A stretch of DNA of 64,000 nucleotides from Gordonia bronchialis DSM 43247 (lineage in GTDB: Bacteria; Actinomycetota; Actinomycetes; Mycobacteriales; Mycobacteriaceae): NCBI RefSeq assembly GCF_000024785.1, contig NC_013441.1, positions 1,550,001-1,614,000 of the forward strand, read 5' to 3'. A program made the position numbers and the translations under genes. The notes below the pieces were generated by a model, which saw only the letters and a program-made list of their open reading frames with translations, did not search any database and was not told the origin of the DNA. This document shows positions 1-64,000 of the stretch, piece by piece. Each line of letters begins with the position of its first letter. The stretch's first letter is position 1.

Positions 1-251
1 CCCTGCGGTACGTAATGCTTCTCGTCGAAGACCGGGGTGCCCTTGTCGGTGGGATTCGAGAGGTTCCAGAACCGGGTGGCGATCGCGAGCAGCGTGATCA
101 CCACCCCGACGACGAGCCCGCGAACCCGGTCGGGTGCGCCGAACAAAGGCATCGGGATCGCCGGGCCCAACTGCGGTTCGGGACGCGGGGACGCTGCCGG
201 GGGACCGCTGCTCCAACGGGAGTCCGGCGGTCGTTCGCCGGTGGCGGTCAT
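1..251 (-). CDS. pmt: Protein O-mannosyltransferase (PMT), N-terminal fragment
   Basis: Reading leftward from ATG at 251, the frame stays open to the window edge, so only the first 83 or so residues are present. A proline-rich cytoplasmic start is followed by a hydrophobic helix (about residues 45-58) and then ATRFWNL...PTDKGTPVFDEKHY. The Asp-Glu pair in FDEKHY is the conserved first-loop motif of actinobacterial PMTs, which transfer mannose from polyprenyl-phosphate-mannose to exported proteins at the membrane. The gene is divergent from rsmI, as in mycobacteria (Rv1002c/Rv1003). A GTG at 257 is an alternative start. The family call is strong; the rest of the protein is outside the window. 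Confidence 0.87.
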   Translation of the reverse strand, partial: MTATGERPPDSRWSSGPPAASPRPEPQLGPAIPMPLFGAPDRVRGLVVGVVITLLAIATRFWNLSNPTDKGTPVFDEKHYVPQ

Positions 252-301
252 CGTCACCCGTCCGATCGTAGTGGGCGGGGTACTCGTAGGCTGGATCGAC
301 C

Positions 302-361
302 ATGTCTGATCCCGCCCATGTCTGATCCCGCCCATGTCTGATCCCACCCATGTCTGATCCC
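302..361 (+). repeat. 16-bp tandem repeat duplicating the rsmI start codon
   Basis: Four nearly identical 16-bp units (core CCATGTCTGATCCC) place ATG codons at 302, 318, 334 and 350. The 16-bp period changes frame each time, so each of the first three ATGs opens a seven-codon frame (MSDPAHV or MSDPTHV, then TGA). Each TGA lies just inside the next unit's ATG region. Only the ATG at 350 continues into rsmI. The structure is seen directly; any effect on translation is inference. Confidence 0.9.
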
Positions 362-1216
362 ATCGGACCCGATCGTCCCGTCGGACGGCTGATTCTCGCC
401 GCCACACCGATGGGACGGTCCGACGACGCCTCGCCCCGGCTGCGTGCCGCACTGCGCGACGCCGACGTGGTCGCCGCCGAGGACACCCGTCGTGCCCGCG
501 CGCTGGCGGCATCTCTCGACGTCGAGATCGGTGGACGATTGGTCAGCTATTACGACCAGGTGGAGGCCGCGCGCACGCCGGCGCTCGTCGAGGCCATCGC
601 CGGGGGAGCGACGGTTGTGCTCATCACCGATGCCGGGATGCCGTCGGTCAGCGACCCGGGCTACCGGATCACGGTGGCGTGTGCCGACGCCGGGCTGCCG
701 GTCACCGCGTTGCCGGGACCGTCGGCGGTCACCACCGCGCTGGCGGTGTCGGCGATGCCGTCGGAGCGGTTCTGCTTCGAGGGTTTCGCACCCCGCAAGG
801 CGGGCGCGCGGGCCGCCTGGTTGACTGCGCTCATCGAGGAGCCGCGGACCGCGGTGTTCTTCGATTCCCCGCACCGACTGGCCGAGACATTGTCGGCGGC
901 GGCCGAGATCCTCGGCGCCGATCGTCGGGCGGCGGTGTGCCGAGAGCTCACCAAGACCTACGAAGAGGTGCGGCGCGGCACGCTCGACGAACTCGCGCGG
1001 TGGGCGGCCGACGGGGTCAAAGGAGAGATCACCGTCGTCATCGCCGGTGCCGTCGCCGGCGAGCCGGACCTCGACGAGCTGGCCGATCGCGCGGAAGAAC
1101 TCGTGGCCGACGGCATGGGTCTGAAGGAGGCGTGTGCCCAACTCACGCGGGGAAACGGTGCCTCTCGCCGCGAGATCTACCAGCGGGTCCTCGATCGTCG
1201 TCGGGATCAGCGATGA
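350..1216 (+). CDS. rsmI: 16S rRNA (cytidine1402-2'-O)-methyltransferase RsmI
   Basis: This 288-residue protein has the full tetrapyrrole-methylase fold of RsmI, which 2'-O-methylates C1402 in the 16S rRNA decoding centre using SAM. The N-terminal AATPMG motif replaces the usual ATPIGN. It is followed by AAEDTRR, a SAM-binding loop LITDAGMPSVSDPG (about residues 92-105), the LPGPSAVTTAL segment, and FFDSPHRLAETL. The C-terminal helical part ends in SRREIYQ, as is usual. It is divergent from pmt. The ATG at 350 is the only one of four tandem ATGs that stays open. The 3' end overlaps the convergent GAF regulator gene by 74 bp. Confidence 0.95.
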   Translation: MSDPIGPDRPVGRLILAATPMGRSDDASPRLRAALRDADVVAAEDTRRARALAASLDVEIGGRLVSYYDQVEAARTPALVEAIAGGATVVLITDAGMPSVSDPGYRITVACADAGLPVTALPGPSAVTTALAVSAMPSERFCFEGFAPRKAGARAAWLTALIEEPRTAVFFDSPHRLAETLSAAAEILGADRRAAVCRELTKTYEEVRRGTLDELARWAADGVKGEITVVIAGAVAGEPDLDELADRAEELVADGMGLKEACAQLTRGNGASRREIYQRVLDRRRDQR

Positions 1217-2387
1217 CTCGCAGTTCGACGTCGGCGGCCAGTCGATAGGGCCGGTTGGTGACCAGCGCACCCACCGCACGGCGTAGCCGGGACATCTCCG
1301 CGCGTACCGTCACAAGATGACTGCCGTCGCCGAACAGCATGTGGCTCAAGCGTTCTGCGGTGAGGCCGGAGCCCCCGGCATCGGCGAGCAGCAGGAGGAT
1401 CTGGGCGTGGCGCCGGGTCAGTATCGTCTGCCAGGTCTGCGTGTCGCCGCTCACCGCGATCGACGGTTCGCCGCGGAGATCGAGCTCGGCGATGACCGGC
1501 GACGACGGGCCGGCCGGCCGGACCAGCCAGCCCCGGGGTAGGCGTTCGGCGACGCACGCCCCGAGACCGGGCACGAACTGGTGGGCGCCGTCGGCGGGCG
1601 CCGCCACGCGCGTGGGTCCGCTGCACCCGTGGCTGTCGGCCACCCACCCGTGATCGTCGACGAGTAGTCCGGGACCACGAACCGCGGCGAGTCTCGCCGC
1701 CCCGGCGTTGCGCAGGTCGGCAAGGGTCGCGATGTGCGCGGCCGAGATCTCGTGCTCGCCGAGGGAGGCAATCGCCGAGGTGAATGCCAGCGCGGCGGGC
1801 TGCAACGAGGCCGCGGGCCCGGCGAGCCCGGCGATGGCGACCATCTCACCGGTACGGCGGTCGTGAATCGGTGCGGCAGTGCAATACAGGCCGTGAAGTG
1901 CCCGGTTGTAGTGTTCGGCGCCCAGCACACGGGTGGGCCGGCCGTGCTGGATCACGAGCCCGACGGCGGTGGTGGCGGTGGACTCCTCATCCCATCGTGA
2001 CCCCTCCACCAGGTGCAGACGGTCGGCGACCGACATGAGGGCCGGTGATCCGCCGCGCCACAGCAGCACCCCGTCGGCGTCGAAGATGCCCATCGCCATG
2101 GCGGTGTCGGCGTCGGACGCGGAGAACAGCGCCGTGATGCGGTCCACCGCGTCCCGAACCGGGTGGTGGGCCCGGCGCTCGTACAACTCGGACCGCTCCA
2201 GCATCACCGGGTTGTGCCGGTCGGTGGTGGGATGGACACCCGACGTCTTGGCCCGTAACCAGGATTCGACGACCTCGTGACTCGGCGCGACAGTGGGCGC
2301 CGTGCCCGACAGAATCGCGTCGTGGCTCGCGCTCAGATCCCGGACGTGCATCGTCAGATCGGTGCCCGGCGTGGTCGGCGTCCCCAT
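1143..2387 (-). CDS. GAF-domain transcriptional regulator
   Basis: The 414-residue product starts with a helical region (SHEVVESWLRAKTSGV, like the N-terminus of acetoin-operon-type activators). A GAF-like sensory domain follows (about residues 70-210, containing SRWDEESTATTAVGLVI and YCTAAPIHDRRTGEMVAIAGLAGP). The C-terminal region (about 320-400) looks like a winged helix (RHAQILLLLADAGGSGLTAERLSHMLFG). There is no AAA+ sigma-54 domain. Such proteins usually sit near dehydrogenase genes, but none is adjacent here, so the target and ligand are unknown. ATG 2387 was chosen over a TTG at 2405. Its 3' end overlaps rsmI on the other strand. Confidence 0.8.
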   Translation of the reverse strand: MGTPTTPGTDLTMHVRDLSASHDAILSGTAPTVAPSHEVVESWLRAKTSGVHPTTDRHNPVMLERSELYERRAHHPVRDAVDRITALFSASDADTAMAMGIFDADGVLLWRGGSPALMSVADRLHLVEGSRWDEESTATTAVGLVIQHGRPTRVLGAEHYNRALHGLYCTAAPIHDRRTGEMVAIAGLAGPAASLQPAALAFTSAIASLGEHEISAAHIATLADLRNAGAARLAAVRGPGLLVDDHGWVADSHGCSGPTRVAAPADGAHQFVPGLGACVAERLPRGWLVRPAGPSSPVIAELDLRGEPSIAVSGDTQTWQTILTRRHAQILLLLADAGGSGLTAERLSHMLFGDGSHLVTVRAEMSRLRRAVGALVTNRPYRLAADVELRVIADPDDDRGPAGRSRGERHRFPA

Positions 2388-2429
2388 GTGAGCGATGCTA
2401 CCCAACCGGGGTGATCAAGCCTCCCTCTT

Positions 2430-2752
2430 GCTGGTTGAGTCGACGGCCCCATCGGCTGGTTGAGTCGGCGGCCCCCGTCCGCTGGTTGAGCCGCGACGGA
2501 CGAGCTTGCGAGTCCGCCGCGCGTCGAAACCACAAGCAAGACAACAGTATCCGCAACAACCAGGAGCACACGGGGCGCCGACGCGGTCAGCTCACGAGTG
2601 GTTTCGACGCGGCTCGGTCTCGCTGCGCTCGCCCGTGCCGGCTCAACCAGCAAAATGGGGGGCGCTGGCTCAACCAGCAAAATGGGGGGCGCTGGCTCAA
2701 CCAGCTGAATGGGGGCGCCGGCTCAACCAGCTGAATGGGGCGCAGCTCAACC
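2430..2752. repeat. REP/BIME-like inverted element with flanking tandem arrays
   Basis: The gene-free stretch between the GAF regulator and pabB is built from one repeat family. Two roughly 52-bp cores lie head-to-head (2482-2533 and 2598-2650), each running between a GGTTGAGCCG-type end and a GTCGAAACCA-type end. Outside the left core are two further CTGGTTGAGTCG units. Outside the right core are 27-, 27-, 26- and 25-bp units from 2640 to 2744, each starting GGCTCAACCAGC. The last partial unit supplies the pabB stop codon (2747-2749). A related core and array occur at 7298-7416. This resembles dispersed extragenic palindromes; transcription termination or a transposase-mobilised REP are both possible. 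Confidence 0.82.
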
Positions 2753-3883
2753 GACATGCCCGACGATGCTGGCCGCCTTGTCGAGGCACTCCTGCCATTC
2801 GGCGGCCGGGTCGGAGTCGATGGTGATGCCGCCGCCGACACCGAGGGTCGCGGTGCCGTCGGGCGCTATCGACACGGTGCGGATAGCGACGTTGAGGTCC
2901 AGTCCGTGGTCGGGCCCGGCGATTCCGACTGCGCCGCAGTACACACCGCGGGCGCCGTGTTCCCAGTCGGCGAGCAGTTCCATCGCCCGGAGTTTAGGGG
3001 TGCCGGTCACCGAGGCGGGCGGGAAGGTGGCGGCGAGCAGCACGTCGGTACCGGTGCCCGGTTCGACGATCGCCTGGACCTGCGAGACCAGGTGCCACAC
3101 ACCGGGAGCGCTGACCACGGAGAGGAGGTCGGGAACACGGACCGACCCGGTCACCGCGAGGCGCCCGAGGTCGTTGCGGACCAGGTCGACGATCATGATG
3201 TTCTCGGCGACATCCTTGGTCGACGACGCCAGCCGGTCGGGGTCGTCGTGTGCCGGAAGCGTTCCCTTGATGGGTGCCGACGACACGATGTTGCCGGTCC
3301 GGCGCAGGAACAGTTCGGGTGAGAAACTCGCCACTGTGCCCCAATCGCCCTGCAGGAAAGCTGATTTCGCGGGAGCGGTCGCGGCGGTGACGTCGGCGAA
3401 GTAGTCGACGGTCGAGCCGGTGACCGTGCCGGTGAACCGGGTGCACACACACGCCTGGTACACCTCGCCGGCGCGAATCGCGTCGAGACAGTTCTCGATC
3501 GCGTCGAGATGCGGTTGCCGTTGCGGCGCAGTCCATTCGGCCGTCCACCCGCTACGCGGGCCGACGAGGGCGCCCAACGCCCACGCCGGCACATCCCCGA
3601 TCGTCGACCACACGCCGTCCCGCAGCATCAACAGATGATCGGTGATGCCTCCGGCCACCTGGGGGAGGGTGGACTCGTCGGCGCGGACCGGAAAACCGAG
3701 GTAGCCCAACCAAAATCGGTCGGGATCGGCGGGCGGCCCGACGCCGGTCCGCAACTCGATAGACGGGGCGATCACCGCGTCGGCATCCCACCAGTCGCCG
3801 ATCAGCGCGGCCGGCGGCGGCAGCCGGTGCGCGGTGGTGTGGGCGTGCAGGGCGCGCAGCACGTCCAGCGCGGTCGCGGCCAT
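2747..3883 (-). CDS. pabB: Aminodeoxychorismate synthase component I (PabB)
   Basis: The 378-residue protein belongs to the chorismate-binding family and aminates chorismate to 4-amino-4-deoxychorismate in folate synthesis. The diagnostic PIKGT motif is at about residues 204-208; its lysine marks PabB, whereas TrpE and MenF-type enzymes have PIAGT. FSPELFLRR, ENIMIVDLVRNDLGR, FPPASVTGTPK and VGGGITIDSDP follow in the expected order. The N-terminal lobe is short. The ATG at 3883 is 10 bp downstream of the metG stop, so the two genes are probably co-transcribed. The stop codon lies inside a repeat array, so the very C-terminus may vary among strains. Confidence 0.93.
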   Translation of the reverse strand: MAATALDVLRALHAHTTAHRLPPPAALIGDWWDADAVIAPSIELRTGVGPPADPDRFWLGYLGFPVRADESTLPQVAGGITDHLLMLRDGVWSTIGDVPAWALGALVGPRSGWTAEWTAPQRQPHLDAIENCLDAIRAGEVYQACVCTRFTGTVTGSTVDYFADVTAATAPAKSAFLQGDWGTVASFSPELFLRRTGNIVSSAPIKGTLPAHDDPDRLASSTKDVAENIMIVDLVRNDLGRLAVTGSVRVPDLLSVVSAPGVWHLVSQVQAIVEPGTGTDVLLAATFPPASVTGTPKLRAMELLADWEHGARGVYCGAVGIAGPDHGLDLNVAIRTVSIAPDGTATLGVGGGITIDSDPAAEWQECLDKAASIVGHVG

Positions 3884-3893
3884 GCGCGTCGGG

Positions 3894-5465
3894 TCAGACC
3901 TCGTAGCGGGGGAAGATCGGCGTCGGCTTCGGGAGCGTGGTCCCGGGAGCGAGCCGGTCGGTGACGGCGCTGAACTGCCGGGCGGCACCGGAATCGTCGA
4001 CGCCCAACAGGTCGAGCAGCTTCGCCGTGGAGGCCGGCATGACCGGTTGGCTGAGCAGTGCGACGATGCGGACCACCTCGGCGCAGACGTAGAGCACGGT
4101 GCCGGTGCGTCCGAGGTCGGTCTTGGCGAGCTTCCACGGTTCCTGCGCCGAGATGTAGCGGTTGGTCTCCCCGAGGACCGACCACATCGCCTCGAGCGCG
4201 AGATGGATGGCCTGGACCTCTATGTGGGCGCGCACGGTGTCGAGCAGGGCATCGGCGCGGGCGAGGAGTTCGGTATCGGCGTCGAGGTAGACCCCCGGAG
4301 CGGGCAGCGCCCCGTCGAAGTACTTGCCGATCATCGACAAGGTGCGTTGCGCGAGGTTGCCGAAGTCGTTGGCGAGGTCGGCGTTGATCCGGCTGATGAT
4401 CGCGTCGGTCGAGTACGACCCGTCCTGACCGTAGGAGACCTCACGCAGGAAGAAGTACCGCACGGGGTCGAGTCCGAACTCGGCGATCAGTGCGTCGGGA
4501 TCGAGGACGTTGCCCACCGACTTGCTCATCTTCTCGCCCTTGTTCAGCAAAAAGCCGTGCACGAACACACGTTTGGGCAGATCGATGCCCGCGCTCATCA
4601 GGAAAGCGGGCCAGTACACGCAGTGGAAGCGGATGATGTCCTTGCCGATGATGTGCAGATCGGCCGGCCAGTAGCGGCGCAGCGTCTGCTCGTCGTCGGG
4701 GAAGCCGGCGCCGGTCAGGTAGTTGGTGAGGGCGTCGACCCACACGTACATGACGTGATCGGGGTGAGCAGGGACCGGTACTCCCCAGTCGAAGGTGGTG
4801 CGCGAGATGGACAGGTCGTTGAGGCCGCCCTTGACGAAGCTGACCACCTCGTTGCGGCGGACGTCGGGTCCGATGAAGTCGGGGTCGGACTCGTAGAGCT
4901 CGAGGAGCTTGTCCTGGTAGTTGGACAGCCGGAAGAAGTAGGTCTCCTCCTCGGTCCAGGTGAGGACGTGTCCGGTGTCGGTGGCGACGCGTTCGCCTGC
5001 CTCGTTGACGCTGGTCTCGCTGTCGGCGTAGAAGGTCTCGTCGCGGACGTCGTACCAGCCGGAGTACTTGTCGAGGTAGATGTCGCCGTTATCGCTCATC
5101 CGCTGCCAGATGGCCTCCGACGCGCGCTTGTGGTCGTCGTCGGAGGTGCGGATGAACCGGTGATAACTCGAGCCGAGCCGGTCCTGCAGGGCCTGGAATC
5201 GGTCGGAGTTGCGGCGCGCCAGCTCGGCGGTCGGGATGCCTTCCTTTTCCGCGGTCTGCTGCATCTTCTGGCCGTGGACGTCAGTGCCGGTGAGAAACCG
5301 GACGTCGTAGCCGTCGAGGCGGTGGAACCGGGCGAGCACGTCGGCCGAGATGTACTCATAGGCGTGCCCGATGTGAGGTGCGCCGTTGGGGTAGGCGATC
5401 GCGGTGGTGATGTAGTACGGGCGTCCGTCACCGTGCGAATTGCGGCTGGTCAAGTCTGCGGCCAT
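3894..5465 (-). CDS. metG: Methionyl-tRNA synthetase
   Basis: This 523-residue class I aminoacyl-tRNA synthetase charges tRNA-Met. The HIGH motif is at residues 31-34 and KMSKS at 312-316. [12 protein letters not shown] precedes the connective-peptide region, and the [19 protein letters not shown] motif lies before KMSKS. The zinc-knuckle cysteines of the E. coli-type enzyme and the C-terminal tRNA-binding appendage are both absent, consistent with the short MetG form common in actinobacteria. It is followed by pabB, and the upstream gene is the MerR-HEAT regulator. It is intact and belongs to the conserved backbone (equivalent to Rv1007c). Confidence 0.97.
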
Positions 5466-5594
5466 AGTGCGTGCCAGATTACCGAGCGGTGCGGTGGTGT
5501 AACCAACCGGAGTCGGGGTGAGCAGATCTTTACGTGCGGCGACGGTGGTGTGGACAGTGCGGATAGCGGTCCTGGTAAGTGCAGTTTTCGGCGG

Positions 5595-6590
5595 CTACGC
5601 GTCGCGGCGGGCCAGGATCGCCTCGGCGGTGGCGGCCACGGTCCGGTCCTCGTCGGTGCGGAGGATGTGCAGACCCTGCGCGGCCGCCGGTCCGGGAATC
5701 TCGGCCAGCGCCTGAGCCAGCCGGAGACGCGCGGGCGCATCACCGTCGGCCAGCGCAGTGGTCAGCGCGTCGACGATGGCGGTCGCGTCATCGGCCGAGT
5801 CGGCGAACGACGCGAGCATTTCGGCGGCCTCCACATCGCGGTCGCCGACGACGATCAGCGCGATCAGCGCTCCGATCGCGTCACGCTCACCCGTCGAGCC
5901 CAGTGCGCGTGTCGCCGCCCATCGGACGTCGGCGTCGGGGTCGTTGAGCAGCGGGCGCAGGAGTTCGGTGGATTCAGGGCGGCCCAGTTCGGCGATCGCC
6001 ATGGCGGCCCGACGCCGCACCTGCGCGTCGTCGGCGTGCAATGCGGTTGCGAGGGAATCGATTCCGGCTGTACCGGAGCGGGCCAGGGCCCACCGCAGGG
6101 TGCCGGCCACGTTGGGGTCTTCCTCGGCGAGCACTGCCTGGGCCAGCGCGTCGGTGCCGAGCGCGAAGCCGTCCGGGGTGCCGAGCGCAGCCTGCTGGCG
6201 AGCAGCGGGGTCTGCGGACTGCACGCCACGCAGCAATGCGATGAGCGACAACACCTCCGGCCAGTCCGCCGGTCCTGCCGACTCGACCTGCTCGAGCCTC
6301 GTGAGCAACGCGGCCTGCGCCGCCATCCGCGCCCGTGTGCTGGCGATGAGTTCCGAGATCAGTTCGGCCGGAGCGAATTTCGGATCATCGAGGGCGCGGC
6401 CGACCTCGTTGAGGGACAAGCCCAACGACCGGAGGCTCTCGACGTGCCAGAGTCGACGGATGTCGGCGTCGGAGTACTCGCGATAACCGCCCGCACTGCG
6501 CCCGGTGGGTTGCACCAGTCCCAGCGAGTCGTAGTGGCGCAGCATCCGGGCACTGACACCCGAATGCCGCGCCACCTCACCGATCAGCAA
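5595..6590 (-). CDS. MerR-type regulator fused to HEAT repeats
   Basis: The first 75 residues are a clear MerR helix-turn-helix (MLIGEVARHSGVSARMLRHYDSLG, then RSAGGYREYSDADIRRL). After a helical linker (to about residue 130), the remaining 200 residues are HEAT-like helical repeats, for example ADDAQVRRRAAMAIAELG, DPDADVRWAATRALGSTG and a late REDRTVAATAEAIL-like repeat (its exact first residues are TDEDRTV). MerR proteins normally carry a short dimer helix and a small ligand domain, so a HEAT solenoid as the sensor or protein-binding module is unusual. Its start overlaps the end of the separate HEAT-repeat gene by 7 bp, so the two are translationally coupled. The effector and targets are unknown. 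Confidence 0.85.
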   Translation of the reverse strand: MLIGEVARHSGVSARMLRHYDSLGLVQPTGRSAGGYREYSDADIRRLWHVESLRSLGLSLNEVGRALDDPKFAPAELISELIASTRARMAAQAALLTRLEQVESAGPADWPEVLSLIALLRGVQSADPAARQQAALGTPDGFALGTDALAQAVLAEEDPNVAGTLRWALARSGTAGIDSLATALHADDAQVRRRAAMAIAELGRPESTELLRPLLNDPDADVRWAATRALGSTGERDAIGALIALIVVGDRDVEAAEMLASFADSADDATAIVDALTTALADGDAPARLRLAQALAEIPGPAAAQGLHILRTDEDRTVAATAEAILARRDA

Positions 6591-7216
6591 GCGACGACCT
6601 TTCTCGCCAGGGCCAGGTCGGTCTCGAAGTCGCTCTCCGGATCGTCTATCAGCCGTCGAGTGGCCTTCGCGTGGGCACGCACGGGCGGATCCGGATGGCG
6701 CAGCGCGGTTGTCACGGCCGACGACGCGGCCTCGCCGAGCGTCACGAACGCGCGGCTGAGGCTGCGCTGCACCTCGGTGTCACCGCGGCCGAACTCGCGA
6801 GCCAGCGACGAGGCCAGTGCGCGATGCTCGTCTGCCGGGGCGAGGACCACCGCCGCACGCCACGCTGCCCGGGCGACCTCGGTGTCGGTGTCGTGCAGCA
6901 GGTCGTCGGTGATGGCCGGCCAGGCTGCCCGGTCACCGATCTTGGACAGCGTGTGCAGTGCCTGACTGCGTGCTTGCGCCCGCGTAGCGGACAGTTCGAC
7001 GACGAGCCGCGGCACCGCCACCTCCGCGGGTAGCCGCGTCAACGCCCAGGTCAGCATGTCGCGGACAAAGAAGTCCGGTTCGACGGCGCAGCGCTGCACG
7101 AGCGGGTCGACGAAGCCGGCCTCGGGTGCGGTACCCGCGGCCAATGCCGCCCGAAGCCTTGTCGAGGCATCCGGGGCGCTGAGCGCGCGCGTGAGTGTGG
7201 TTGTCGTCTGGGTCAT
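6584..7216 (-). CDS. HEAT-repeat protein coupled to the MerR-HEAT regulator
   Basis: The 210-residue protein is almost entirely HEAT-like helical pairs: DASTRLRAALAAG, EPDFFVRDMLTWALTRLP, RAQARSQALHTLSKIGD, DTEVARAAWRAAVVLAP, DTEVQRSLSRAFVTLGE and DPPVRAHAKATRRLI. No signal peptide or catalytic motif is visible. The ATG at 7216 is preceded by a strong AAGGAGG ribosome site, which decides against the in-frame ATG at 7234. The gene is the first of a two-gene operon with the MerR-HEAT regulator. The shared repeat type suggests that the two proteins bind each other or the same partner; this is inference. Upstream lies a repeat-filled gap. Confidence 0.82.
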   Translation of the reverse strand: MTQTTTTLTRALSAPDASTRLRAALAAGTAPEAGFVDPLVQRCAVEPDFFVRDMLTWALTRLPAEVAVPRLVVELSATRAQARSQALHTLSKIGDRAAWPAITDDLLHDTDTEVARAAWRAAVVLAPADEHRALASSLAREFGRGDTEVQRSLSRAFVTLGEAASSAVTTALRHPDPPVRAHAKATRRLIDDPESDFETDLALARKVVAC

Positions 7217-7297
7217 GGGGACCACCTCCTTCACCCGTCACTCAACAGCTTGACACCGTGTGAAGGTCAAGTGGTCGCGGACGTCCTCGGGTCACCT

Positions 7298-7416
7298 TGG
7301 TTTCGACGCGCGGCGGTCTCGCAAGCTCGCCCGACGCGGCTCAGCCAGCTGAGGGGCGCGGCTGGACCAGCTGCTGGGGGTACGGCCGGACCAGCTGCTG
7401 GGGGTACGGCTGAACC
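7298..7416. repeat. REP-like core plus tandem array (third copy)
   Basis: A core at 7298-7348 runs from TGGTTTCGACGCGCGG to GGCTCAGCCAG and closely matches the reverse complement of the core at 2482-2533. It continues into an array: one GGCTCAGCCAGCTG unit at 7338, then two 24-bp units (7360-7383 and 7384-7407, core GGACCAGCTGCTGGGGGTAC) and a partial third. It ends about 20 bp from the GH65 stop codon. The same core-plus-array layout occurs at 2430-2752. Confidence 0.8.
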
Positions 7417-7435
7417 TGATGGTGGGCCCCCGCCC

Positions 7436-9796
7436 TCAGATCTCCCGGCGATAGGGCTCACAACTCGGCGGCGCCTTGGGCGGTTCGCGGTAGGTGAACT
7501 CGGGGATGTCCATCGACACCGGCGCCGATTCCAGCGTGAACTTCTCGCCGTGGTGTGCCAGATCGATCGGCGGGCCCGACAGCAGCCGGTAGGTGGCGTG
7601 GTTCTGGTCGATGGCCACCACGATCTTGGAGTCGCGCACGATCATGCGGAACGACAGATAGGTCAGCCGGCTCGGTAGGCGCGGTGCGAAGGTGATGTTG
7701 CCGCCGAAGTCGCGCATCCCGCCGAAGCCGGCCACACAGTCGGTCCAGGCGCCGGCCAGGGCCGCGATGTGTAGACCGCTGCTGACGTTGTTGTGCAGGT
7801 CGTGCAGATCGGTGAACACCGACTCGGCCAGCAGATCGTAGGCCAGATCGAGGTATCCAACCTCGGCTGCCGTCACCGCTTCGCAGCACGCCGAGAGAGA
7901 CGAGTCGCGCACGGTCAGCGGGTAGTAGTAGTCGAAGTTGCGCAGTTTCTGCTCGGGCGTGAACGACGACCCGAACAGGTAGGTGGCGAACACGAGGTCG
8001 GCCTGCTTGACCACCTGCTTGCGGTAGAGGTCGTAGTAAGGATAGTTGAGCAGCAGCGGATAGCGGCCTACCGACGATTCGAAGTCCCAGGCACCCAGCA
8101 GCGTGAACGATTCGCACTGCTGATGCACGCCGAGCGCTTCGTCGTAGGGAATCGTCATGTCGTCGGCACACGATTCCCAATGTGCCGCTTCGGCATTGGT
8201 GACACCGAACTGTTCGGCCAGATCGGGTCGACGATGAACCGCGGCCACCGCGTCGCGCAGATTCTGTTGCGCGGCGAGGTTGGTGAAGGTGTTGTTGTTG
8301 ACCACCGCGGTGTACTCGTCGGGTCCGGTGACACCGTCGATGCGGAACCGTCCGTTGGCGTCGTGATGGCCGAGCCCGGCGAACAGGCGCGCGGTCTCCA
8401 CGAGAAGTTCGACGCCGCACTCGGTTTCGAACTGTTCGTCGTTGGTGGCGCGCAGGTAGCGGGCGGTGGCGTTGGCGATGTCGGCAGAGACGTGTACACC
8501 CGCGGTGCCCGCCGGCCAGTAGCCCGAACATTCGTCGCCGTTGATGGAGCGCCACGGGAACATGGCGCCGCGCTGGCCGAGTTCGGCGGCGCGGCTCTTG
8601 GCCTTGTCCATCGTGGCGTGGCGCCACCGCAGCTCCTCGCCGGCCGCCGCGGGCACCGTGTAGGTGAGCATCGGCAGGATGAAACTCTCGGTGTCCCAGA
8701 AGGTGTGGCCGTCGTAGCCGGGGCCGGTGAGACCCTTGGCGGGGATGGCGCGGGACTGACCGCGCGCTCCGGCCTGCAGGACGTGGAACAGTGCGAATCG
8801 GACGGCCTGCTGCAGTTCGGGGTCGCCGTCGAGTTCCACGTCGGCGTCGCGCCAGAAATCCTCGAGGTAGCGGACCTGGTCGGCCTTCAGGGAATCCCAG
8901 CCGGTTTCCATGGCCATGGCCAGTGCCGCGTCGACCTGGGCGCGCAGCGCGGGCACCGAGCGCCGGGCCGACCAACCGTAGCCGATGTACTTGGTCAGCG
9001 TGATCGACTTGCCTTGCGGCACATTGGCGGCGATGGTCAGCCGCGCGAGGTCGGAGTCGGCGCGGATGAACGTGTCGGCCTTGTCCGGGAAGTAGATCTC
9101 GTGATCCATGCCGGCGGCGATGTGCAGCCCGGACTTCTTGGTGTGGTGCACCAGCATGCCCCAGTAGTTGCGGCAGGCGGCGAGATCGGAGACCAGCGGC
9201 TGATCCAGGGCGGCAGCCAGCCGGGGGTCGTTCCCGGGTGCGGGGACCGGCTCGTTGGCGAGCAGATCCGACTGCAGCACCAGCTTCATGTCGTCGTCGA
9301 TGGGTTCCACTTCGTAACGGATCGCGGCGATGGTGCGTTTGGTGAACGACACCAGCCGTTCGGATTTGATCCGCACGGTGCGCCCCGTCGGCGAGGTCCA
9401 CAGCGTGTGCCTGCGCAGCGTTCCGGTCCGGAAGTCCAGCACCCGCTCGTGTTCTTCGGTGCGTCCATAGCGCAGGTCCATCGGCTCGTCCTCGACGAGG
9501 AGCCGGATGATCTTGCCGTCGGTGACGTTCACCACGGTCTGACTCGATTCCGGGTAGCCGTAACCACTTTCGGCGTACGGCAGGTCGCGCAACTCGTAGA
9601 AGCCGTTCAGGTAGGTGCCCGGATGATCGACCGGTTCACCCTCCTCGAAGGTGCCGCGTAAGCCGATGTGTCCGTTGGAGAGTGCGAAGAGTGTCTCGGT
9701 GCGGCCGAGCATGTCCAAATCGACGCCGCCGCTCCACTTCAGCTGCCACGGGTTGATCTCGAACCCGAATCCGCGGTCGTGCTCGGTGGCGCTCAT
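7436..9796 (-). CDS. GH65 disaccharide phosphorylase (trehalose/maltose/kojibiose type)
   Basis: This 786-residue protein has the three-part layout of glycoside hydrolase family 65: an N-terminal beta-sandwich (about residues 10-270), an (alpha/alpha)6 catalytic barrel (about 320-690) and a C-terminal beta domain. GHTFWDTESF lies at about 363-372, and the general-acid glutamate is in TGPDEYT (E494). Most members phosphorolyse an alpha-linked disaccharide with inversion, releasing beta-glucose-1-phosphate. The next gene (4-bp overlap) is a beta-phosphoglucomutase-like HAD enzyme, which would convert that product to glucose-6-phosphate. The exact disaccharide cannot be read from the sequence. 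The pair resembles Rv3401/Rv3400 of M. tuberculosis. Confidence 0.9.
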   Translation of the reverse strand: MSATEHDRGFGFEINPWQLKWSGGVDLDMLGRTETLFALSNGHIGLRGTFEEGEPVDHPGTYLNGFYELRDLPYAESGYGYPESSQTVVNVTDGKIIRLLVEDEPMDLRYGRTEEHERVLDFRTGTLRRHTLWTSPTGRTVRIKSERLVSFTKRTIAAIRYEVEPIDDDMKLVLQSDLLANEPVPAPGNDPRLAAALDQPLVSDLAACRNYWGMLVHHTKKSGLHIAAGMDHEIYFPDKADTFIRADSDLARLTIAANVPQGKSITLTKYIGYGWSARRSVPALRAQVDAALAMAMETGWDSLKADQVRYLEDFWRDADVELDGDPELQQAVRFALFHVLQAGARGQSRAIPAKGLTGPGYDGHTFWDTESFILPMLTYTVPAAAGEELRWRHATMDKAKSRAAELGQRGAMFPWRSINGDECSGYWPAGTAGVHVSADIANATARYLRATNDEQFETECGVELLVETARLFAGLGHHDANGRFRIDGVTGPDEYTAVVNNNTFTNLAAQQNLRDAVAAVHRRPDLAEQFGVTNAEAAHWESCADDMTIPYDEALGVHQQCESFTLLGAWDFESSVGRYPLLLNYPYYDLYRKQVVKQADLVFATYLFGSSFTPEQKLRNFDYYYPLTVRDSSLSACCEAVTAAEVGYLDLAYDLLAESVFTDLHDLHNNVSSGLHIAALAGAWTDCVAGFGGMRDFGGNITFAPRLPSRLTYLSFRMIVRDSKIVVAIDQNHATYRLLSGPPIDLAHHGEKFTLESAPVSMDIPEFTYREPPKAPPSCEPYRREI

Positions 9797-10524
9797 GCGG
9801 GCAGCAATTCGTCGAGATCGCCGACGACGACGTCCGCGCCCGCCGCGCGCATGGCCTCGGTCTGCGCGCCGTCGTGGCGGTCGATGGCCACCACATACCC
9901 GAACTTGCCTGCGGCGGCGGCCTGCACGCCGGAGATGGCGTCCTCGACGACGGCGGCCTGTGCCGGCGCCACACCCATCAGTTCGGCGCCGAGCAGAAAC
10001 GAATCCGGGGCGGGTTTGCCCGCGAGTCCTTTGGCGACGATGTCGAGACCGTCGACCCTGGCCTCCACGAACTGTGTCAGGTCGGCTGCATCCAGCACGG
10101 CTGCTCCATTCTTCGACGACGTCACCACCGCGATCCGCAGACCGGCATCGCGGGCGGCGTTGAGATAACGCACAGAACCGGGGTAGGCGCTCACCCCGCC
10201 ATCGTGCAAGGCGGTCAGGAACATCTCGTTCTTACCCGTTCCGATCGCGGTGACCGTCTCGTCGGACACGTCGTCGATCCCGCGTGCGGCGAGAAAGGCA
10301 CGCACCCCGGCCTCGCGCGGCCGACCGTCGACGTAGTCGAGGTAGTCCTGATCGGTGAACTCGACGAACCCCGGACCGTCCGTACCGCCGGCACGGTCGG
10401 CGAGGAAGGCGTCGAAGGCCGTCTTCCACGCCTTGCGGTGCAGCACCGCCGTCGAGGTGAGGACGCCGTCGAGGTCGAACAGCGCCACGGTGATCGCATC
10501 TGGCAAACCCAACACGAGTGGCAA
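9793..10524 (-). CDS. Beta-phosphoglucomutase-like HAD enzyme
   Basis: The 243-residue HAD-superfamily protein has motif I FDLDGVLTST (nucleophile D17, acid/base D19), a helical cap (about residues 25-100), motif II VVTSSKNG, a GKPAPDSF lysine motif and motif III VVEDAISGVQAA. This is the pattern of beta-phosphoglucomutases. It overlaps the GH65 phosphorylase start by 4 bp and lies upstream of it in the same operon. Together they suggest phosphorolysis of a disaccharide followed by isomerisation of beta-glucose-1-phosphate. Phosphatase activity instead of mutase activity cannot be excluded. Confidence 0.87.
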   Translation of the reverse strand: MPLVLGLPDAITVALFDLDGVLTSTAVLHRKAWKTAFDAFLADRAGGTDGPGFVEFTDQDYLDYVDGRPREAGVRAFLAARGIDDVSDETVTAIGTGKNEMFLTALHDGGVSAYPGSVRYLNAARDAGLRIAVVTSSKNGAAVLDAADLTQFVEARVDGLDIVAKGLAGKPAPDSFLLGAELMGVAPAQAAVVEDAISGVQAAAAGKFGYVVAIDRHDGAQTEAMRAAGADVVVGDLDELLPA

Positions 10525-10591
10525 CGCTACCTGTCCGGAGCCGGGATGGCGCGCTACCGGTGGGCACCTGCGTCGCCGGGGCGGTGCGCGG

Positions 10592-11287
10592 TCAGGCCGT
10601 GGACGCCGCGGGGGCGTCGTCGTCCCAGAATCCGATGGATTCCAGCTGGGCGATCAGACGGTCGCGGGCATCGTCGAAGCGGGCGTGGATCTCGGCGCGG
10701 ATCCCCTTGGCGTCACCGGCGCGCAGTTGGTCGATCAGCTTGCGGTGACTCGTGACGGCCTCGCGGCCCCAGGTCTCGTCGTTGGCGTACAGCTCGAAGG
10801 GGTTGTTCTTGCTGGCCGCGTACTGGAACCAGGCGAGCTTCTTGCTGTTGGCCATCAGATGCACCTTGCGGTGGAAGGCGAACTCGCCGGCCAGCACGAG
10901 ATCGGCGCGGTGCGCGTCGACGGCGGCTTCGAGGTCGTCGACGATCGAGGCGAGTTCGGCGAGGTGCCGATCACGGTCGGGTGCGTCGATCGCGTGGGTG
11001 GCCAGCCGCGCCGACAACTCGGCCTGCATCCAGAAGATGTCCACGATGTCGCCGCGGTCGAGCGGTTCGACGATGAAACCGCGATGTGGGGAGGAGCGCA
11101 CCAGGCCCTCACCGCGCAGCGTGACGAGCGCCTCGCGGACGGGGGTGACACTGCAGCCGAGCGTCGAGGCTGTCTCGTCGAGCCGCACGAAGTCTCCGGG
11201 CCGCAGTTGCCCGGTCATGATGCGGTTGCGTAGATGGTCGGCGACCTCATCGGTCAGCTGGGTCCGCCGCAATGCTGCCGAGCTCAT
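10592..11287 (-). CDS. GntR/FadR-family transcriptional regulator
   Basis: The 231-residue protein has an N-terminal winged helix (TDEVADHLRNRIMTGQLRPG, then ASTLGCSVTPVREALVTLRGEGLV) and an FCD-type all-helical ligand domain (about residues 90-220), with conserved His and Asp residues such as EFAFHRKVH and TSHRKLID that usually bind a metal. Its ATG overlaps the stop of the upstream DUF2236 gene (ATGA), so it is the last gene of that operon. mce operons in mycobacteria are often controlled by regulators of this family (Mce1R, Mce2R), so control of the adjacent mce/DUF2236 cluster is a fair inference. Confidence 0.9.
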   Translation of the reverse strand: MSSAALRRTQLTDEVADHLRNRIMTGQLRPGDFVRLDETASTLGCSVTPVREALVTLRGEGLVRSSPHRGFIVEPLDRGDIVDIFWMQAELSARLATHAIDAPDRDRHLAELASIVDDLEAAVDAHRADLVLAGEFAFHRKVHLMANSKKLAWFQYAASKNNPFELYANDETWGREAVTSHRKLIDQLRAGDAKGIRAEIHARFDDARDRLIAQLESIGFWDDDAPAASTA

Positions 11288-12159
11288 GCGCGGCTCCGTT
11301 GGTTCAGGGGGTCGTGGTACACGGAGTTCTCTTTCACTCGCTTGGCGGCCCTGGCGGACTTTCGCTTGCTGTGATGCCGTCGCAACGGCCCGGGCCAGCA
11401 CGTTTGTATCCACCGTACTGTCCGAACGGCACGGTGGTAGCGGAACTCGTGGTCGGGGGTCCATTCGATTCCGTAGATCGATCGTAGTGCGGGGCCCGCC
11501 ATTCCCCAGGTGATCAGGCGGACGCGGGGGATCTGGCGTACGTATCGCCAGGGCACGGAATAGGTCGCGAAGACCTGCGTGGCCACGTCGCCGGCGGTGG
11601 CCTGTTCGGGTGGCGCCGACGGATCCGACCGCGGCCGATGCGGCGCGTATTCGCTCTCCATATAGGTGACGTAGTCGCGGAGCGCGGCCACGTCGGCCGG
11701 CCAGTCGGCGTCGGTCATCTGCAGCAGGGTGCCGACGGGCCAGAACTCTTGGTACAGCGCCTCGACGACGTCGTCGGCCAACGGTGAGATGAACAGCTGA
11801 TAGGTGTCGACGATGCTGGTGAACCAGGTCGCGGCCACCCACCGCTGGTGACGCGGATCGAAGGCGGGCCGACGGCGCTGCGGTGGATGTCCGGGTGGCA
11901 CACGCACATCCGCGTGGATGCGGTTGACCTCGCGGACCATGCCCCGGATGCGGTCGGCGTCGGTGGAGGTGGCGATCCGCAGATAGTTGACCGTGCCCGC
12001 CCAACGCCGGGCACCGCGGATCCCGTAGACACCGCTCTGCACCTCGGTCGGGGCGATGTCGTCGTGGGCGGGCTGCATGAGCGCCGCCCGCGGCCACATC
12101 AGGTAGATGACCGGCTCGTTGAGGACCCGCTGCAGATCCGGCCGGGACCTGGTGCTCAA
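11284..12159 (-). CDS. MpaB/DUF2236-family oxygenase (first copy)
   Basis: This 291-residue protein belongs to the DUF2236 family, related to latex-clearing protein and MpaB haem oxygenases. Recognisable parts are the early LMWPRAALMQ segment, RIRGMVREVNRIHADV, RHQRWVAATWFTSIVDTYQLF (about residues 100-125) and the long C-terminal helical segment ending in basic residues. The HxxW-type segment and nearby histidines are where family members bind b-type haem, but the ligand assignment is inferred. It lies between its paralogue upstream and the GntR gene, which it overlaps by ATGA. The substrate is unknown; a lipid or steroid is suggested by the mce neighbours. Confidence 0.8.
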   Translation of the reverse strand: MSTRSRPDLQRVLNEPVIYLMWPRAALMQPAHDDIAPTEVQSGVYGIRGARRWAGTVNYLRIATSTDADRIRGMVREVNRIHADVRVPPGHPPQRRRPAFDPRHQRWVAATWFTSIVDTYQLFISPLADDVVEALYQEFWPVGTLLQMTDADWPADVAALRDYVTYMESEYAPHRPRSDPSAPPEQATAGDVATQVFATYSVPWRYVRQIPRVRLITWGMAGPALRSIYGIEWTPDHEFRYHRAVRTVRWIQTCWPGPLRRHHSKRKSARAAKRVKENSVYHDPLNQRSRA

Positions 12160-12177
12160 GTCACATCATCGCCTTCA

Positions 12178-13092
12178 TCAGATCATGGCCCGGTCGTGTT
12201 TCATCCGGCGACGCAGGTCGCGCATCAGCATCCGGCTCCCGCCGAACCGGATCGACTTGGGCAGGAATTTGTTGACCACGGAGACAAAGGTGAACAGGTG
12301 CTGGAACCGGCGCCGGTCGTCCTCGGTCCATTCGAGGCCGAGCTGATCGCGATACAGCGGGGGAAGGGTCCCGATGGTGAGGAAGCGCAACAGATTCACG
12401 AACGGCAGCCGGATCAGCGGATTGATCATCTTCAGGTCGACGAGGTCGTTGAGGAAGTCGCAGGTGGTGTCGTCGATGACGACGCGCTGGCAGGCGAGGT
12501 TCCAGTAGTGGTCGAACTCCTTGCGGGTGGCCGGCCACATGTCCTCGGGGACCTGCAGGGTGGTGCCCAGCGTCTTCGACGACTGGTAGAACTCCTCGGA
12601 CTCCTCGTCGTTCATCACGCCGTGCAGCAGCTGATGGGTGTCCTCGATGCCGACGAACAGGCATGCGGCAACCCACATCTGGAGTTCACGGTTGAACGCG
12701 TTGTACTTGACCGGGCTGGTGGCATCGGATTTCACGTGCCGGTGCGCCGAGTTGACCGCCTCGCGGAAGGCGGCCTTCTCCTCGTCGTTGCCGAGAATCG
12801 CGACGGCCAGGTACTGGCCGGTGGTGCGCGCCCGCTTCCACGGATGTTTGGTCAGCGCACCGGATTCCACCTTGGACTCCATCACGCCGTAGGCCACCTC
12901 GGGCCAGCCGAGTTGCATCACGACGTTGGCCGCGCCACCGGCGAAAGACCAGAAATCGATGGCCTCCTGGATACGAGCCGGTTTCCGCAGACTCGTGGCG
13001 CGACGCTTGCGGGTGTCGATCTCGATGCGGGTCTTGGCGGTGGTCAGTTCAGGGACCGTCTCGTCGAGAGCGGGTAGGTAACTCGCGGCCAT
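12178..13092 (-). CDS. MpaB/DUF2236-family oxygenase (second copy)
   Basis: This 304-residue paralogue of the next gene carries the family pattern WSFAGGAANVVMQLGWPEVAYGV, FREAVNSAHRHVKS, FNRELQMWVAACLFVGIEDTHQLL and a C-terminal RRRFQHLFTFVSVV helix. No signal peptide is visible, so it is probably cytoplasmic or peripheral. It follows the mas gene of the mce operon by only 18 bp and precedes the other DUF2236 gene by 18 bp, so it appears to be the distal part of the mce transcript. A role in oxidising a lipid imported by the Mce system is inference from this position. Confidence 0.82.
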   Translation of the reverse strand: MAASYLPALDETVPELTTAKTRIEIDTRKRRATSLRKPARIQEAIDFWSFAGGAANVVMQLGWPEVAYGVMESKVESGALTKHPWKRARTTGQYLAVAILGNDEEKAAFREAVNSAHRHVKSDATSPVKYNAFNRELQMWVAACLFVGIEDTHQLLHGVMNDEESEEFYQSSKTLGTTLQVPEDMWPATRKEFDHYWNLACQRVVIDDTTCDFLNDLVDLKMINPLIRLPFVNLLRFLTIGTLPPLYRDQLGLEWTEDDRRRFQHLFTFVSVVNKFLPKSIRFGGSRMLMRDLRRRMKHDRAMI

Positions 13093-13110
13093 CGTCGTTC
13101 CTTTCGTGAG

Positions 13111-13843
13111 CTAGAGGGTTTGGACGTCGTCGACGAGCCAGCGCCCGTCGATGTTCTTGAGTTTCACCAGCATTCGGTAGGCCTGGGTCTTGCCGGTCGG
13201 TGCCACCGCATTGCGTGCCTGCGGGTCGACGAAGAGCATCACGGCGGCATCGCTGCCGTTGATCTGCTCGGCGGCGGCGTGTGAGACGGTGGCCGTGGCC
13301 TCCCCCTTGCCGTCGGTGACGATCTGGGTCAGGTCGGTCACCATCTGGCTGTACTTGGCGGCGAAGGCCGGCGTCGACATCGCCGCGATGGCTTCCCGGT
13401 TCTTGTTCAGATCGCGGTAGTCGAAGCTGGACAGTTTGATCGCGTAGTCCTTGGCGACGCCGATGGCCTGCGCCGAGGACTGTGCATCCGGGACGGTGGT
13501 GGCGTCGTCGGTGACGTAGTGATAGCCGAAGAACGCTGTCGCGCCGATCAATCCGGCCAGCAGCAGACCCGCGACGAACGGCGAGCAACCGCCGCGGACG
13601 AGGGATCCTGCGGGTGACGACGGTGGTGTCCTCGACCGTGTCGGGGGTGTCGTCGTCGCTGTCCGTTGCGGCTGCCGACGCCGAACCGGTGTCCTTGTCG
13701 GGCGAGGTTCGCGAGGTACGCCGTCGTGCCACCGGAGCGGTACGCGCCGGTGAACGTTTGCCGCGCGGCGCCGACGCGGACGTGTCGCCCGTCTCGGCGG
13801 TCTCGGTCGTCTTCTCGGTGAGAGAGGTGGTGTCAGTTGCCAT
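13111..13843 (-). pseudogene. Mce-associated (Mas) membrane protein, apparent frameshift
   Basis: The start (ATG 13843, MATDTTSLTEKTTETAE) and the end lie in different frames. The N-terminal frame runs through an acidic, Ser/Thr/Arg-rich tail to TTVVTRRIPRPRRLL. The transmembrane helix FVAGLLLAGLIGATAFFGY and the Mas domain ending in RWLVDDVQTL are in another frame. Removing one base near 13578-13590 joins them as RRLLPFVAGLLLAG. Mas proteins stabilise Mce complexes at the membrane. The start overlaps the mceF stop by 11 bp. Either a real +1 mutation or a sequencing or assembly error explains the break. Confidence 0.85.
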
Positions 13844-14396
13844 GTCGTGCCCTTTCCAGAAGTTCTTGCCACCACTGCAGGAGTTCGACGCCGTGGGGGA
13901 TGAGCAGCGGGTCGGTGACGGCGGGTGGTCCGGAGACTCCGCCGGGGGTGGTCATGTTGGTGGTTCCCAGGCCGTTGGGCCGGGGCGCGTTGATCGCGCC
14001 GCGCTGTCCGTACCCGTTGCCGGGTGGGCAGTATCGGGTCAGGTTGGGCGCGGTCGGCGTGAGATTGCCGATCTCACTGCGTGGTTCGTCGTAGAACAGG
14101 CACACCGGGCCCTGCGTCCCGATGAGTGCGAAATCGGCGCGCCCGTTCTTGACGATGGACCGCAGATCGCGCAGTCCCTGCGGGATGGTGTCCAGCCCGG
14201 TGGCCAGGGATTGCTTGCGGTCGCTGATGATCGGCTCGACGGTGACCAGGTTGGCCAGCACGCCACCGAAGGTCCCGCGGTAGCGGTCGAACAGTTCGCG
14301 GGTGTGGTTCAGACTCTGCGGTGCCTTGTCGAGTAGGTAGACGAAGGTCGGCTGGTTGGCGTCGAGCTGATCGGTGAACGTTGCGACCGAACGCAT
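13833..14396 (-). pseudogene. mceF: mceF, C-terminal fragment (cut by the IS element)
   Basis: This 187-codon fragment contains the helical and C-terminal parts of MceF: RSVATFTDQLDANQPTFVYL, LNHTRELFDRYRGTFGGVL, ADFALIGTQGPVCLFYDEPR and the tail ELLQWWQELLERARHGN. It begins exactly at the CAT target duplication (14394-14396), which reads as ATG on this strand. It is in frame with the N-terminal fragment at 15759-16445. Removing the IS element and one CAT copy restores a continuous 414-residue MceF. The fragment could be translated from that ATG, but without the MCE domain and membrane anchor it is unlikely to work. Confidence 0.93.
14394..14396. repeat. 3-bp target-site duplication, left copy (CAT)
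   Basis: CAT directly precedes the left inverted repeat of the IS3-family element and is repeated directly after the right inverted repeat at 15762-15764. A 3-bp duplication is typical of IS3-family insertion. Confidence 0.85.
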
Positions 14397-14448
14397 TGAA
14401 CCGCCCCGGGTTTGTCGGAGGCTCTCGAACCTGTGAAGGATGGAGAGC

Positions 14449-14766
14449 ATGGCAGCACCACGCAAGTACAGCGAGGAACTCAAGGAGCGGGCTACCCGGA
14501 TGGCGGTGGAAGCACGACGGGACCCGGAGTCCTCGCGCGGCGCGGTCAAGCGGATTGCCGATCAGCTCGGGATGCATCCCGAGGCGTTACGCAACTGGGT
14601 TCGTCAGGCTGAGATCGACGGCGGTGTACGGGCGGGCACCACCACCGAGGATGCCGACCGGATCGCGCAGTTGGAGCGGGAGAACCGCGAGCTGCGGCGG
14701 GCGAACACGATCTTGAAGCAGGCGTCGGCTTTTTTCGCGGCGGAGATCGACCGCCCACAGCGTTGA
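14449..14766 (+). CDS. IS3-family transposase OrfA
   Basis: This roughly 105-residue basic protein has the IS3 OrfA helix-turn-helix (KYSEELKERATRMAVEARRD, then RIADQLGMHPEALRNWVRQAE) followed by a leucine-zipper-like coiled coil (IAQLERENRELRRANTILKQA), used for multimerisation and inverted-repeat binding. ATG 14449 has an AAGGA site about 8 bp upstream; ATG 14440 is an in-frame alternative. A slippery heptamer T TTT TTC at 14730-14736 is exactly in phase for a -1 shift into orfB. Its stop TGA overlaps the TTG that begins the annotated orfB frame. Confidence 0.93.
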   Translation: MAAPRKYSEELKERATRMAVEARRDPESSRGAVKRIADQLGMHPEALRNWVRQAEIDGGVRAGTTTEDADRIAQLERENRELRRANTILKQASAFFAAEIDRPQR

Positions 14767-15731
14767 TCGTGGAGTTCGTCGCCGCTTATCGCGATGAACA
14801 CGGAGTCGATCCGATCTGCGCGGCCCTGCGCGACACGGCCGCCCAGATCGCTCCGTCCACGGTGCGAGCCCACCTGAGCCCACAGAAGACCGAGGCGCCA
14901 CGAGCAGTTCGTGACCGCGAGATGCTCGGTGAGATCCGCACCGTGCACGCCGACAATCTCGGTGTCTACGGTGCTCGCAAAGTACACGCCGAACTATGCA
15001 GAAAGGGGTTCGGTGTGGCTCGTTGCACCGTCGAACGATTGATGAAAGCCGATGGGCTGCAGGGGATACCGCGGTTGAAGGCACGTAAGACCACTCGCAG
15101 TGAGGGAGCCGAGACGCCACAGCCGGCTGATCGGGTCCAACGGCAGTTCACCGCCCAAGCGCCGAATACCTTGTGGGTCGCCGACCTGACCTACATCCGC
15201 ACCCACTCCGGCTGGGTATATGCGGCATTCATCCTCGATGTGTTCTCCCGCATGGTCGTCGGCTGGCAGGTGTCCACGACCATGCATACCGGCCTCGCGC
15301 TCGATGCCCTGGACATGGGGTTGTGGGCGCGTTCGCGGGCCGGCCAGGATGTGGCCGGGCTGATCCACCACTCCGACCGCGGAGTGCAGTATCGAGCCAT
15401 TCGTTACACCGAACGTCTCGCCGAGGCGGATGCGGTGACTTCTGTTGGCTCCAAAGGTGATTCGTACGATAACGCGATGGCCGAGGCATTCAACTCGCTG
15501 TTCAAAGCCGAGTGCATTCGTAACCCAGTGATGCGCCCGCGTGGTGGTTGGGGCGGTGTCGGCGAGGTCGAGATCGCGGTCGCCGAATACATCGAATGGT
15601 TCAACCACCGACGCCTGCACGGCGAGATCGGACACGTCCCGCCCGTCGAGTACGAGGCCGCCTACTGGGCGACCCACACGGTCACCAGCTACCGTGAGAA
15701 CCCGGTCCCAGCAATCGCTGGAACCAACTAA
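14763..15731 (+). CDS. IS3-family transposase OrfB (DDE integrase)
   Basis: The roughly 322-residue catalytic subunit has an HTH-like N-terminal part (ADNLGVYGARKVHAEL, VERLMKADGLQG) and the DDE integrase core: LWVADLTYIRTHSGW (first Asp), HHSDRGVQY (second Asp) and the NAMAEAFNSLFKAE segment (Glu). The TTG at 14763 overlaps the orfA stop. The frame is open back to the slippery site, so an OrfAB fusion made by -1 frameshifting is the likely active transposase. It ends 30 bp from the right inverted-repeat terminus. Confidence 0.94.
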   Translation: MIVEFVAAYRDEHGVDPICAALRDTAAQIAPSTVRAHLSPQKTEAPRAVRDREMLGEIRTVHADNLGVYGARKVHAELCRKGFGVARCTVERLMKADGLQGIPRLKARKTTRSEGAETPQPADRVQRQFTAQAPNTLWVADLTYIRTHSGWVYAAFILDVFSRMVVGWQVSTTMHTGLALDALDMGLWARSRAGQDVAGLIHHSDRGVQYRAIRYTERLAEADAVTSVGSKGDSYDNAMAEAFNSLFKAECIRNPVMRPRGGWGGVGEVEIAVAEYIEWFNHRRLHGEIGHVPPVEYEAAYWATHTVTSYRENPVPAIAGTN

Positions 15732-15758
15732 CCGAGCCTCCAGCAAACCCGGGGCGAT

Positions 15759-16445
15759 TCACATCCCGGATTCGAAGGCCGCGGTGTTGTCGCTCATCGC
15801 GCCCAGGACGTCGAGTAGGTCGTCGAACAGTCCGCGCAGGATGGGTGCGTTGCGGTTGACCAGGCTCGCCAGTGCCGTGCCGTTGGAGACGAGTTTGCTC
15901 AGCGCCTGATCGTCGTGGTCGAAGGCGTTGGAGAACTCGGTCCCGAAGGTGGCGAGTTGACCGGTACCGATGCTGCGCAAGACCGACGCCGCGTCGGTGA
16001 TGATGGCGTCCATCTGCTTGGGCTGGCGATCGGCCGGCGCCGCGATGGTGTCGCCGGACTGTAGGTAGGGCGGATCGTCGTTGCTCGGGATGATGTCGAC
16101 GCTCTGGATGCCGGCCATCGACGCCATGGTCACCTGCATGAAGGAGTCCGCCGGGATGCGGGTGTCGCCGCGCACCACGAGTTCGATGTCGGCGGCGTCG
16201 CCGAGGGTCACCGACTTCACGGTCCCGATGTCCACTCCGCGCAGGGTCACGCCGGTGCCCTCGGTGAGGCCGAAGGCATCGGTCATGGTGGCGTGCAGGG
16301 TGAGTTTGTCGCCGAAGCCCTCCGGACCGGCGATGAAGTTGATCCCGTAGGGGATGATCACCGCGGACAGCACCAGGAAGATGACGAATTGCAGTGCGCC
16401 GGTGCGGGGTGTGGGCAGACGAAGCCGTTTGGCTGCGGGACTCAT
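15759..16445 (-). pseudogene. mceF: mceF, N-terminal fragment (cut by the IS element)
   Basis: ATG 16445 overlaps the mceE stop (ATGA). The 228 residues comprise a membrane anchor (LQFVIFLVLSAVIIPYGINF, about 19-38), the MCE beta-barrel domain (about 40-120: GPEGFGDKLTLHATM, EGTGVTLRGVDIGTVKSV, SFMQVTMASMAGIQSVDIIPS) and the start of the helical needle region. After the target-duplication ATG codon the reading frame meets a TGA (15759-15761) that belongs to the right end of the IS. MceF is one of six subunits forming the lipid-conducting needle of an Mce importer; losing its C-terminal half should stop assembly. Confidence 0.94.
15762..15764. repeat. 3-bp target-site duplication, right copy (CAT)
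   Basis: This is the second copy of the CAT found at 14394-14396, directly after the right end of the IS element. On the minus strand it is the last sense codon (ATG) of the N-terminal mceF fragment. Confidence 0.85.
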
Positions 16446-17568
16446 CGTGGTGCTCCTGGCTGCTGTCGTGGCCGTTCACGTTGCTGCGGGGGCGCCTTGG
16501 GCCGGCCCAGGCCGCCGGTGAGGACGTCGCGCAACTCGTTGGGGGTGAGCAGCGGTTGTCCGGCCAGCAGCAGACCGCCGGTGAGGATCTTGTCGATGCC
16601 GCCGGGAATGTCGAGCGCGCCGTCGAAGACCAGATAGTCCCCCCGGATGGACCGGTTGAAGTTCCGCATGAAGGAGTTCATGTGGGTCAGGGTGTCGCCG
16701 ACGGTCCCGTTGAACGCGGCCAGCGACTTCACCAGGGTGTTGGCGTCGGTCACCATCGAGTTCAGGGTCGCCTGCCGGCCCTTCACCACGGCGTCGACGT
16801 TGACCGCGAGGGTGGTGGTCTGACGCATCAGTGCGGCGATCTGATCCCGTTGCGAGGACAGGACTCCCACCGCATCGGGCACCTGTTGCAGGAATTCGTC
16901 GACCACCTGCCGCTGACCGACGAGAAGATCGCTGACATCGGCCGCGGCGGCGATCGCCGAGTTGAAGTCCTCGGTGTAGACCGACGACCGCGACAGCAGC
17001 CGGTTGAGGGTGTCGATGAGGTCGCCGACCTTGTCCGAGCGGTTCGCGAAGGCGGTGTTGAGGCTGCTCATCACCGATTGCAGCTGGCTGACGCCGCTGC
17101 CGCCGAGGATGTTGCCCAGCGCGGCCAGCGTGCTCTCGATCTGCGGTCCCACCGAGGTCTGCTTCAGCGCGATGTGGGAGCCGTCGGTGAGTGTGCCCTC
17201 CGGGTTCTTCGGTGCGCTCAGCCGGATGAACGGGTACCCAGCGCCGACGGCAATTCCACTGTGGCGGTGGCGTTCGCGGGCAGCGTGGTGCCGTCGGAGA
17301 GGGTCATGGTGATCTCGGCGTGCTGGCCGGTCAGCCCGATGTCGGTGACACGTCCGACGATCTGCTGGCCATGCCGGACGTCGGCGCCCGACACCACGCC
17401 GTCGGCGGTGATGAGTTCGGCGGTCACCTCGAAGGAGTCACCGCTGCCTGCGCCGAGCGGAAGGTCCTGCAGGCCAACCGAACACGCGGACAGTGAGACG
17501 GCGGCAGTCGCCGCCAGCATCGTGGCCCGCAGGCGGGTACGCCGACCGGGATCGGATGGACGTCTCAT
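16442..17568 (-). pseudogene. mceE: mceE lipoprotein subunit, apparent frameshift
   Basis: ATG 17568 overlaps the mceD stop. The protein starts with a lipoprotein signal (LAATAAVSLSAC, lipidated Cys about residue 29) and the MCE domain (SFEVTAELITADGVVSGADV, GRVTDIGLTGQHAEITM). The first frame stops soon after VELPSALG, while the rest (YPFIRLSAPKNPEGTLTDG, then the helical region and a C-terminus rich in Pro, Gln and Arg) is in another frame. Adding one base near 17232-17241 joins them; the repaired gene is 375 codons plus stop. MceE is the lipid-anchored subunit of the Mce complex. The stop overlaps mceF by ATGA. Confidence 0.88.
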
Positions 17569-18755
17569 CAGTTCCCGCCTCCCGGGGTGGTGGTGACGGC
17601 CGGCGGACGCTGGGGCAGCGCGCCACCGGTGATCGCGGAGACGATGCCCAGCGGATCGGAACTGCTGATCGGGAAGGCGATCGGGTTGGTCAGACCGGCA
17701 CCGATGCAGATCGGCATCGGGAACTGGTCGCACAGCGGTTTGAGTGTCTTGAACTGCGTCAGGGTGGTGGAGATGTTCAGCCGGATGCGGCCACGACGAT
17801 CGGGGCCGATGGTGCTCGACAGGTTCTGCAACATCAGCGGAGCGAGATCCATGAACTCGGCGAGCCCGGCCTTGTTGCGGACCAGGGTGTCGCCGAGTGC
17901 CCGCAGGTTCTCGGCGACCACGCCGACATCGTTGCCGTGTGCCATCACGAAGCCGTTGATCTGGTCGAAGACCACCTTCAGGTCGTTGATCGGTCCGGTG
18001 ATGTCCTGGTCGGCGGTCGACCACTGCGCCGACAGCACGCTCATCGACCGCACCAGTCCGTCGAGCGAGACCTGCTTGGTGCGGAAGGTCGTCATGAGCT
18101 GATTGAGGCTGTCGATGAGGTCCTGCAGGTCCTCGGTCCGTGCGCCGAAGACGCCGGACGCCGACGCCAAACCGGCCATCGTCGTACCGAATTCGGTTCC
18201 GCGGCCGTCCCACGCCTTGGCGGTCGAGGCGAGCAGTGTGCCGATGCTGTTGGGGTCGTCGGGGTTTCGGGCGGAGTCGGCCGGTCCCATGATCTTGGTG
18301 AGGGTGCCGATGCTGTCGAGGAGCTGATCGAAGCTGATCGGGGAGTGGGTGCGTTCCAGCGGGATGGTGGCGCCGTCGGCGAACTTCGGTCCGCCGGTGT
18401 AGGCCGGACCCAGTTCGAGGTGACGGTCACTGATCACCGACGGATTGAGCACGTAGGCGGACACATTCGCCGGGAGGTCGATCGACGCCGGCATGCTCAC
18501 GGTGACCTTGACACGGTCACCGGCGGGTTCGACGGAATCGATCCGGCCCACCGGGACACCGAGCACGGTGACCTTGGAACCCTCGTAGAGGCCGTTGACG
18601 AAGGCGAACTCGGCGTGCACGGTCCGGGTGTCGGACTCGGCGCCGAAGGCGTACCACAGGCCGGCGACGATCGCGCCGACGAGCAGCAGTGCCATGAAGA
18701 TCCTGCCGCCGTAGCGCTTTCGCTTACGGACTTCGCGAACCTGACGGAAGGTCAT
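17568..18755 (-). CDS. mceD: Mce family protein MceD
   Basis: This 395-residue subunit has an N-terminal basic stretch (RQVREVRKRKRYGGRI), one membrane anchor (FMALLLVGAIVAGLWYAFG, about 20-38), an MCE domain (TVHAEFAFVNGLYEGSKV, VLGVPVGRIDSVEPAGDRV, DRHLELGPAY) and long helical repeats to about residue 330. The Pro-rich C-terminus is typical. ATG 18755 overlaps the mceC stop (TGATG), and its own stop overlaps the mceE start in the same way, so translation is coupled. It appears intact although neighbouring subunits are broken. Confidence 0.93.
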   Translation of the reverse strand: MTFRQVREVRKRKRYGGRIFMALLLVGAIVAGLWYAFGAESDTRTVHAEFAFVNGLYEGSKVTVLGVPVGRIDSVEPAGDRVKVTVSMPASIDLPANVSAYVLNPSVISDRHLELGPAYTGGPKFADGATIPLERTHSPISFDQLLDSIGTLTKIMGPADSARNPDDPNSIGTLLASTAKAWDGRGTEFGTTMAGLASASGVFGARTEDLQDLIDSLNQLMTTFRTKQVSLDGLVRSMSVLSAQWSTADQDITGPINDLKVVFDQINGFVMAHGNDVGVVAENLRALGDTLVRNKAGLAEFMDLAPLMLQNLSSTIGPDRRGRIRLNISTTLTQFKTLKPLCDQFPMPICIGAGLTNPIAFPISSSDPLGIVSAITGGALPQRPPAVTTTPGGGN

Positions 18756-19798
18756 CAGCGGCACCCCTGCATCACGCCGAGCAGGCACAGCATGTTGTCG
18801 GGGATCACCGCGCTCGGGGAGACCACGTCGGCCCAGTTGCCGTTGCCGGTGGCATCGGTGATGGTCCGCATCGCCGGTGGCAGTTGCTCGAGGATGCCGT
18901 CGATGGTGGTGACGTTCGACTTCAGCGTGGTGGTGACCGACGCGATGTTGTTCACGAGATCTCCCATCGGTATCTGCGGGAAGGTCGTCGCCATCTGGTC
19001 CAGCACGATGCGCAGGTTGTCCACGAGGCGGGTCAGGACCATCCGGCGGACAGCGAGTGTCTGGACGATGATCTGGGTGCTGGAAAACGCGCTCGAGACC
19101 GAATCGCTTTGTTGCGCCGTCACTTCGGCGAGCTTCTTGGAGACGACGAGGAGTTGGTCGAGCTGGGCGCCGGTCTCGGTGATCGCGGCGGTGGCCCCGG
19201 CCGCGCCGGCCATCGAGGCGTCGAGGGTGGTGCCGTTGGGCATGATCTGGTTCATCGTCGCGATCATGGCGCGCACCGCACCGGAGTCGATCTCCCGGGA
19301 GGTGTGCACCGCGGCGCTGGAGATGTCGTCGAGGTTGTAGGGAACCGTGGTGCGCGACAACGGAATCGTGTTGCCGGGCCCCACCTCGCCGCGGCCGGCC
19401 GGGATGATCTCCAGGTAGCGCTTGCCCAGGACGGTGCGCGGGCGCACGGTGGCCCTGGTCTGGTTGCCCAGCGGCAGGTCGTTGTCGAGGCGGAATCCCA
19501 CGCGTACCCGGTCACCGGCGAGGTCGATGGCCTCGATCCGCCCGGCCGGCACACCGGCGACGAGCACCGGGTCGGCGGTGGTGAGGCCGGAGGCGTTGGC
19601 GAGTTCGGCGGTGAACGGCGAGGTGCGGGCGTGATAGTTGATCTGCGGCACGCCGATCGCGATGAGCATGAGGGTGAGCAGGGTGATGATTCCGGCGGTT
19701 CCCAGCACGGCCGCCGACGCACCCTGCGCACGCTTGTCGGCCTTGAAGACGAACTCCAAGATCCCGACGAAGACGTCGATGAGTCTGACCAGAAACAC
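18755..19798 (-). CDS. mceC: Mce family protein MceC
   Basis: The 347-residue subunit begins at GTG 19798 (MFLVRLIDVFVGILEFVF). It has a membrane helix (TAGIITLLTLMLIAIGV, about 33-50) and an MCE domain (PFTAELANASGLTTADPV, VAGVPAGRIEAIDLAGDRV, GKRYLEIIPAGRGE). A helical region follows, and the C-terminal segment has a cysteine pair (MLCLLGVMQGCR). It lies 55 bp after mceB, the only real gap in the operon, and its stop overlaps mceD. It is intact. With the other subunits it would form the periplasm-spanning ring and needle for lipid or sterol uptake. Confidence 0.92.
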   Translation of the reverse strand: MFLVRLIDVFVGILEFVFKADKRAQGASAAVLGTAGIITLLTLMLIAIGVPQINYHARTSPFTAELANASGLTTADPVLVAGVPAGRIEAIDLAGDRVRVGFRLDNDLPLGNQTRATVRPRTVLGKRYLEIIPAGRGEVGPGNTIPLSRTTVPYNLDDISSAAVHTSREIDSGAVRAMIATMNQIMPNGTTLDASMAGAAGATAAITETGAQLDQLLVVSKKLAEVTAQQSDSVSSAFSSTQIIVQTLAVRRMVLTRLVDNLRIVLDQMATTFPQIPMGDLVNNIASVTTTLKSNVTTIDGILEQLPPAMRTITDATGNGNWADVVSPSAVIPDNMLCLLGVMQGCR

Positions 19799-19853
19799 GG
19801 GCTGGGTTCCTACTTTCTTCTCGGGCGGGGACGGGCTGTCGGCATCGGTGCGC

Positions 19854-20873
19854 TCACCTGCAGACCGGGGAGTGCAGCGGGCCGAAGATGTTGGCCTCGA
19901 GGTTGAACGCCTTGAGCGTGAAGTTGCACAGGTAGAGCATCATGAAGCCGCCGTAGCGACCGCTCTGGTTGATCTTGCCGGCCAGGACGGGGAACTGCCG
20001 CAGGAACTCGGTGAACGCCGGTGTGTTGGGAATCCATGCGGCGGTGACACTTTCGAGTCCGGTGAGGGCTTGCTGGAAGTTCCCGCCCGCCGAGGTCATC
20101 ATCTGCGCCAGCGCGGAGACGGCGCGGTCGCCACTGGAGAGCAGCGCGGCGAGTTGACCGTTGTCGCCGACCACTGCCGAGGTGAGCGAGCTCAGCCCCT
20201 TGAACAGTTCGGTCAGCTGTGGGTTGTGGGCGTCCATCGTGGACATCAGCTCGTTCAGGTTGGTGATGAGCCGGGCGAAGATCGCGCTGTTGGCGGACAG
20301 GTTGGAGCCCATCGTGCCGATCTGGCGCAGCAGCAACTGAACCGATCCGTCGCGGCCTTCGAAGGTGTCGACGAAGCCGCGGGCGAGTTCGTTGACCTGT
20401 TTGGGGTCGAGTGCCGAGAACAGTGGCTGGAAGCCGTTCATCAGGGCGGTGAGGTTCACCGGGGGCGATGTCGCGTCCACCGGGATGGTGGTGCCGTTGC
20501 GTCCGGGCTGTCCCGGCCGGCCCTCCGACAGCGCGATGTAGCGGGCACCGAGCATGTCGCCGTACCGGATGGCCGCGTGGATCTGTTGGGGGAGTTCGCG
20601 ATCCCGCTGGATCTCGACCTCGACGTCGGCCAGTGAGGTGCCGTCGGCCTGCGGTGCGAACCGCACCGAGGAGACCCGTCCGATCCGGACGCCGGACATC
20701 GTCACCGGGTTGCCCTCCACGAGACCTTCGGCGTCGGTGAAGGCGATGTGATAGGTCGTCGTCGGCCCGGACACCGGAACCCGCAGGGTGTTGCTCACCA
20801 GCACGGCCGCGATGATCCCGACGATCACGAAAGATGCCGATTTGAGGACGGTCTTGAACGACAGGGTGGTCAT
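19854..20873 (-). CDS. mceB: Mce family protein MceB
   Basis: The 339-residue subunit has an anchor (SASFVIVGIIAAVLVSNTL, about 12-30) and an MCE domain (TTYHIAFTDAEGLVEGNPV, MSGVRIGRVSSVRF, GARYIALSEGR). A long helical segment follows, and then a C-terminus with a conserved cysteine pair (YLCNFTLKAFNLEA ... LHSPVCR). ATG 20873 overlaps the mceA stop (ATGA). The frame is intact. The final residues fit the B-type paralogues, which end shortly after the second cysteine. Confidence 0.92.
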   Translation of the reverse strand: MTTLSFKTVLKSASFVIVGIIAAVLVSNTLRVPVSGPTTTYHIAFTDAEGLVEGNPVTMSGVRIGRVSSVRFAPQADGTSLADVEVEIQRDRELPQQIHAAIRYGDMLGARYIALSEGRPGQPGRNGTTIPVDATSPPVNLTALMNGFQPLFSALDPKQVNELARGFVDTFEGRDGSVQLLLRQIGTMGSNLSANSAIFARLITNLNELMSTMDAHNPQLTELFKGLSSLTSAVVGDNGQLAALLSSGDRAVSALAQMMTSAGGNFQQALTGLESVTAAWIPNTPAFTEFLRQFPVLAGKINQSGRYGGFMMLYLCNFTLKAFNLEANIFGPLHSPVCR

Positions 20874-22179
20874 CGCACCTGCACCTCGTTTCCGCGGAGC
20901 ATCGGGCCCAGCATCAGGGTGGTGGCCGGGTTCGGGGTGTCCGAGGTGCCGGGCCGGCCGCGCAGTTGGGCTTCGAGGTTGCTCAGGGTGCCCGCCTCCG
21001 CCGCACCGTCGATGACGGTCGGGCCGGTGAAACCTGAAGGGGTGAAACCGGGTCGGGGCTGGCGGGGGGAGAGCAGACGCGGGTTGCCGGTGCCGGGTTG
21101 CCGGACCGGTCCGGTGCCGATGGGGCTACCGGTGCCGAAGCACTGGCTGCCACGTATGGTCCCGTAGGTGGGGCAGTCGGCGGCGGTGTAGTGCATCGGC
21201 TGGGAGAAGGTCGGCACCGCGGTGATGTTGAACCGGCCGCTGGCGAACAGGATGGTGCCCGCCGCACCGAATTTGCTTGCCTCGGTGAGGTGTCGGTGAC
21301 CCCCGAGGGGTTGTCGGCGACGGTCGATGCGATGGTGGCGGTGGAATCGACGATGGTGATGAGGTTGCGTCGCTGCTGGGCCAGGAAGGGGGCGACGGAC
21401 CCGACGAACCCGGACGCGGAGGCCAGGAAGGCATCCAGGTTCTCCTGGTGCTCGACGATTCCCCGCGAGATCGACGTGGTGGATCGCAGGGTGTCGGTGA
21501 TGGCCGGCGTGGCGCGCCGCAGGCTTTCCATGACGGCACGGAATCGTGGTGTGGCGTCGATGAATCGGTTCATCGTGGACTCCAGTTCACGGGAGGTCTG
21601 CCACCAGTCGTCGATCATGATGCCCAGGTCGCCGCCGCTGGTGCCGATGGCTGCGGACACGGCGGCGAGTGCGATGTTCATCTTCTCCGGCTGGACCTCG
21701 GCGAGGACGTCGGAGAGCTTGGTGAAGATGTCGTAGAGGTTGATCGCCTCGGGTCCGTCGTCGATGCGTATCTCGTCGCCGTCGGACAACGATTGCGACC
21801 GGCTCGCGCCGGGGGTGTCGACAAGCTGAACGTAGATGTCGCCGAAGAACGTTCGGGGCAGGACCCGCATCAGCACGGTGTTCGGGATGGACGAGAGGTA
21901 GTTGTCGTCGATGGTGAGACTGACCACCGAGGACGTGGTCCCGGCGTCGATGGAGGCGATCTCACCGACCTTGACCCCGTGGTAGCGAACGGGCGCACCG
22001 GTGGTGATGAGCCCGGCTTCCACCGGTACCTCGGCGTGGATCTCGGGATTCGTCTCGAGTACCCCCGTACTGCGGGCGACCATCCAGATGGCGAAGGCGA
22101 CGATCAGTGCGGTGGCGATCACCGCACGCAGGATGTAGGAGGTGCGCGACACCGGGTTGCCGTGGAGCATGACGGACAT
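20870..22179 (-). pseudogene. mceA: mceA, apparent frameshift in the C-terminal half
   Basis: ATG 22179 lies 1 bp after the yrbEB stop. The first frame encodes an anchor (LRAVIATALIVAFAIWMVA, about 18-36), the MCE domain (EVPVEAGLITTGAPVRYHG, VLPRTFFGDIYVQLVD) and the helical region to ADNPSGVTDT. The rest continues in another frame as LTEASKFGAAGTILFASGRF and SQPMHYTAADCPTYGTIRG and ends at 20870. Adding one C near 21287-21292 joins them into 436 residues. The first frame alone would end in a long Pro/Arg/Ser-rich out-of-frame tail. A one-base deletion or a sequence error is the cause. Confidence 0.89.
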
Positions 22180-22180
22180 G

Positions 22181-23041
22181 TCAGATTCCCATTCCCGGGA
22201 TCTGCGGGATCAGACCCCACAACCCGAAGGTGAAGATGACGTCGAAGATGCCGATCGCGAGGATGGACGTACGCAGCGCGCGGCCCGCCGCCTGACCGAC
22301 ACCTTCGGGGCCACCGGAGGCGAAATAGCCGTAGCTGCAATGCACCAGCGCGACGATGGCGGCGAAGACGATGGCCTTGGTCGCCGAGTAGAGCAGGTCG
22401 GTCGGAGTGAGGGCGAGGTGGAAGAAGTAGTCGTAGGTGCCCGACGATTCGCCGTTGTACCAGACCACCACCAGCCGGGTCGCGATGTAGCTGGCCAGCA
22501 GCCCCACCATGTAGATCGGCAGGATGCAGACCATCGCCGCGATCATGCGCGTCGTCGCGAGGAAGGGGATGGAGCGGATGGCCATCGAGTCCAGGGCCGC
22601 GATCTCGTCGGAGATCCGCATCGCGCCGACCTGTGCGGTGAATCCGGTTCCGACCTTGGCGGCCAACGCGATTCCGACAACCACCGGCGCCAGTTCGCGG
22701 CTGTTGGCGATCGCCGAGAGCATGCCGGACAACGAGGTCATGCCGACCAGTTGCAGGCCGCGGTAGGTCTCCACGCCGAGCATCATCGCCGCGGCCAGCG
22801 ACATGGCGAGCACGATGCCCAGGGTGCCGCCGCCGGACAGCAGCGATTTGGAGCCGAAGGTCACCTCGGCGATCTGGTTGAGCACGTGCTTGCGATAGTG
22901 CACCACGGTGAACGGGATCGCGATGATGGCCCGGGCGATAAAGGTGACGAACTCGCCGATCCGGACGATACCGCCGGTGAGTTGTTGTGCGCGAGCCGAA
23001 TAGCGGCGCTGTACGCGCACCGAGAAGTCTGCGGACACCAT
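22181..23041 (-). CDS. yrbEB: YrbE-type Mce permease B
   Basis: The 286-residue integral membrane protein belongs to the MlaE/YrbE permease family. It has five or six predicted helices, for example FVTFIARAIIAIPFTVVHY, TLGIVLAMSLAAAMMLGV, and the C-terminal SILAIGIFDVIFTFGLWGL. The conserved cytoplasmic loop AQVGAMRISDEIAALDSMAI (about 145-165) contains the coupling EQ-like motif, here ISDEIAALD. Two YrbE permeases with an MceG-type ATPase encoded elsewhere drive Mce uptake. ATG 23041 overlaps the yrbEA stop. It is intact. Confidence 0.94.
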   Translation of the reverse strand: MVSADFSVRVQRRYSARAQQLTGGIVRIGEFVTFIARAIIAIPFTVVHYRKHVLNQIAEVTFGSKSLLSGGGTLGIVLAMSLAAAMMLGVETYRGLQLVGMTSLSGMLSAIANSRELAPVVVGIALAAKVGTGFTAQVGAMRISDEIAALDSMAIRSIPFLATTRMIAAMVCILPIYMVGLLASYIATRLVVVWYNGESSGTYDYFFHLALTPTDLLYSATKAIVFAAIVALVHCSYGYFASGGPEGVGQAAGRALRTSILAIGIFDVIFTFGLWGLIPQIPGMGI

Positions 23042-23849
23042 CAGTACGCCCCTACGGCCGGCACGATCACGGTGTAGAGCTGCGAGAGGATCGTGTTGAA
23101 GATGAAGACCAGCGCGAAGGCGATCACGACGGCCTCGTTGACCGCGTCGGCGACGCCACGCGGATCGCCGCGGGCGTGTAATCCCTTGAAGCAGGCCACG
23201 ATCGTGGAGATCAGAGCAAAGATCGTCGCCTTGATCAGGGCCATCACGAAGTCCGAGAACCGGCCGTACTGACTGAAGGTCGCCATGAACGCGCCGGCCG
23301 GCAGATGCTGGACGTAGATGTGGTAGGCGTAGCAGGCCCCCACGCCGGTCACCGTGATGAGCGAGCACAGCACCAGGGAGACGACGATGGCGGCGAGGAT
23401 GCGCGGGGCCACCAGACGCTCGATCACGTTGAGCCCCATGACTTCCATCGCGTCGATCTCTTCGCGGATCTTGCGGGAGCCGAGGTCGGTGCAGATGGCC
23501 GATCCGGCGACACCGGCCATCATCAGCGCGCACACCAATGCCGAGGCCTGCCCGACGATGACGAAGGCGACCACCGCGCCGGAGTAGCCACCGGCTCCGA
23601 TACGTCCGGCGAGTTCACCGACGGAGACCGCGATGAACACGCCGACCGGAACATCAGCAGCAACGACCGGCCGGTGCTGACCCGCCCGATGAACACCGTC
23701 TGGTTCAGGGTCTCGGCGATCGAGAGGCGACGGCGGAGGGTGGCGACGACGAGAGCACCGATGGCCTGGAGCGCGAAACCAAGGGTGTGGCCGGCCTCGT
23801 TGGCCAGATCCCGGACCGGTCCCTTGGACGCGGGCAGCTCGAACGCCAT
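23041..23849 (-). pseudogene. yrbEA: yrbEA permease, apparent frameshift near the N-terminus
   Basis: ATG 23849, with an AGGGGG site upstream, starts MAFELPASKGPVRDLANE and runs through GFALQAIGALVVATLRRRL to STGRSLLLM. The remainder (VPVGVFIAVSVGELAGRIG, GYSGAVVAFVIVGQASAL, SRKIREEIDAMEVMGLNVI, then two helices to PAVGAY) is in a different frame. Adding one base near 23646-23654 gives an intact 269-residue MlaE-type permease. It is the first gene of the mce operon, so the lesion would affect the whole importer. A sequencing error cannot be ruled out from this window. Confidence 0.89.
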
Positions 23850-23894
23850 GTGACCCCCTGTCATCTGCGACCGTGCCCTGTGCGAGCGGCGAGA

Positions 23895-23925
23895 CGGATC
23901 GCACACATGTGTGTGGTGTGATCCG
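23895..23925. promoter_or_regulatory. Imperfect palindrome upstream of the mce operon
   Basis: CGGATC (23895-23900) and GATCCG (23920-23925) frame an inner perfect palindrome CACACATGTGTG (23902-23913). It lies about 45 bp upstream of yrbEA in the gap shared with the divergent PhzF gene, a suitable place for an operator. The structure is seen; regulator binding is inference. Confidence 0.45.
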
Positions 23926-23947
23926 TATCGCAGGTGAAGTTATCGTG

Positions 23948-23961
23948 TTTCATATATGAAA
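23948..23961. promoter_or_regulatory. Perfect AT-rich palindrome TTTCATATATGAAA
   Basis: This perfect 14-bp palindrome is strikingly AT-rich in a GC-rich genome. It lies about 100 bp upstream of both yrbEA and the PhzF-like gene. It could be an operator for a dimeric regulator such as the GntR protein at the far end of the operon, or could overlap a promoter -10 region. Confidence 0.45.
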
Positions 23962-24053
23962 TCAAGTCGTTTGGGTCGGGTGACCCACTCCGGGGAACCC
24001 GGCCGTCGAAATCAGGTGGCGCGTGCGGGCCGTCATCGCCCAGGATCGGGTGT

Positions 24054-24884
24054 ATGAGTAGACGATTCGCGCAGATCGACGTGTTCTCCCCAGACGCCAC
24101 TCGAGGTAATCCGGTGGCGGTGGTCCTCGACGCCGACGGTCTCGGCGACGCCACCATGGCCGATTTCGCACGGTGGACCAATCTCTCGGAGACCACCTTT
24201 GTGCTGCCGCCGACGGCACCTGGAGCCGACTATCGGCTCCGGATCTTCACGCCCGGCAATGAACTGCCGTTCGCCGGCCACCCGACGCTGGGCTCGGCGG
24301 CCGCATGGCTGGCCGCCGGTGGCCGTCCGCAAGGTGCGCGGATCGTGCAGGAGTGTGGGATCGGGTTGGTGGAGATCCGGCGCACCGACGACCGATTGTG
24401 GTTCGCGGCGCCGCCCCTGGTGCGCAGCGGTCCCGTGGCCGCCGACGTGATCGCGGAGGTGACCGCGGCCCTCGGCGTCGACGCCGACGAGGTGCTGGCC
24501 GCGGAGTGGGTGGACAACGGACCGCCGTGGATGGCGATCCGCTTGGCCACGGCCGCCCGGGTTCTCGAGGTGCATCCGGATCTCGCTACCCTCGGTGACC
24601 ACTTCGTCGGACTCGTCGGGGCGCATCCGGACGGGTCGTCGACCGCCATCGAGGTCCGGGCCTTCGCGCCCGGCGCCGGCGTCCCCGAGGACCCGGTCAC
24701 CGGCAGCCTCAACGCCGGACTGGCCGTCTGGCTGCTCGGTATCGGCCAGCTACCGGCGTCCTACGTCGCCGCGCAGGGGACCGCACTCGGGCGAGCGGGC
24801 CGGGTGCACGTCGACGACGACGGCACCGCCATCTGGATCGGCGGCGACTGTGTGAGCGTGATCGAGGGGACGGTGGCGCTCTGA
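24054..24884 (+). CDS. PhzF-family isomerase/epimerase
   Basis: The 276-residue protein matches the PhzF/diaminopimelate-epimerase-like fold: QIDVFSPDATRGNPVAVVLDADG at the N-terminus, NLSETTFV with the conserved glutamate (about residue 45), RIFTPGNELPFAGHPTLGSAAAWL, and in the second half EVRAFAPGAGVPEDPVTGSLNAGLAVWL. In PhzF that glutamate is the acid/base for isomerising dihydrohydroxyanthranilate, but most homologues have unknown substrates. No phenazine genes are nearby. ATG 24054 was chosen because the in-frame upstream extension lacks family similarity. Confidence 0.88.
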   Translation: MSRRFAQIDVFSPDATRGNPVAVVLDADGLGDATMADFARWTNLSETTFVLPPTAPGADYRLRIFTPGNELPFAGHPTLGSAAAWLAAGGRPQGARIVQECGIGLVEIRRTDDRLWFAAPPLVRSGPVAADVIAEVTAALGVDADEVLAAEWVDNGPPWMAIRLATAARVLEVHPDLATLGDHFVGLVGAHPDGSSTAIEVRAFAPGAGVPEDPVTGSLNAGLAVWLLGIGQLPASYVAAQGTALGRAGRVHVDDDGTAIWIGGDCVSVIEGTVAL

Positions 24885-24963
24885 ACCGACGTCGTCCGCC
24901 CACTCACTCCGCGGTGATGTAGCGGGACCGGTGCGCCCGAGGTGGTGTGCCACAGTTGAGATC

Positions 24964-25845
24964 ATGCCCGCCGCGCACGAGGAGACACTGAGCAACAAGG
25001 CCGCCAAGAAGCGTCGTCGTCGGGAACCGCCCCCGGACCCGCAGCCGTTGCCCGGGCTGGTCGACGCCCACACCCACCTCGCCGCGTGCGGGGGCCGCGA
25101 TGCCGAGTCGGTTCGCGCGATCCTCGATCACGCCGAGGCGGTCGGCGTCGGGCAGGTGGTGACCGTGGCCGACGACATGGTGGATGCGCGGTGGGCGGTG
25201 GCTGCGGCCGAGTGGGATTCGCGCGCGTACGCCGCGGTGGCCCTGCACCCGATGCATGCGTCGGATCTGACCGACGAGACCGCCACGGAGCTCGAGGAGA
25301 TGGCGCGGCATCCGCGGGTGGTCGCGGTGGGGGAGACCGGGCTGGACTATTACTGGACGACACGCTCGGACGACTGCGCCCCGCCCGATGTGCAGGCGGC
25401 TGCCTTCCGGTGGCATATCGACCTGGCCAAGCGGGTCGGCAAGCCGCTGATGATCCACAACCGCGAGGCCGATCGTGACCTCCTGGACATCCTGGCCGCC
25501 GAAGGCGCCCCGGAGTCCGTGATCATGCACTGCTTCTCCGGTGACCGAAATGTTGCACAAGAATGTGTGGACGCCGGGTACACGTTGAGCTTCGCCGGCA
25601 CTGTGAGCTTCGCCAATGCCGCCGAATTGCGAGTCGCCGCCGAGATCGTGCCCGACGAGCAGATCCTGGTGGAGACCGACGCACCGTTCCTGACCCCGGA
25701 TCCCTACCGTGGCCAGCCCAATCAGTCGTATTGTCTGCCCTACACCGCCCGAGTCCTGGCGGAGGTCCGTGGCGTCGACGCCCTCGCAATGGCCCGCGTT
25801 CTCGGCGACAACGCGCGCCGGATCTACCGGTTACCTTTGCAGTAA
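24964..25845 (+). CDS. tatD: TatD-family metal-dependent hydrolase/DNase
   Basis: The 293-residue TIM-barrel hydrolase has all the metal ligands of the family: VDAHTHL (H36, H38), VGETGLDYYW (Glu), MIHNREA (His), MHCFSGD (His) and VETDAPFL (Asp). TatD proteins are 3'-5' exonucleases or phosphoesterases with a two-metal centre. A basic, Lys/Arg-rich N-terminal extension (about 30 residues) precedes the barrel. The gene is followed by rpfB and rsmA, as in mycobacteria (Rv1008-Rv1010), and is part of the backbone. Confidence 0.94.
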   Translation: MPAAHEETLSNKAAKKRRRREPPPDPQPLPGLVDAHTHLAACGGRDAESVRAILDHAEAVGVGQVVTVADDMVDARWAVAAAEWDSRAYAAVALHPMHASDLTDETATELEEMARHPRVVAVGETGLDYYWTTRSDDCAPPDVQAAAFRWHIDLAKRVGKPLMIHNREADRDLLDILAAEGAPESVIMHCFSGDRNVAQECVDAGYTLSFAGTVSFANAAELRVAAEIVPDEQILVETDAPFLTPDPYRGQPNQSYCLPYTARVLAEVRGVDALAMARVLGDNARRIYRLPLQ

Positions 25846-25945
25846 TCTGGCCTGTTCGTTATCGTATTGTGATCCCGCCAGGTTTGGCGAGGCACACCGG
25901 CGTCGAGAGGCCCGTACCCGCCGGATGTGCCCGTGCTGGTGGTGA

Positions 25946-27975
<2,030 letters not shown>

Positions 27976-28012
27976 CCGGGCGCCCGAATGCGTTGACCGG
28001 GCACGGAAAAGG

Positions 28013-28055
28013 CGTTGACTGCTTGTCGGGGGCGGACGATGATGCACAGTCAACG
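28013..28055. other. Inverted repeat between rsmA and the GNAT gene
   Basis: CGTTGACTG (28013-28021) and CAGTCAACG (28047-28055) form a 9-bp perfect inverted repeat with a 25-bp loop. Additional GTTGACC and GGTCAACGG half-sites occur on either side (about 28000 and 28068). It may be an operator for the GNAT gene or a weak terminator for rsmA. There is no T-tract. Confidence 0.4.
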
Positions 28056-28088
28056 GAATCCGCCCACGGTCAACGGAGGAGGATAGCG

Positions 28089-28676
28089 GTGATCGAGACG
28101 CATGTCCCCACGCTGCGGACGGCGCGGTTGATTCTGCGTGCGCCGGCCGAACTCGACATCGACCCGATCTATCAGGCCTGTCAGGACCCGAGCATTCAGC
28201 GCTATACCCTTGTGCCGGTGCCTTATCGGCGCTCGGATGCGGACTGGTTCGTCCGCGTCAATGCTGCGGACCCGGCGTCGGCCACCTGGGTTATCGAGGC
28301 GGCAGACGGTCACCTGGCCGGCACCATCGGCGTGTCGCTGCATACCGACCCGGACCATCCGGACTCCGGATCGCTCGGCTACTGGTGTGCTCCCGCGGAT
28401 CGCGGTAACGGCTACGTGCGGGAGGCGCTGCGCGCGGTGCTCGAGTGCGCGCTGACCCCGGTCGCCGACGGTGGTCTGGGTCTGGAACGTGTCACATGGC
28501 GTGCCCTGTGCGACAACGTCGCGTCCGCGCGGGCTGCAGCGTCGGTGGGATTCCGATACACCGGCCGCCGGACCGATGACATCCGCAGCGGGGCCGAGGA
28601 GATGCACACCGCCGAGATCCATGCCGAGGACGACCGGCGGCCGCAACGCTGGAGCGGCGACGTCATCGGCTCCTGA
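28089..28676 (+). CDS. GNAT-family N-acetyltransferase
   Basis: The 195-residue protein starts ETHVPTLRTARLILRAP, the usual opening of RimJ/RimL-like GNAT enzymes. The acetyl-CoA loop region is SLGYWCAPADRGNGYVREAL (about 97-116), where RGNGYV is the pyrophosphate-binding motif A, and RALCDNVASARAAASVGF is motif B. It starts at GTG 28089 with a GGAGGA site just upstream. The acceptor is unknown; small molecules or protein N-termini are both possible. It lies in the accessory block between rsmA and ispE. Confidence 0.86.
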   Translation: MIETHVPTLRTARLILRAPAELDIDPIYQACQDPSIQRYTLVPVPYRRSDADWFVRVNAADPASATWVIEAADGHLAGTIGVSLHTDPDHPDSGSLGYWCAPADRGNGYVREALRAVLECALTPVADGGLGLERVTWRALCDNVASARAAASVGFRYTGRRTDDIRSGAEEMHTAEIHAEDDRRPQRWSGDVIGS

Positions 28677-28704
28677 AACGCTGAGCGGCAACGGGATTCG
28701 GACG

Positions 28705-29689
28705 CTAACCGCCAGACGCCTCCCGCAGCCGATCCAGCAGCGGTCCGGCCGCCTCGGCGAGGAACCGCTCCTGCGACTCGCCGCCGACCTGCACGAGCGC
28801 GACATCGGTGAACCCAGCCCTCCAATACGGCGCCACGGCCTCGACGATGGCGTCGAGATCGGGTCCGCAGGGGATGGATTCGGCAACGTCCTCGGGCCGG
28901 ACGTACTGGGTGGCTGCGGCGAAACCGGCGGTGGTGCGCAGGTCGGCGTTCACGTCCCATCCGCCTGCGAACCAACGGAATTGGTCGTGTGCGCGGGCGA
29001 TCGCGGTGTCGCGGTCGGGGTCCCAGGATCTGGCCGATCGCCCGAGCGCCGTCCCCGGTCGACGTGGTGTCGGGATGCTCGTTCCAGCCGGTGATGAGAT
29101 CAGCGTCAGGGGCCACGGCGATGAGGTGATCGCCGAGTGGTCCGAACCGGTCGATGCCCTCGGAACCGGCGATGGCGACACCGATCGGTACCGGGGTGTC
29201 GGGGAGATCCCAGATCCGCGCGGAGTCGACCTGGAAGAACTCGCCGTGGAAGTCGACCAGGTCGCCGCTGTGCAGGGCGCGGATGATCTCGATGGCCTCG
29301 GCGAGCATGTCCTGACGGTCGACGACCGACGGCCATCCCTCGCCGACGACGTGTTCGTTGAGATTCTCACCGGAACCCAGGCCGAGAGTGAAGCGACCGT
29401 CGGCGAGGATCTGCAGTGTCGCGGCCTTCTGCGCGACGATCGCCGGGTGATACCGGATCGTGGGACACGTCACGTAGGTCATCAGCTCCACGCGTTCGGT
29501 GGCCTGCGCTACCGCGCCCAGTACGGTCCAGGCGTAGGGCGCGTGACCTTGGGCCGACAACCAGGGGAAATAGTGGTCGCTGGACACCTCGAAATCGAAC
29601 CCGGCGGCCTCGGCGCCGATCGCGTAGCGCACGAGTTCCTTGGGCCCGGCCTGCTCGGTCATCAGGGTGTAGCCGAATCGAATAGCCAT
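28705..29689 (-). pseudogene. F420-type LLM oxidoreductase, apparent frameshift
   Basis: ATG 29689 begins MAIRFGYTLMTEQAGPKE, a luciferase-like (LLM) fold close to F420-dependent glucose-6-phosphate dehydrogenase-like enzymes (GFDFEVSSDHYFPWL, PTIRYHPAIVAQKAATLQ, RFTLGLGSGENLNEHVVG). The frame is lost after ARAIGQI. The rest (WDPDRDTAIARAHDQFRWF, TQYVRPEDVAESIPCGP, to the TAG at 28705) is in another frame. Removing one base near 29022-29030 gives 327 residues, the family length. Residues for the F420 pocket (the GSGEN loop) are present. A real +1 mutation or a sequence error would explain it. Confidence 0.88.
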
Positions 29690-29757
29690 TCTCGCTCCGT
29701 CCGAAGAGTGTAAGGCTGGAGGGGCGGGCTCGCTTCTCGGCCCGGAAAGGAGACCCG

Positions 29758-30426
29758 ATGACACGCGACACCGCGTCCGCGGTCGACACCGTCCTCCTCG
29801 ATGTCGACGGTACGCTCATCGATTCGACCTACCTGCACGCTCTGGCGTGGGTGCGCGCCTTCGCCGGGCACGACCTCACCCCGCCGTGGTGGCGGGTCCA
29901 TCGTGCGATCGGCATGGGCGGGGACCGGCTGGTGGGTGAGGTCTGCGGCGCCGACGTCGAGAACTCGCTCGGCGACACACTGCGCTCGGATTGGGAGGAC
30001 CGCTATCGGGAGCTGCTCGGGGAGGTGACGGTGCTGCCGGGTGCGGTGCCGTTGATCGAGAGCCTCGTCGACGCCGGGTTCAAGGTTGCGTTGGCATCTT
30101 CGGGTAAGTCTGAATTCACCGATGCCGCAATCGAATTGCTCGGAATGCAACGTTCGGACTTCGCAGCGGTGACGAGTTCGGAGGACGCCGAGGACTCCAA
30201 ACCTGATCCGGACATTCTCGGTGCCGCTCTCGAGGCGGCCGGTGGGAGCTCGGCGGTCGTGGTCGGCGACACGGTGTGGGATGTGGCCTCGGCAGCCCGA
30301 TTGCCCGCGCAGTGTGTGGCCGTGCGCAGCGGCGGTTTCGCCGAAGCCGAGCTCGTCGACGCCGGTGCGGTCCTGGTGGTCGACGATGTCGGTGTGCTGG
30401 TTCAGCGAGGCTGGCGGCCCCGGTGA
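29758..30426 (+). CDS. HAD-family phosphatase/phosphoglycolate-phosphatase-like
   Basis: The 222-residue HAD protein has motif I LLDVDGTLIDST (D15, D17), a helical cap including HALAWVRAFAGH, motif II ALASSGKSEF, the lysine motif DSKPDPDIL and motif III VVVGDTVWDVASAA. This is the arrangement of phosphoglycolate phosphatase or beta-PGM-like enzymes. The substrate is not determined. It is divergent from the LLM gene and convergent with the molybdoenzyme gene, 18 bp away. Confidence 0.85.
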   Translation: MTRDTASAVDTVLLDVDGTLIDSTYLHALAWVRAFAGHDLTPPWWRVHRAIGMGGDRLVGEVCGADVENSLGDTLRSDWEDRYRELLGEVTVLPGAVPLIESLVDAGFKVALASSGKSEFTDAAIELLGMQRSDFAAVTSSEDAEDSKPDPDILGAALEAAGGSSAVVVGDTVWDVASAARLPAQCVAVRSGGFAEAELVDAGAVLVVDDVGVLVQRGWRPR

Positions 30427-30444
30427 CGTCAGACGGTGTAGCGG

Positions 30445-32772
30445 TCACACACCGGCGGACGGTGACTGCCGACGTTCGATCCGGATGGTAACGGCCTTGG
30501 AGACCGGCGTGTTGGATTTCTCGGCGACATGGTCGAGCGGGACCAGGGGATTGGTCTCGGGGTAGTAGGCCGCCGCGTTCCCGACCGGCGTGGGGTAGGC
30601 GACGAGGCGGAAATCATGAGCGCGACGGTATTCGACGGTGCCGTCCGGGCGGGTCCATTCCGAACAGAGATCGACCCGATCGCCGTCGGCGTGACCGAGC
30701 GCGGCGATGTCCTCGGCGTTGACGAACACGACGCGCCGACCGCCCTCGATGCCGCGGTAACGGTCACTGAGTCCGTAGACGGTGGTGTTGTATTGATCGT
30801 GGCTGCGCATCGTCTGCAAGATCAGACGACCCTGCGGTACCGGTATCCAGCGCAGTGGGTTGACCACGAAATTCGCTTTGGCAGTGGATGTTTCAAATCG
30901 ACGCTCATCGCGGGGCGGGTGCGGCAGCACGAATCCGTCGGGCTGTCGGACGCGCACGTTGAAGTCGTCGAAGCCCGGGATGACGCGAGAGATGGAGTCG
31001 CGGATCAGGTCGTAGTCATCGGCGAATCGCTCCCAGGGAACCGGATGCCGGGGGCCGAGCAGGGTGCGGGCGAGTTCGCAGACGATGGCGACCTCACTGC
31101 GCACGTGCTCGCTCGGGGGCGTCAGCGCGCCTCTGGACAAGTGCACGGCGGACATGGAGTCCTCGACGGTCACCATCTGCTTGCGTCCGGCGCGGACATC
31201 CTTGTCGGTGCGCCCGAGACTTGGCAGGATGAGGGCGGTTCGGCCGCCGACGAGGTGCGAGCGACTGAGTTTGGTCGAGATCTGCACGGTGAGCGAGCAG
31301 TTGCGCAGGGCGGTCTCGGTGACCGCGGTATCCGGTGTGGCGGCGACGAAGTTGCCTCCCATGGCGAGGAAGACCGACGCCTTGCCGTCGCGCATGGCGC
31401 GGATGGAATCGACGGCGTCGAAGCCATGACGACGCGGCGAGGAGATGCCGAACTCGTCGTCGAGCGCCGCGAGGAAGGATTCGGGCATCCTCTCCCAGAT
31501 GCCCATCGTCCGATCGCCCTGGACGTTGGAATGTCCACGAACGGGGCAGACCCCGGCACCGGGTTTGCCGATCATGCCGCGCATCAGCAGGAGCGCGACG
31601 GCATCTTGGATGGTGGCCACCGCATGGGTCTGCTGGGTGAGTCCCATCGCCCAGCAGATGATCGTCGCATCCGAATCGATCAGGGCAGCGGCGGTCCGGT
31701 CGAGGTCACCTCGGCTCAGACCGGTCGCCTCGATGACGTCGTCGAGGTCGACGGCACGGATGTGCGCGGCGTAGTCCTCCCAGCCGGCGCAGTGCTGGCG
31801 CAGGAAGTCATGGTCGACGACGGACCCCGCAGACGCGTCATCTGCTTCGAGAAGGAGTTTGGCGAGCCCCTGGAACAGGGCTTGGTCGCCACCGATGCGG
31901 ATCTGCAGGAAATCGTCGGCGATCGCGACGCCGTGACCGACCACACCATGGACCTTCTGCGGATCCTTGAAGCGCAGCAAACCGGCCTCGGGTAACGGAT
32001 TCACGGCGATGACCCGAGCGCCGTTCGCTTTCGCCTTCTCCAGCGTGGAGAGCATTCGCGGGTGGTTGGTGCCGGGATTCTGGCCGGCGATGATAATCAG
32101 GTCGGCGTGTTCGATGTCGGGCACCGACACCGAACCCTTGCCGATCCCGATGGTCTCGGTGAGTGCGGCTCCCGACGACTCATGACACATGTTCGAGCAG
32201 TCGGGCATGTTGTTGGTTCCGAAGGAGCGGATCAGCAACTGGTAGAGGAAGGCGGCCTCGTTGCTGGTGCGTCCCGAGGTGTAGAAGACCGCCTCGTCGG
32301 GCGACGTCAGAGCACGCAGCTCGCGGGCGATCAGCTCATAGGCGGCATCCCAGTCGATCGGCTCGTAGTGGGTCGCACCGGGCTGCAAAACCATGGGGTG
32401 GGTCAATCGGCCCTGCTGGCCGAGCCAGTAGTCGCTGTGTTCGAGGAGGTCGGCGACAGCATGAGCGGCTAAGAACTCCGGATTCACCTGCCGGCGGGTG
32501 GCTTCTTCGGCGACAGCCTTGGCACCGTTCTCACAGAACTCCGCATGTTTGCGGTGGCCGGGGGTTTCCGGCCACGCGCACCCCGGGCAGTCGAAGCCGT
32601 TGCGTTGATTCAGCTTCGTCAGCACCTGGGTCGTGCGCACCACTCCCATCTGCTCGACCCCGCGGCGCAGTGAGACCATCACGGCCTTCATACCCGCGGC
32701 GTGGTGTTCTTCCCCGCTGACTGTGAGATCGTCTTCGACGATGTCGTGGTCACTGTGTGGCGGCCGGCGCAT
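30445..32772 (-). CDS. YdeP/FdhF-type molybdopterin oxidoreductase
   Basis: This 775-residue protein matches the formate-dehydrogenase-H-like YdeP family (homologous to Rv2900c). GFDCPGCAWPE (C62, C65) stands near the N-terminus without a full four-cysteine ferredoxin pattern. The Mo-bis-MGD body follows: VFYTSGRTSNEAAFLYQ, MPDCSNMCHESSG, IIIAGQNPGTNHPRML, AVNPLPE, GKPGAGVCPVRGHSNVQGDRT, and the C-terminal cofactor-binding domain with RSHDQYNTTVYGLSDRYRG. The acceptor and true substrate are unknown; YdeP is linked to acid resistance in E. coli. No electron-transfer subunit is adjacent. Confidence 0.88.
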   Translation of the reverse strand: MRRPPHSDHDIVEDDLTVSGEEHHAAGMKAVMVSLRRGVEQMGVVRTTQVLTKLNQRNGFDCPGCAWPETPGHRKHAEFCENGAKAVAEEATRRQVNPEFLAAHAVADLLEHSDYWLGQQGRLTHPMVLQPGATHYEPIDWDAAYELIARELRALTSPDEAVFYTSGRTSNEAAFLYQLLIRSFGTNNMPDCSNMCHESSGAALTETIGIGKGSVSVPDIEHADLIIIAGQNPGTNHPRMLSTLEKAKANGARVIAVNPLPEAGLLRFKDPQKVHGVVGHGVAIADDFLQIRIGGDQALFQGLAKLLLEADDASAGSVVDHDFLRQHCAGWEDYAAHIRAVDLDDVIEATGLSRGDLDRTAAALIDSDATIICWAMGLTQQTHAVATIQDAVALLLMRGMIGKPGAGVCPVRGHSNVQGDRTMGIWERMPESFLAALDDEFGISSPRRHGFDAVDSIRAMRDGKASVFLAMGGNFVAATPDTAVTETALRNCSLTVQISTKLSRSHLVGGRTALILPSLGRTDKDVRAGRKQMVTVEDSMSAVHLSRGALTPPSEHVRSEVAIVCELARTLLGPRHPVPWERFADDYDLIRDSISRVIPGFDDFNVRVRQPDGFVLPHPPRDERRFETSTAKANFVVNPLRWIPVPQGRLILQTMRSHDQYNTTVYGLSDRYRGIEGGRRVVFVNAEDIAALGHADGDRVDLCSEWTRPDGTVEYRRAHDFRLVAYPTPVGNAAAYYPETNPLVPLDHVAEKSNTPVSKAVTIRIERRQSPSAGV

Positions 32773-32871
32773 ACCGGGACTGTATCGAGCGATCCGACAC
32801 GGTATGTGAAGTAGGGCTGTCCGGCGTCTCCGCCGGTCGGTTGTCGCCGCCTGCCGTTAAGCTGACTTCTT

Positions 32872-33819
32872 GTGTCTCCCGCGTCGCTGTCGGTGGTTTC
32901 CGACTCCGTCACCGCGCGGGCTCCGTCGAAGGTCAATCTGCACCTGGGCGTGGGTCCGCGCCGCCCCGACGGCTACCACGACCTGGTCACCGTCTTCCAG
33001 GCTCTGTCCCTGCACGACGACGTCCGGGTGTCACCGGGCACCGACCTGACGGTGAGCGTGCGCGGTGAGGGCGCATCCGCGGTGCCCGACGACTCGTCCA
33101 ACCTCGCCGCCCGGGCGGTGCAGGCGCTCGCCGAGTGGTGCGGACGCAGCCCCGTCGCCGCGATCGACATCGACAAGTCGATCCCGGTGGCCGGGGGAAT
33201 GGCCGGCGGCAGCGCGGACGCCGCGGCGGCACTGGTGGCGGCGGCGGCCATGTGGAAACTCGACGTCGACCGTGACGATCTGTCGGATATCGCCGCCGGC
33301 CTGGGCAGCGATGTCCCGTTCGCGCTGCACGGCGCCACCGCACTCGGTACCGGGCGCGGTGAGCAGCTGATCTCGGTGCTCTCGCGCGGCGAGTTCCACT
33401 GGGTACTCGCCCTCGCCCGCGAGGGCTTGTCGACCCCGCAGGTCTACGCGGAGCTGGATCGATTGCGCGACAACAGATCCGACGACGCGATGACCGACGA
33501 TCCGCTGCGTCGCCCCGATGACCTGATGCAGGCGCTGGCCGCCGGCGACCCGCGTGCGGTGGCCCCGCTGCTGCACAACGATCTGCAGCCGGCCGCGCTG
33601 AGTCTGCAACCGGCACTTCGGCGGACGCTGCGCGCCGGGGTCGACGCCGGCGCGCTGAACGGCATCGTCTCGGGCTCTGGACCGACCTGTGCCTTCTTGT
33701 GCCTCGACGAGGGGTCCGCTGTGAACGTCGCCGCCGAACTGTCCGGCGCGGGTGTCGCACGATCGGTACGCACGGCGTCGGGCCCGGTCCCCGGCACGCG
33801 GGTGATCAGCCCGGACTGA
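32872..33819 (+). CDS. ispE: 4-diphosphocytidyl-2-C-methyl-D-erythritol kinase
   Basis: The 315-residue GHMP kinase phosphorylates CDP-ME in the non-mevalonate isoprenoid pathway. [24 protein letters not shown] holds the conserved Lys and Asn, [18 protein letters not shown] (about 103-120) is the ATP-binding glycine-rich loop, GSDVPFAL carries the catalytic Asp, and [14 protein letters not shown] is motif III. It starts with GTG 32872. In mycobacteria ispE directly follows rsmA; here 4.9 kb of accessory genes intervene, so it must use its own promoter. Confidence 0.95.
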
Positions 33820-33848
33820 CCGCGTCCCAGGGTAGGAAACCCGGTCAG
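33816..33848. terminator. Weak hairpin between ispE and the GH25 gene
   Basis: CTGACCG (33816-33822) and CGGTCAG (33842-33848) are complementary and include both convergent stop codons. The stem is only 7 bp with a 19-bp loop and no T-tract, so termination is only a possibility. Confidence 0.4.
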
Positions 33849-34582
33849 CTCCCGAAGACGTTGATCGCGTTGCCATAGGAGCGCAGCGCCGCGATGGACC
33901 CGTTGTAGCGGTTCAGGTCGACGCGGGTGGGGATGCCGGGAAGCCGACCCGACGAGGTGTACTGCCAGAACCGCCAGGTGCGCCATCCGCCGCGCGGCAT
34001 CTCCGGCGCGCTGCGGCCGTTGTAGGAGGCGATCCACAGCGGGTGATCGGCGAATTCGGTGGTTGCGCCCATCGCGGTGTTCCAGAACCGCGGATCGGTG
34101 TAGAGGATGGTCTTGCGGCCGGTGAGCGGTTCGAGGACGGCGAAGAACTCGCGCACCCAGGCGCGCAAGCCGGCGGGGGACAGTCCGCCGGAGTTCTCGA
34201 GGTCGAGGACCGGTGGCAAGTCGAGGATGCCGTTCTGGCCGAGCACGATCGTCGCGTAGAAGATGGCCTGCGCGGCCGCGGGCCGCGACGGATCGGCGTA
34301 GTGGTAGGTGCCGCGGATGAGTCCGGCAGCCCGCATGGCGAGGCGGTCGGGTACGAAGTACGGGTTGACGTACCAGGTGGACTCGGTGGCCTTGACCATG
34401 GCGATCTGCTGGCCGGCGGCACGCACCGCGAACCAGTTGATCGACGCGCCACCAGGATGCTGATGGCTCGACACATCCGGCCCGATGGTCTGCGGTGCGG
34501 CGTGTGCTGTTGCGGCAGAGGATATTCCGCCGAAGATGAGGGTGGCCGCGAGTGTGACGGCGACCACTGTGCGTCGGGGCAT
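33845..34582 (-). CDS. Secreted GH25 lysozyme-like muramidase
   Basis: The protein (245 residues) has a cleavable signal peptide (VVAVTLAATLIFGGISSAATAHA). The GH25 barrel follows: TIGPDVSSHQHPGG with the first catalytic Asp, MVKATESTWYVNPYF, GTYHYADPSRPAAAQA, PPVLDLENSGG with the DxE motif, TILYTDPRFW, PLWIASYNG and FWQYTSSG. GH25 enzymes cleave the glycan backbone of peptidoglycan. The length fits a stand-alone catalytic domain without cell-wall-binding repeats. ATG 34585 just upstream is an alternative start. It is divergent from the lipase gene. Confidence 0.9.
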   Translation of the reverse strand: MPRRTVVAVTLAATLIFGGISSAATAHAAPQTIGPDVSSHQHPGGASINWFAVRAAGQQIAMVKATESTWYVNPYFVPDRLAMRAAGLIRGTYHYADPSRPAAAQAIFYATIVLGQNGILDLPPVLDLENSGGLSPAGLRAWVREFFAVLEPLTGRKTILYTDPRFWNTAMGATTEFADHPLWIASYNGRSAPEMPRGGWRTWRFWQYTSSGRLPGIPTRVDLNRYNGSIAALRSYGNAINVFGS

Positions 34583-34627
34583 CACAGCTCCACGCTAGGT
34601 GACGGTGGCGACCATTACAGTGGTTTC

Positions 34628-35776
34628 GTGCGACCGAGACCCTTGGTGACCGCTTCGACGGTGCTCACGATGCTGCTCGCCGTGGTCTCGGGGGTTCTCG
34701 TCCCGGTGCCCTCGGCGGCCGCTGCGCCGCCCCCGGGGTTCGTCTTCGCGTCCACACCACTACCCGCGGGGGAGTTGCCGTCGGGTGCCGCACACGGCAC
34801 CCGCGTCGTCTACGCGACCCTCGATCAGAACGGCCGGCCGGCGCTGGCCACCGGTGTCTTCTGGACGCCGCACGGCGCGCCGCCGGTGGGTGGTTGGCCC
34901 GTCGTCTCGTGGGCGCACGGCACCACCGGGATCGCCGATCGGTGTGCACCGAGCCGGACCCGGCACGGCAACGGGCTCGAGACACCGATCCGCAAGGCAC
35001 TCGACGCCGGATATGCCGTCACCGCCACCGACTACGCGGGCCTGGGGTCGGCGGGGGAGACCGAGTACCTGGGTGGCCGCGCCGCCGCGCACTCGATTGT
35101 CGACATCATCCATGCGGCCAGGTCGCTCGATCCGACACTGTCGGCGCGTTGGGTGTCGACCGGCCACTCGCAGGGCGGTCACGCGGCGCTGTTCGCGGCC
35201 CGGTACGCCGGTGAGTACGCGCCCGACTTGTCGCTGCGGGCGGCGGTCGCCATCGCCCCGGTCTCGTCGATGGAAGATATCTTCGGTGTCTTCGGGCCGC
35301 GCACACCGGGACTCGGCCGTTTCAACGGGGTCAGCGGGTTATTCCTCTATCTCCTCGCCGGACTCGATCACGCACAGCGCGATCTCCACGTCGCCGATCA
35401 CCTCACCGACACCGGACGCCGATACCTCGACGCCGCCCGTGAGCAGTGCTACGGCGACCTGAATTCGGCTCTGCAGTCGGTGTCGCCGGGATCGCTCGTG
35501 GGCAGCTCCTTTGTCGCCGACGACGCGTTCCGGCGGGCGCTGGCCGACTACGCCCAGGTGCCCACCGGGGGCTATGGAGTGCCGATCCGCATCCAGCACG
35601 GATTCCTCGACCCGGTGCTGCCGTATGTCCTCAGCCGCGATCTGCGTTCCAAGATGCGTGACGACGGCACCGACGTCACCTTGAAGACCTACCTGCGCGC
35701 TGACCACACGAGCGTCGTCGACGACTCCCGCGACGACACGATGAGCGCAATCAACGAAGGGTTCGCGCGGGACTGA
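34628..35776 (+). CDS. Secretory lipase (LIP family)
   Basis: The 382-residue alpha/beta hydrolase starts at GTG 34628 with a signal peptide (TVLTMLLAVVSGVLVPVPSAAAA). The body matches the secretory lipase family: VYATLDQNGRPALATGVFWT, VSWAHGTTGIADRCAPSR (oxyanion region), AVTATDYAGLGSAG, the nucleophile elbow GHSQGGHAALFA (S181), and a late acid and histidine (PIRIQHGFLDPVLPY, RADHTSVV). It probably hydrolyses short or medium-chain acyl esters outside the cell. Its stop codon is within a terminator hairpin shared with the ABC-F gene. Confidence 0.87.
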   Translation: MRPRPLVTASTVLTMLLAVVSGVLVPVPSAAAAPPPGFVFASTPLPAGELPSGAAHGTRVVYATLDQNGRPALATGVFWTPHGAPPVGGWPVVSWAHGTTGIADRCAPSRTRHGNGLETPIRKALDAGYAVTATDYAGLGSAGETEYLGGRAAAHSIVDIIHAARSLDPTLSARWVSTGHSQGGHAALFAARYAGEYAPDLSLRAAVAIAPVSSMEDIFGVFGPRTPGLGRFNGVSGLFLYLLAGLDHAQRDLHVADHLTDTGRRYLDAAREQCYGDLNSALQSVSPGSLVGSSFVADDAFRRALADYAQVPTGGYGVPIRIQHGFLDPVLPYVLSRDLRSKMRDDGTDVTLKTYLRADHTSVVDDSRDDTMSAINEGFARD

Positions 35777-35793
35777 TCGGCCTCAGCCGATCA
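35774..35793. terminator. Compact convergent terminator spanning two stop codons
   Basis: TGATCGGC (35774-35781), loop CTCA, GCCGATCA (35786-35793): an 8-bp perfect stem with a 4-nt loop. It begins with the lipase TGA, and the ABC-F stop (35783-35785) is in the loop, so one hairpin serves both strands. Confidence 0.65.
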
Positions 35794-37588
35794 ACTCCGA
35801 CAACTCCAACCACCTCTCCTCGAGTTCGGCCGTCTCGTCTTCGACGGCGCGCAGCGACTCGGTGAGTTTCTGCAGTCCGGCATGATCGCTCTGATCGTGG
35901 TCGGCCATGCGTGCGTGCAGGGTCGTCACCTCGGCGTGCAGCTTGTCGAGCCGTCGTTCGATGGAACTCGCCTCCTTCTCGACCGCGCGACGCTCGGCAC
36001 CGGACAGCGCGGTCGACTCAGTCGACTCAGTCGTAGAGGCGGCGGTGGCCGGAGCACCCGTCGAGCCGGCCTGCTGACGCCTGCGCAACGCCAGGAATTC
36101 GTCGACACCGCCGGGCAGATGCCGAAGACGCCCGTCCATCACGCCGTACTGCTGGTCGGTGACGCGTTCGAGGAAGTAGCGGTCATGGGAGACGACGATC
36201 AGCGTGCCGGGCCACGAATCGAGTAGGTCTTCGAGGGCCGCGAGCATGTCGGTGTCGAGGTCGTTGGTGGGCTCGTCGAGGATCAGCACGTTGGGGGCGT
36301 CGAGCAGGATTAGCAGCAGTTGCAGGCGCCGCTTCTGTCCGCCGGACAGGTCGCGGACCGGCGTGGAGAGCTGGGAGCTGTCGAAGCCGAGGCGTTCGAG
36401 CAACTGCGACGGGGAGAGTTCCTGCGCCTTGGACCCGGACCCGAAGGTGTAGGTGGAACGCAGTTCGGCCACCACCACCCGCACCGGGTCGTCGAGGTGA
36501 CGCTCGAGGTCGTCGAGCCGCTGGGTCAGCGTCGCCACCTTGACGGTCTTGCCGCGCTTGACCCTGCCGCCCGTCGGTTCGACGGTGCCGGCGATCAGAC
36601 CGAGCAGCGTCGACTTGCCGGCGCCGTTGACCCCGAGGATGCCGGTGCGTTCACCGGGCGCGAGTCGCCACTCGACGTCGTGCAGGACCTCACGCCCGTC
36701 GTAGGAGACGGACACGTCGAGGAGGTCGACGACGTCCTTGCCGAGCCGGGCGACGGCCAGCGACTGCAACGCGACGGTGTCACGCACCGGCGGGACGTCG
36801 GCGATCAGCGCGTTGGCCGCGTCGATCCGGAACTTGGGTTTGGAGGTGCGTGCGGGTGCACCGCGGCGCAACCAGGCCAGTTCCTTGCGGGCCAGGTTCT
36901 GGCGGCGTGCCTCGATGGCCGCCGCCTGCCGGTCGCGTTCCACCCGCTGCAGGATGTAAGCGGCATATCCGCCTTCGAAGGGCTCGACGATGCGGTCGTG
37001 GACCTCCCAGGTGACGGTGCACACCTCGTCGAGGAACCAACGGTCGTGGGTGACCACCAGCAGGCCGCCGGCGTTGACGGGCCACCGCTTCTTGATGTGA
37101 CCGGCCAGCCAGGTGATGGCCTCCACGTCGAGATGGTTGGTCGGTTCGTCGAGTGCGAGGATGTCATGATCGCCGGCGAGCAGCCGGGCCAATGACACCC
37201 GACGACGCTGCCCGCCGGACAGCGAATCCACCGGGGCGTCCCAGTCGACGTCGCCGAGCAGTCCGGCGATGACGTCCCGGATTCGTGCGTCGGAGGCCCA
37301 CTCGTGTTCGGGCCGGTCGCCGACGACGACATGTCCGACGGTGTCCCCGTCGTCGAAGACGTCGGCCTGATCGAGGACGCCCACCCGCACCCCGCCGCGC
37401 ACGGTGACGCGTCCCGAATCGGGTTGCAGGCGGCCGGCGAGCATCGCGAGCAGGCTTGACTTGCCGTCGCCGTTACGGCCGACGATGCCGATCCGGTCGC
37501 CCTCGTTCACGCCGAGGGACACCGAGTCGAAGACCTTGGTTGTCGGGAACTCCAGGCTGAGCGCTTCCGCCCCGAGAAGATGTGCCAC
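35783..37588 (-). CDS. ABC-F family ATPase (Uup-like)
   Basis: The 601-residue soluble protein has two ABC domains and no membrane segments. The first (about 1-240) has Walker A GRNGDGKSS, signature LSGGQRRRVSLARLL and Walker B DILALDEPTNHLD. The second (about 280-490) has GVNGAGKST, LSGGQKRRLQLLLILL and VLILDEPTNDLD. The linker contains the ABC-F helical arm rich in Arg and Glu, and the C-terminus is a coiled coil (about 540-601), as in Uup. ABC-F proteins act on the ribosome. This gene sits downstream of ispE in related genomes and is probably a housekeeping paralogue. Confidence 0.92.
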   Translation of the reverse strand: MAHLLGAEALSLEFPTTKVFDSVSLGVNEGDRIGIVGRNGDGKSSLLAMLAGRLQPDSGRVTVRGGVRVGVLDQADVFDDGDTVGHVVVGDRPEHEWASDARIRDVIAGLLGDVDWDAPVDSLSGGQRRRVSLARLLAGDHDILALDEPTNHLDVEAITWLAGHIKKRWPVNAGGLLVVTHDRWFLDEVCTVTWEVHDRIVEPFEGGYAAYILQRVERDRQAAAIEARRQNLARKELAWLRRGAPARTSKPKFRIDAANALIADVPPVRDTVALQSLAVARLGKDVVDLLDVSVSYDGREVLHDVEWRLAPGERTGILGVNGAGKSTLLGLIAGTVEPTGGRVKRGKTVKVATLTQRLDDLERHLDDPVRVVVAELRSTYTFGSGSKAQELSPSQLLERLGFDSSQLSTPVRDLSGGQKRRLQLLLILLDAPNVLILDEPTNDLDTDMLAALEDLLDSWPGTLIVVSHDRYFLERVTDQQYGVMDGRLRHLPGGVDEFLALRRRQQAGSTGAPATAASTTESTESTALSGAERRAVEKEASSIERRLDKLHAEVTTLHARMADHDQSDHAGLQKLTESLRAVEDETAELEERWLELSELIG

Positions 37589-37621
37589 CCGACAACGCTA
37601 ACGGACGCCGCACCGCGAACT

Positions 37622-37677
37622 CAGCGCCGGATCCTTCAGCGTCGGATCCTTCAGCGTCGGATCCTTCAGCGTCGGAT
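37622..37677. repeat. 15-bp tandem repeat carrying repeated stop codons
   Basis: Three full 15-bp units (CAGCG[C/T]CGGATCCTT) and a fourth partial one lie end to end. On the minus strand each unit contains CGACGC(TGA) or CGGCGC(TGA). Because 15 is divisible by 3, each TGA is in frame with the SGNH hydrolase gene, whose actual stop is the first one met, at 37666-37668. The arrangement gives four in-frame stops in a row. Confidence 0.87.
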
Positions 37678-38616
37678 GGCTCCGTTGATCATCAACGCGA
37701 AGGCCAGCGCACCCGCCTGATTGAGGTGGAAAGGATAGGCGATCGTGTTCGACAGGCCGCTCTCGTACCAGGGATTGAGGAAGTTGCACGGATCATGGCC
37801 TGCCGAAAGGCGATTCGCGTCGATGAAGGTGCCGTTGACACTCGCCGTCGCTTCGCGCAGGGCGGCGTTGGCGCGGTCGAAGACCGTGCGCATCCATCGG
37901 GTGTCGGGGTCCGAGAGCGGCACCATCGGCCAGCATCCGTGGTTGCCCATGAATCCGCCGATGCCGACCACGATGATCTGGGCGCGCGGCGCCTTGCGCC
38001 GGATGGCGGCCAGCGCCGGGGTGACCCGATTGTCCATGCGGGCGATGCGCGCCCGTACCTCGCGCTCGGCGTGCCTGCTGTAGCGGCAGCGCCGGTCCTG
38101 CAGCGGGGCGGTTGTGCACAGCGCGTAGATCCCACCCCATTTCATGTCGTTGCCGCCGATGCTGACCGTGATCAACTGGGCATCGCGCGGCACGAGGTAG
38201 AGCTGCGGCACCTTGTAACCCATGTCGGTGCGTTGTCCGGCGCTGTACAGATTCGCCGCCTTGGCGCCGGCGCACGAGGTGTCGATGAAGCGGCGCGGGA
38301 GATTCATCGCGGCGACGTACATCGGGTAGTTGAAAGCCGAACGCTTGCATCCGAGGAAGTAATCCGGCGTCGGCGTGAAGAAGGCGCCCGAGGCGCGTGA
38401 ATCACCCATCGCGACGTACGGCCCGTGGGTGTATCGCTCGGGCGTGGCTGCCGGAGCGGCGTCGGCCCGCGGTGCCCATGCGGCCGCCGAAATCAGTGAG
38501 ACCACGAACGCCGCGATCAGCAAGGTTGCCGGCATCCGACCCAGAAAACCGCGCTCACCAGCCCGTATGCCCTGAGGGCGTCCCGCCCGCACCACCGCGT
38601 CACTCACTTCCGCCAC
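37666..38616 (-). CDS. Secreted SGNH/GDSL hydrolase
   Basis: The 316-residue protein has an N-terminal membrane or signal segment (ATLLIAAFVVSLISAAAWAP, about 30-49). All SGNH blocks follow: YVAMGDSRASGAF with the nucleophile Ser at about 73, DTSCAGAKAANL, ITVSIGGNDMKW (the GxND block) and YPFHLNQAGALAFA with the catalytic His near the C-terminus. It resembles secreted actinobacterial lipases or esterases. The start may be ATG 38532 (MPATLL), which would give a more normal signal peptide. The stop codon lies within the 15-bp tandem repeat. Confidence 0.87.
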   Translation of the reverse strand: MAEVSDAVVRAGRPQGIRAGERGFLGRMPATLLIAAFVVSLISAAAWAPRADAAPAATPERYTHGPYVAMGDSRASGAFFTPTPDYFLGCKRSAFNYPMYVAAMNLPRRFIDTSCAGAKAANLYSAGQRTDMGYKVPQLYLVPRDAQLITVSIGGNDMKWGGIYALCTTAPLQDRRCRYSRHAEREVRARIARMDNRVTPALAAIRRKAPRAQIIVVGIGGFMGNHGCWPMVPLSDPDTRWMRTVFDRANAALREATASVNGTFIDANRLSAGHDPCNFLNPWYESGLSNTIAYPFHLNQAGALAFALMINGAIRR

Positions 38617-38705
38617 ACCACGATCACCGCAGCACTGCGGCGCTCAGGAGATTCTAAGACACGGGTCCCACCGGCGGATCAACTGTGGTCCACACCACAT
38701 TGACA

Positions 38706-39899
38706 TCAGCGGACCCGGTACTCGCGCAGCAGTCCGCGGCTGATGATTTGTTTCTGGATTTCGCTGGTGCCCTCGCCGATGAGTAGGAAGGGGGCTTCGC
38801 GCATGAGGCGTTCGATCTCGTATTCGGTGGAGTAGCCGTAGCCGCCGTGGATGCGGAAACTGGCTTGGGTGACCTCGGCGCAGTATTCGCTGCATAGGTA
38901 TTTGGCCATGCCGGCGGCGACGTCGTTGCGTTCGCCGGTGTCCTTGAGTCGGGCGGCGTTGACCATCATCAGGTGCCCGGCCTCGACCTTGGTGGCCATC
39001 TCGGCGAGGCTGAACGCGACAGCTTGGTGTTCGGCGATCGGTTTGCCGAAGGTGCGGCGTTGCTGGGCGTAGGCGACGGCGAGTTCGAAGGCGCGTTGGG
39101 CGACGCCGCAGGCGCGGGCGGAGACGTTGACCCGGCCGACTTCGACTCCGTCCATCATGTGGGCGAATCCGCGTCCGGGTGTGCCGCCGAGGATGGTGTC
39201 GGCGCGCGTGTGGTGGTCGTCGAAGATGAGTTCGGTGGTGTCGATGCCCTTGTAGCCCATTTTGGGGATCTTGCCGGGGATGGTGAGTCCGGGCAGGACC
39301 TCGCCGAAGCCGGCGGGTTTTTCGATGAGGAACGTGGTGAGGTTGTGGTGGGGTTTGTCGGCGCCTTCGTCGGTGCGGACGAGCGCGGCGACCAGGGTTG
39401 AGGACCCGCCGTTGGTCAGCCACATCTTCTGTCCGTTGATGACGTAGTCATCGCCGGCGCGGCGGGCGGTGGTTGTGATGGCGGCGACGTCGGAGCCGAG
39501 GTCGGGTTCGCTCATGGAGAAGGCGCCGCGCACCTCGCCGGTGGCCATGCGGGGCAGGAAGTGTTGTTTCTGGGTGTCGGTGCCGTGCTGGCGGATCATG
39601 TAGGCGACGATGAAGTGGGTGTTGATCACCCCGGACACGCTCATCCAGCCGCGGGCGAGTTCTTCTACGCACAGTGCGTAGGTGAGCAGTGATTCGCCGA
39701 GGCCGCCATATTCCTCGGGGATCATCAGGCCGAACAGTCCCATCGCGCGCATGTCGGCGACGATTTTGTCCGGGTAGGTGTCGGTGTGTTCGAGTTCCTG
39801 GGCGGCCGGGATGATCTCGCGGTCGACGTAGGTGCGGACCGTGGCGAGGATGTCGCGCTGAAAGTCGGTGAGATCCTGGGTCTGGGCGATGCGGGCCAC
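38706..39899 (-). CDS. Acyl-CoA dehydrogenase
   Basis: The 397-residue flavoenzyme has the complete family order: QRDILATVRTYVDREIIP (N-terminal helices), GLFGLMIPEEYGGLG, GAFSMSEPDLGSDVAAITTTA (FAD-binding segment), KMWLTNGGSSTLV, YAQQRRTFGKPIAEHQAV and EAPFLLIGEGTSEIQKQII, where the Glu of GEGTSE is the catalytic base. It oxidises acyl-CoA to enoyl-CoA. GTG 39899 is preceded by GGAGA. It is divergent from a thiolase gene and upstream of the SGNH hydrolase. The chain length is not evident. Confidence 0.93.
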   Translation of the reverse strand: MARIAQTQDLTDFQRDILATVRTYVDREIIPAAQELEHTDTYPDKIVADMRAMGLFGLMIPEEYGGLGESLLTYALCVEELARGWMSVSGVINTHFIVAYMIRQHGTDTQKQHFLPRMATGEVRGAFSMSEPDLGSDVAAITTTARRAGDDYVINGQKMWLTNGGSSTLVAALVRTDEGADKPHHNLTTFLIEKPAGFGEVLPGLTIPGKIPKMGYKGIDTTELIFDDHHTRADTILGGTPGRGFAHMMDGVEVGRVNVSARACGVAQRAFELAVAYAQQRRTFGKPIAEHQAVAFSLAEMATKVEAGHLMMVNAARLKDTGERNDVAAGMAKYLCSEYCAEVTQASFRIHGGYGYSTEYEIERLMREAPFLLIGEGTSEIQKQIISRGLLREYRVR

Positions 39900-40017
39900 G
39901 GCCGTCTCCGTTCTGCTCGACGCGCGTCGACACCGACGCCCTGCGAGTGTCACACATCGACGGAGCGCACTGTGATCCGGCCGACGTCGGGGCGTGCGCA
40001 TGTAGGACAATCACGCC

Positions 40018-41241
40018 ATGCGCGAGATCGTGATCTGTGAACCGCTCCGGACTCCCATCGGCCGTTACGGCGGGATGTTCGCATCGCTGACCGCCGTCGA
40101 CCTCGGCGCGACGGTACTGACCGCCCTACTCGAGCGGACCGGACTCGCACCCGACGCGGTCGACGACGTCATCCTCGGCCAGTGCAATCCCAACAGCGAG
40201 GCACCCGCGATCGGACGGGTGGTCGCTCTCGACGCCCGTCTGCCGGTCACGGTTCCGGGTGCGCACGTCGACCGGCGGTGCGGTTCCGGTCTGCAGGCGA
40301 TCATCTACGGCGGGCTGCAGGTGGCCACCGGCGCCGATGACATCGTGATCGCCGGCGGTACCGAGTCGATGAGCAACGCGTCCTTCTACTCGCTCGACAT
40401 GCGTTGGGGCGGAGCGCGTTCCGGGGTGCGTGTCCACGACAGTCTGGCCCGCGCCAGGGTCACCTCCGGTGGCCGTCACCACCCGGTGGCCGGTGGCATG
40501 ATCGAGACCGCGGAGAACCTGCGACGCGACTACCGCATCCCGCGGACCGAGCAGGACGAGCTGGCGATGGCATCCCACGAGCGTGCGGTGCGGGCCCAGA
40601 AAGACGGTGTGTTCGCCGCGGAGATCGTGCCGGTCACCGTCCGTGATCGCAAGGGCGAGAAGGTGATCGACACCGACGAGCACCCCCGGCCGGACATCTC
40701 GATGGCGGCTCTGGAACGGCTGACGCCGATCATGGCCGATACCGACGACGATGCGACCGTCACCGCGGGCAACGCCAGTGGGCAGAACGATGCGGCGTCG
40801 ATGTGCATCGTCACCACCCCCGAGGTGGCCGAACGGCACGGACTGACGCCGGTGGTCCGGCTGGTGTCGTGGGCCACCGCCGGCGTGCCACCCGAGACGA
40901 TGGGGATCGGTCCGGTACCCGCCACTGCCTGTGCACTCGGCCTCGCCGGCATCACCCTCGACGACGTCGGGCTGATCGAACTCAACGAGGCGTTTGCGGC
41001 GCAGGCTCTGGCGGTCACCCGCGAGTGGGGGTTCGGCCCGTTCGGCACCGACCCCGGATTCGACCGCATCAACGTCAACGGCTCCGGGATCTCACTGGGC
41101 CATCCGGTCGGCGCGACCGGCGGACGCATGCTGGCGACCCTGGCCCGGGAAATGCGCCGTCGCCGTGTGCGTTACGGCCTGGAGACGATGTGCATCGGCG
41201 GCGGCCAAGGGCTCGCCGCGGTGTTCGAGCTGGTGGAGTGA
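40018..41241 (+). CDS. Acetyl-CoA C-acyltransferase (thiolase)
   Basis: The 407-residue thiolase has the acyl-accepting cysteine in DRRCGSGLQAI (C88), LNEAFAAQALAV, the histidine of SLGHPVGATGGRM (H362) and the second active cysteine in MCIGGGQGLA (C392). It would release acetyl-CoA from 3-ketoacyl-CoA or condense acetyl units. With the divergent acyl-CoA dehydrogenase it suggests a beta-oxidation function. The stop is 4 bp from the convergent hydrolase stop. Confidence 0.93.
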   Translation: MREIVICEPLRTPIGRYGGMFASLTAVDLGATVLTALLERTGLAPDAVDDVILGQCNPNSEAPAIGRVVALDARLPVTVPGAHVDRRCGSGLQAIIYGGLQVATGADDIVIAGGTESMSNASFYSLDMRWGGARSGVRVHDSLARARVTSGGRHHPVAGGMIETAENLRRDYRIPRTEQDELAMASHERAVRAQKDGVFAAEIVPVTVRDRKGEKVIDTDEHPRPDISMAALERLTPIMADTDDDATVTAGNASGQNDAASMCIVTTPEVAERHGLTPVVRLVSWATAGVPPETMGIGPVPATACALGLAGITLDDVGLIELNEAFAAQALAVTREWGFGPFGTDPGFDRINVNGSGISLGHPVGATGGRMLATLAREMRRRRVRYGLETMCIGGGQGLAAVFELVE

Positions 41242-41245
41242 CGGC

Positions 41246-41998
41246 TCACGCCGCCGGGCGGGGAAGCGCGTCGCAGGTGGCGGCGAACTCGCTGATCAGC
41301 CGCCCGGTGCGGACCGGCTGGATGAGCGGGAACAGGTGACTCGCACCCGGTAGCACCGTCAGGTGCGCGTTCTCGGAGACCGCCAGGAAGCGTCGTTCGT
41401 GGGCGCGGAACGGATCGCGGCCGCCGTTGACGAATTCGATGGGACCCGGGTAGCGGGCCAGCTCGCCCAGCGCGTCGAAGCCGCGGACATCGGCCACCAC
41501 GTCGGCGATCGCCGCGAGGGCCAGACCGCCGACCTCCATGTCGTCGGACACCCGCCGGCCGACCGTCGCGCGGGTGAGGATCCGGCTGAGGACGGCCGCC
41601 TCCTTGGGGAGGAAAGCCGTTGCCGCGCCCAACATCTGGAACGGCAGCGCAAAGGTCCGGCCGGGCTGGGTGGTGGCGCACATCGGCATCACCCCGGCGA
41701 CCAGGTCCGGGTGCCGTCCGGCGACCGCCATCGCTACGTACCCGCCCATCGACATACCGCAGACGATGGCCGGCCGCCCGGCCCGCTCGATCTCACCGAC
41801 GATCGTGTCGACCGCGGCGGCCATGGTGAATCTCTCACCCTGCCGGGCACCGTGCCCGGGGAGGTCCGGGTGGATGGCGGGCCGGTCGGTGACGGCGTCG
41901 GCGATGCGATGCAGCGACGCACCGCTGACCCGGATCCCGTGGACGAGGACGACCGGCGTGTCGGCGTCACTGGAGTGTGTCATCTCCGGCGGTGTCAT
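41246..41998 (-). CDS. Alpha/beta-fold hydrolase
   Basis: The roughly 250-residue cytoplasmic hydrolase has VVLVHGIRVSGASLHRI (HG oxyanion motif), HPDLPGHGARQGERF, the nucleophile elbow VCGMSMGGYVAMAVA, a helical lid with MLGAATAFLPKEAAVL, GPIEFVNGGRDPFR (acid) and GASHLFPLIQP (His). The substrate is unknown. ATG 41998 overlaps the end of the ABC-F gene by 32 bp; ATG 41983 is an alternative. The overlap suggests co-expression with the ABC-F ATPase. Confidence 0.85.
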   Translation of the reverse strand: MTPPEMTHSSDADTPVVLVHGIRVSGASLHRIADAVTDRPAIHPDLPGHGARQGERFTMAAAVDTIVGEIERAGRPAIVCGMSMGGYVAMAVAGRHPDLVAGVMPMCATTQPGRTFALPFQMLGAATAFLPKEAAVLSRILTRATVGRRVSDDMEVGGLALAAIADVVADVRGFDALGELARYPGPIEFVNGGRDPFRAHERRFLAVSENAHLTVLPGASHLFPLIQPVRTGRLISEFAATCDALPRPAA

Positions 41999-43613
41999 CC
42001 TGGCAGGGTGCCGGGCGCAGATGTCGGATCGGTGGCCGGAGACCGAATGTCGGTTGAACGCCCGCCGCTGCGCCGATCTCCACAACCCGCTCGATACCGA
42101 GCCGCTCGAGGAATCCGGCGTCGTGCGACACCACCAGCAGTGCCCCCGACCAACTGGTGAGCGCGTCGACGAGCTGGGCCACGGTGTCGAGATCGAGGTT
42201 GTTGGTCGGTTCGTCGAGGATCAGCAGCTTCGGCGGTGGATCACCGAGGAGCGCCGAGGCCAGCGCCACCCGCAGGCGCTCGCCGGCGGACAATTCGCCC
42301 ACCACGCGATCGGCCCGCGCACCACGGAACAGGAACCGCGCCAGATGCGCCCGGACCTGCTGGGCGTCGACGTCGGGATGGGCCGACGTCACCTCGTCGA
42401 CGATCGAACGGTCGGGGTCGTCGAAGGTGAACCGTTGCGGCACATAGGCATACGGAACGAGAATCGCTTCGGTGGCGATCAGCTCGTCGATGAGCGTCGA
42501 CTTACCCGCGCCGTTGGGCCCGACGAGAGCGATGCGTTCGGGGCCATCGATGCGCAAGCGGTCGTCGGCGATGACCTGGGCGTGAATGGCCACTTCCGTT
42601 GTGGGCACGCTGATCCGGGTACTGCGGTCGTCACGGATCTCGTGCCGTCGGGCGTCGAGACGGGCCGCGGCCGCGCTGACGTCGTCGCGATGGGCGTTGC
42701 GCAGCTTGCCTGCCGACACCTGCGCGGCATCGCGCCGAAGATGCGCGATGATCTTCGGAACCCGCTTCTCCCGCTCGGCCTTTGCCGCTGTGCGGGCGCG
42801 CCGGTCGAGTTTGATCTGGGCGTCGACGAGTTCTCGTTTCTGCTTGCGCAGGTCGCCGGCGGCGGTGGTCGCCGCGGCCATCGCCGCATCCTGTTCGGCG
42901 TCGATCACGTCGCGATAGTGCGAGTACGGACCTCCGAACACTCGTACCGTTCCGCGATAGAGCTCGAGGGTGGCGTCGACACGTTCGAGGAGCTCGAGAT
43001 CGTGACTCACCACGATGACGGTGCCGGAGAAGTCGTCGATGGCCTCGAAAAGCCTTGTTCGCGAGCGGTTGTCGAGGTTGTTGGTCGGCTCGTCGAGTAG
43101 TAGTACCGATGGGCGATCGAGCAGCCGGGCGGCGATTCCCAGCAAGGTGGCCTCACCGCCGGACAGGGTGCCTACCGTCCGGTTCACATCGGTCGGCAGC
43201 CCGAGTCTGGACAACTGCGCCACCGCGCGATCCTGCGCATCCCAGGCGTCCCCGACGACGGTGAAGTCGCGTTCGTCGACGGACCCGGCCTCGATGCGGG
43301 AGATGGCGTCGAGGATGGGCGCGATGCCGAGAGCGGCGGCCAGGGTGGTCGCCGGTTCCGCGTAGGCGTCCTGGGTCACGAGTCCCACCTCACCCTGGGC
43401 GGTGATCGACCCCTCGTGTGGGCGCAGGCGGCCCGCGATCAGCGCGAGAAGCGTGGATTTGCCTGCGCCATTGGCCCCGATGAGTGAGTACACGGCGTTG
43501 GGCACGGTGAACGAGAGGCCGTCGAATACGGGGGTGCCGTCCGGCCAGGCGTACGAGACGCCGGAAAAGGTGATTGAGGCCGACGGCTGAGTTCCGGAAA
43601 GCGGTGCGGTCAT
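41967..43613 (-). CDS. ABC-F family ATPase with a regulated leader
   Basis: The 548-residue protein has two ABC domains. The first has Walker A LIGANGAGKST (about 45-54), LSGGEATLLGIAARLL and SVLLLDEPTNNLD. The second has ALVGPNGAGKST, LSAGERLRVALASALL and KLLILDEPTNNLD. The linker is long, basic and coiled (LRKQKRELVDAQIKLDRRAR), as in ribosome-protection ABC-F proteins. There are no membrane helices. The second signature is LSAGE rather than LSGGQ. Its 5' leader contains tiny open frames and hairpins (see 43614-43763), the usual sign of antibiotic-responsive ABC-F genes. A role in antibiotic resistance is inference. Confidence 0.9.
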   Translation of the reverse strand: MTAPLSGTQPSASITFSGVSYAWPDGTPVFDGLSFTVPNAVYSLIGANGAGKSTLLALIAGRLRPHEGSITAQGEVGLVTQDAYAEPATTLAAALGIAPILDAISRIEAGSVDERDFTVVGDAWDAQDRAVAQLSRLGLPTDVNRTVGTLSGGEATLLGIAARLLDRPSVLLLDEPTNNLDNRSRTRLFEAIDDFSGTVIVVSHDLELLERVDATLELYRGTVRVFGGPYSHYRDVIDAEQDAAMAAATTAAGDLRKQKRELVDAQIKLDRRARTAAKAEREKRVPKIIAHLRRDAAQVSAGKLRNAHRDDVSAAAARLDARRHEIRDDRSTRISVPTTEVAIHAQVIADDRLRIDGPERIALVGPNGAGKSTLIDELIATEAILVPYAYVPQRFTFDDPDRSIVDEVTSAHPDVDAQQVRAHLARFLFRGARADRVVGELSAGERLRVALASALLGDPPPKLLILDEPTNNLDLDTVAQLVDALTSWSGALLVVSHDAGFLERLGIERVVEIGAAAGVQPTFGLRPPIRHLRPAPCQDDTAGDDTLQ

Positions 43614-43708
43614 GTGCGACTCCTGAGGTGGTTGGATGCCGACCGATCGCGATGATCGGGGCAGCGAACGGACTCACCTCAGTTGTTCATGACGGGTGCA
43701 TCACTCCT
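43614..43708 (-). promoter_or_regulatory. Candidate ribosome-mediated attenuator leader of the ABC-F gene
   Basis: Reading leftward, AGGAG (43708-43704) precedes a four-codon frame MHPS-stop (43701-43687), whose TGA overlaps the ATG of a three-codon frame MNN-stop (43690-43679). Next come CTGAGGTG (complement of 43675-43682), an inner hairpin CCGATC-GCGAT-GATCGG (43643-43659), and CACCTCAG (complement of 43623-43630). The last can pair with CTGAGGTG and lies directly against the ABC-F ribosome site. Stalling on the mini-ORFs could free that site. The elements are seen; the mechanism is inference from other ABC-F genes. Confidence 0.5.
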
Positions 43709-43732
43709 GTGGTCGGAAACAGCGACGCCACC

Positions 43733-43763
43733 ACCATAACGCCGGGGCCGGACCTGCTGTCAA
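43733..43763 (-). promoter_or_regulatory. Sigma-70-like promoter of the ABC-F gene
   Basis: TTGACA (43763-43758) is a perfect -35 hexamer. At 18-19 bp spacing lies TTATGG/TATGGT (43739-43733) as the -10 region. This would start transcription near 43726 and give a leader of about 110 nt. It overlaps the 5' side of the divergent enoyl-CoA hydratase-like gene. Confidence 0.55.
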
Positions 43764-43790
43764 CCGCATTTGCGCGCTACCGTGTCGACC

Positions 43791-44795
43791 ATGTCGTTCA
43801 TACGTACCGCCGTCGCCAACGGTGTCGGCGAGATCATCCTGGACCGCCCCAAAGCTCTCAACGCACTCGATCAGTCGATGATCGACGACATGTACCGCAC
43901 GCTCGGGGAATGGGGGGACGACGACGCGATCGACACCGTCCTGGTCACCTCGGCGAGTGAGAAGGCGTTCTGTGCCGGTGGCGACATCCGGGCGATCCGG
44001 GACAGTGCGCTCGCCGGTGACACCGAGGCGATCACCCGCTATTTCCACAGTGAGTACCGACTCGATCAGCTCGTCGCCGACTATCCCAAACCCTACGTCG
44101 CGTTGATCGACGGGGCGGCGATGGGCGGCGGTCTGGGTATCAGTGTGCATGGCGAGATCCGGGTGGTCACCGAGAAAGCCCTGATCGCCATGCCGGAGAC
44201 GGCAATCGGGTTCTTCCCCGACATCGGTTCCACCTACTTCCTGCCGCGTCTGCCCGAGGGTGTCGGCATGTGGCTGGGCCTCACCGGTGCCCGCATTCGT
44301 GGCATCGACGCCGTGGCAGTCGGTCTCGCAACACATTTCGTCGCATCGGCCGATCTGCCCGACGTCGCCGATCTGATCCGGTCCGGAGCTCCGCTCGCAG
44401 ATGCGTTGTCGCGGTCGGGAACCGAGGAGACCAGCGACGTACCGCTGCGCAAGATCGGCGAATACTTCTCCGATGACAACATCGCCGCGATCGTCGGCGG
44501 TCTGCGCGGCGCCGTCGGCGACGAGTGGGCCGCCGAGATGGTCGGCCTGATCGAGAACGCCTCACCCACCAGTCTGTGGGTGACCGCGGCGATGATCACC
44601 GCGGGTGCACAGAGCACGCTCGACGAGTGTTTCGACCGCGAACTGCATGCCGCGGAACGGATCACGATGACCGGCGACTTCGCCGAAGGGGTGCGCGCGG
44701 TGCTCGTCGACAAGGATCGCAACCCCGCCTTCGAGCCGGACGCGATCGATGCCGTCGACCCGGCTGTGGTGGCGGCGATCGTCGGGGAGGCCTGA
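43791..44795 (+). CDS. 3-hydroxyisobutyryl-CoA hydrolase-like (crotonase family)
   Basis: The 334-residue crotonase-fold protein has ILDRPKALNALDQSMI, KAFCAGGDIRAIRDSA (oxyanion loop), LIDGAAMGGGLGISVHGE and AMPETAIGFFPDIGSTYFLPRLP. The Glu and Asp in PETAIGFFPDIG and the longer C-terminal part (ITAGAQSTLDECFDREL, FAEGVRAVLVDKDRNPAF) mark the 3-hydroxyisobutyryl-CoA hydrolase branch used in valine breakdown. Enoyl-CoA hydratase activity is an alternative. ATG 43791 was chosen over the in-frame ATG at 43770. It is divergent from the ABC-F gene. Confidence 0.87.
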   Translation: MSFIRTAVANGVGEIILDRPKALNALDQSMIDDMYRTLGEWGDDDAIDTVLVTSASEKAFCAGGDIRAIRDSALAGDTEAITRYFHSEYRLDQLVADYPKPYVALIDGAAMGGGLGISVHGEIRVVTEKALIAMPETAIGFFPDIGSTYFLPRLPEGVGMWLGLTGARIRGIDAVAVGLATHFVASADLPDVADLIRSGAPLADALSRSGTEETSDVPLRKIGEYFSDDNIAAIVGGLRGAVGDEWAAEMVGLIENASPTSLWVTAAMITAGAQSTLDECFDRELHAAERITMTGDFAEGVRAVLVDKDRNPAFEPDAIDAVDPAVVAAIVGEA

Positions 44796-44821
44796 TCTGC
44801 CACCACCTTGCCGAGCGAACC

Positions 44822-45568
44822 TCACGGCCGCAGATCGAACCAACCGGTGAGTGACACCGCGGGCGGTACTGCCGGCGCGCCGGGTGGTGGTGGAACGGTG
44901 GAGGATTCGTCGGCGTCGTAGGAGACGTCGTCGTCGGGGGCGAGCGGGTTGGCGTCGGTGAGAGCGGCGCTCGGGCAGGAGAAGGAACCGGCCGCGCGTT
45001 CGGCGGACATCGCCGTGATGGTCAGCGCGCACACCGGTGAATGGTGGTAGGTGCCCTCGGCGGAGACGCCCACCTGGGCGTTGATCGGGCCGGTCAGCGG
45101 GCCCACCCGGGGGCGGACGGTGCCGATCGGCGGGAGGACTCCGCCGGTGAGTTCGCCGACGAGGAACTCGATCTGGGCACCGTCGATGCCCGCGCCCTTG
45201 AATACGAACAGCAGTGAGTCGGGTGGCACGTCGGGGCGCACGGGTCCCCACTTGGCGAACTCGTAACAGGTGATGCCCTGTGCGGGTGTCCCGGTGGGCG
45301 CCGGTGTGGTGGTGTCGGTGGGGCCGATCGCGACCCGCAGGAATCCCTTCCCGAAGGAAAGGTTGTGTGCGCCACGGTCTATGGTGCCCTGGGGTGCCTG
45401 GGCCACGCAGTCCTCGGGGTCGAGTGTGCGTGATGTCGCGGGCGTGGTGGGTGTGATGGTCGACGACGACATGGCCGTATCGGTGTGCTGCGCGCCGCAC
45501 CCGGCGACCCCGGCAAGGATGCCGAAGGCGAGCACACCGGTCAGGATCGGCCTCGGCAGATCGGTCAT
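44822..45568 (-). CDS. Hypothetical secreted lipoprotein
   Basis: The 248-residue protein has a lipoprotein signal ending in LAFGILAGVAGCG (lipid-modified Cys at about 24). A Ser/Thr/Pro-rich linker follows (TAMSSSTITPTTPATS), and then a globular part with SFGKGFLRVAIGP, ITCYEFAKWGPVRPDV and SPVCALTITAMSAERA. It has four cysteines after the lipobox, so disulfides are possible. The C-terminus is Pro-rich. I do not recognise the family. ATG 45568 fits the signal. It lies 61 bp downstream of prfC and may be co-transcribed with it. Confidence 0.72.
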   Translation of the reverse strand: MTDLPRPILTGVLAFGILAGVAGCGAQHTDTAMSSSTITPTTPATSRTLDPEDCVAQAPQGTIDRGAHNLSFGKGFLRVAIGPTDTTTPAPTGTPAQGITCYEFAKWGPVRPDVPPDSLLFVFKGAGIDGAQIEFLVGELTGGVLPPIGTVRPRVGPLTGPINAQVGVSAEGTYHHSPVCALTITAMSAERAAGSFSCPSAALTDANPLAPDDDVSYDADESSTVPPPPGAPAVPPAVSLTGWFDLRP

Positions 45569-45629
45569 CGTGCTGTGTGACTCCTCGGCTGTGGGCCGAT
45601 CTGGATTGCGGGCCGATCGGGATTTCAGG

Positions 45630-47252
45630 TCAATCTGCGGCTGCAACAAGGGGTTCCAGTGTCAGGTCGGAGTGTTCCTTCTCGATGTACTGCAGGCGCC
45701 ACTTGTCGCTGAACAGGGCGAGGATCGCGCCGTCGGTTCGGGTGAACACCTCCACGCCGCGCTGACGGTCGAGTTCGGGCGCACTGTGCTCGTCGGTGCG
45801 ACGCGCCAAGGTGTAGCCGAGCGGCTCGATCACCGTGTCCACGTTGAATTCCGACTTCATCCGGGCGGTCACGACCTCGAACTGCATCGGTCCGACGGCG
45901 GCCAGAACGGGGGAGGCGTCGCCGCGGGTGTCGTTGCGCAGGACCTGCACCACTCCTTCGCTGTCGAGTTGATCCATCGCCTTGCGGAACTGCTTGTACT
46001 TGTCGGCGGTGGTGGCCCGCAACGACGAAAAGTGTTCGGGCGCAAAGGACGGAATCGGCGGGAATTGGACGCGCGGATCGTCGTAGAGTGTGTCGCCCGG
46101 GGCGAGCGCGGTGGCGTTGACCAGTCCAACGACGTCGCCGGGATAGGCGGTGTCCACGGTGGAGCGATCCCGACCGAACACGGCCTGAGCGTACTTGGTG
46201 GCGAACGGTTTTCCGGTCTGGGCGTGGGTGACGACCATCCCGCGTTCGAACTCCCCGGAGACGATCCGCATGTAGGCCAACCGATCCCGGTGGCTGGCGT
46301 CCATCCCGGCCTGCACCTTGAAGACGACCGCACTGAACGGGTCGGTCACTTCGCGCAGCCGGCCGTCGACGTCCGCGCGTCCGGCGGGGGCGGGGGCGAG
46401 TTCCACCAGCGTCTCGAGCAGTTGCCGCACCCCGAAGTTGAGCATCGCCGACGCGAAGATCATCGGCGAGGTCTGCCCGGCCAGGAACATCTCCTGGTCG
46501 TGGTCCTGGCCCATCTCGGAGAGCAGTTCGCTCTCCTCGGTCGCGGCCACCCACGCGTCGCCCTCCCGCTCGGCGGCGACGTCGGCGCCCATGATCTCCT
46601 CGGGCGCGATCTTGGCGCCGCCCGCGGTCCGGGTGAAGTGCACGTACTCGCCGGTGCGTCGGTCGAGCAGTCCGCGGAAATCGCCGGCGATGCCGACGGG
46701 CACGAACAACGGGGTGGGGGTCAGGCCGATACGTTCGCTGATCTCGTCGATCAGTTCGAGCGGGGTGCGGCCCGGCCGGTCCCATTTGTTGACGACGGTG
46801 ACCACGGGGATGCCGCGGTGCCGGCACACCTGGAACAGTTTGAGGGTCTGCGGCTCGAGACCCTTCGCGGCGTCGATGAGCATCACCGCGGCATCGACGG
46901 CGGTGAGGACACGGTAGGTGTCCTCGGAGAAGTCGGCGTGGCCGGGGGTGTCGACGAGGTTGATGACGTGCGGCAGCTCCGGGTCGTCGGGCCCGGTGGT
47001 GGGCGAACCCTGGGATGTGTAGTTGAACTGCAGCGCCGTCGAGCTGACCGAGATCCCGCGTGCCTTCTCCATCTCCATCCAGTCGGAGACGGTGGATTTG
47101 CGTCCGGCCTTGCCGTGGATGGCGCCGGCCTCGCTGATCATGCGCGCGTGCAACGCCAGCGCCTCGGTCATCGTCGACTTACCCGCGTCCGGGTGGGAGA
47201 TGATCGCGAAGGTGCGGCGCCGTCGTACTTCGGTTGCGACGTCAGAACTCAC
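45630..47252 (-). CDS. prfC: Peptide chain release factor 3 (RF3)
   Basis: The 540-residue translational GTPase removes RF1 and RF2 from the ribosome after peptide release. GTPase motifs are AIISHPDAGKST (G1, 20-27), the switch KARGISVSSTALQF, VDTPGHADF (G3), TVVNKWDRPGR (G4), and the RF3-type insert EIMGADVAAEREGDAWVAATE. Domains II and III follow (AFVFKVQA-like FSAVVFKVQAGMDASHRDR, RGDASPVLAAVGPMQFEVV). The gene is intact and typical in length. It is preceded by a long terminator hairpin after the ketoacyl-synthase gene. Confidence 0.95.
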   Translation of the reverse strand: MSSDVATEVRRRRTFAIISHPDAGKSTMTEALALHARMISEAGAIHGKAGRKSTVSDWMEMEKARGISVSSTALQFNYTSQGSPTTGPDDPELPHVINLVDTPGHADFSEDTYRVLTAVDAAVMLIDAAKGLEPQTLKLFQVCRHRGIPVVTVVNKWDRPGRTPLELIDEISERIGLTPTPLFVPVGIAGDFRGLLDRRTGEYVHFTRTAGGAKIAPEEIMGADVAAEREGDAWVAATEESELLSEMGQDHDQEMFLAGQTSPMIFASAMLNFGVRQLLETLVELAPAPAGRADVDGRLREVTDPFSAVVFKVQAGMDASHRDRLAYMRIVSGEFERGMVVTHAQTGKPFATKYAQAVFGRDRSTVDTAYPGDVVGLVNATALAPGDTLYDDPRVQFPPIPSFAPEHFSSLRATTADKYKQFRKAMDQLDSEGVVQVLRNDTRGDASPVLAAVGPMQFEVVTARMKSEFNVDTVIEPLGYTLARRTDEHSAPELDRQRGVEVFTRTDGAILALFSDKWRLQYIEKEHSDLTLEPLVAAAD

Positions 47253-47296
47253 CCGTCGAGGCTATCGGTCGAGGTGGCGGCGGCCAAAACGTTGGG

Positions 47297-47337
47297 GTTC
47301 AGCAGTAGGTATCGACGATCGATCCCTACTGCTGAAC
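47297..47337 (-). terminator. 13-bp-stem hairpin terminator after the ketoacyl synthase gene
   Basis: GTTCAGCAGTAGG (47297-47309) and CCTACTGCTGAAC (47325-47337) are perfectly complementary with a 15-nt loop. The loop itself holds ATCG/CGAT complementarity. It lies 5 bp past the ketoacyl-synthase stop and 45 bp before prfC. There is only a short T-run after it, as is common for actinobacterial terminators. Confidence 0.8.
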
Positions 47338-47342
47338 GAGGA

Positions 47343-48359
47343 TCACTCGAACGGCACCGGCGGCATCTTGACGACCTGCGCCGCATACGAGAGCCCGGCA
47401 CCGTAGCCGAGGAGCAGCGCGGTGTCTCCCGGCTTGGCCCGGCCGGTGGACAGCAGGTCCTCCATGGCCAGCGGGATCGACGCGGCCGACGTGTTGCCGG
47501 TGTGCTCGATGTCGTCGGCCACCACGGCACCCTCGCGGAGCTTGAGGGTCTTGGCGAGCAGGTCGTTGATGCGCGAGTTGGCTTGATGCGGCACGAACAC
47601 GTCGAGTTCCTCGGCGCCGACCTTCGCGGCGTCGAGCGCCTTCTGACCGGCCTTGCCCATCTCGAAGGCGGCCCACCGGAACACCGCGGTGCCCTCGAGA
47701 CGCAGGTAGGGGCGCTGCACGCGGTCGCCGTCGAGGAAGGTGACCCAGTCGATGTCCTGGGCGATGGCCTTGAACTGGGTGCCGTCGGATCCCCAGACCA
47801 CCGGACCGAGCTGCTGGTCCTCGGTCGGCCCGACGACCACCGCGCCGGCGCCGTCGCCGAAGATGAAGCAATTGGTGCGGTCGGTCATGTCGAGGGTCAC
47901 CGACAGCTGCTCGGCGCCGATGACCAGCACGTGGGTGGCACTGCCGCCACGGATCATGTCGGAGGCCACCGCCATCGCGTAGCCGAAGCCGGCGCAGCCG
48001 ACGGTGACGTCGAAGGCGGGCACACCGTTGGCGCCGAGTTCGGTGGCGATCTTGACCGCACCCGCCGGGGTCAGGAGCAGGTGGGTGTTGGTGGCGAGGA
48101 TGACCGCGTCGATGTCGGAGCCCGACAGCAGCGCGTTGGCGATCGCCTTGCGTCCGGCGTTGACGGCCATCTCCACGACCGTCTCGTCGCGCCGCGCGAA
48201 GCGTCGGGTCTTGATGCCGGTGCGGGTGTAGATCCACTCGTCGGAGGAGTCGATGTGCTCGCAGATCTCGTCATTGGTGACCACCCGTTCCGGGCGGTAC
48301 GCCCCGATGCCGAGCATCCCGATGTTGTTGGTCCCCGTCGTCTCCGCGAGCACAGTCAT
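47343..48359 (-). CDS. 3-oxoacyl-ACP synthase III-like (FabH/KAS III), copy A
   Basis: The 338-residue thiolase-fold enzyme has the KAS III triad: C122 in [11 protein letters not shown]258 in [11 protein letters not shown] and N289 in [25 protein letters not shown] and the C-terminal [16 protein letters not shown] are present. KAS III-like enzymes make the first acyl condensation in fatty-acid or polyketide synthesis. A close paralogue lies at 52055-53125 with the PadR and DrrAB genes in between, so these may belong to a lipid or secondary-metabolite function rather than core FASII. ATG 48359. A PadR-like palindrome lies just upstream. Confidence 0.9.
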
Positions 48360-48373
48360 GTCAGTCCTTCCGA

Positions 48374-48389
48374 TATGTGACCCGACATA
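48374..48389. promoter_or_regulatory. PadR-type operator candidate TATGT-N6-ACATA
   Basis: TATGT (48374-48378) and ACATA (48385-48389) form an inverted repeat in the 50-bp gap between padR and the ketoacyl-synthase start. PadR regulators often bind ATGT-N8-ACAT; the spacer here is N6. A second small palindrome, AGGTAC-GCA-GTACCT, follows at 48392-48406. Binding is inference. Confidence 0.45.
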
Positions 48390-48409
48390 GAAGGTACGCA
48401 GTACCTCGG

Positions 48410-49066
48410 CTACTGGGAAGTAGGTGGCTCGGCGCCGATCATCTCGCGGTAGCGCCGCCGGTCGTCGGACATCTGATGGCCGGGGTCGTCGGCGGGTGGC
48501 GCCCAGCCGGTGGTGTCCAGGCTGAGCGTGCCGCGCGCGACGTCCTGCAATAGGTCGGTCAGCCAGTCGAATTCCGCCCGCGCCGTTCGGGACCAGAGCT
48601 CGAGGCTTCGCAGGGCGTGCGGCGGGGCATAGGGGTGCAGGGCCGGGTCGATGTGCTCCGGCAGGTCGGCGATGATGTCGGCGAAGCGTCGATGCCGATC
48701 GGTGAGTAATTCGACGGCCCGGTCGGCGCCGAGCATCGGCAGCAGACCGTAGGCCGCCTGGAAGTCGCGGTGATCGTAGATGTCGATGTGGTCGATCGCC
48801 TCGGCGATGAGCCGTTGCACCTCGGTTCGGCCGGCGTCGGTGAGCTGATAGACCGCGACATCCCGCGCACCCTCGGTGACGTCGTGGCGCGTGAGCAGTC
48901 CGTCGGCGCTGAGTCGGGCAAGGCCGTGATAGATCGAGCCGGGTGCGACGTTGGCCCACTGATCGGCCTGCCAGGACATGAGTTCACGACGGATCTGGTA
49001 GCCATTGACCGGCTCGAACAACCCGACCGCGCCGAGCAGGAGCAACCGCGTCGTCGACGAGCGCAT
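48410..49066 (-). CDS. PadR-family transcriptional regulator
   Basis: The 218-residue protein has the PadR winged helix ([22 protein letters not shown], then [23 protein letters not shown] and [15 protein letters not shown]). A C-terminal helical dimerisation domain follows (about 100-190) with a DUF-like extension. PadR proteins repress nearby drug exporters or phenolic-acid genes. It is divergent from the DrrA/DrrB exporter and directly upstream of the ketoacyl-synthase gene on the same strand, so control of one or both is likely. Confidence 0.89.
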
Positions 49067-49232
49067 CTGTCTCCTCCCGTCATGCCACCACGGCCCGGCA
49101 GATGAGGACCGCAGTTGTCCGCTATCCGATGAAAACTGTCGTCACGAACAGTCAAACACTGTGACCGCCACCGGAGGCGTCGGAAAACGCTGTTGACTTC
49201 CGATGTATCCGCTGGGACGCTGAGAGTGACTA

Positions 49233-49244
49233 TTCAAATTTGAA
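49233..49244. promoter_or_regulatory. Palindrome TTCAAATTTGAA upstream of drrA
   Basis: A perfect 12-bp palindrome lies 33 bp before the DrrA start codon in the gap shared with divergent padR. A TTGACT -35-like hexamer is at 49193-49198. It is a candidate repressor site; it does not match the TATGT-N6-ACATA site at 48374. Confidence 0.45.
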
Positions 49245-49276
49245 CATATCGTGGCCATCAACCCTGGGGAGCTCGC

Positions 49277-50274
<998 letters not shown>

Positions 50275-50278
<4 letters not shown>

Positions 50279-51099
50279 CTTCCTCCACCACCTCGCCGAC
50301 GGTCCGGGCGCTGCACCCGGTCGCGACCCTGCCCAAGGGCAACTTCTTCCGCGAGAGCTACATCGTCTTCCACCGGCAGATCCGGATGAATCTGCGCAAC
50401 CCGGCGTGGGTGCTCATCGGCGTGATGCAGCCGGTGCTCTACCTGGTGCTGTTCGGTCCACTGCTCAAACCGCTGGTGGCGTCGTTCCCCGGTGGATCGG
50501 AAAACGCCTACACCTTCCTGGTGCCCGGCTTGCTGGTGCAGCTGGGTCTGTTCGGCGCGATGTTCGCCGGCTTCAGCCTGATCGGGGAGTGGCGGGAGGG
50601 CGTCATCGAGGCCGAGCGGGTGACGCCGGCCAGCCGCACCGCACTGCTGGTCGGGCGACTGATGCGGGACGTTCTGCAACTCTTTGTGCAGGCGGTGATC
50701 CTGGTGGTCCTCGGCTACCTGATGGGGATGCGCGGATCGTTCCTGGGCGTCATTGTCGGCATCGTCATCACGCTGCTCGTCGGCGGTGCCTGCGCTGCCG
50801 CGTCCAACGCGCTGGCGCTGACCACCAAGAGCGAGGATGTGATGGCGCCGGTCATCAACATGGTGATGATGCCGGTGCTGCTGCTGTCCGGCATCCTGCT
50901 GCCGATGACGCTCGGGCCGACCTGGCTGCAGAAGCTGAGCGACTTCATGCCGTTCCGGTGGATCGTCGACGCCGTGCGCGACACCTTCGGCGGCGACATC
51001 GCGACCGCCCAGGTGGCCTACGGGCTGATCGCCGCGGTCATCTTGGCCGCGCTCGGAACCTGGTGGGGCACATCGGTGTTCCGCAAGGAGAACGCCTGA
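50275..51099 (+). CDS. DrrB-type ABC-2 permease
   Basis: The 274-residue membrane protein has six predicted helices, including WVLIGVMQPVLYLVLFGPLL, FLVPGLLVQLGLFGAMFAGF, AVILVVLGYLMGM, VIVGIVITLLVGGACAAA, VMMPVLLLSGILLPMTL and VAYGLIAAVILAALGTWWG. The ABC-2 signature region FMPFRWIVDAVRDTF precedes the last helix. It forms the exporter with the upstream ATPase. The start overlaps drrA. It ends 25 bp from the convergent beta-propeller remnant. Confidence 0.92.
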
Positions 51100-51103
51100 C
51101 CCT

Positions 51104-51125
51104 AGTGGTCCCCACCGGAACCACT
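51104..51125. terminator. Hairpin between drrB and the beta-propeller remnant
   Basis: AGTGGTCC (51104-51111) can pair with GG-A-ACCACT (51117-51125), with one bulged base and a 5-nt loop. The position just after the drrB stop and at the end of the convergent remnant suits a shared terminator. Confidence 0.5.
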
Positions 51126-52032
51126 CAGTTGCCGATCACGCCGACGTTGCCGTCGTCGGGCCCGCCGAAGATGCGGTGCCCGGCGACGGTCGTCCGCGGG
51201 GAGTCACCTCCGATGGTGACCTGCCAGACCCGCTGTCCCGACGAGATGTCGTATCCGGTCACCGTTTTCAGACGAACAGCGATGATGTTTGCGCCGTCGG
51301 AGACGTTGGATTCGCCGATGTACTGGCGTTGCGGGATCGGCATGTGCCGCGACACGATGTGACCGGTCAGCGGGTCGAGCACGACCACGGCCTGACGGAA
51401 CTCGGGATCGTCGATGAGTGCCGGACCGGTCTGGCCGTTCTCCGGACCCACATAGGCCGCGATGTTGTTGCCGACAGTGGAGGCGAGCATGCGTCGGCCG
51501 GTGAACTCCGAGCGGGTCTGCTTCCACAGCAGATGTCCGGTGGTGGGATTGGCGGTGCCGATGGTGGTCGAGTCGTACACGTCGTTCTCGGCCATCCGTC
51601 CCAGCAGTGGAAGTGGGAGTGCGGGTCCGGGGTTCTCGGACTGCAGGACCACCGGGCGCCAACCCGTCACCGAACCGAGGCGCGTGCCGTCGGACCGGTG
51701 GAAGTCGGTGCCGTCATGATCGGCGTTGAGCACGCGAGGCCGCCGCGGTACACACTCCACGCGGTTGCGTAGACGCCAGTGGTGTCCACCTCGGCGAAGC
51801 GCCGACCGTCGTCGGCGTTGAGGAACGTCACCTTGTGGTTGTCGAGATCGTCGGAGACCACCACCTTGGCGTCTTCGAACACGGACGTCGCTCGGGCAGA
51901 CCAGGTGGGCTCACCGTTGAGATCGAAGGCGCGCATCGTGTCGGCATGCTCGAAACCGGTTTTGACAATGATGCGGTCGTCGGTGCCGTAGATCGCCGAT
52001 GCCTCGCGCAGGTCCGGAATCCGGACGTTTCG
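51125..52032 (-). pseudogene. PQQ-like beta-propeller gene remnant (truncated and frameshifted)
   Basis: The reading frame opens just after a TGA at 52033-52035 with no start codon: DLREASAIYGTDDRIIVKTG, RAFDLNGEPTWSARATSVFED and FLNADDGRRFAEVDTTGVYA are beta-propeller blades of the PQQ-like outer-membrane or secreted type. After SVYRGGLA the frame breaks. VLNADHDGTDFHRSDGTRLG, ATGxLLWK-like blades (ANPTTGHLLWKQTRSEF) and YDISSGQRVWQVTIGG continue in another frame to 51125. Adding one G near 51730-51736 joins them. The N-terminus, including any signal peptide, is missing, so this is a true pseudogene whatever the cause of the frameshift. Confidence 0.83.
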
Positions 52033-52054
52033 TCATACGGAACACCGGCCGGGA

Positions 52055-53125
52055 TCACCCCAGATCGTCGAAGCTGGTGACCTCGGGCGCCGGCGGAAGG
52101 GTCACCACCGCACCTGCGTAGGACAGCCCGGCGCCGAAGCCGAGCAGCAGCGCGGTCTGTCCGCCCTTGGCCTTGCCGGTGGCCAGCATCTCTTCCATCG
52201 CCAGCGGGATCGACGCGGCCGAGGTGTTGCCGGTGTTCTCGATGTCGTTGGCCATCGGGATGTCTTCGGGCAGACCGAGGTTCGCCCTCATCAACTCGTT
52301 GATCCGCGCGTTGGCCTGATGGGGAACAAAGACCTCGATGTCGTCGATCCCGACGCCGGAGGTCTCCAGGACCGTCGACAGTGCCTTGGGCAAAGTGATT
52401 GCCGCCCAACGGAACACCCGCGGGCCCTGCATGGTGACCACCATCCGCCCGACCGGCTCGGTCGCCGGGTCCTTGTGCTGGAACTCCTGGGCGCGGTCCA
52501 TGTATTCGGGGATGTCGTAGTTCTGGCCGATGGCTTCGGCGTTCTCGCCGTCGGAACCCCACACGGTGGGGGAGATGCCGTTCTCAGTGCTCGGTCCGAC
52601 GACCACCGCACCCGCACCGTCGCCGAAGATGAAAGCCGTGTTGCGGTCGGTCGGTTCCATCACCACCGACATGGTCTCCACACCGACGAGGAGTACGTAT
52701 TCGGCGGACCCGGCGCGCACCGTGTCGGCGGCGATTCCCAGGCCGTAACCGAAGCCACCGCAGCCGGCCGCGACGTCAAAGGCGGGGATGCCGTTGAGTC
52801 CGATGTCGGAGGCGACGATGGGCCCGCCGTGCGGGATCTTGGTCTTCCAGCTGTTGGTGGCCAGGATCAGTGCGCCGATCTTCTCCTTGTCGATGCCCGA
52901 GTTGGCGATCGCGCGTTCGGCGGCGGTCGCTGCCATCGAGCGGGCGGTCTCGTCGCCGCTGATCCAGCGGCGGTTGCGGATGCCGCTGCGTTCGAAGATC
53001 CATTCGTCGGTCGAGTCGAGGACCTCGCAGACCTCGTCGTTGCTGACCAGCCGCTGCGGCCGGCAGGCCCCGATACCCAGCATCGCCACGTTCTGATGCC
53101 CGGTGTTGGCCGCGATGTTCGCCAT
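52055..53125 (-). CDS. 3-oxoacyl-ACP synthase III-like (FabH/KAS III), copy B
   Basis: The 356-residue paralogue of the gene at 47343 has C122 in AAGCGGFGYG, H269 in VPHQANARINE and N300 in [10 protein letters not shown], with [16 protein letters not shown]. It carries a distinct insertion around residues 200-225 (NYDIPEYMDRAQEFQHKDP). The two proteins are clearly similar along their length ([13 protein letters not shown] versus CRPQRLVSNDEVC), so the pair probably arose by duplication or supplies two condensing specificities. It is followed by the decayed beta-propeller gene. Confidence 0.9.
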   Translation of the reverse strand: MANIAANTGHQNVAMLGIGACRPQRLVSNDEVCEVLDSTDEWIFERSGIRNRRWISGDETARSMAATAAERAIANSGIDKEKIGALILATNSWKTKIPHGGPIVASDIGLNGIPAFDVAAGCGGFGYGLGIAADTVRAGSAEYVLLVGVETMSVVMEPTDRNTAFIFGDGAGAVVVGPSTENGISPTVWGSDGENAEAIGQNYDIPEYMDRAQEFQHKDPATEPVGRMVVTMQGPRVFRWAAITLPKALSTVLETSGVGIDDIEVFVPHQANARINELMRANLGLPEDIPMANDIENTGNTSAASIPLAMEEMLATGKAKGGQTALLLGFGAGLSYAGAVVTLPPAPEVTSFDDLG

Positions 53126-53238
53126 TGTTCTCCGCCCCTTCGCAGATCATTACCGCGTGCGAGTCTAAGCCCCGGCCGATGCCCCCGTCAGCCCGCCTCG
53201 CCGTAGGTGAGCTGGACAAACGCCCAGGATCGCCTCCC

Positions 53239-55053
53239 TCAGAGCGGCCAGATCAGCGGGATCAGCACCACGGCGATGACCGCCCAGCACGCCATCAGCA
53301 CCGCACCGAGACGCCAGTAGTCGCCGAAGCGGTAGCCGCCCGGGTTCATCACGATCATGTTGGCCGGAGTGGCGATCGGGGTGAGCAGCGATGCCGCGCC
53401 GGCCACACACACCAGCATCAGCACCGGTCGGCCGTCCACACTGACGTCGGCGGCCGCCGCGAGCGCGATGGGGATGACGATCAGCACCGTCGCGGCGTTG
53501 GAGATGAACTGGCCGAGCGCCGCGGTCAGGACGAACAGGGTGATCAGCAGGATGTGCGGGCTGTGGCCGGAGACCAGGTCGACGATCGGCTCGGCGATGA
53601 GGTCGGCGCCACCGCTGTCGGAGATGGCGGTCGACATCGGGATCAGCGCGGCGATGAGCACCAGCGTCGGCCAGGAGATCGCTCGATAGGCGTGTTCGGA
53701 GGTGAGCACACGGGTGACGACGATGGCCAGCGCGCCGAGGAGTCCCGCCACCACCGGCGGGACCAGTCCGGTGGCCAGCAGCACGATCATCGCGACGACG
53801 ATGACCGCCGCCCGCGGGGCCGTCCGACTCAGACCCGCGGTCTGACGCCGAACCTGCTCGGCCGATTCGACCACCAGGACCCGCCGGTCGTCGGCGAGTG
53901 CGTCGATCGCCTTCCACGGACCGTGCACGAGCAGGGTGTCGCCTTCGGTCAGATCCACTGCCCGCGGTCCGATCTCCTTGTTGCGGCGGCGGATCGAGAG
54001 CACGAGCAGATCGTCGTCGGGCCGCACCATGCCGGGGAACGCGCGCTCGCCGATCCACGGCGACCGTGGCGGGATCACCACCTCGCTGATCCCCGTGTCC
54101 CGCCCGATGAGCCGGCCGTGCGTGCCGCGCCGACCGGCGACGTCCTCCATGGTGAGGCCGTGGTCGCGCGCAACGGATTCCACTGCCGCGCCCGGCCCGG
54201 ACACCACCATCACGTCGTCGGCGGCCAGCGGTGCGTCGTCGTCGACGAGGCGGGTGTCACCGGTGCGTTCGATACCCACCAGCGCCACCTCGTCGCGTCC
54301 GTGTGCGGCGATGGTTTCGGCGCTGTGCCCGATGGCCGAGGAATCGGTGTCCACGTGCAGGCGGTAGATACGCCGGTCGAGTCCGTAGAGATCGACGACG
54401 GTTCCCAGGTAGTTGCTGAAATCGGTGGGCAGCGTGGGGGATTCGCGATGCGGGAGGAGGCGGTCACCGAGTGTCACGGTCACCAGGATCGTGGCTGCCA
54501 GCAGCGGCACCCCCAGCAGGGCGAACTCGAAGTAGCCGAACCCAGTGCCGGTGTTCTCCTCGGCGGCTTCGTCGATGATGACGTTGACCGGACTGCCGGA
54601 GAGCGTCAGCAACGCACCGGCGCTCGCGGAGAAGGCAAGTGGGATGAGCACCCGCGACGGAAGTATCCCGGCGTGGCGGGCGATCGCCACCGTCACCGGC
54701 ACCAACGCCGCGGCGGCGCCGTTGACGGTGATCAGCGCGCTCAGAAGGGCCGCGAGCAGCATGATGGCCGCGACCGCGCGGGCCCGCGACGTCCCCGCCG
54801 CGCGGCTCATCACCCGACCGATCCAGCCGGTGATCCCGGAGGCCTCCAGACCTTCGCTGACCACGAACAGGGCGGCGATGAACACGATCACCGAGGCGCC
54901 GAGGCCCGACGTCATCGCGTCCACGTCAATCAGTCCGCAGAAGTACAGGGCGAGCGCGGAACCGACGGCGACCACCCCCACCGGCAGCCGATTCCAGATG
55001 AACAGGACCAACGTGACGCCCAGAATCACCAGACTCGTGACGGCGTCCGACAT
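53239..55053 (-). CDS. SLC13/DASS-type permease with RCK-C domains
   Basis: The 604-residue membrane protein has an N-terminal bundle (about 1-190: LVILGVTLVLFIWNRLPVG, ASVIVFIAALFVVSEGLE, SGSPVNVIIDEAAEE), two central soluble TrkA-C (RCK-C) segments (about 205-365: RLHVDTDSSAIGHSAETI, ISEVVIPPRSPWIGERAF) and a C-terminal bundle (about 385-604, LGQFISNAATVLIVIPIAL and TPIATPANMIVMNPGGYRF). The paired SGSPVN and SNAATV/ATPANM hairpins are the ion- and substrate-binding loops of this family. Likely substrates are anions such as sulfate or dicarboxylates. It is probably monocistronic. Confidence 0.87.
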   Translation of the reverse strand: MSDAVTSLVILGVTLVLFIWNRLPVGVVAVGSALALYFCGLIDVDAMTSGLGASVIVFIAALFVVSEGLEASGITGWIGRVMSRAAGTSRARAVAAIMLLAALLSALITVNGAAAALVPVTVAIARHAGILPSRVLIPLAFSASAGALLTLSGSPVNVIIDEAAEENTGTGFGYFEFALLGVPLLAATILVTVTLGDRLLPHRESPTLPTDFSNYLGTVVDLYGLDRRIYRLHVDTDSSAIGHSAETIAAHGRDEVALVGIERTGDTRLVDDDAPLAADDVMVVSGPGAAVESVARDHGLTMEDVAGRRGTHGRLIGRDTGISEVVIPPRSPWIGERAFPGMVRPDDDLLVLSIRRRNKEIGPRAVDLTEGDTLLVHGPWKAIDALADDRRVLVVESAEQVRRQTAGLSRTAPRAAVIVVAMIVLLATGLVPPVVAGLLGALAIVVTRVLTSEHAYRAISWPTLVLIAALIPMSTAISDSGGADLIAEPIVDLVSGHSPHILLITLFVLTAALGQFISNAATVLIVIPIALAAAADVSVDGRPVLMLVCVAGAASLLTPIATPANMIVMNPGGYRFGDYWRLGAVLMACWAVIAVVLIPLIWPL

Positions 55054-55102
55054 GAACCCATCGTTGCACGACCCGGGGTGCCCGCTGCGGGACGGCGTCA
55101 GC

Positions 55103-55669
55103 TCACCAGGCGTGCGCGGTGTTCTGCGCGTCCTCCAGCGACCGTGCGACCAGCAGTTCGACGGCGTCGCAGCCGTTGCCGATCAGGAGTTCGACCTCGG
55201 CACGCGCGGCGGTCGGGAAGGGTTTCAACACGAAGTCGGCGGGATCCTGGCGGCCCGGGGGCCGGCCGATGCCGAGGCGGACCCGCAGATAGTCGCGGGT
55301 GCCGATGACCTGACTGATGGACCGCAGACCGTTGTGCCCGCCCTCGCCGCCGCCGCGCTTGAGACGGACCGCGCCGAAGTCGATGTCGAGTTCGTCGTGG
55401 GCGACGATGAGGTCGGCGGGCCCGACCGAATAGAACTTGCAGAGTGGGCCGATCTGGCGACCCGACTCGTTCATGTACGTGCGGGGCTTGGCGACCAGCA
55501 CGCTCTGACCGGCGAGGGTGATCGAAGCGACCTCGGCGCCCGAGCGCTTGTGCACCTTCCACCGCTCGCCGGCCGAGGCGACGAGGGCGTCGGCGACCAT
55601 CGCGCCGACGTTGTGCCTCGTCTTCTCGTAGCGTGAACCGGGGTTACCCAGTCCCACAATTATTTTCAC
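55103..55669 (-). CDS. pth: Peptidyl-tRNA hydrolase
   Basis: The 188-residue enzyme releases peptides from prematurely dropped peptidyl-tRNA. Motifs are [20 protein letters not shown] (catalytic His19), [10 protein letters not shown] (Asn67), [16 protein letters not shown] (conserved Asp), GGHNGLRSI and [12 protein letters not shown]. It starts at GTG 55669, directly before the conserved region. It follows rplY by 29 bp, as in mycobacteria (Rv1014c/Rv1015c), and is probably in its operon. Confidence 0.95.
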
Positions 55670-55698
55670 TACCAGGAGGGTCGTGAACCGGCTGGTGA

Positions 55699-56331
55699 CT
55701 ACTGCGAGTCGGTGGCCGACTCGTCGCTCTCGGTGGGCACCTCGGCGCCGGCCTCCACAGCCTCTTCCTCGAGGTCCGCAGCGGTCGGGGCCTCGTTGAT
55801 CGCGACGATCAGGGTTTCCGGGTCCGAGACGAGGGAGACGCCCTGCGGCAGGTCGAGATCGGCGGCGTGTACGGAAACACCGGCCGCGGTGCCTTCGACG
55901 CTGACGGTGATCTGCTCGGGGATCGACAGGGCGTCGGCCTCGATCTCCACGACGCTGGCGTCCTGGACGACCAGGGTGCCCGGGGCGGCGTCGCCCTCGA
56001 CCACGATGGTCACCTCCACGGTGACCTTCTCGCCGCGACGGATCACCAGCAGGTCGACGTGCTCGATGTAGTTGCGGATCGGGTGGACGTCGATCTGCTT
56101 GGTCAGCGCCAGCTGGCTGGTGCCCTCGATGTCGAGATCGATGATGGCGTTGGTGCCGTTGGCGCGCAGGATGGCGGCGAGCTCGCGGGCCGGCAGGCTG
56201 AGGTGCTGCGGGTCGGTGCGGTGGCCGTACAGGACGGCGGGCACCTTGCCCTCGCGGCGGGCGCGGCGAGCGGCGCCCTTGCCCTTCTCGGTGCGCGTGG
56301 TGACGGCGAGCTTGGTGGTCTCGGTTGCCAT
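55699..56331 (-). CDS. rplY: 50S ribosomal protein L25/general stress protein CTC
   Basis: The 210-residue long form of L25 binds 5S rRNA with its N-terminal domain (about 1-95: [30 protein letters not shown]). It has the C-terminal CTC beta domain (about 100-185: [26 protein letters not shown]) and an acidic tail ([17 protein letters not shown]). ATG 56331 is preceded by GAGGAG. It is the first gene of the rplY-pth pair. It is intact. Confidence 0.95.
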
Positions 56332-56572
56332 GATGATCTCCTCGTGATTGCTGATCGGCGGTGGTCTTCGGTCGCGGCGAGCGAACACGACCCACATCCG
56401 CCGGGCGGGCACTCGAGGGCCCGCGAGGAGAACTGCGATGGTCGCGCCGATCACGGTGACAAATCACCCTCGCCGAGACAACGTCGGCCAGGGTAGTCGA
56501 TGACCTGGCCCGATGTCACATCGCGTGGCAGCCGCCGGTGGTCGCGGGCCTACAACCGGCATACTCGCTGCC

Positions 56573-57013
56573 ATGACCTCACGCACCCCGATCGAGATCA
56601 CGACGGCCTACCTCGACGCCCTCGCCCGCGACGACATCGACGCCGCGATGGCCAACCTCGACGACGACATCGTCTACACCAACGTCTCGCTGCCGACTGT
56701 GCACGGAAAACGGAAGGTTGCCAAGATCTTCGGCGGCATGGCCACCAACCCCCGCGCGGGCTTCAACTACCGCATGATCAACGTCAGCGCCGACGGTCCG
56801 GTGGTCCTGACCGAACGCGTCGACGAGATCAGCGTCGGCCGCGTTGCCGTGCAGTTCTGGGTCTGCGGCCGGTTCGAGATCGCCGACGGGCGGATCGTGG
56901 TGTGGCGCGACTACTTCGACTACTTCGATTGCACCAAGGCGCTGCTGCATGGTCTGGCCGCCGCCGTGGTGCCGCGGCTGCAGCGCCCGCTCCCGGTGCG
57001 CGTCGCGGCCTGA
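56573..57013 (+). CDS. Limonene-1,2-epoxide hydrolase/SnoaL-like protein
   Basis: The 146-residue protein has the NTF2-like cone fold of limonene-epoxide hydrolases: EITTAYLDALARDDIDAAMA at the start, VHGKRKVAKIFGGMA, and the C-terminal VCGRFEIADGRIVVWRDYFDYFD, which carries the Asp/Arg/Asp residues used in that family. The last 25 residues form a basic amphipathic tail. The true substrate is unknown; steroid isomerase-like or SnoaL-type functions share this fold. ATG 56573 was chosen over the in-frame ATG at 56513. The gene is monocistronic by spacing. Confidence 0.82.
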   Translation: MTSRTPIEITTAYLDALARDDIDAAMANLDDDIVYTNVSLPTVHGKRKVAKIFGGMATNPRAGFNYRMINVSADGPVVLTERVDEISVGRVAVQFWVCGRFEIADGRIVVWRDYFDYFDCTKALLHGLAAAVVPRLQRPLPVRVAA

Positions 57014-57087
57014 ATCCCCAGCTCGATCAACCGACCGGATGACACCCGAGTATCGGAATCCGGTGCGGTCCCATATGCTTTCGCGTC

Positions 57088-57489
57088 ATGAGCTATCAGC
57101 AACCCGCATACGGGGGGCCCCAGGGGGGCCAGAGCTTCTACGTCAACATCATGGGTCAGGAGCAGGGGCCGCTCGACGTCGCGCAGCTGCACCAGATGGC
57201 AATCGCCGGTCAGCTGAAGGGCGAGACCCTGGTGCGCGCCGCCGACGCCCCGAATCCCTTCCCGGCCAGCCAGGTACCCGGTCTGTTCTCCGACAAGGAG
57301 TGGATGACGACGCTGCTGATCTCGTTCTTCCTGGGCGGGCTCGGTATCGACCGCTTCTACCTGGGGCAGACCGGTCTCGGCGTCGGCAAACTGCTCACCT
57401 GCGGCGGGTGTGGAGTGTGGTCCCTGATCGACCTCATCCTCATCGCCATGCGCAAGGTGACCGACGCCGATGGGCGTCCGCTGGCCTGA
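57088..57489 (+). CDS. GYF_2/TM2-domain membrane protein
   Basis: The 133-residue protein has a GYF-like domain (about 15-65: FYVNIMGQEQGPLDVAQLHQ, GQLKGETLVRAADAP). A TM2 domain follows (about 70-125: MTTLLISFFLGGLGIDRFYLG, GKLLTCGGCGVWSLIDLILI), with the conserved Asp-Arg-Phe motif (DRFYLG) between two membrane helices. A short cytoplasmic tail ends it. Such proteins bind Pro-rich partners, but their role in bacteria is unknown. A 14-bp-stem terminator follows the stop. Confidence 0.86.
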   Translation: MSYQQPAYGGPQGGQSFYVNIMGQEQGPLDVAQLHQMAIAGQLKGETLVRAADAPNPFPASQVPGLFSDKEWMTTLLISFFLGGLGIDRFYLGQTGLGVGKLLTCGGCGVWSLIDLILIAMRKVTDADGRPLA

Positions 57490-57507
57490 CACACGCCTGA
57501 CGCACGC

Positions 57508-57540
57508 GGGCCGGATGATCTGATCGAGATCATCCGGCCC
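57508..57540. terminator. 14-bp-stem hairpin terminator between convergent genes
   Basis: GGGCCGGATGATCT (57508-57521), loop GATCG, AGATCATCCGGCCC (57527-57540): a perfect 14-bp stem lying between the TM2 gene (+) and the arsenate-reductase-like gene (-). It is the strongest hairpin in the window and would serve both strands. Confidence 0.85.
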
Positions 57541-57552
57541 GAGTCGCGTATG

Positions 57553-57894
57553 TCAGAGGATCTCGTCGAGGTTCTCCATTGGCCGGGTGAGCCGAGTTCC
57601 CTTGTCCGTCACCACAAACGGGCGTTCCACCAGGATCGGGTGGGCGACCATCGCGTCGAGGATCTGCTCGTCGGACGCCGATGCGAGGTCGAGTTCCTTG
57701 TAGAGGGCCTCGCGTTTGCGCACGGCCTGCGACGGCGTCAGTCCGGCGGCGGCGAACAACTTCTCCAGCTGCGTGCGGGTGAACGGCTCGTCCAGGTATT
57801 TGACGATGGTCGGTTCCACCCCGTGCTCACGCAGCTTCTGCAGCGCCTTGCGGGAGGTCGAGCATTTCGGGTTGTGATAGATCGTCGCATCCAC
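57553..57894 (-). CDS. ArsC-type (glutaredoxin-dependent) arsenate reductase-like protein
   Basis: The 113-residue thioredoxin-fold protein has the catalytic cysteine in IYHNPKCSTSRKALQKL (C11) and HPILVERPFVV with the oxyanion-binding Arg (R91), as in E. coli ArsC. The length fits. It may reduce arsenate or be a related Spx/YffB-like reductase; no ars operon genes are nearby, so the physiological role is uncertain. It starts 9 bp from the MFS gene stop and may be co-transcribed with it. Confidence 0.86.
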   Translation of the reverse strand: MDATIYHNPKCSTSRKALQKLREHGVEPTIVKYLDEPFTRTQLEKLFAAAGLTPSQAVRKREALYKELDLASASDEQILDAMVAHPILVERPFVVTDKGTRLTRPMENLDEIL

Positions 57895-57903
57895 GTCGGT
57901 AGC

Positions 57904-59067
57904 CTATCGCCGCCGCGGCAGGCGAAGGGTCAGCAGGGCGGCGGCCGTGCAGCAACCCGCGCCCACGATGATCGGCGCCGACGACCCGCCGCGGTCGATC
58001 GCGAACGCCCCGAACAGTGCGCCGATCGCGATCGAGGAGTTGAACGTGGTCGCATATAGGGTCGTGGCGGCTTCCCGGGCATCGGGTGCGGCCCGGAACA
58101 CCGTGGTTTGCAGGCCCACCGGGATCGCCGCGTATGCCGCCGCCCATAGCAACAACAGCGGCAGGGCGGCCGCCATGACCGGTGCGCACAGGAGTACCAG
58201 CGTCAAGGCCGCGGCCAGGAGCCCGACGAGTCCCGTCAGTGCCCAGCGCAGCGATGTCACCCGCGTCATGTAAGCACCCGCGGCGAAGTTGCCCCCGACC
58301 CCGGCCACGCCCATCGCGAGCAGGACCGCGCTGACGAGATCGTCGGAGATGCCGATGCCGTCGATGATGAACGGGGTCACGTAGGTGTAGGCGGAGTAGG
58401 CGCCGATGATGACCAGCGCGGTGACTCCCAGCGTCACCGCGAGAACACGGTTGCCCAGCTGGCCCGGCAGTTCGCGCAGCGCCACGTTGCCGACCGGGGT
58501 GGTCGGGCGCATGAAAGCGGCCAGCGCCACGAACGCCACCGCGCTGAGTCCGGCCAGTCCCCAGTAGGCGGCGCGCCAGCCCAACAGCTGACCCACCAAG
58601 GTGCCCAAGGGCATTCCGGCCACCGAGGCCAGCGACACCCCGGAGAACGCGATGGTGGTCGCGCGTACCGACGCCGCCGGTGGGACCAGCAGGATGGCGG
58701 TGGCCGCAACGATGGCCCACATCAGGCCCAGCGCGCACCCGATGACGGCGCGGATCACCACCAGCAGCACGTAGTTGCCGGCCAGTGCGGTCAGCGCGTT
58801 GCCGACCGCGAAGAGAGCGAGCACGACGAGCAGGATCGCGCGCCGGTCCATCCGGCGGGTGGCGGTGGCCAGCGTGGGGGAGGCGACGGCGGCGACTGCG
58901 GCGAAGTAGGTGACGCTGAGTCCGATCATCCCCTCCGAGACGCCGAGGTCCTCGGCCATCGGTCCGAGCAACCCGATGGGCATGATCTCGGTGGTGGTGA
59001 CGGTGAAGACCCCGAGTCCAAGGGTGGCGACCGCGGCCCAGTCGCGCCGCGTGGCACGTGTCCTCAT
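57904..59067 (-). CDS. MFS transporter (DHA1/AraJ-like)
   Basis: The 387-residue transporter has twelve predicted helices. The motif A-like loop SPTLATATRRMDRRAILLVVL follows helix 2, and NALTALAGNYVLLVVIRAVIGCALGLMW is typical of drug:H+ antiporters and sugar-efflux homologues (AraJ/YdhP). TVTTTEIMPIGLLGPMAEDLGVSEG is the usual start of this subgroup. ATG 59067 with GAGGAG upstream was chosen over the in-frame upstream ATG at 59169. It is followed by the ArsC-like gene. Confidence 0.87.
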   Translation of the reverse strand: MRTRATRRDWAAVATLGLGVFTVTTTEIMPIGLLGPMAEDLGVSEGMIGLSVTYFAAVAAVASPTLATATRRMDRRAILLVVLALFAVGNALTALAGNYVLLVVIRAVIGCALGLMWAIVAATAILLVPPAASVRATTIAFSGVSLASVAGMPLGTLVGQLLGWRAAYWGLAGLSAVAFVALAAFMRPTTPVGNVALRELPGQLGNRVLAVTLGVTALVIIGAYSAYTYVTPFIIDGIGISDDLVSAVLLAMGVAGVGGNFAAGAYMTRVTSLRWALTGLVGLLAAALTLVLLCAPVMAAALPLLLLWAAAYAAIPVGLQTTVFRAAPDAREAATTLYATTFNSSIAIGALFGAFAIDRGGSSAPIIVGAGCCTAAALLTLRLPRRR

Positions 59068-59196
59068 GGGTCTCCTCAGCAGTGGTGGCCGACGATCTGG
59101 GACCGTCACATTCTCACCGGTGGTGCGGTGGCCGCGCAGCACGAGCGGAGTCATTCGGACACTCGGCACGGACCCGTTGATCGCGACGAATCGGGC

Positions 59197-59805
59197 ATGA
59201 TCGGTCTCATGGGCGGCTACAGACTCGGTGCGATGGTCGCGGTGATCGTGCTCGGGGCAATCAGTGTCATCGCGTTCGCGCCGGGCCGCGCCTGCGCGTG
59301 CAGTTGTATGCCCCGACCCAAGGACGAGGTGATCGCCTCAGCGGAGGCGATCGTCGTCGGGACGGTGGTGGATCGAGCCGACGCGGAGGCCGACGGGAGT
59401 CGCTACACCATCCGCGTGGAGTCCAGCTACCGACAGCAACTGCCCGAATTCATCACCGTGGTCACGGCGTCGGCCGGGGGTGCCTGCGGCGTCAGCCTGC
59501 AGGAGGGTGCTCGGGAGGTGGTGGTCCTGGGCTGGCCGGGTGGGGGCGTCAGCAAGCGACCCGGCGAATGGGGCGCCAACCTCTGCTCCAATTTGAGTGT
59601 CACCCAGGCCGACGTCGACCGTCTGGCCGGACCCGCGCTGCAACCGGTGCCACTTCCGCCGCAGGGACACCCGGCAGACGGGCGCCCACCGGCGGGGCCC
59701 GAAGCCGACAGTTGGGTGTCGACGTGGGTCGTCGCCGGCGGCATCGCGGTCGCGGTGTCGGCGCTGGCAGTGATCGTCGTGCTGGTGGTCCGGCGCCCGG
59801 GCTGA
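59197..59805 (+). CDS. NTR/TIMP-like secreted protein with C-terminal membrane anchor
   Basis: The roughly 202-residue protein starts with a signal helix (YRLGAMVAVIVLGAISVIAFAP) and then CACSCMPRP. The Cys-x-Cys pair at the mature N-terminus is the mark of TIMP-like netrin (NTR) domains. A beta-rich region with further cysteines follows (AGGACGVSL, GANLCSNL). A Pro-rich linker leads to a C-terminal transmembrane helix (WVVAGGIAVAVSALAVIVVLVV). Function is unknown. ATG 59209 is an alternative start. It is convergent with prs. Confidence 0.72.
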   Translation: MIGLMGGYRLGAMVAVIVLGAISVIAFAPGRACACSCMPRPKDEVIASAEAIVVGTVVDRADAEADGSRYTIRVESSYRQQLPEFITVVTASAGGACGVSLQEGAREVVVLGWPGGGVSKRPGEWGANLCSNLSVTQADVDRLAGPALQPVPLPPQGHPADGRPPAGPEADSWVSTWVVAGGIAVAVSALAVIVVLVVRRPG

Positions 59806-59815
59806 TCGCTGCCGG

Positions 59816-60793
59816 CTAGGCGATACCGTCGAAAAGGCTTGTCACCGAGCCGTTTTCGAAGACCTCGCGAATGGTTTGAGCCAGCAGCGGGGCAATCGAG
59901 AGCACCGTCAGCGTCTCGAAACGCTTCTCCGGCGGGATCGGCAGGGTGTCGGTGGCGATGACCTCGTCGGCGCCACAGTTGGCGAGCCGCTCGGTCGCCG
60001 GGTCGGAGAACACGGCATGGGTGGTGGCGATGACCACGTCGCCGGCCCCGGCGTCCTTGAGTTTGGCCACCGCACCCGCGATGGTGCCGCCGGTGTCGAT
60101 CATGTCGTCGATGAGCACACAGGTGCGGCCCTCGACCTCGCCGACCACGCGGTGGGCGACAACCTGATTGGCCACCATCGGGTCGCGGGTCTTGTGGATG
60201 AACGCGACCGGGGCGCCGTCGAGTGCGTCGGCCCACTTCTCGGCGACACGCACACGACCGGAGTCGGGGGAGACCACCGCGATGTTGTCGGTGCCGTACT
60301 TGCCGCGCACATAGTCCGACAGCTGTCCCTGCGCGTGCATGTGGTCGACGGGGCCGTCGAAGAAGCCCTGGATCTGGTCGGTGTGCAGGTCGACGGTGAT
60401 GATCCGGTCGGCGCCCGCGGCCTTGAGGAGGTCGGCGATGAGGCGGCCCGAGATGGGCTCGCGACCGCGGTGCTTCTTGTCCTGGCGGGCGTATGGGTAG
60501 AACGGCAGGATCACGCTGATCCGCTTGGCCGATCCGCGCTTGAGCGCGTCGATCATGATCAGCGCTTCCATCACCCACTGATTGAGCGGGAACGGGCAGC
60601 TCTGCAGGACGAACGCATCCGAGCCGCGCACGGACTCCTCGAACCGCACGAACAGCTCACCGTTGGCGAAGTCCCGCGCCGTCTGCGGCGTGACCTTGAT
60701 GCCGAGTTCGTCCGCGACCGCTTCGGCCAGTTCGGGGTGGGCGCGCCCAGAGAACAGCATGAGGTTCTTCTGGTTATCGGTGGTCCAGGTCAT
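59816..60793 (-). CDS. prs: Ribose-phosphate diphosphokinase (PRPP synthetase)
   Basis: The 325-residue enzyme makes PRPP from ribose-5-phosphate and ATP for nucleotide, His, Trp and cell-wall arabinan synthesis. FANGELFVRFEESVRGSD, the flexible loop YARQDKKHRGREPIS, VDLHTDQIQGFFD and the PRPP-binding VLIDDMIDTGGTIAGAV are all present. It follows glmU by 24 bp and is probably co-transcribed, as in mycobacteria (Rv1018c-Rv1017c). It is intact. Confidence 0.96.
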   Translation of the reverse strand: MTWTTDNQKNLMLFSGRAHPELAEAVADELGIKVTPQTARDFANGELFVRFEESVRGSDAFVLQSCPFPLNQWVMEALIMIDALKRGSAKRISVILPFYPYARQDKKHRGREPISGRLIADLLKAAGADRIITVDLHTDQIQGFFDGPVDHMHAQGQLSDYVRGKYGTDNIAVVSPDSGRVRVAEKWADALDGAPVAFIHKTRDPMVANQVVAHRVVGEVEGRTCVLIDDMIDTGGTIAGAVAKLKDAGAGDVVIATTHAVFSDPATERLANCGADEVIATDTLPIPPEKRFETLTVLSIAPLLAQTIREVFENGSVTSLFDGIA

Positions 60794-60817
60794 GAAAACT
60801 CTTCTACTCGTCGGGTA

Positions 60818-62287
60818 TCACTCGGGCTGGTCGTCTGGCTGCTGCTGAGCGGTCCGCGCGGCGCGTGCGGCCTCGGTGTCCGGGCGCTTGCGCACCACCC
60901 AGTTCTCGATATTGCGTTGTTCTCCCGCCGACACGGCGAGGGCTCCCGGCGGTACATCTTGCCGCACCACTGTCCCCGCGCCGGTGTACGCCCCGTCCCC
61001 GACGGTGACCGGTGCGACAAACATGTTGTCAGACCCGGTCCGGCAGTGGGACCCGATCACGGTTCGATGTTTGTTCACACCGTCGTAGTTGACGAAGACA
61101 CTCGACGCGCCGACGTTGGACTGCTCGCCGATCGTGGCGTCGCCGACGTAGGTGAGGTGGGGGACCTTGCTGCCGTCACCGATGGTCGCGTTCTTGGTCT
61201 CCACGAAGGTGCCGATCTTGCCGTGGGCGCCCAACTGCGTACCGGGCCGCAGGTAGGCGAACGGACCGACGCTGGCGCCGTCGCCGATCACCGAATTGCT
61301 GCCATGGGTGCGGATGACGTGTGCGCCACGCCCGATCGTCACGTCGGTCAGCGTGGTGTCGGGACCGAGGACCGCGTCTTCGGCGATCGAGGTGCGGCCG
61401 TGCAACTGCGTGCCGGGTTCGATGCGCACATCCGCCTCGATGGTCACCTCGACGTCGATCCACGTCGACGCGGGGTCCACGACCGTCACCCCGGCAAGCT
61501 GGTGCCGGCGCACGATCCGGCGGTTGAGCTCGGCACCCAACTCGGAGAGCTGAGCCCGGTCGTTGCAGCCGGCGACGAGCCACGGATCGTCGACGGTGAA
61601 GGCGCGCACGGCTTTTCCGCTGCGACGCGCGATCGCGATCACGTCGGTCAGATAGAACTCGCCTTGGGAATTGTCGGTGGACAGCTCGGCGAGAGCGGCC
61701 CGCAACGCTGCCCCGTCGAAGGCGTACACCCCGGCGTTGACCTCGGTGATGGCGCGCTGCTTGTCGGTGGCGTCGCGTTCCTCCACGATCGCCTGCACCG
61801 AGCCGTCGTTGGTGCGGATGATGCGTCCGTAGCCGGTGGGATCATCGGCGGCAAAGCTGGTCAGCGTGGCGGCAGCCGCGACGTCACCGGCGTGGTGGGC
61901 GGCGACCAGGCCGCCGAAGACCTCGGCGTCGAGCAGCGGTACGTCGGCCGCGGTGACGATGACGGTGCCGTCGAAGTCGGCGGGCAGCGCACCCAGGCCC
62001 ACCCGCGCCGCGTCGCCGGTGCCGCGCGGGGAGTCCTGCCAGGCGGTCGTGTACGGCAGATCGAGGGCGGTTGCGACCTCGTCGACCGCGCCGGCGACAC
62101 GCTCTCCCTCGTGACTGACCACCGCGACCACGTGCGCCGGGTCGATTCCCGCTGCGCCGTGGAGTACGTGTCCGACGAGGCTGCGTCCGGCGATGGAGTG
62201 CAGGATCTTGGGCGTCTTGGATTTCATCCGGGTCCCGGCGCCTGCGGCGAGGACGATCACGGCCACGGGTGACGATGGTCCCGTCAT
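60818..62287 (-). CDS. glmU: Bifunctional GlcNAc-1-P uridyltransferase/GlcN-1-P acetyltransferase
   Basis: The 489-residue enzyme makes UDP-GlcNAc for peptidoglycan. The N-terminal pyrophosphorylase domain (about 1-240) has [19 protein letters not shown] and [13 protein letters not shown]. The C-terminal left-handed beta-helix (about 260-460) has hexapeptide repeats and [39 protein letters not shown] and [14 protein letters not shown], with the acetyl-transfer His in HLTYVGD. The disordered tail (QQQPDDQPE) is usual for actinobacteria. It is the first gene of glmU-prs. Confidence 0.96.
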
Positions 62288-62518
62288 GACATTCTCCGCC
62301 TCTCCGCGGTCCTCGTATCGCTGACGAGCCCCGCTGTCGCGCCGGGTGCGATCCTACGCACCGGCCACATCGTGCAGCCACGCACCGGCGCGGATCGCCG
62401 CCTGATAGAAAACAAGGTGACCCGCGACCCCCATGCGCTCGACCGATCGTGATGTTCCGACGCGATTCCTACCGCATCCGGGGTCCGGGAAACAAAACGG
62501 ACCAACGGAGGTACATCG

Positions 62519-63274
62519 ATGAGCACTCAGAAGACCGCGATCGTCACCGGCTCGGCGCGAGGGATCGGCGCCGCCGTCGCCAAGCGCCTCGCGTCGGACG
62601 GATTGGCGGTGGGCGTTCTCGACCTCGACGCCGACGCCTGCGCCGACACCGTCAAAGCCATCACCGACGCTGGTGGCAAGGCTATTGCGGTGGGTGCCGA
62701 CGTGGCCGACGAGGCGTCGGTCGGTCGTGCGGTCACCCAGGTTTTCGATCAGCTGGGCGCGCCGACCGTCGTGGTCAACAACGCCGGTGTGCTGCGCGAC
62801 AACCTGCTGTTCAAGATGTCGGTCGACGACTGGGACACCGTCCTCGCCGTGCACCTGCGCGGTGCGTTCAATGTGACCAAGGCCGCACAGAAGTACATGG
62901 TCGAGGCCGGCTGGGGCCGCATCGTGAACCTGTCGAGCACCTCGGCGCTCGGTAACCGCGGACAGGCCAACTACTCCGCTGCCAAGGCCGGCATGCAGGG
63001 CTTCACCAAGACCCTGGCCATCGAACTCGGCAAGTTCGGCGTCACCGCCAACGCGATCGCCCCCGGCTTCATCGCGACGGACATGACCGCGGCCACCGCA
63101 GCGCGGGTCGGCGCCGACTTCGAGGAGTTCAAGAAGGCTGCCGCCTCGCAGATCCCGGTCAACCGCGTCGGCGTGCCCGAGGACATCGCCCACACCGCGT
63201 CGTTCTTCGTCAGCGAGGGCGCCGGATTCGTGTCCGGTCAGGTGATCTACGTCGCCGGTGGTCCCAAGGACTGA
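62519..63274 (+). CDS. FabG-like 3-oxoacyl reductase (SDR family)
   Basis: The 251-residue short-chain dehydrogenase has the cofactor motif TGSARGIG (10-17), NNAG (87-90) and the catalytic S139/Y152/K156 (NLSSTSALG, NYSAAKAG). The overall layout matches 3-oxoacyl-ACP or -CoA reductases of the FabG4 type. NADP versus NAD use is not obvious; the Asp in VLDLDADA suggests NAD preference. A GGAGG site precedes ATG 62519. An 11-bp-stem terminator follows, then a tRNA gene. Confidence 0.9.
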   Translation: MSTQKTAIVTGSARGIGAAVAKRLASDGLAVGVLDLDADACADTVKAITDAGGKAIAVGADVADEASVGRAVTQVFDQLGAPTVVVNNAGVLRDNLLFKMSVDDWDTVLAVHLRGAFNVTKAAQKYMVEAGWGRIVNLSSTSALGNRGQANYSAAKAGMQGFTKTLAIELGKFGVTANAIAPGFIATDMTAATAARVGADFEEFKKAAASQIPVNRVGVPEDIAHTASFFVSEGAGFVSGQVIYVAGGPKD

Positions 63275-63281
63275 CTCTCGC

Positions 63282-63321
63282 CGCGGACCCGACGAGCCGC
63301 TGTGGCACAATCGGGTCCGCG
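63282..63321. terminator. 11-bp-stem hairpin between fabG-like gene and tRNA-Gln
   Basis: CGCGGACCCGA (63282-63292) and TCGGGTCCGCG (63311-63321) form a perfect stem with an 18-nt loop. It follows the reductase stop by 7 bp and ends 4 bp before the tRNA, so it probably terminates the reductase transcript. Confidence 0.75.
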
Positions 63322-63325
63322 ATAT

Positions 63326-63397
63326 TCCCCCATGGTGTAATCGGCAACACTTCTGATTTTGGTTCAGGCATTCCAGGTTCGAGTCCTGGTGGGGGAG
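63326..63397 (+). tRNA. tRNA-Gln (anticodon UUG)
   Basis: The 72-nt cloverleaf has acceptor arms TCCCCCA (63326-63332) and TGGGGGA (63390-63396) with discriminator G. The anticodon arm TCTGA-TTTTGGT-TCAGG carries anticodon TTG and reads CAA. The T-arm contains GGTTCGAGTCC. CCA is not encoded (CCG follows). Confidence 0.95.
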
Positions 63398-63402
63398 CCG
63401 AG

Positions 63403-63567
63403 AGAGCCGCGGGTCACCGTCTGCGGAGGACTCGCGCCCACCCAGGTGATGAGATCGCGGCCGGGTTGGCAGTTGTCGATGACGTCTAAGGAGCGCAGGA
63501 TCTCGCGGTCGTCGCGGGTGATCATGTCGGAAGCTCGTTGGCCGGTGTAGTGCAGTCCGTCGCCGCC
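63403..63567 (-). other. Open in-frame extension downstream of the lipoprotein stop
   Basis: On the minus strand this stretch is in the same frame as the lipoprotein gene and free of stops. It reads GGDGLHYTGQRASDMITRDD and LRSLDVIDNCQPGRDLITWV and then runs into the tRNA. A separate small frame could start at the ATG within it (MITRDDREIL). Whether it is translated is unknown. Confidence 0.4.
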
Positions 63568-63882
63568 TCATACGTCGGTGGAGCCGGTGCATCCACCGCC
63601 TGGTTGGAAGAGGGTCTCGTCGATCAGGCGGCCTTGCGGAAAGTATTGGCCCACATAGGCGTTGGTCGCGGAGTGGTCCAGCAGGAAGGACACCTTGGCG
63701 CAGAAGTTGCCTTGCTTGTCTTCGTAGGGTTGTCCGGCGCTGCTCGTGACGACGTGCGCGTTGGCCGGCAGTTCGACCTGGAGTTCTCGGGCCACGTCGG
63801 CGGTGTCGACTCCTGATTCGCCGCAGGCGGCGAGGAGTGCGAGTGCAACTGTGCAGAGCGTGACGGCGGATTTACGGGGCAT
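63568..63882 (-). CDS. Small hypothetical lipoprotein, possibly cut by an in-frame stop
   Basis: The 104-residue product has a lipoprotein signal (TLCTVALALLAAC, lipidated C20) and a mature part with ELQVELPANAHVVTSSAGQP, NFCAKVSFLLDHSATNAYVG and GGGCTGSTDV. It stops with TGA at 63568-63570. The same frame continues open for about 165 bp to the tRNA (LHYTGQRASDMITRDDREIL, SLDVIDNCQPGRDLITWVG) with coding-like composition, so relatives may have a longer protein and this stop may be premature. I do not recognise the family. Confidence 0.68.
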   Translation of the reverse strand: MPRKSAVTLCTVALALLAACGESGVDTADVARELQVELPANAHVVTSSAGQPYEDKQGNFCAKVSFLLDHSATNAYVGQYFPQGRLIDETLFQPGGGCTGSTDV

Positions 63883-64000
63883 GAGTTCGTGATGGGTCGA
63901 GGTGCCGACGGAGTCGATGTCTGCGCCGGTGGGGAGACTTCACGACGATAGACCAATTGCCCTACCCGATTCTCAGGTGACTGCGCCATCCTGGATCGGT

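What the first reader, a model, noticed from the sequence alone, without database searches (positions are those of the whole stretch)
13833..16445. IS3-family element inserted precisely into mceF, restorable in frame
A complete 1365-bp element (14397-15761) with 28-bp inverted repeats and CAT duplications splits mceF. Removing the element plus one CAT rejoins 228 and 186 codons into a 414-residue MceF. The upstream fragment ends at a TGA supplied by the IS end. This is a clear, recent-looking knockout of a lipid-import operon.
Basis: seen in the sequence. Interest (0 to 1): 0.72.

Follow-up and report, generated by a model that had tools for sequence, protein, structure and literature searches.

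The report
Jumping gene in already-decaying lipid operon
In the type strain of the occasional human pathogen Gordonia bronchialis, an ordinary jumping gene has split a lipid-import gene, but several neighbouring genes of the same operon are broken too, so it is one hit on a decaying operon and not a clean switch-off.

Summary
A complete IS3-family element (14397-15761, 1365 bp, 28-nt inverted repeats matching at 25 of 28 positions, CAT on both sides) splits mceF. Of 58 other Gordonia genomes searched, 21 hold this gene; in 20 the two pieces lie end to end in one open frame, and in one they run off two contig ends. Near-identical uninterrupted proteins, very probably conspecific, exist (417 aa; 96.5% and 99.5% identical to the two pieces).

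Four more genes of the locus have frame breaks (yrbEA, mceA, mceE and the gene after mceF): 4 of 11 locus genes against 0 of 29 other genes compared in the window. The mceA break recurs, with the same shifted tail, in another database protein (398 aa, 12 cluster members), so that lesion is probably real and may be older than the insertion. The IS is the only full-length copy of its subtype found in the genome; 11 other full-length copies are 87% identical to it. Best reading: this mce operon is a multi-lesion pseudogene locus in this lineage, and the IS is one lesion, perhaps a late one. Three other mce operons look uninterrupted. Ordinary; low interest.

The parts
14397..15761 (+). Complete IS3-family insertion sequence, 1365 bp, antisense to the mce genes
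   Evidence: 28-nt terminal inverted repeats, 25/28; OrfB matches NCBIfam NF033516 transpos_IS3 at 283.9 bits against a cut-off of 160
14397..14424 (+). Left terminal inverted repeat, begins TGA
15734..15761 (+). Right terminal inverted repeat, ends TCA; read on the minus strand it gives the TGA that ends the N-terminal mceF piece
14394..14396 (.). CAT target-site duplication, left copy
15762..15764 (.). CAT target-site duplication, right copy
14440..14766 (+). orfA, 108 aa, HTH_Tnp_1
   Evidence: Pfam 51.5 bits
14763..15731 (+). orfB, rve transposase domain, in the -1 frame relative to orfA; the frame is open from 14613
   Evidence: Pfam rve 74.8 bits; frame check
14730..14736 (+). T TTT TTC in the orfA frame: candidate -1 ribosomal slippery site for an OrfAB fusion (inferred)
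   Evidence: codon listing; function not tested
15759..16445 (-). mceF N-terminal piece, 228 aa, with the MlaD/MCE domain
   Evidence: Pfam MlaD 48.5 bits
13833..14396 (-). mceF C-terminal piece, 187 aa, starting at the Met codon of the duplicated target
   Evidence: TIGR00996 at 28 bits, below its cut-off of 140.5
16442..17544 (-). mceE, frame-broken (near 17.2 kb): the two aligned parts lie in different frames
   Evidence: an uninterrupted near-identical protein P0084 exists
17568..18788 (-). mceD, one open frame
18755..19798 (-). mceC, one open frame
19854..20873 (-). mceB, one open frame
20870..22182 (-). mceA, frame-broken (near 21.3 kb)
   Evidence: intact near-identical P0204 and P0205, and P0251 with the same break
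22184..23041 (-). yrbEB, open frame (the ORF caller extends it upstream to 23533)
   Evidence: MlaE match
23044..23849 (-). yrbEA, frame-broken (near 23.7 kb)
13117..13891 (-). Gene after mceF (called mam here, a label of mine), frame-broken (near 13.6 kb); its N-terminal half aligns at only 42-44%

Best explanation
This is a degenerating (pseudogene) mce lipid-transport operon in the lineage of the G. bronchialis type strain. Small frame-changing lesions have struck yrbEA, mceA, mceE and the gene after mceF, and an IS3-family element of the kind that IS6110 exemplifies has inserted into mceF with a 3-bp target duplication. Shown: the element's anatomy, the split of mceF, frame breaks in four further genes, uninterrupted forms of mceF, mceE and mceA in near-identical database proteins. 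Inferred: the transposase is made by -1 frameshifting at T TTT TTC; transporter function is lost because a transporter of this type needs one copy each of MceA-F and YrbEA/B; the mceA break came before the IS.
For: IS anatomy. Of 58 other Gordonia genomes, 21 carry the gene and 20 have both pieces end to end in one open frame. P0002 (417 aa, 37 cluster members) is 96.5% identical to the N piece and 99.5% to the C piece; the next listed species is at most 86%. Frame breaks: 4 of 11 locus genes against 0 of 29 other genes of the window compared with the same relative under default statistics at 38% identity (hypergeometric 0.0036; with the IS 5 of 11, 0.0007). At a 55% identity cut-off 3 of 11 are flagged, 0.017. 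None of the four 61- to 71-base stretches around the breaks holds a run longer than 5 identical bases, which does not look like a pyrosequencing homopolymer error. P0251 (398 aa) aligns over all 398 residues of the broken mceA ORF at 98.5%, shifted tail included. The Mce1 complex holds single copies of YrbE1A, YrbE1B and Mce1A-F (PMC9882608, passages seen).
Against: No DNA of a second G. bronchialis strain could be examined, so conspecific status of P0002, P0084, P0204, P0205 and P0251 rests on identity alone, and I cannot say whether the P0251 lineage also carries the IS. The break in the gene after mceF rests on a weakly conserved N-terminal half (42-44%) and is not flagged at the 55% cut-off. 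No intact near-identical form was sought for yrbEA or that gene. With composition statistics off, the mceA break is not flagged, because the alignment runs on in the wrong frame. Frame changes also occur in the same locus in G. amicalis and, singly, in some other Gordonia assemblies, which may be assembly error there and so weakens the contrast. No expression data.
Confidence: 0.85

Rival explanations
1. One reading: a single recent IS insertion is the lesion that inactivated an otherwise sound operon, and the frame breaks are errors of the 2009 Sanger/454 assembly.
For: Intact target duplication and both IS frames open; the flanks are nearly identical to uninterrupted alleles; the genome was made partly by pyrosequencing (PMC3035257, passages seen).
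Against: The paper states an error rate under 1 in 100,000 and 264 pseudogenes. The breaks are not in long single-base runs. None was found in 29 other genes of the window. One break recurs in an independent cluster.
Confidence: 0.1
2. The two mceF pieces are separately expressed, functional half-proteins: the C-terminal piece starts with ATG exactly at the IS border.
For: The C piece begins at an in-frame ATG.
Against: That codon is the gene's own conserved Met duplicated with the target; the homologues seen are single proteins; the partner subunits MceA and MceE and the permease YrbEA are broken too. No ribosome-binding site was tested.
Confidence: 0.03
3. The IS, antisense to mce, acts on neighbours through an outward promoter, so its main effect is on downstream genes and not on mceF.
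For: Orientation antisense to the operon; outward promoters are recalled for IS6110, from no call.
Against: No promoter evidence was sought or seen here.
Confidence: 0.05

Closest known systems
IS6110 (IS3 family)
   Same: Two overlapping ORFs, first ORF 327 bp in both, 28-bp imperfect inverted repeats, 3-4 bp target duplication, -1 shift between the ORFs (PMC5896891, passages seen).
   Different: 1365 bp; possible slip site T TTT TTC in place of UUUUAAAG; no direct sequence comparison with IS6110 was made.
IS3-family elements of other Gordonia and of Gordonia plasmids
   Same: Same length and ends; full-length relatives at 86-87% on Gordonia plasmids and chromosomes, and 94.4% over bases 106-1365 on plasmid CP085888.1 of G. 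polyisoprenivorans.
   Different: The mceF copy is the only full-length copy of its subtype found in this genome; 11 other full-length copies (2 distinct sequences) match it at 1186 of 1365 bases.
Mce1 lipid transporter (M. smegmatis structures 8FED, 8FEE, 8FEF)
   Same: YrbEA, YrbEB, MceA-F order; intact relatives of MceF and MceA match Mce1F (48 bits) and Mce1A (41.9 bits) chains.
   Different: Distant sequence; substrate not known; several subunits broken here.
Pseudogenes of the G. bronchialis type strain
   Same: 264 pseudogenes reported for this genome.
   Different: In the passages searched the terms mce and frameshift do not occur in that paper's main text, so this locus is not discussed there under those words.

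Membership tests
IS3 family | rve-type (DDE) transposase in the second ORF | tested here: met
   Pfam rve 74.8 bits; NF033516 transpos_IS3 283.9 bits, cut-off 160
IS3 family | First ORF with helix-turn-helix, overlapping the second in the -1 frame | tested here: met
   HTH_Tnp_1 51.5 bits; frames and open overlap
IS3 family | Terminal inverted repeats with TG...CA ends | tested here: met
   25 of 28
IS3 family | Short target-site duplication of 3-4 bp | tested here: met
   CAT here; matching 3-bp flanks at 6 of the 11 other full-length copies, 5 without
IS3 family | OrfAB fusion made by programmed -1 frameshifting | not testable with these tools
   Only a candidate slip site, T TTT TTC at 14730-14736
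mce operon | Two YrbE permeases followed by six MCE-domain proteins | tested here: met
   Two MlaE and six MlaD matches at the locus, several in broken genes
mce operon | Working heteromeric transporter with intact subunits | tested here: not met
   yrbEA, mceA, mceE frame-broken and mceF split
Pseudogene | Intact orthologues in close relatives with a frame-destroying change here | tested here: met
   mceF, mceE and mceA against P0002, P0084 and P0204/P0205; yrbEA and the gene after mceF against other species only

The most novel reading that the evidence does not exclude
Loss of this mce operon is under way within G. bronchialis as a selected trait: intact and variously broken alleles coexist among strains (P0204/P0205 intact and P0251 broken for mceA), and the type strain has collected five lesions, so strains could be used to test what is gained by losing a lipid importer.
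Probability: 0.1. Interest if true: 0.45.

Novelty: new member of a known kind. Interest (0 to 1): 0.17.

Why it matters
It corrects a tidy story: a clean IS border draws the eye, but the operon around it is broken in several places, so phenotype differences of the type strain in lipid uptake should not be put down to the IS alone. It also warns that the type strain may not represent its species for this operon. Beyond that it is ordinary IS biology and gene decay.

Tried and rejected
Rejected: phase variation of mceA by a slippery tract. P0213 first looked like a third frame, but its sequence follows the intact protein and then ends in a short unrelated tail at a contig end, and no run longer than 5 bases is there. 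Rejected: a transposition of this IS from one of the 11 other full-length copies in the genome, because they differ at 179 of 1365 bases. In one search only 40 of 164 first-look candidates were scored, and only 6 per genome, so copy counts are lower bounds.

Rejected: a second IS interruption of mceF in G. rhizosphera. The gene there runs off two contig ends; the contig ends, seen, give no sign of an element, so this looks like an assembly break; not settled.

Rows dropped: 39 best ORFs were chosen, of which 10 lie in the mce locus and 2 flagged ones were dropped as antisense shadow ORFs (9874-11263 over two real genes, and 52794-55540); had and gntR, which the first had displaced, were put back, giving 29 controls, and yrbEA, dropped by the overlap filter, was put back, giving 11 locus genes. 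Window genes without a relative in the 80 kb of Gordonia sp. ABSL1-1 were not tested. One search gave the odds for 27 controls; one search replaces them.

Literature: five searches. No listed title is about this insertion; I read passages of three papers only, so I do not claim it is unreported.

Full report
Identity of the window. The window lies at C1:1550001-1614000 of a genome of 5,290,012 bases in two contigs, the larger 5,208,602. The published genome of Gordonia bronchialis 3410T (DSM 43247) is 5,290,012 bp with an 81,410-bp plasmid, made by Sanger and 454 sequencing, with 264 pseudogenes and a stated error rate under 1 in 100,000 (PMC3035257, passages seen).

Bases 14397-15761 are a 1365-bp element with 28-nt terminal inverted repeats that match at 25 of 28 positions and CAT on both sides. 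OrfA carries HTH_Tnp_1 and OrfB an rve domain; OrfB scores 283.9 bits with NCBIfam's IS3 model against a cut-off of 160. OrfB is in the -1 frame of OrfA, its frame is open from 14613, and T TTT TTC stands at 14730-14736 in the OrfA frame: a candidate slip site, not tested. The layout agrees with what PMC5896891 says of IS6110: first ORF 327 bp, 28-bp imperfect repeats, 3-4 bp duplication (passages seen).

The gene it splits. The N-terminal piece (228 aa) matches MlaD. The C-terminal piece (187 aa) has no Pfam match and a sub-threshold TIGR00996 match continuing the profile where the N piece ends, positions 8-212 and 216-289. In 59 Gordonia genomes, own included, the N piece has a strong match (E below 1e-70) in 21 others; the remaining 37 give only distant MCE paralogues (E no better than about 1e-17). 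In 20 of those 21 the C piece follows directly in the same open frame; in the 21st (G033, the contig of G. rhizosphera NBRC 16068) it lies on another contig.

Near-identical intact alleles. A relative's MceF (Gordonia sp. ABSL1-1, 424 aa) found P0002, 417 aa, 37 cluster members. It is 96.5% identical to the N piece and 99.5% to the C piece; P0008 (364 aa) gives 97.8% and 99.5%; the next proteins are at 82% (N piece) and 86% (C piece) or lower. No source names these proteins; that they come from G. bronchialis is inferred from identity. P0002 is three residues longer in the N-terminal part, so the intact protein is 417 there and not 414. MceE has an intact near-identical form, P0084, at 98% to both pieces. 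MceA has P0204 and P0205, at 95-97%.

Proteins of Gordonia sp. ABSL1-1 were aligned to the window. Under default statistics at 38% identity, 4 of 11 locus genes fall into two frames (yrbEA, mceA, mceE, and the gene after mceF) and 0 of 29 other genes do (hypergeometric 0.0036). Counting mceF, 5 of 11 are broken (0.0007). At 55% identity 3 of 11 are flagged (0.017), and with composition statistics off also 3 of 11, with mceA missed and the gene after mceF kept. The break in the gene after mceF is the weakest, for its N-terminal half aligns at 42-44%. None of the four stretches around the breaks has a single-base run above 5.

Is it sequencing error? For mceA this is unlikely. P0251 (398 aa, 12 cluster members, source lgn) aligns over all 398 residues of the window's broken mceA ORF with six differences, one of them in the shifted tail, and shows the same departure point from the intact form. 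It is nearer to the window (98.5%) than the intact P0204 and P0205 are over the first 297 residues (96.6-97.0%). If the break is shared by descent it is older than that split. Whether that lineage also carries the IS is unknown, so the order is an inference.

Other genomes as a control, in both directions. With 21 relatives' loci in hand (22 with the window; some partial at contig ends), frame changes or internal stops were flagged in G005 (G. amicalis NBRC 100051: mceB and mceE), G004 and G045 (mceD), G056 (the DUF gene, my label) and G042 (stops in the gene after mceF). So G. bronchialis has the most lesions, but it is not the only assembly with any. The filter itself missed the window's mceA break, so it can miss others.

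The element in the genome. Eleven other full-length copies (2 distinct sequences, at least 99.9% alike) each match the mceF copy at 1186 of 1365 bases, 86.9%; 6 of the 11 have matching 3-bp flanks. Short fragments up to 95% alike also occur. The nearest relatives seen are 94.4% over bases 106-1365 on a G. polyisoprenivorans plasmid and 97% over bases 1-665 in G031. The mceF copy therefore probably came from outside, or its donor was lost; it is not part of the recent spread of the other subtype.

What the damage means. [quoted passage not shown] With yrbEA, mceA, mceE and mceF damaged, a working transporter from this operon is very unlikely. The genome has 30 MlaD and 9 MlaE matches; three other clusters tile as long uninterrupted ORFs (inspection of ORFs only), so related functions may persist.

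Verdict. Observation confirmed; interpretation partly supported; ordinary IS insertion within a decaying operon.

Noticed in passing
G000:C1, 11 places such as 410661-412025 and 4991331-4992695 (L002-L012): Eleven full-length, nearly identical copies (2 distinct sequences) of an IS that is 87% identical to the one in mceF: a recent spread of a sister subtype.
   Followed up: partly
L032 (Gordonia amicalis NBRC 100051), about 4540-8962: The same operon has frame changes in mceB and mceE in this assembly, and the yrbE region also aligns in pieces; decay or draft error not decided.
   Followed up: partly
L063 and L064 (G. rhizosphera, G033): mceF runs off two contig ends close together; looks like an assembly break.
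   Followed up: partly
L119 (G045) and L120 (G004), mceD; L115 (G056), DUF gene; L129 (G042), gene after mceF: Single frame changes or stops in the same locus of other Gordonia genomes.
   Followed up: no
L132 = G000:C1:1267000-1282000: A fifth mce-like cluster with five MlaD matches, one MlaE match found, in an unusual order, and two overlapping short ORFs.
   Followed up: no
window 27970-32870: About 4.9 kb between collinear genes that has no match in the 80 kb of Gordonia sp. ABSL1-1 compared; holds a 775-aa ORF.
   Followed up: no
window 15759-16445: The N-terminal mceF piece is three residues shorter than the otherwise near-identical P0002, an in-frame difference.
   Followed up: no
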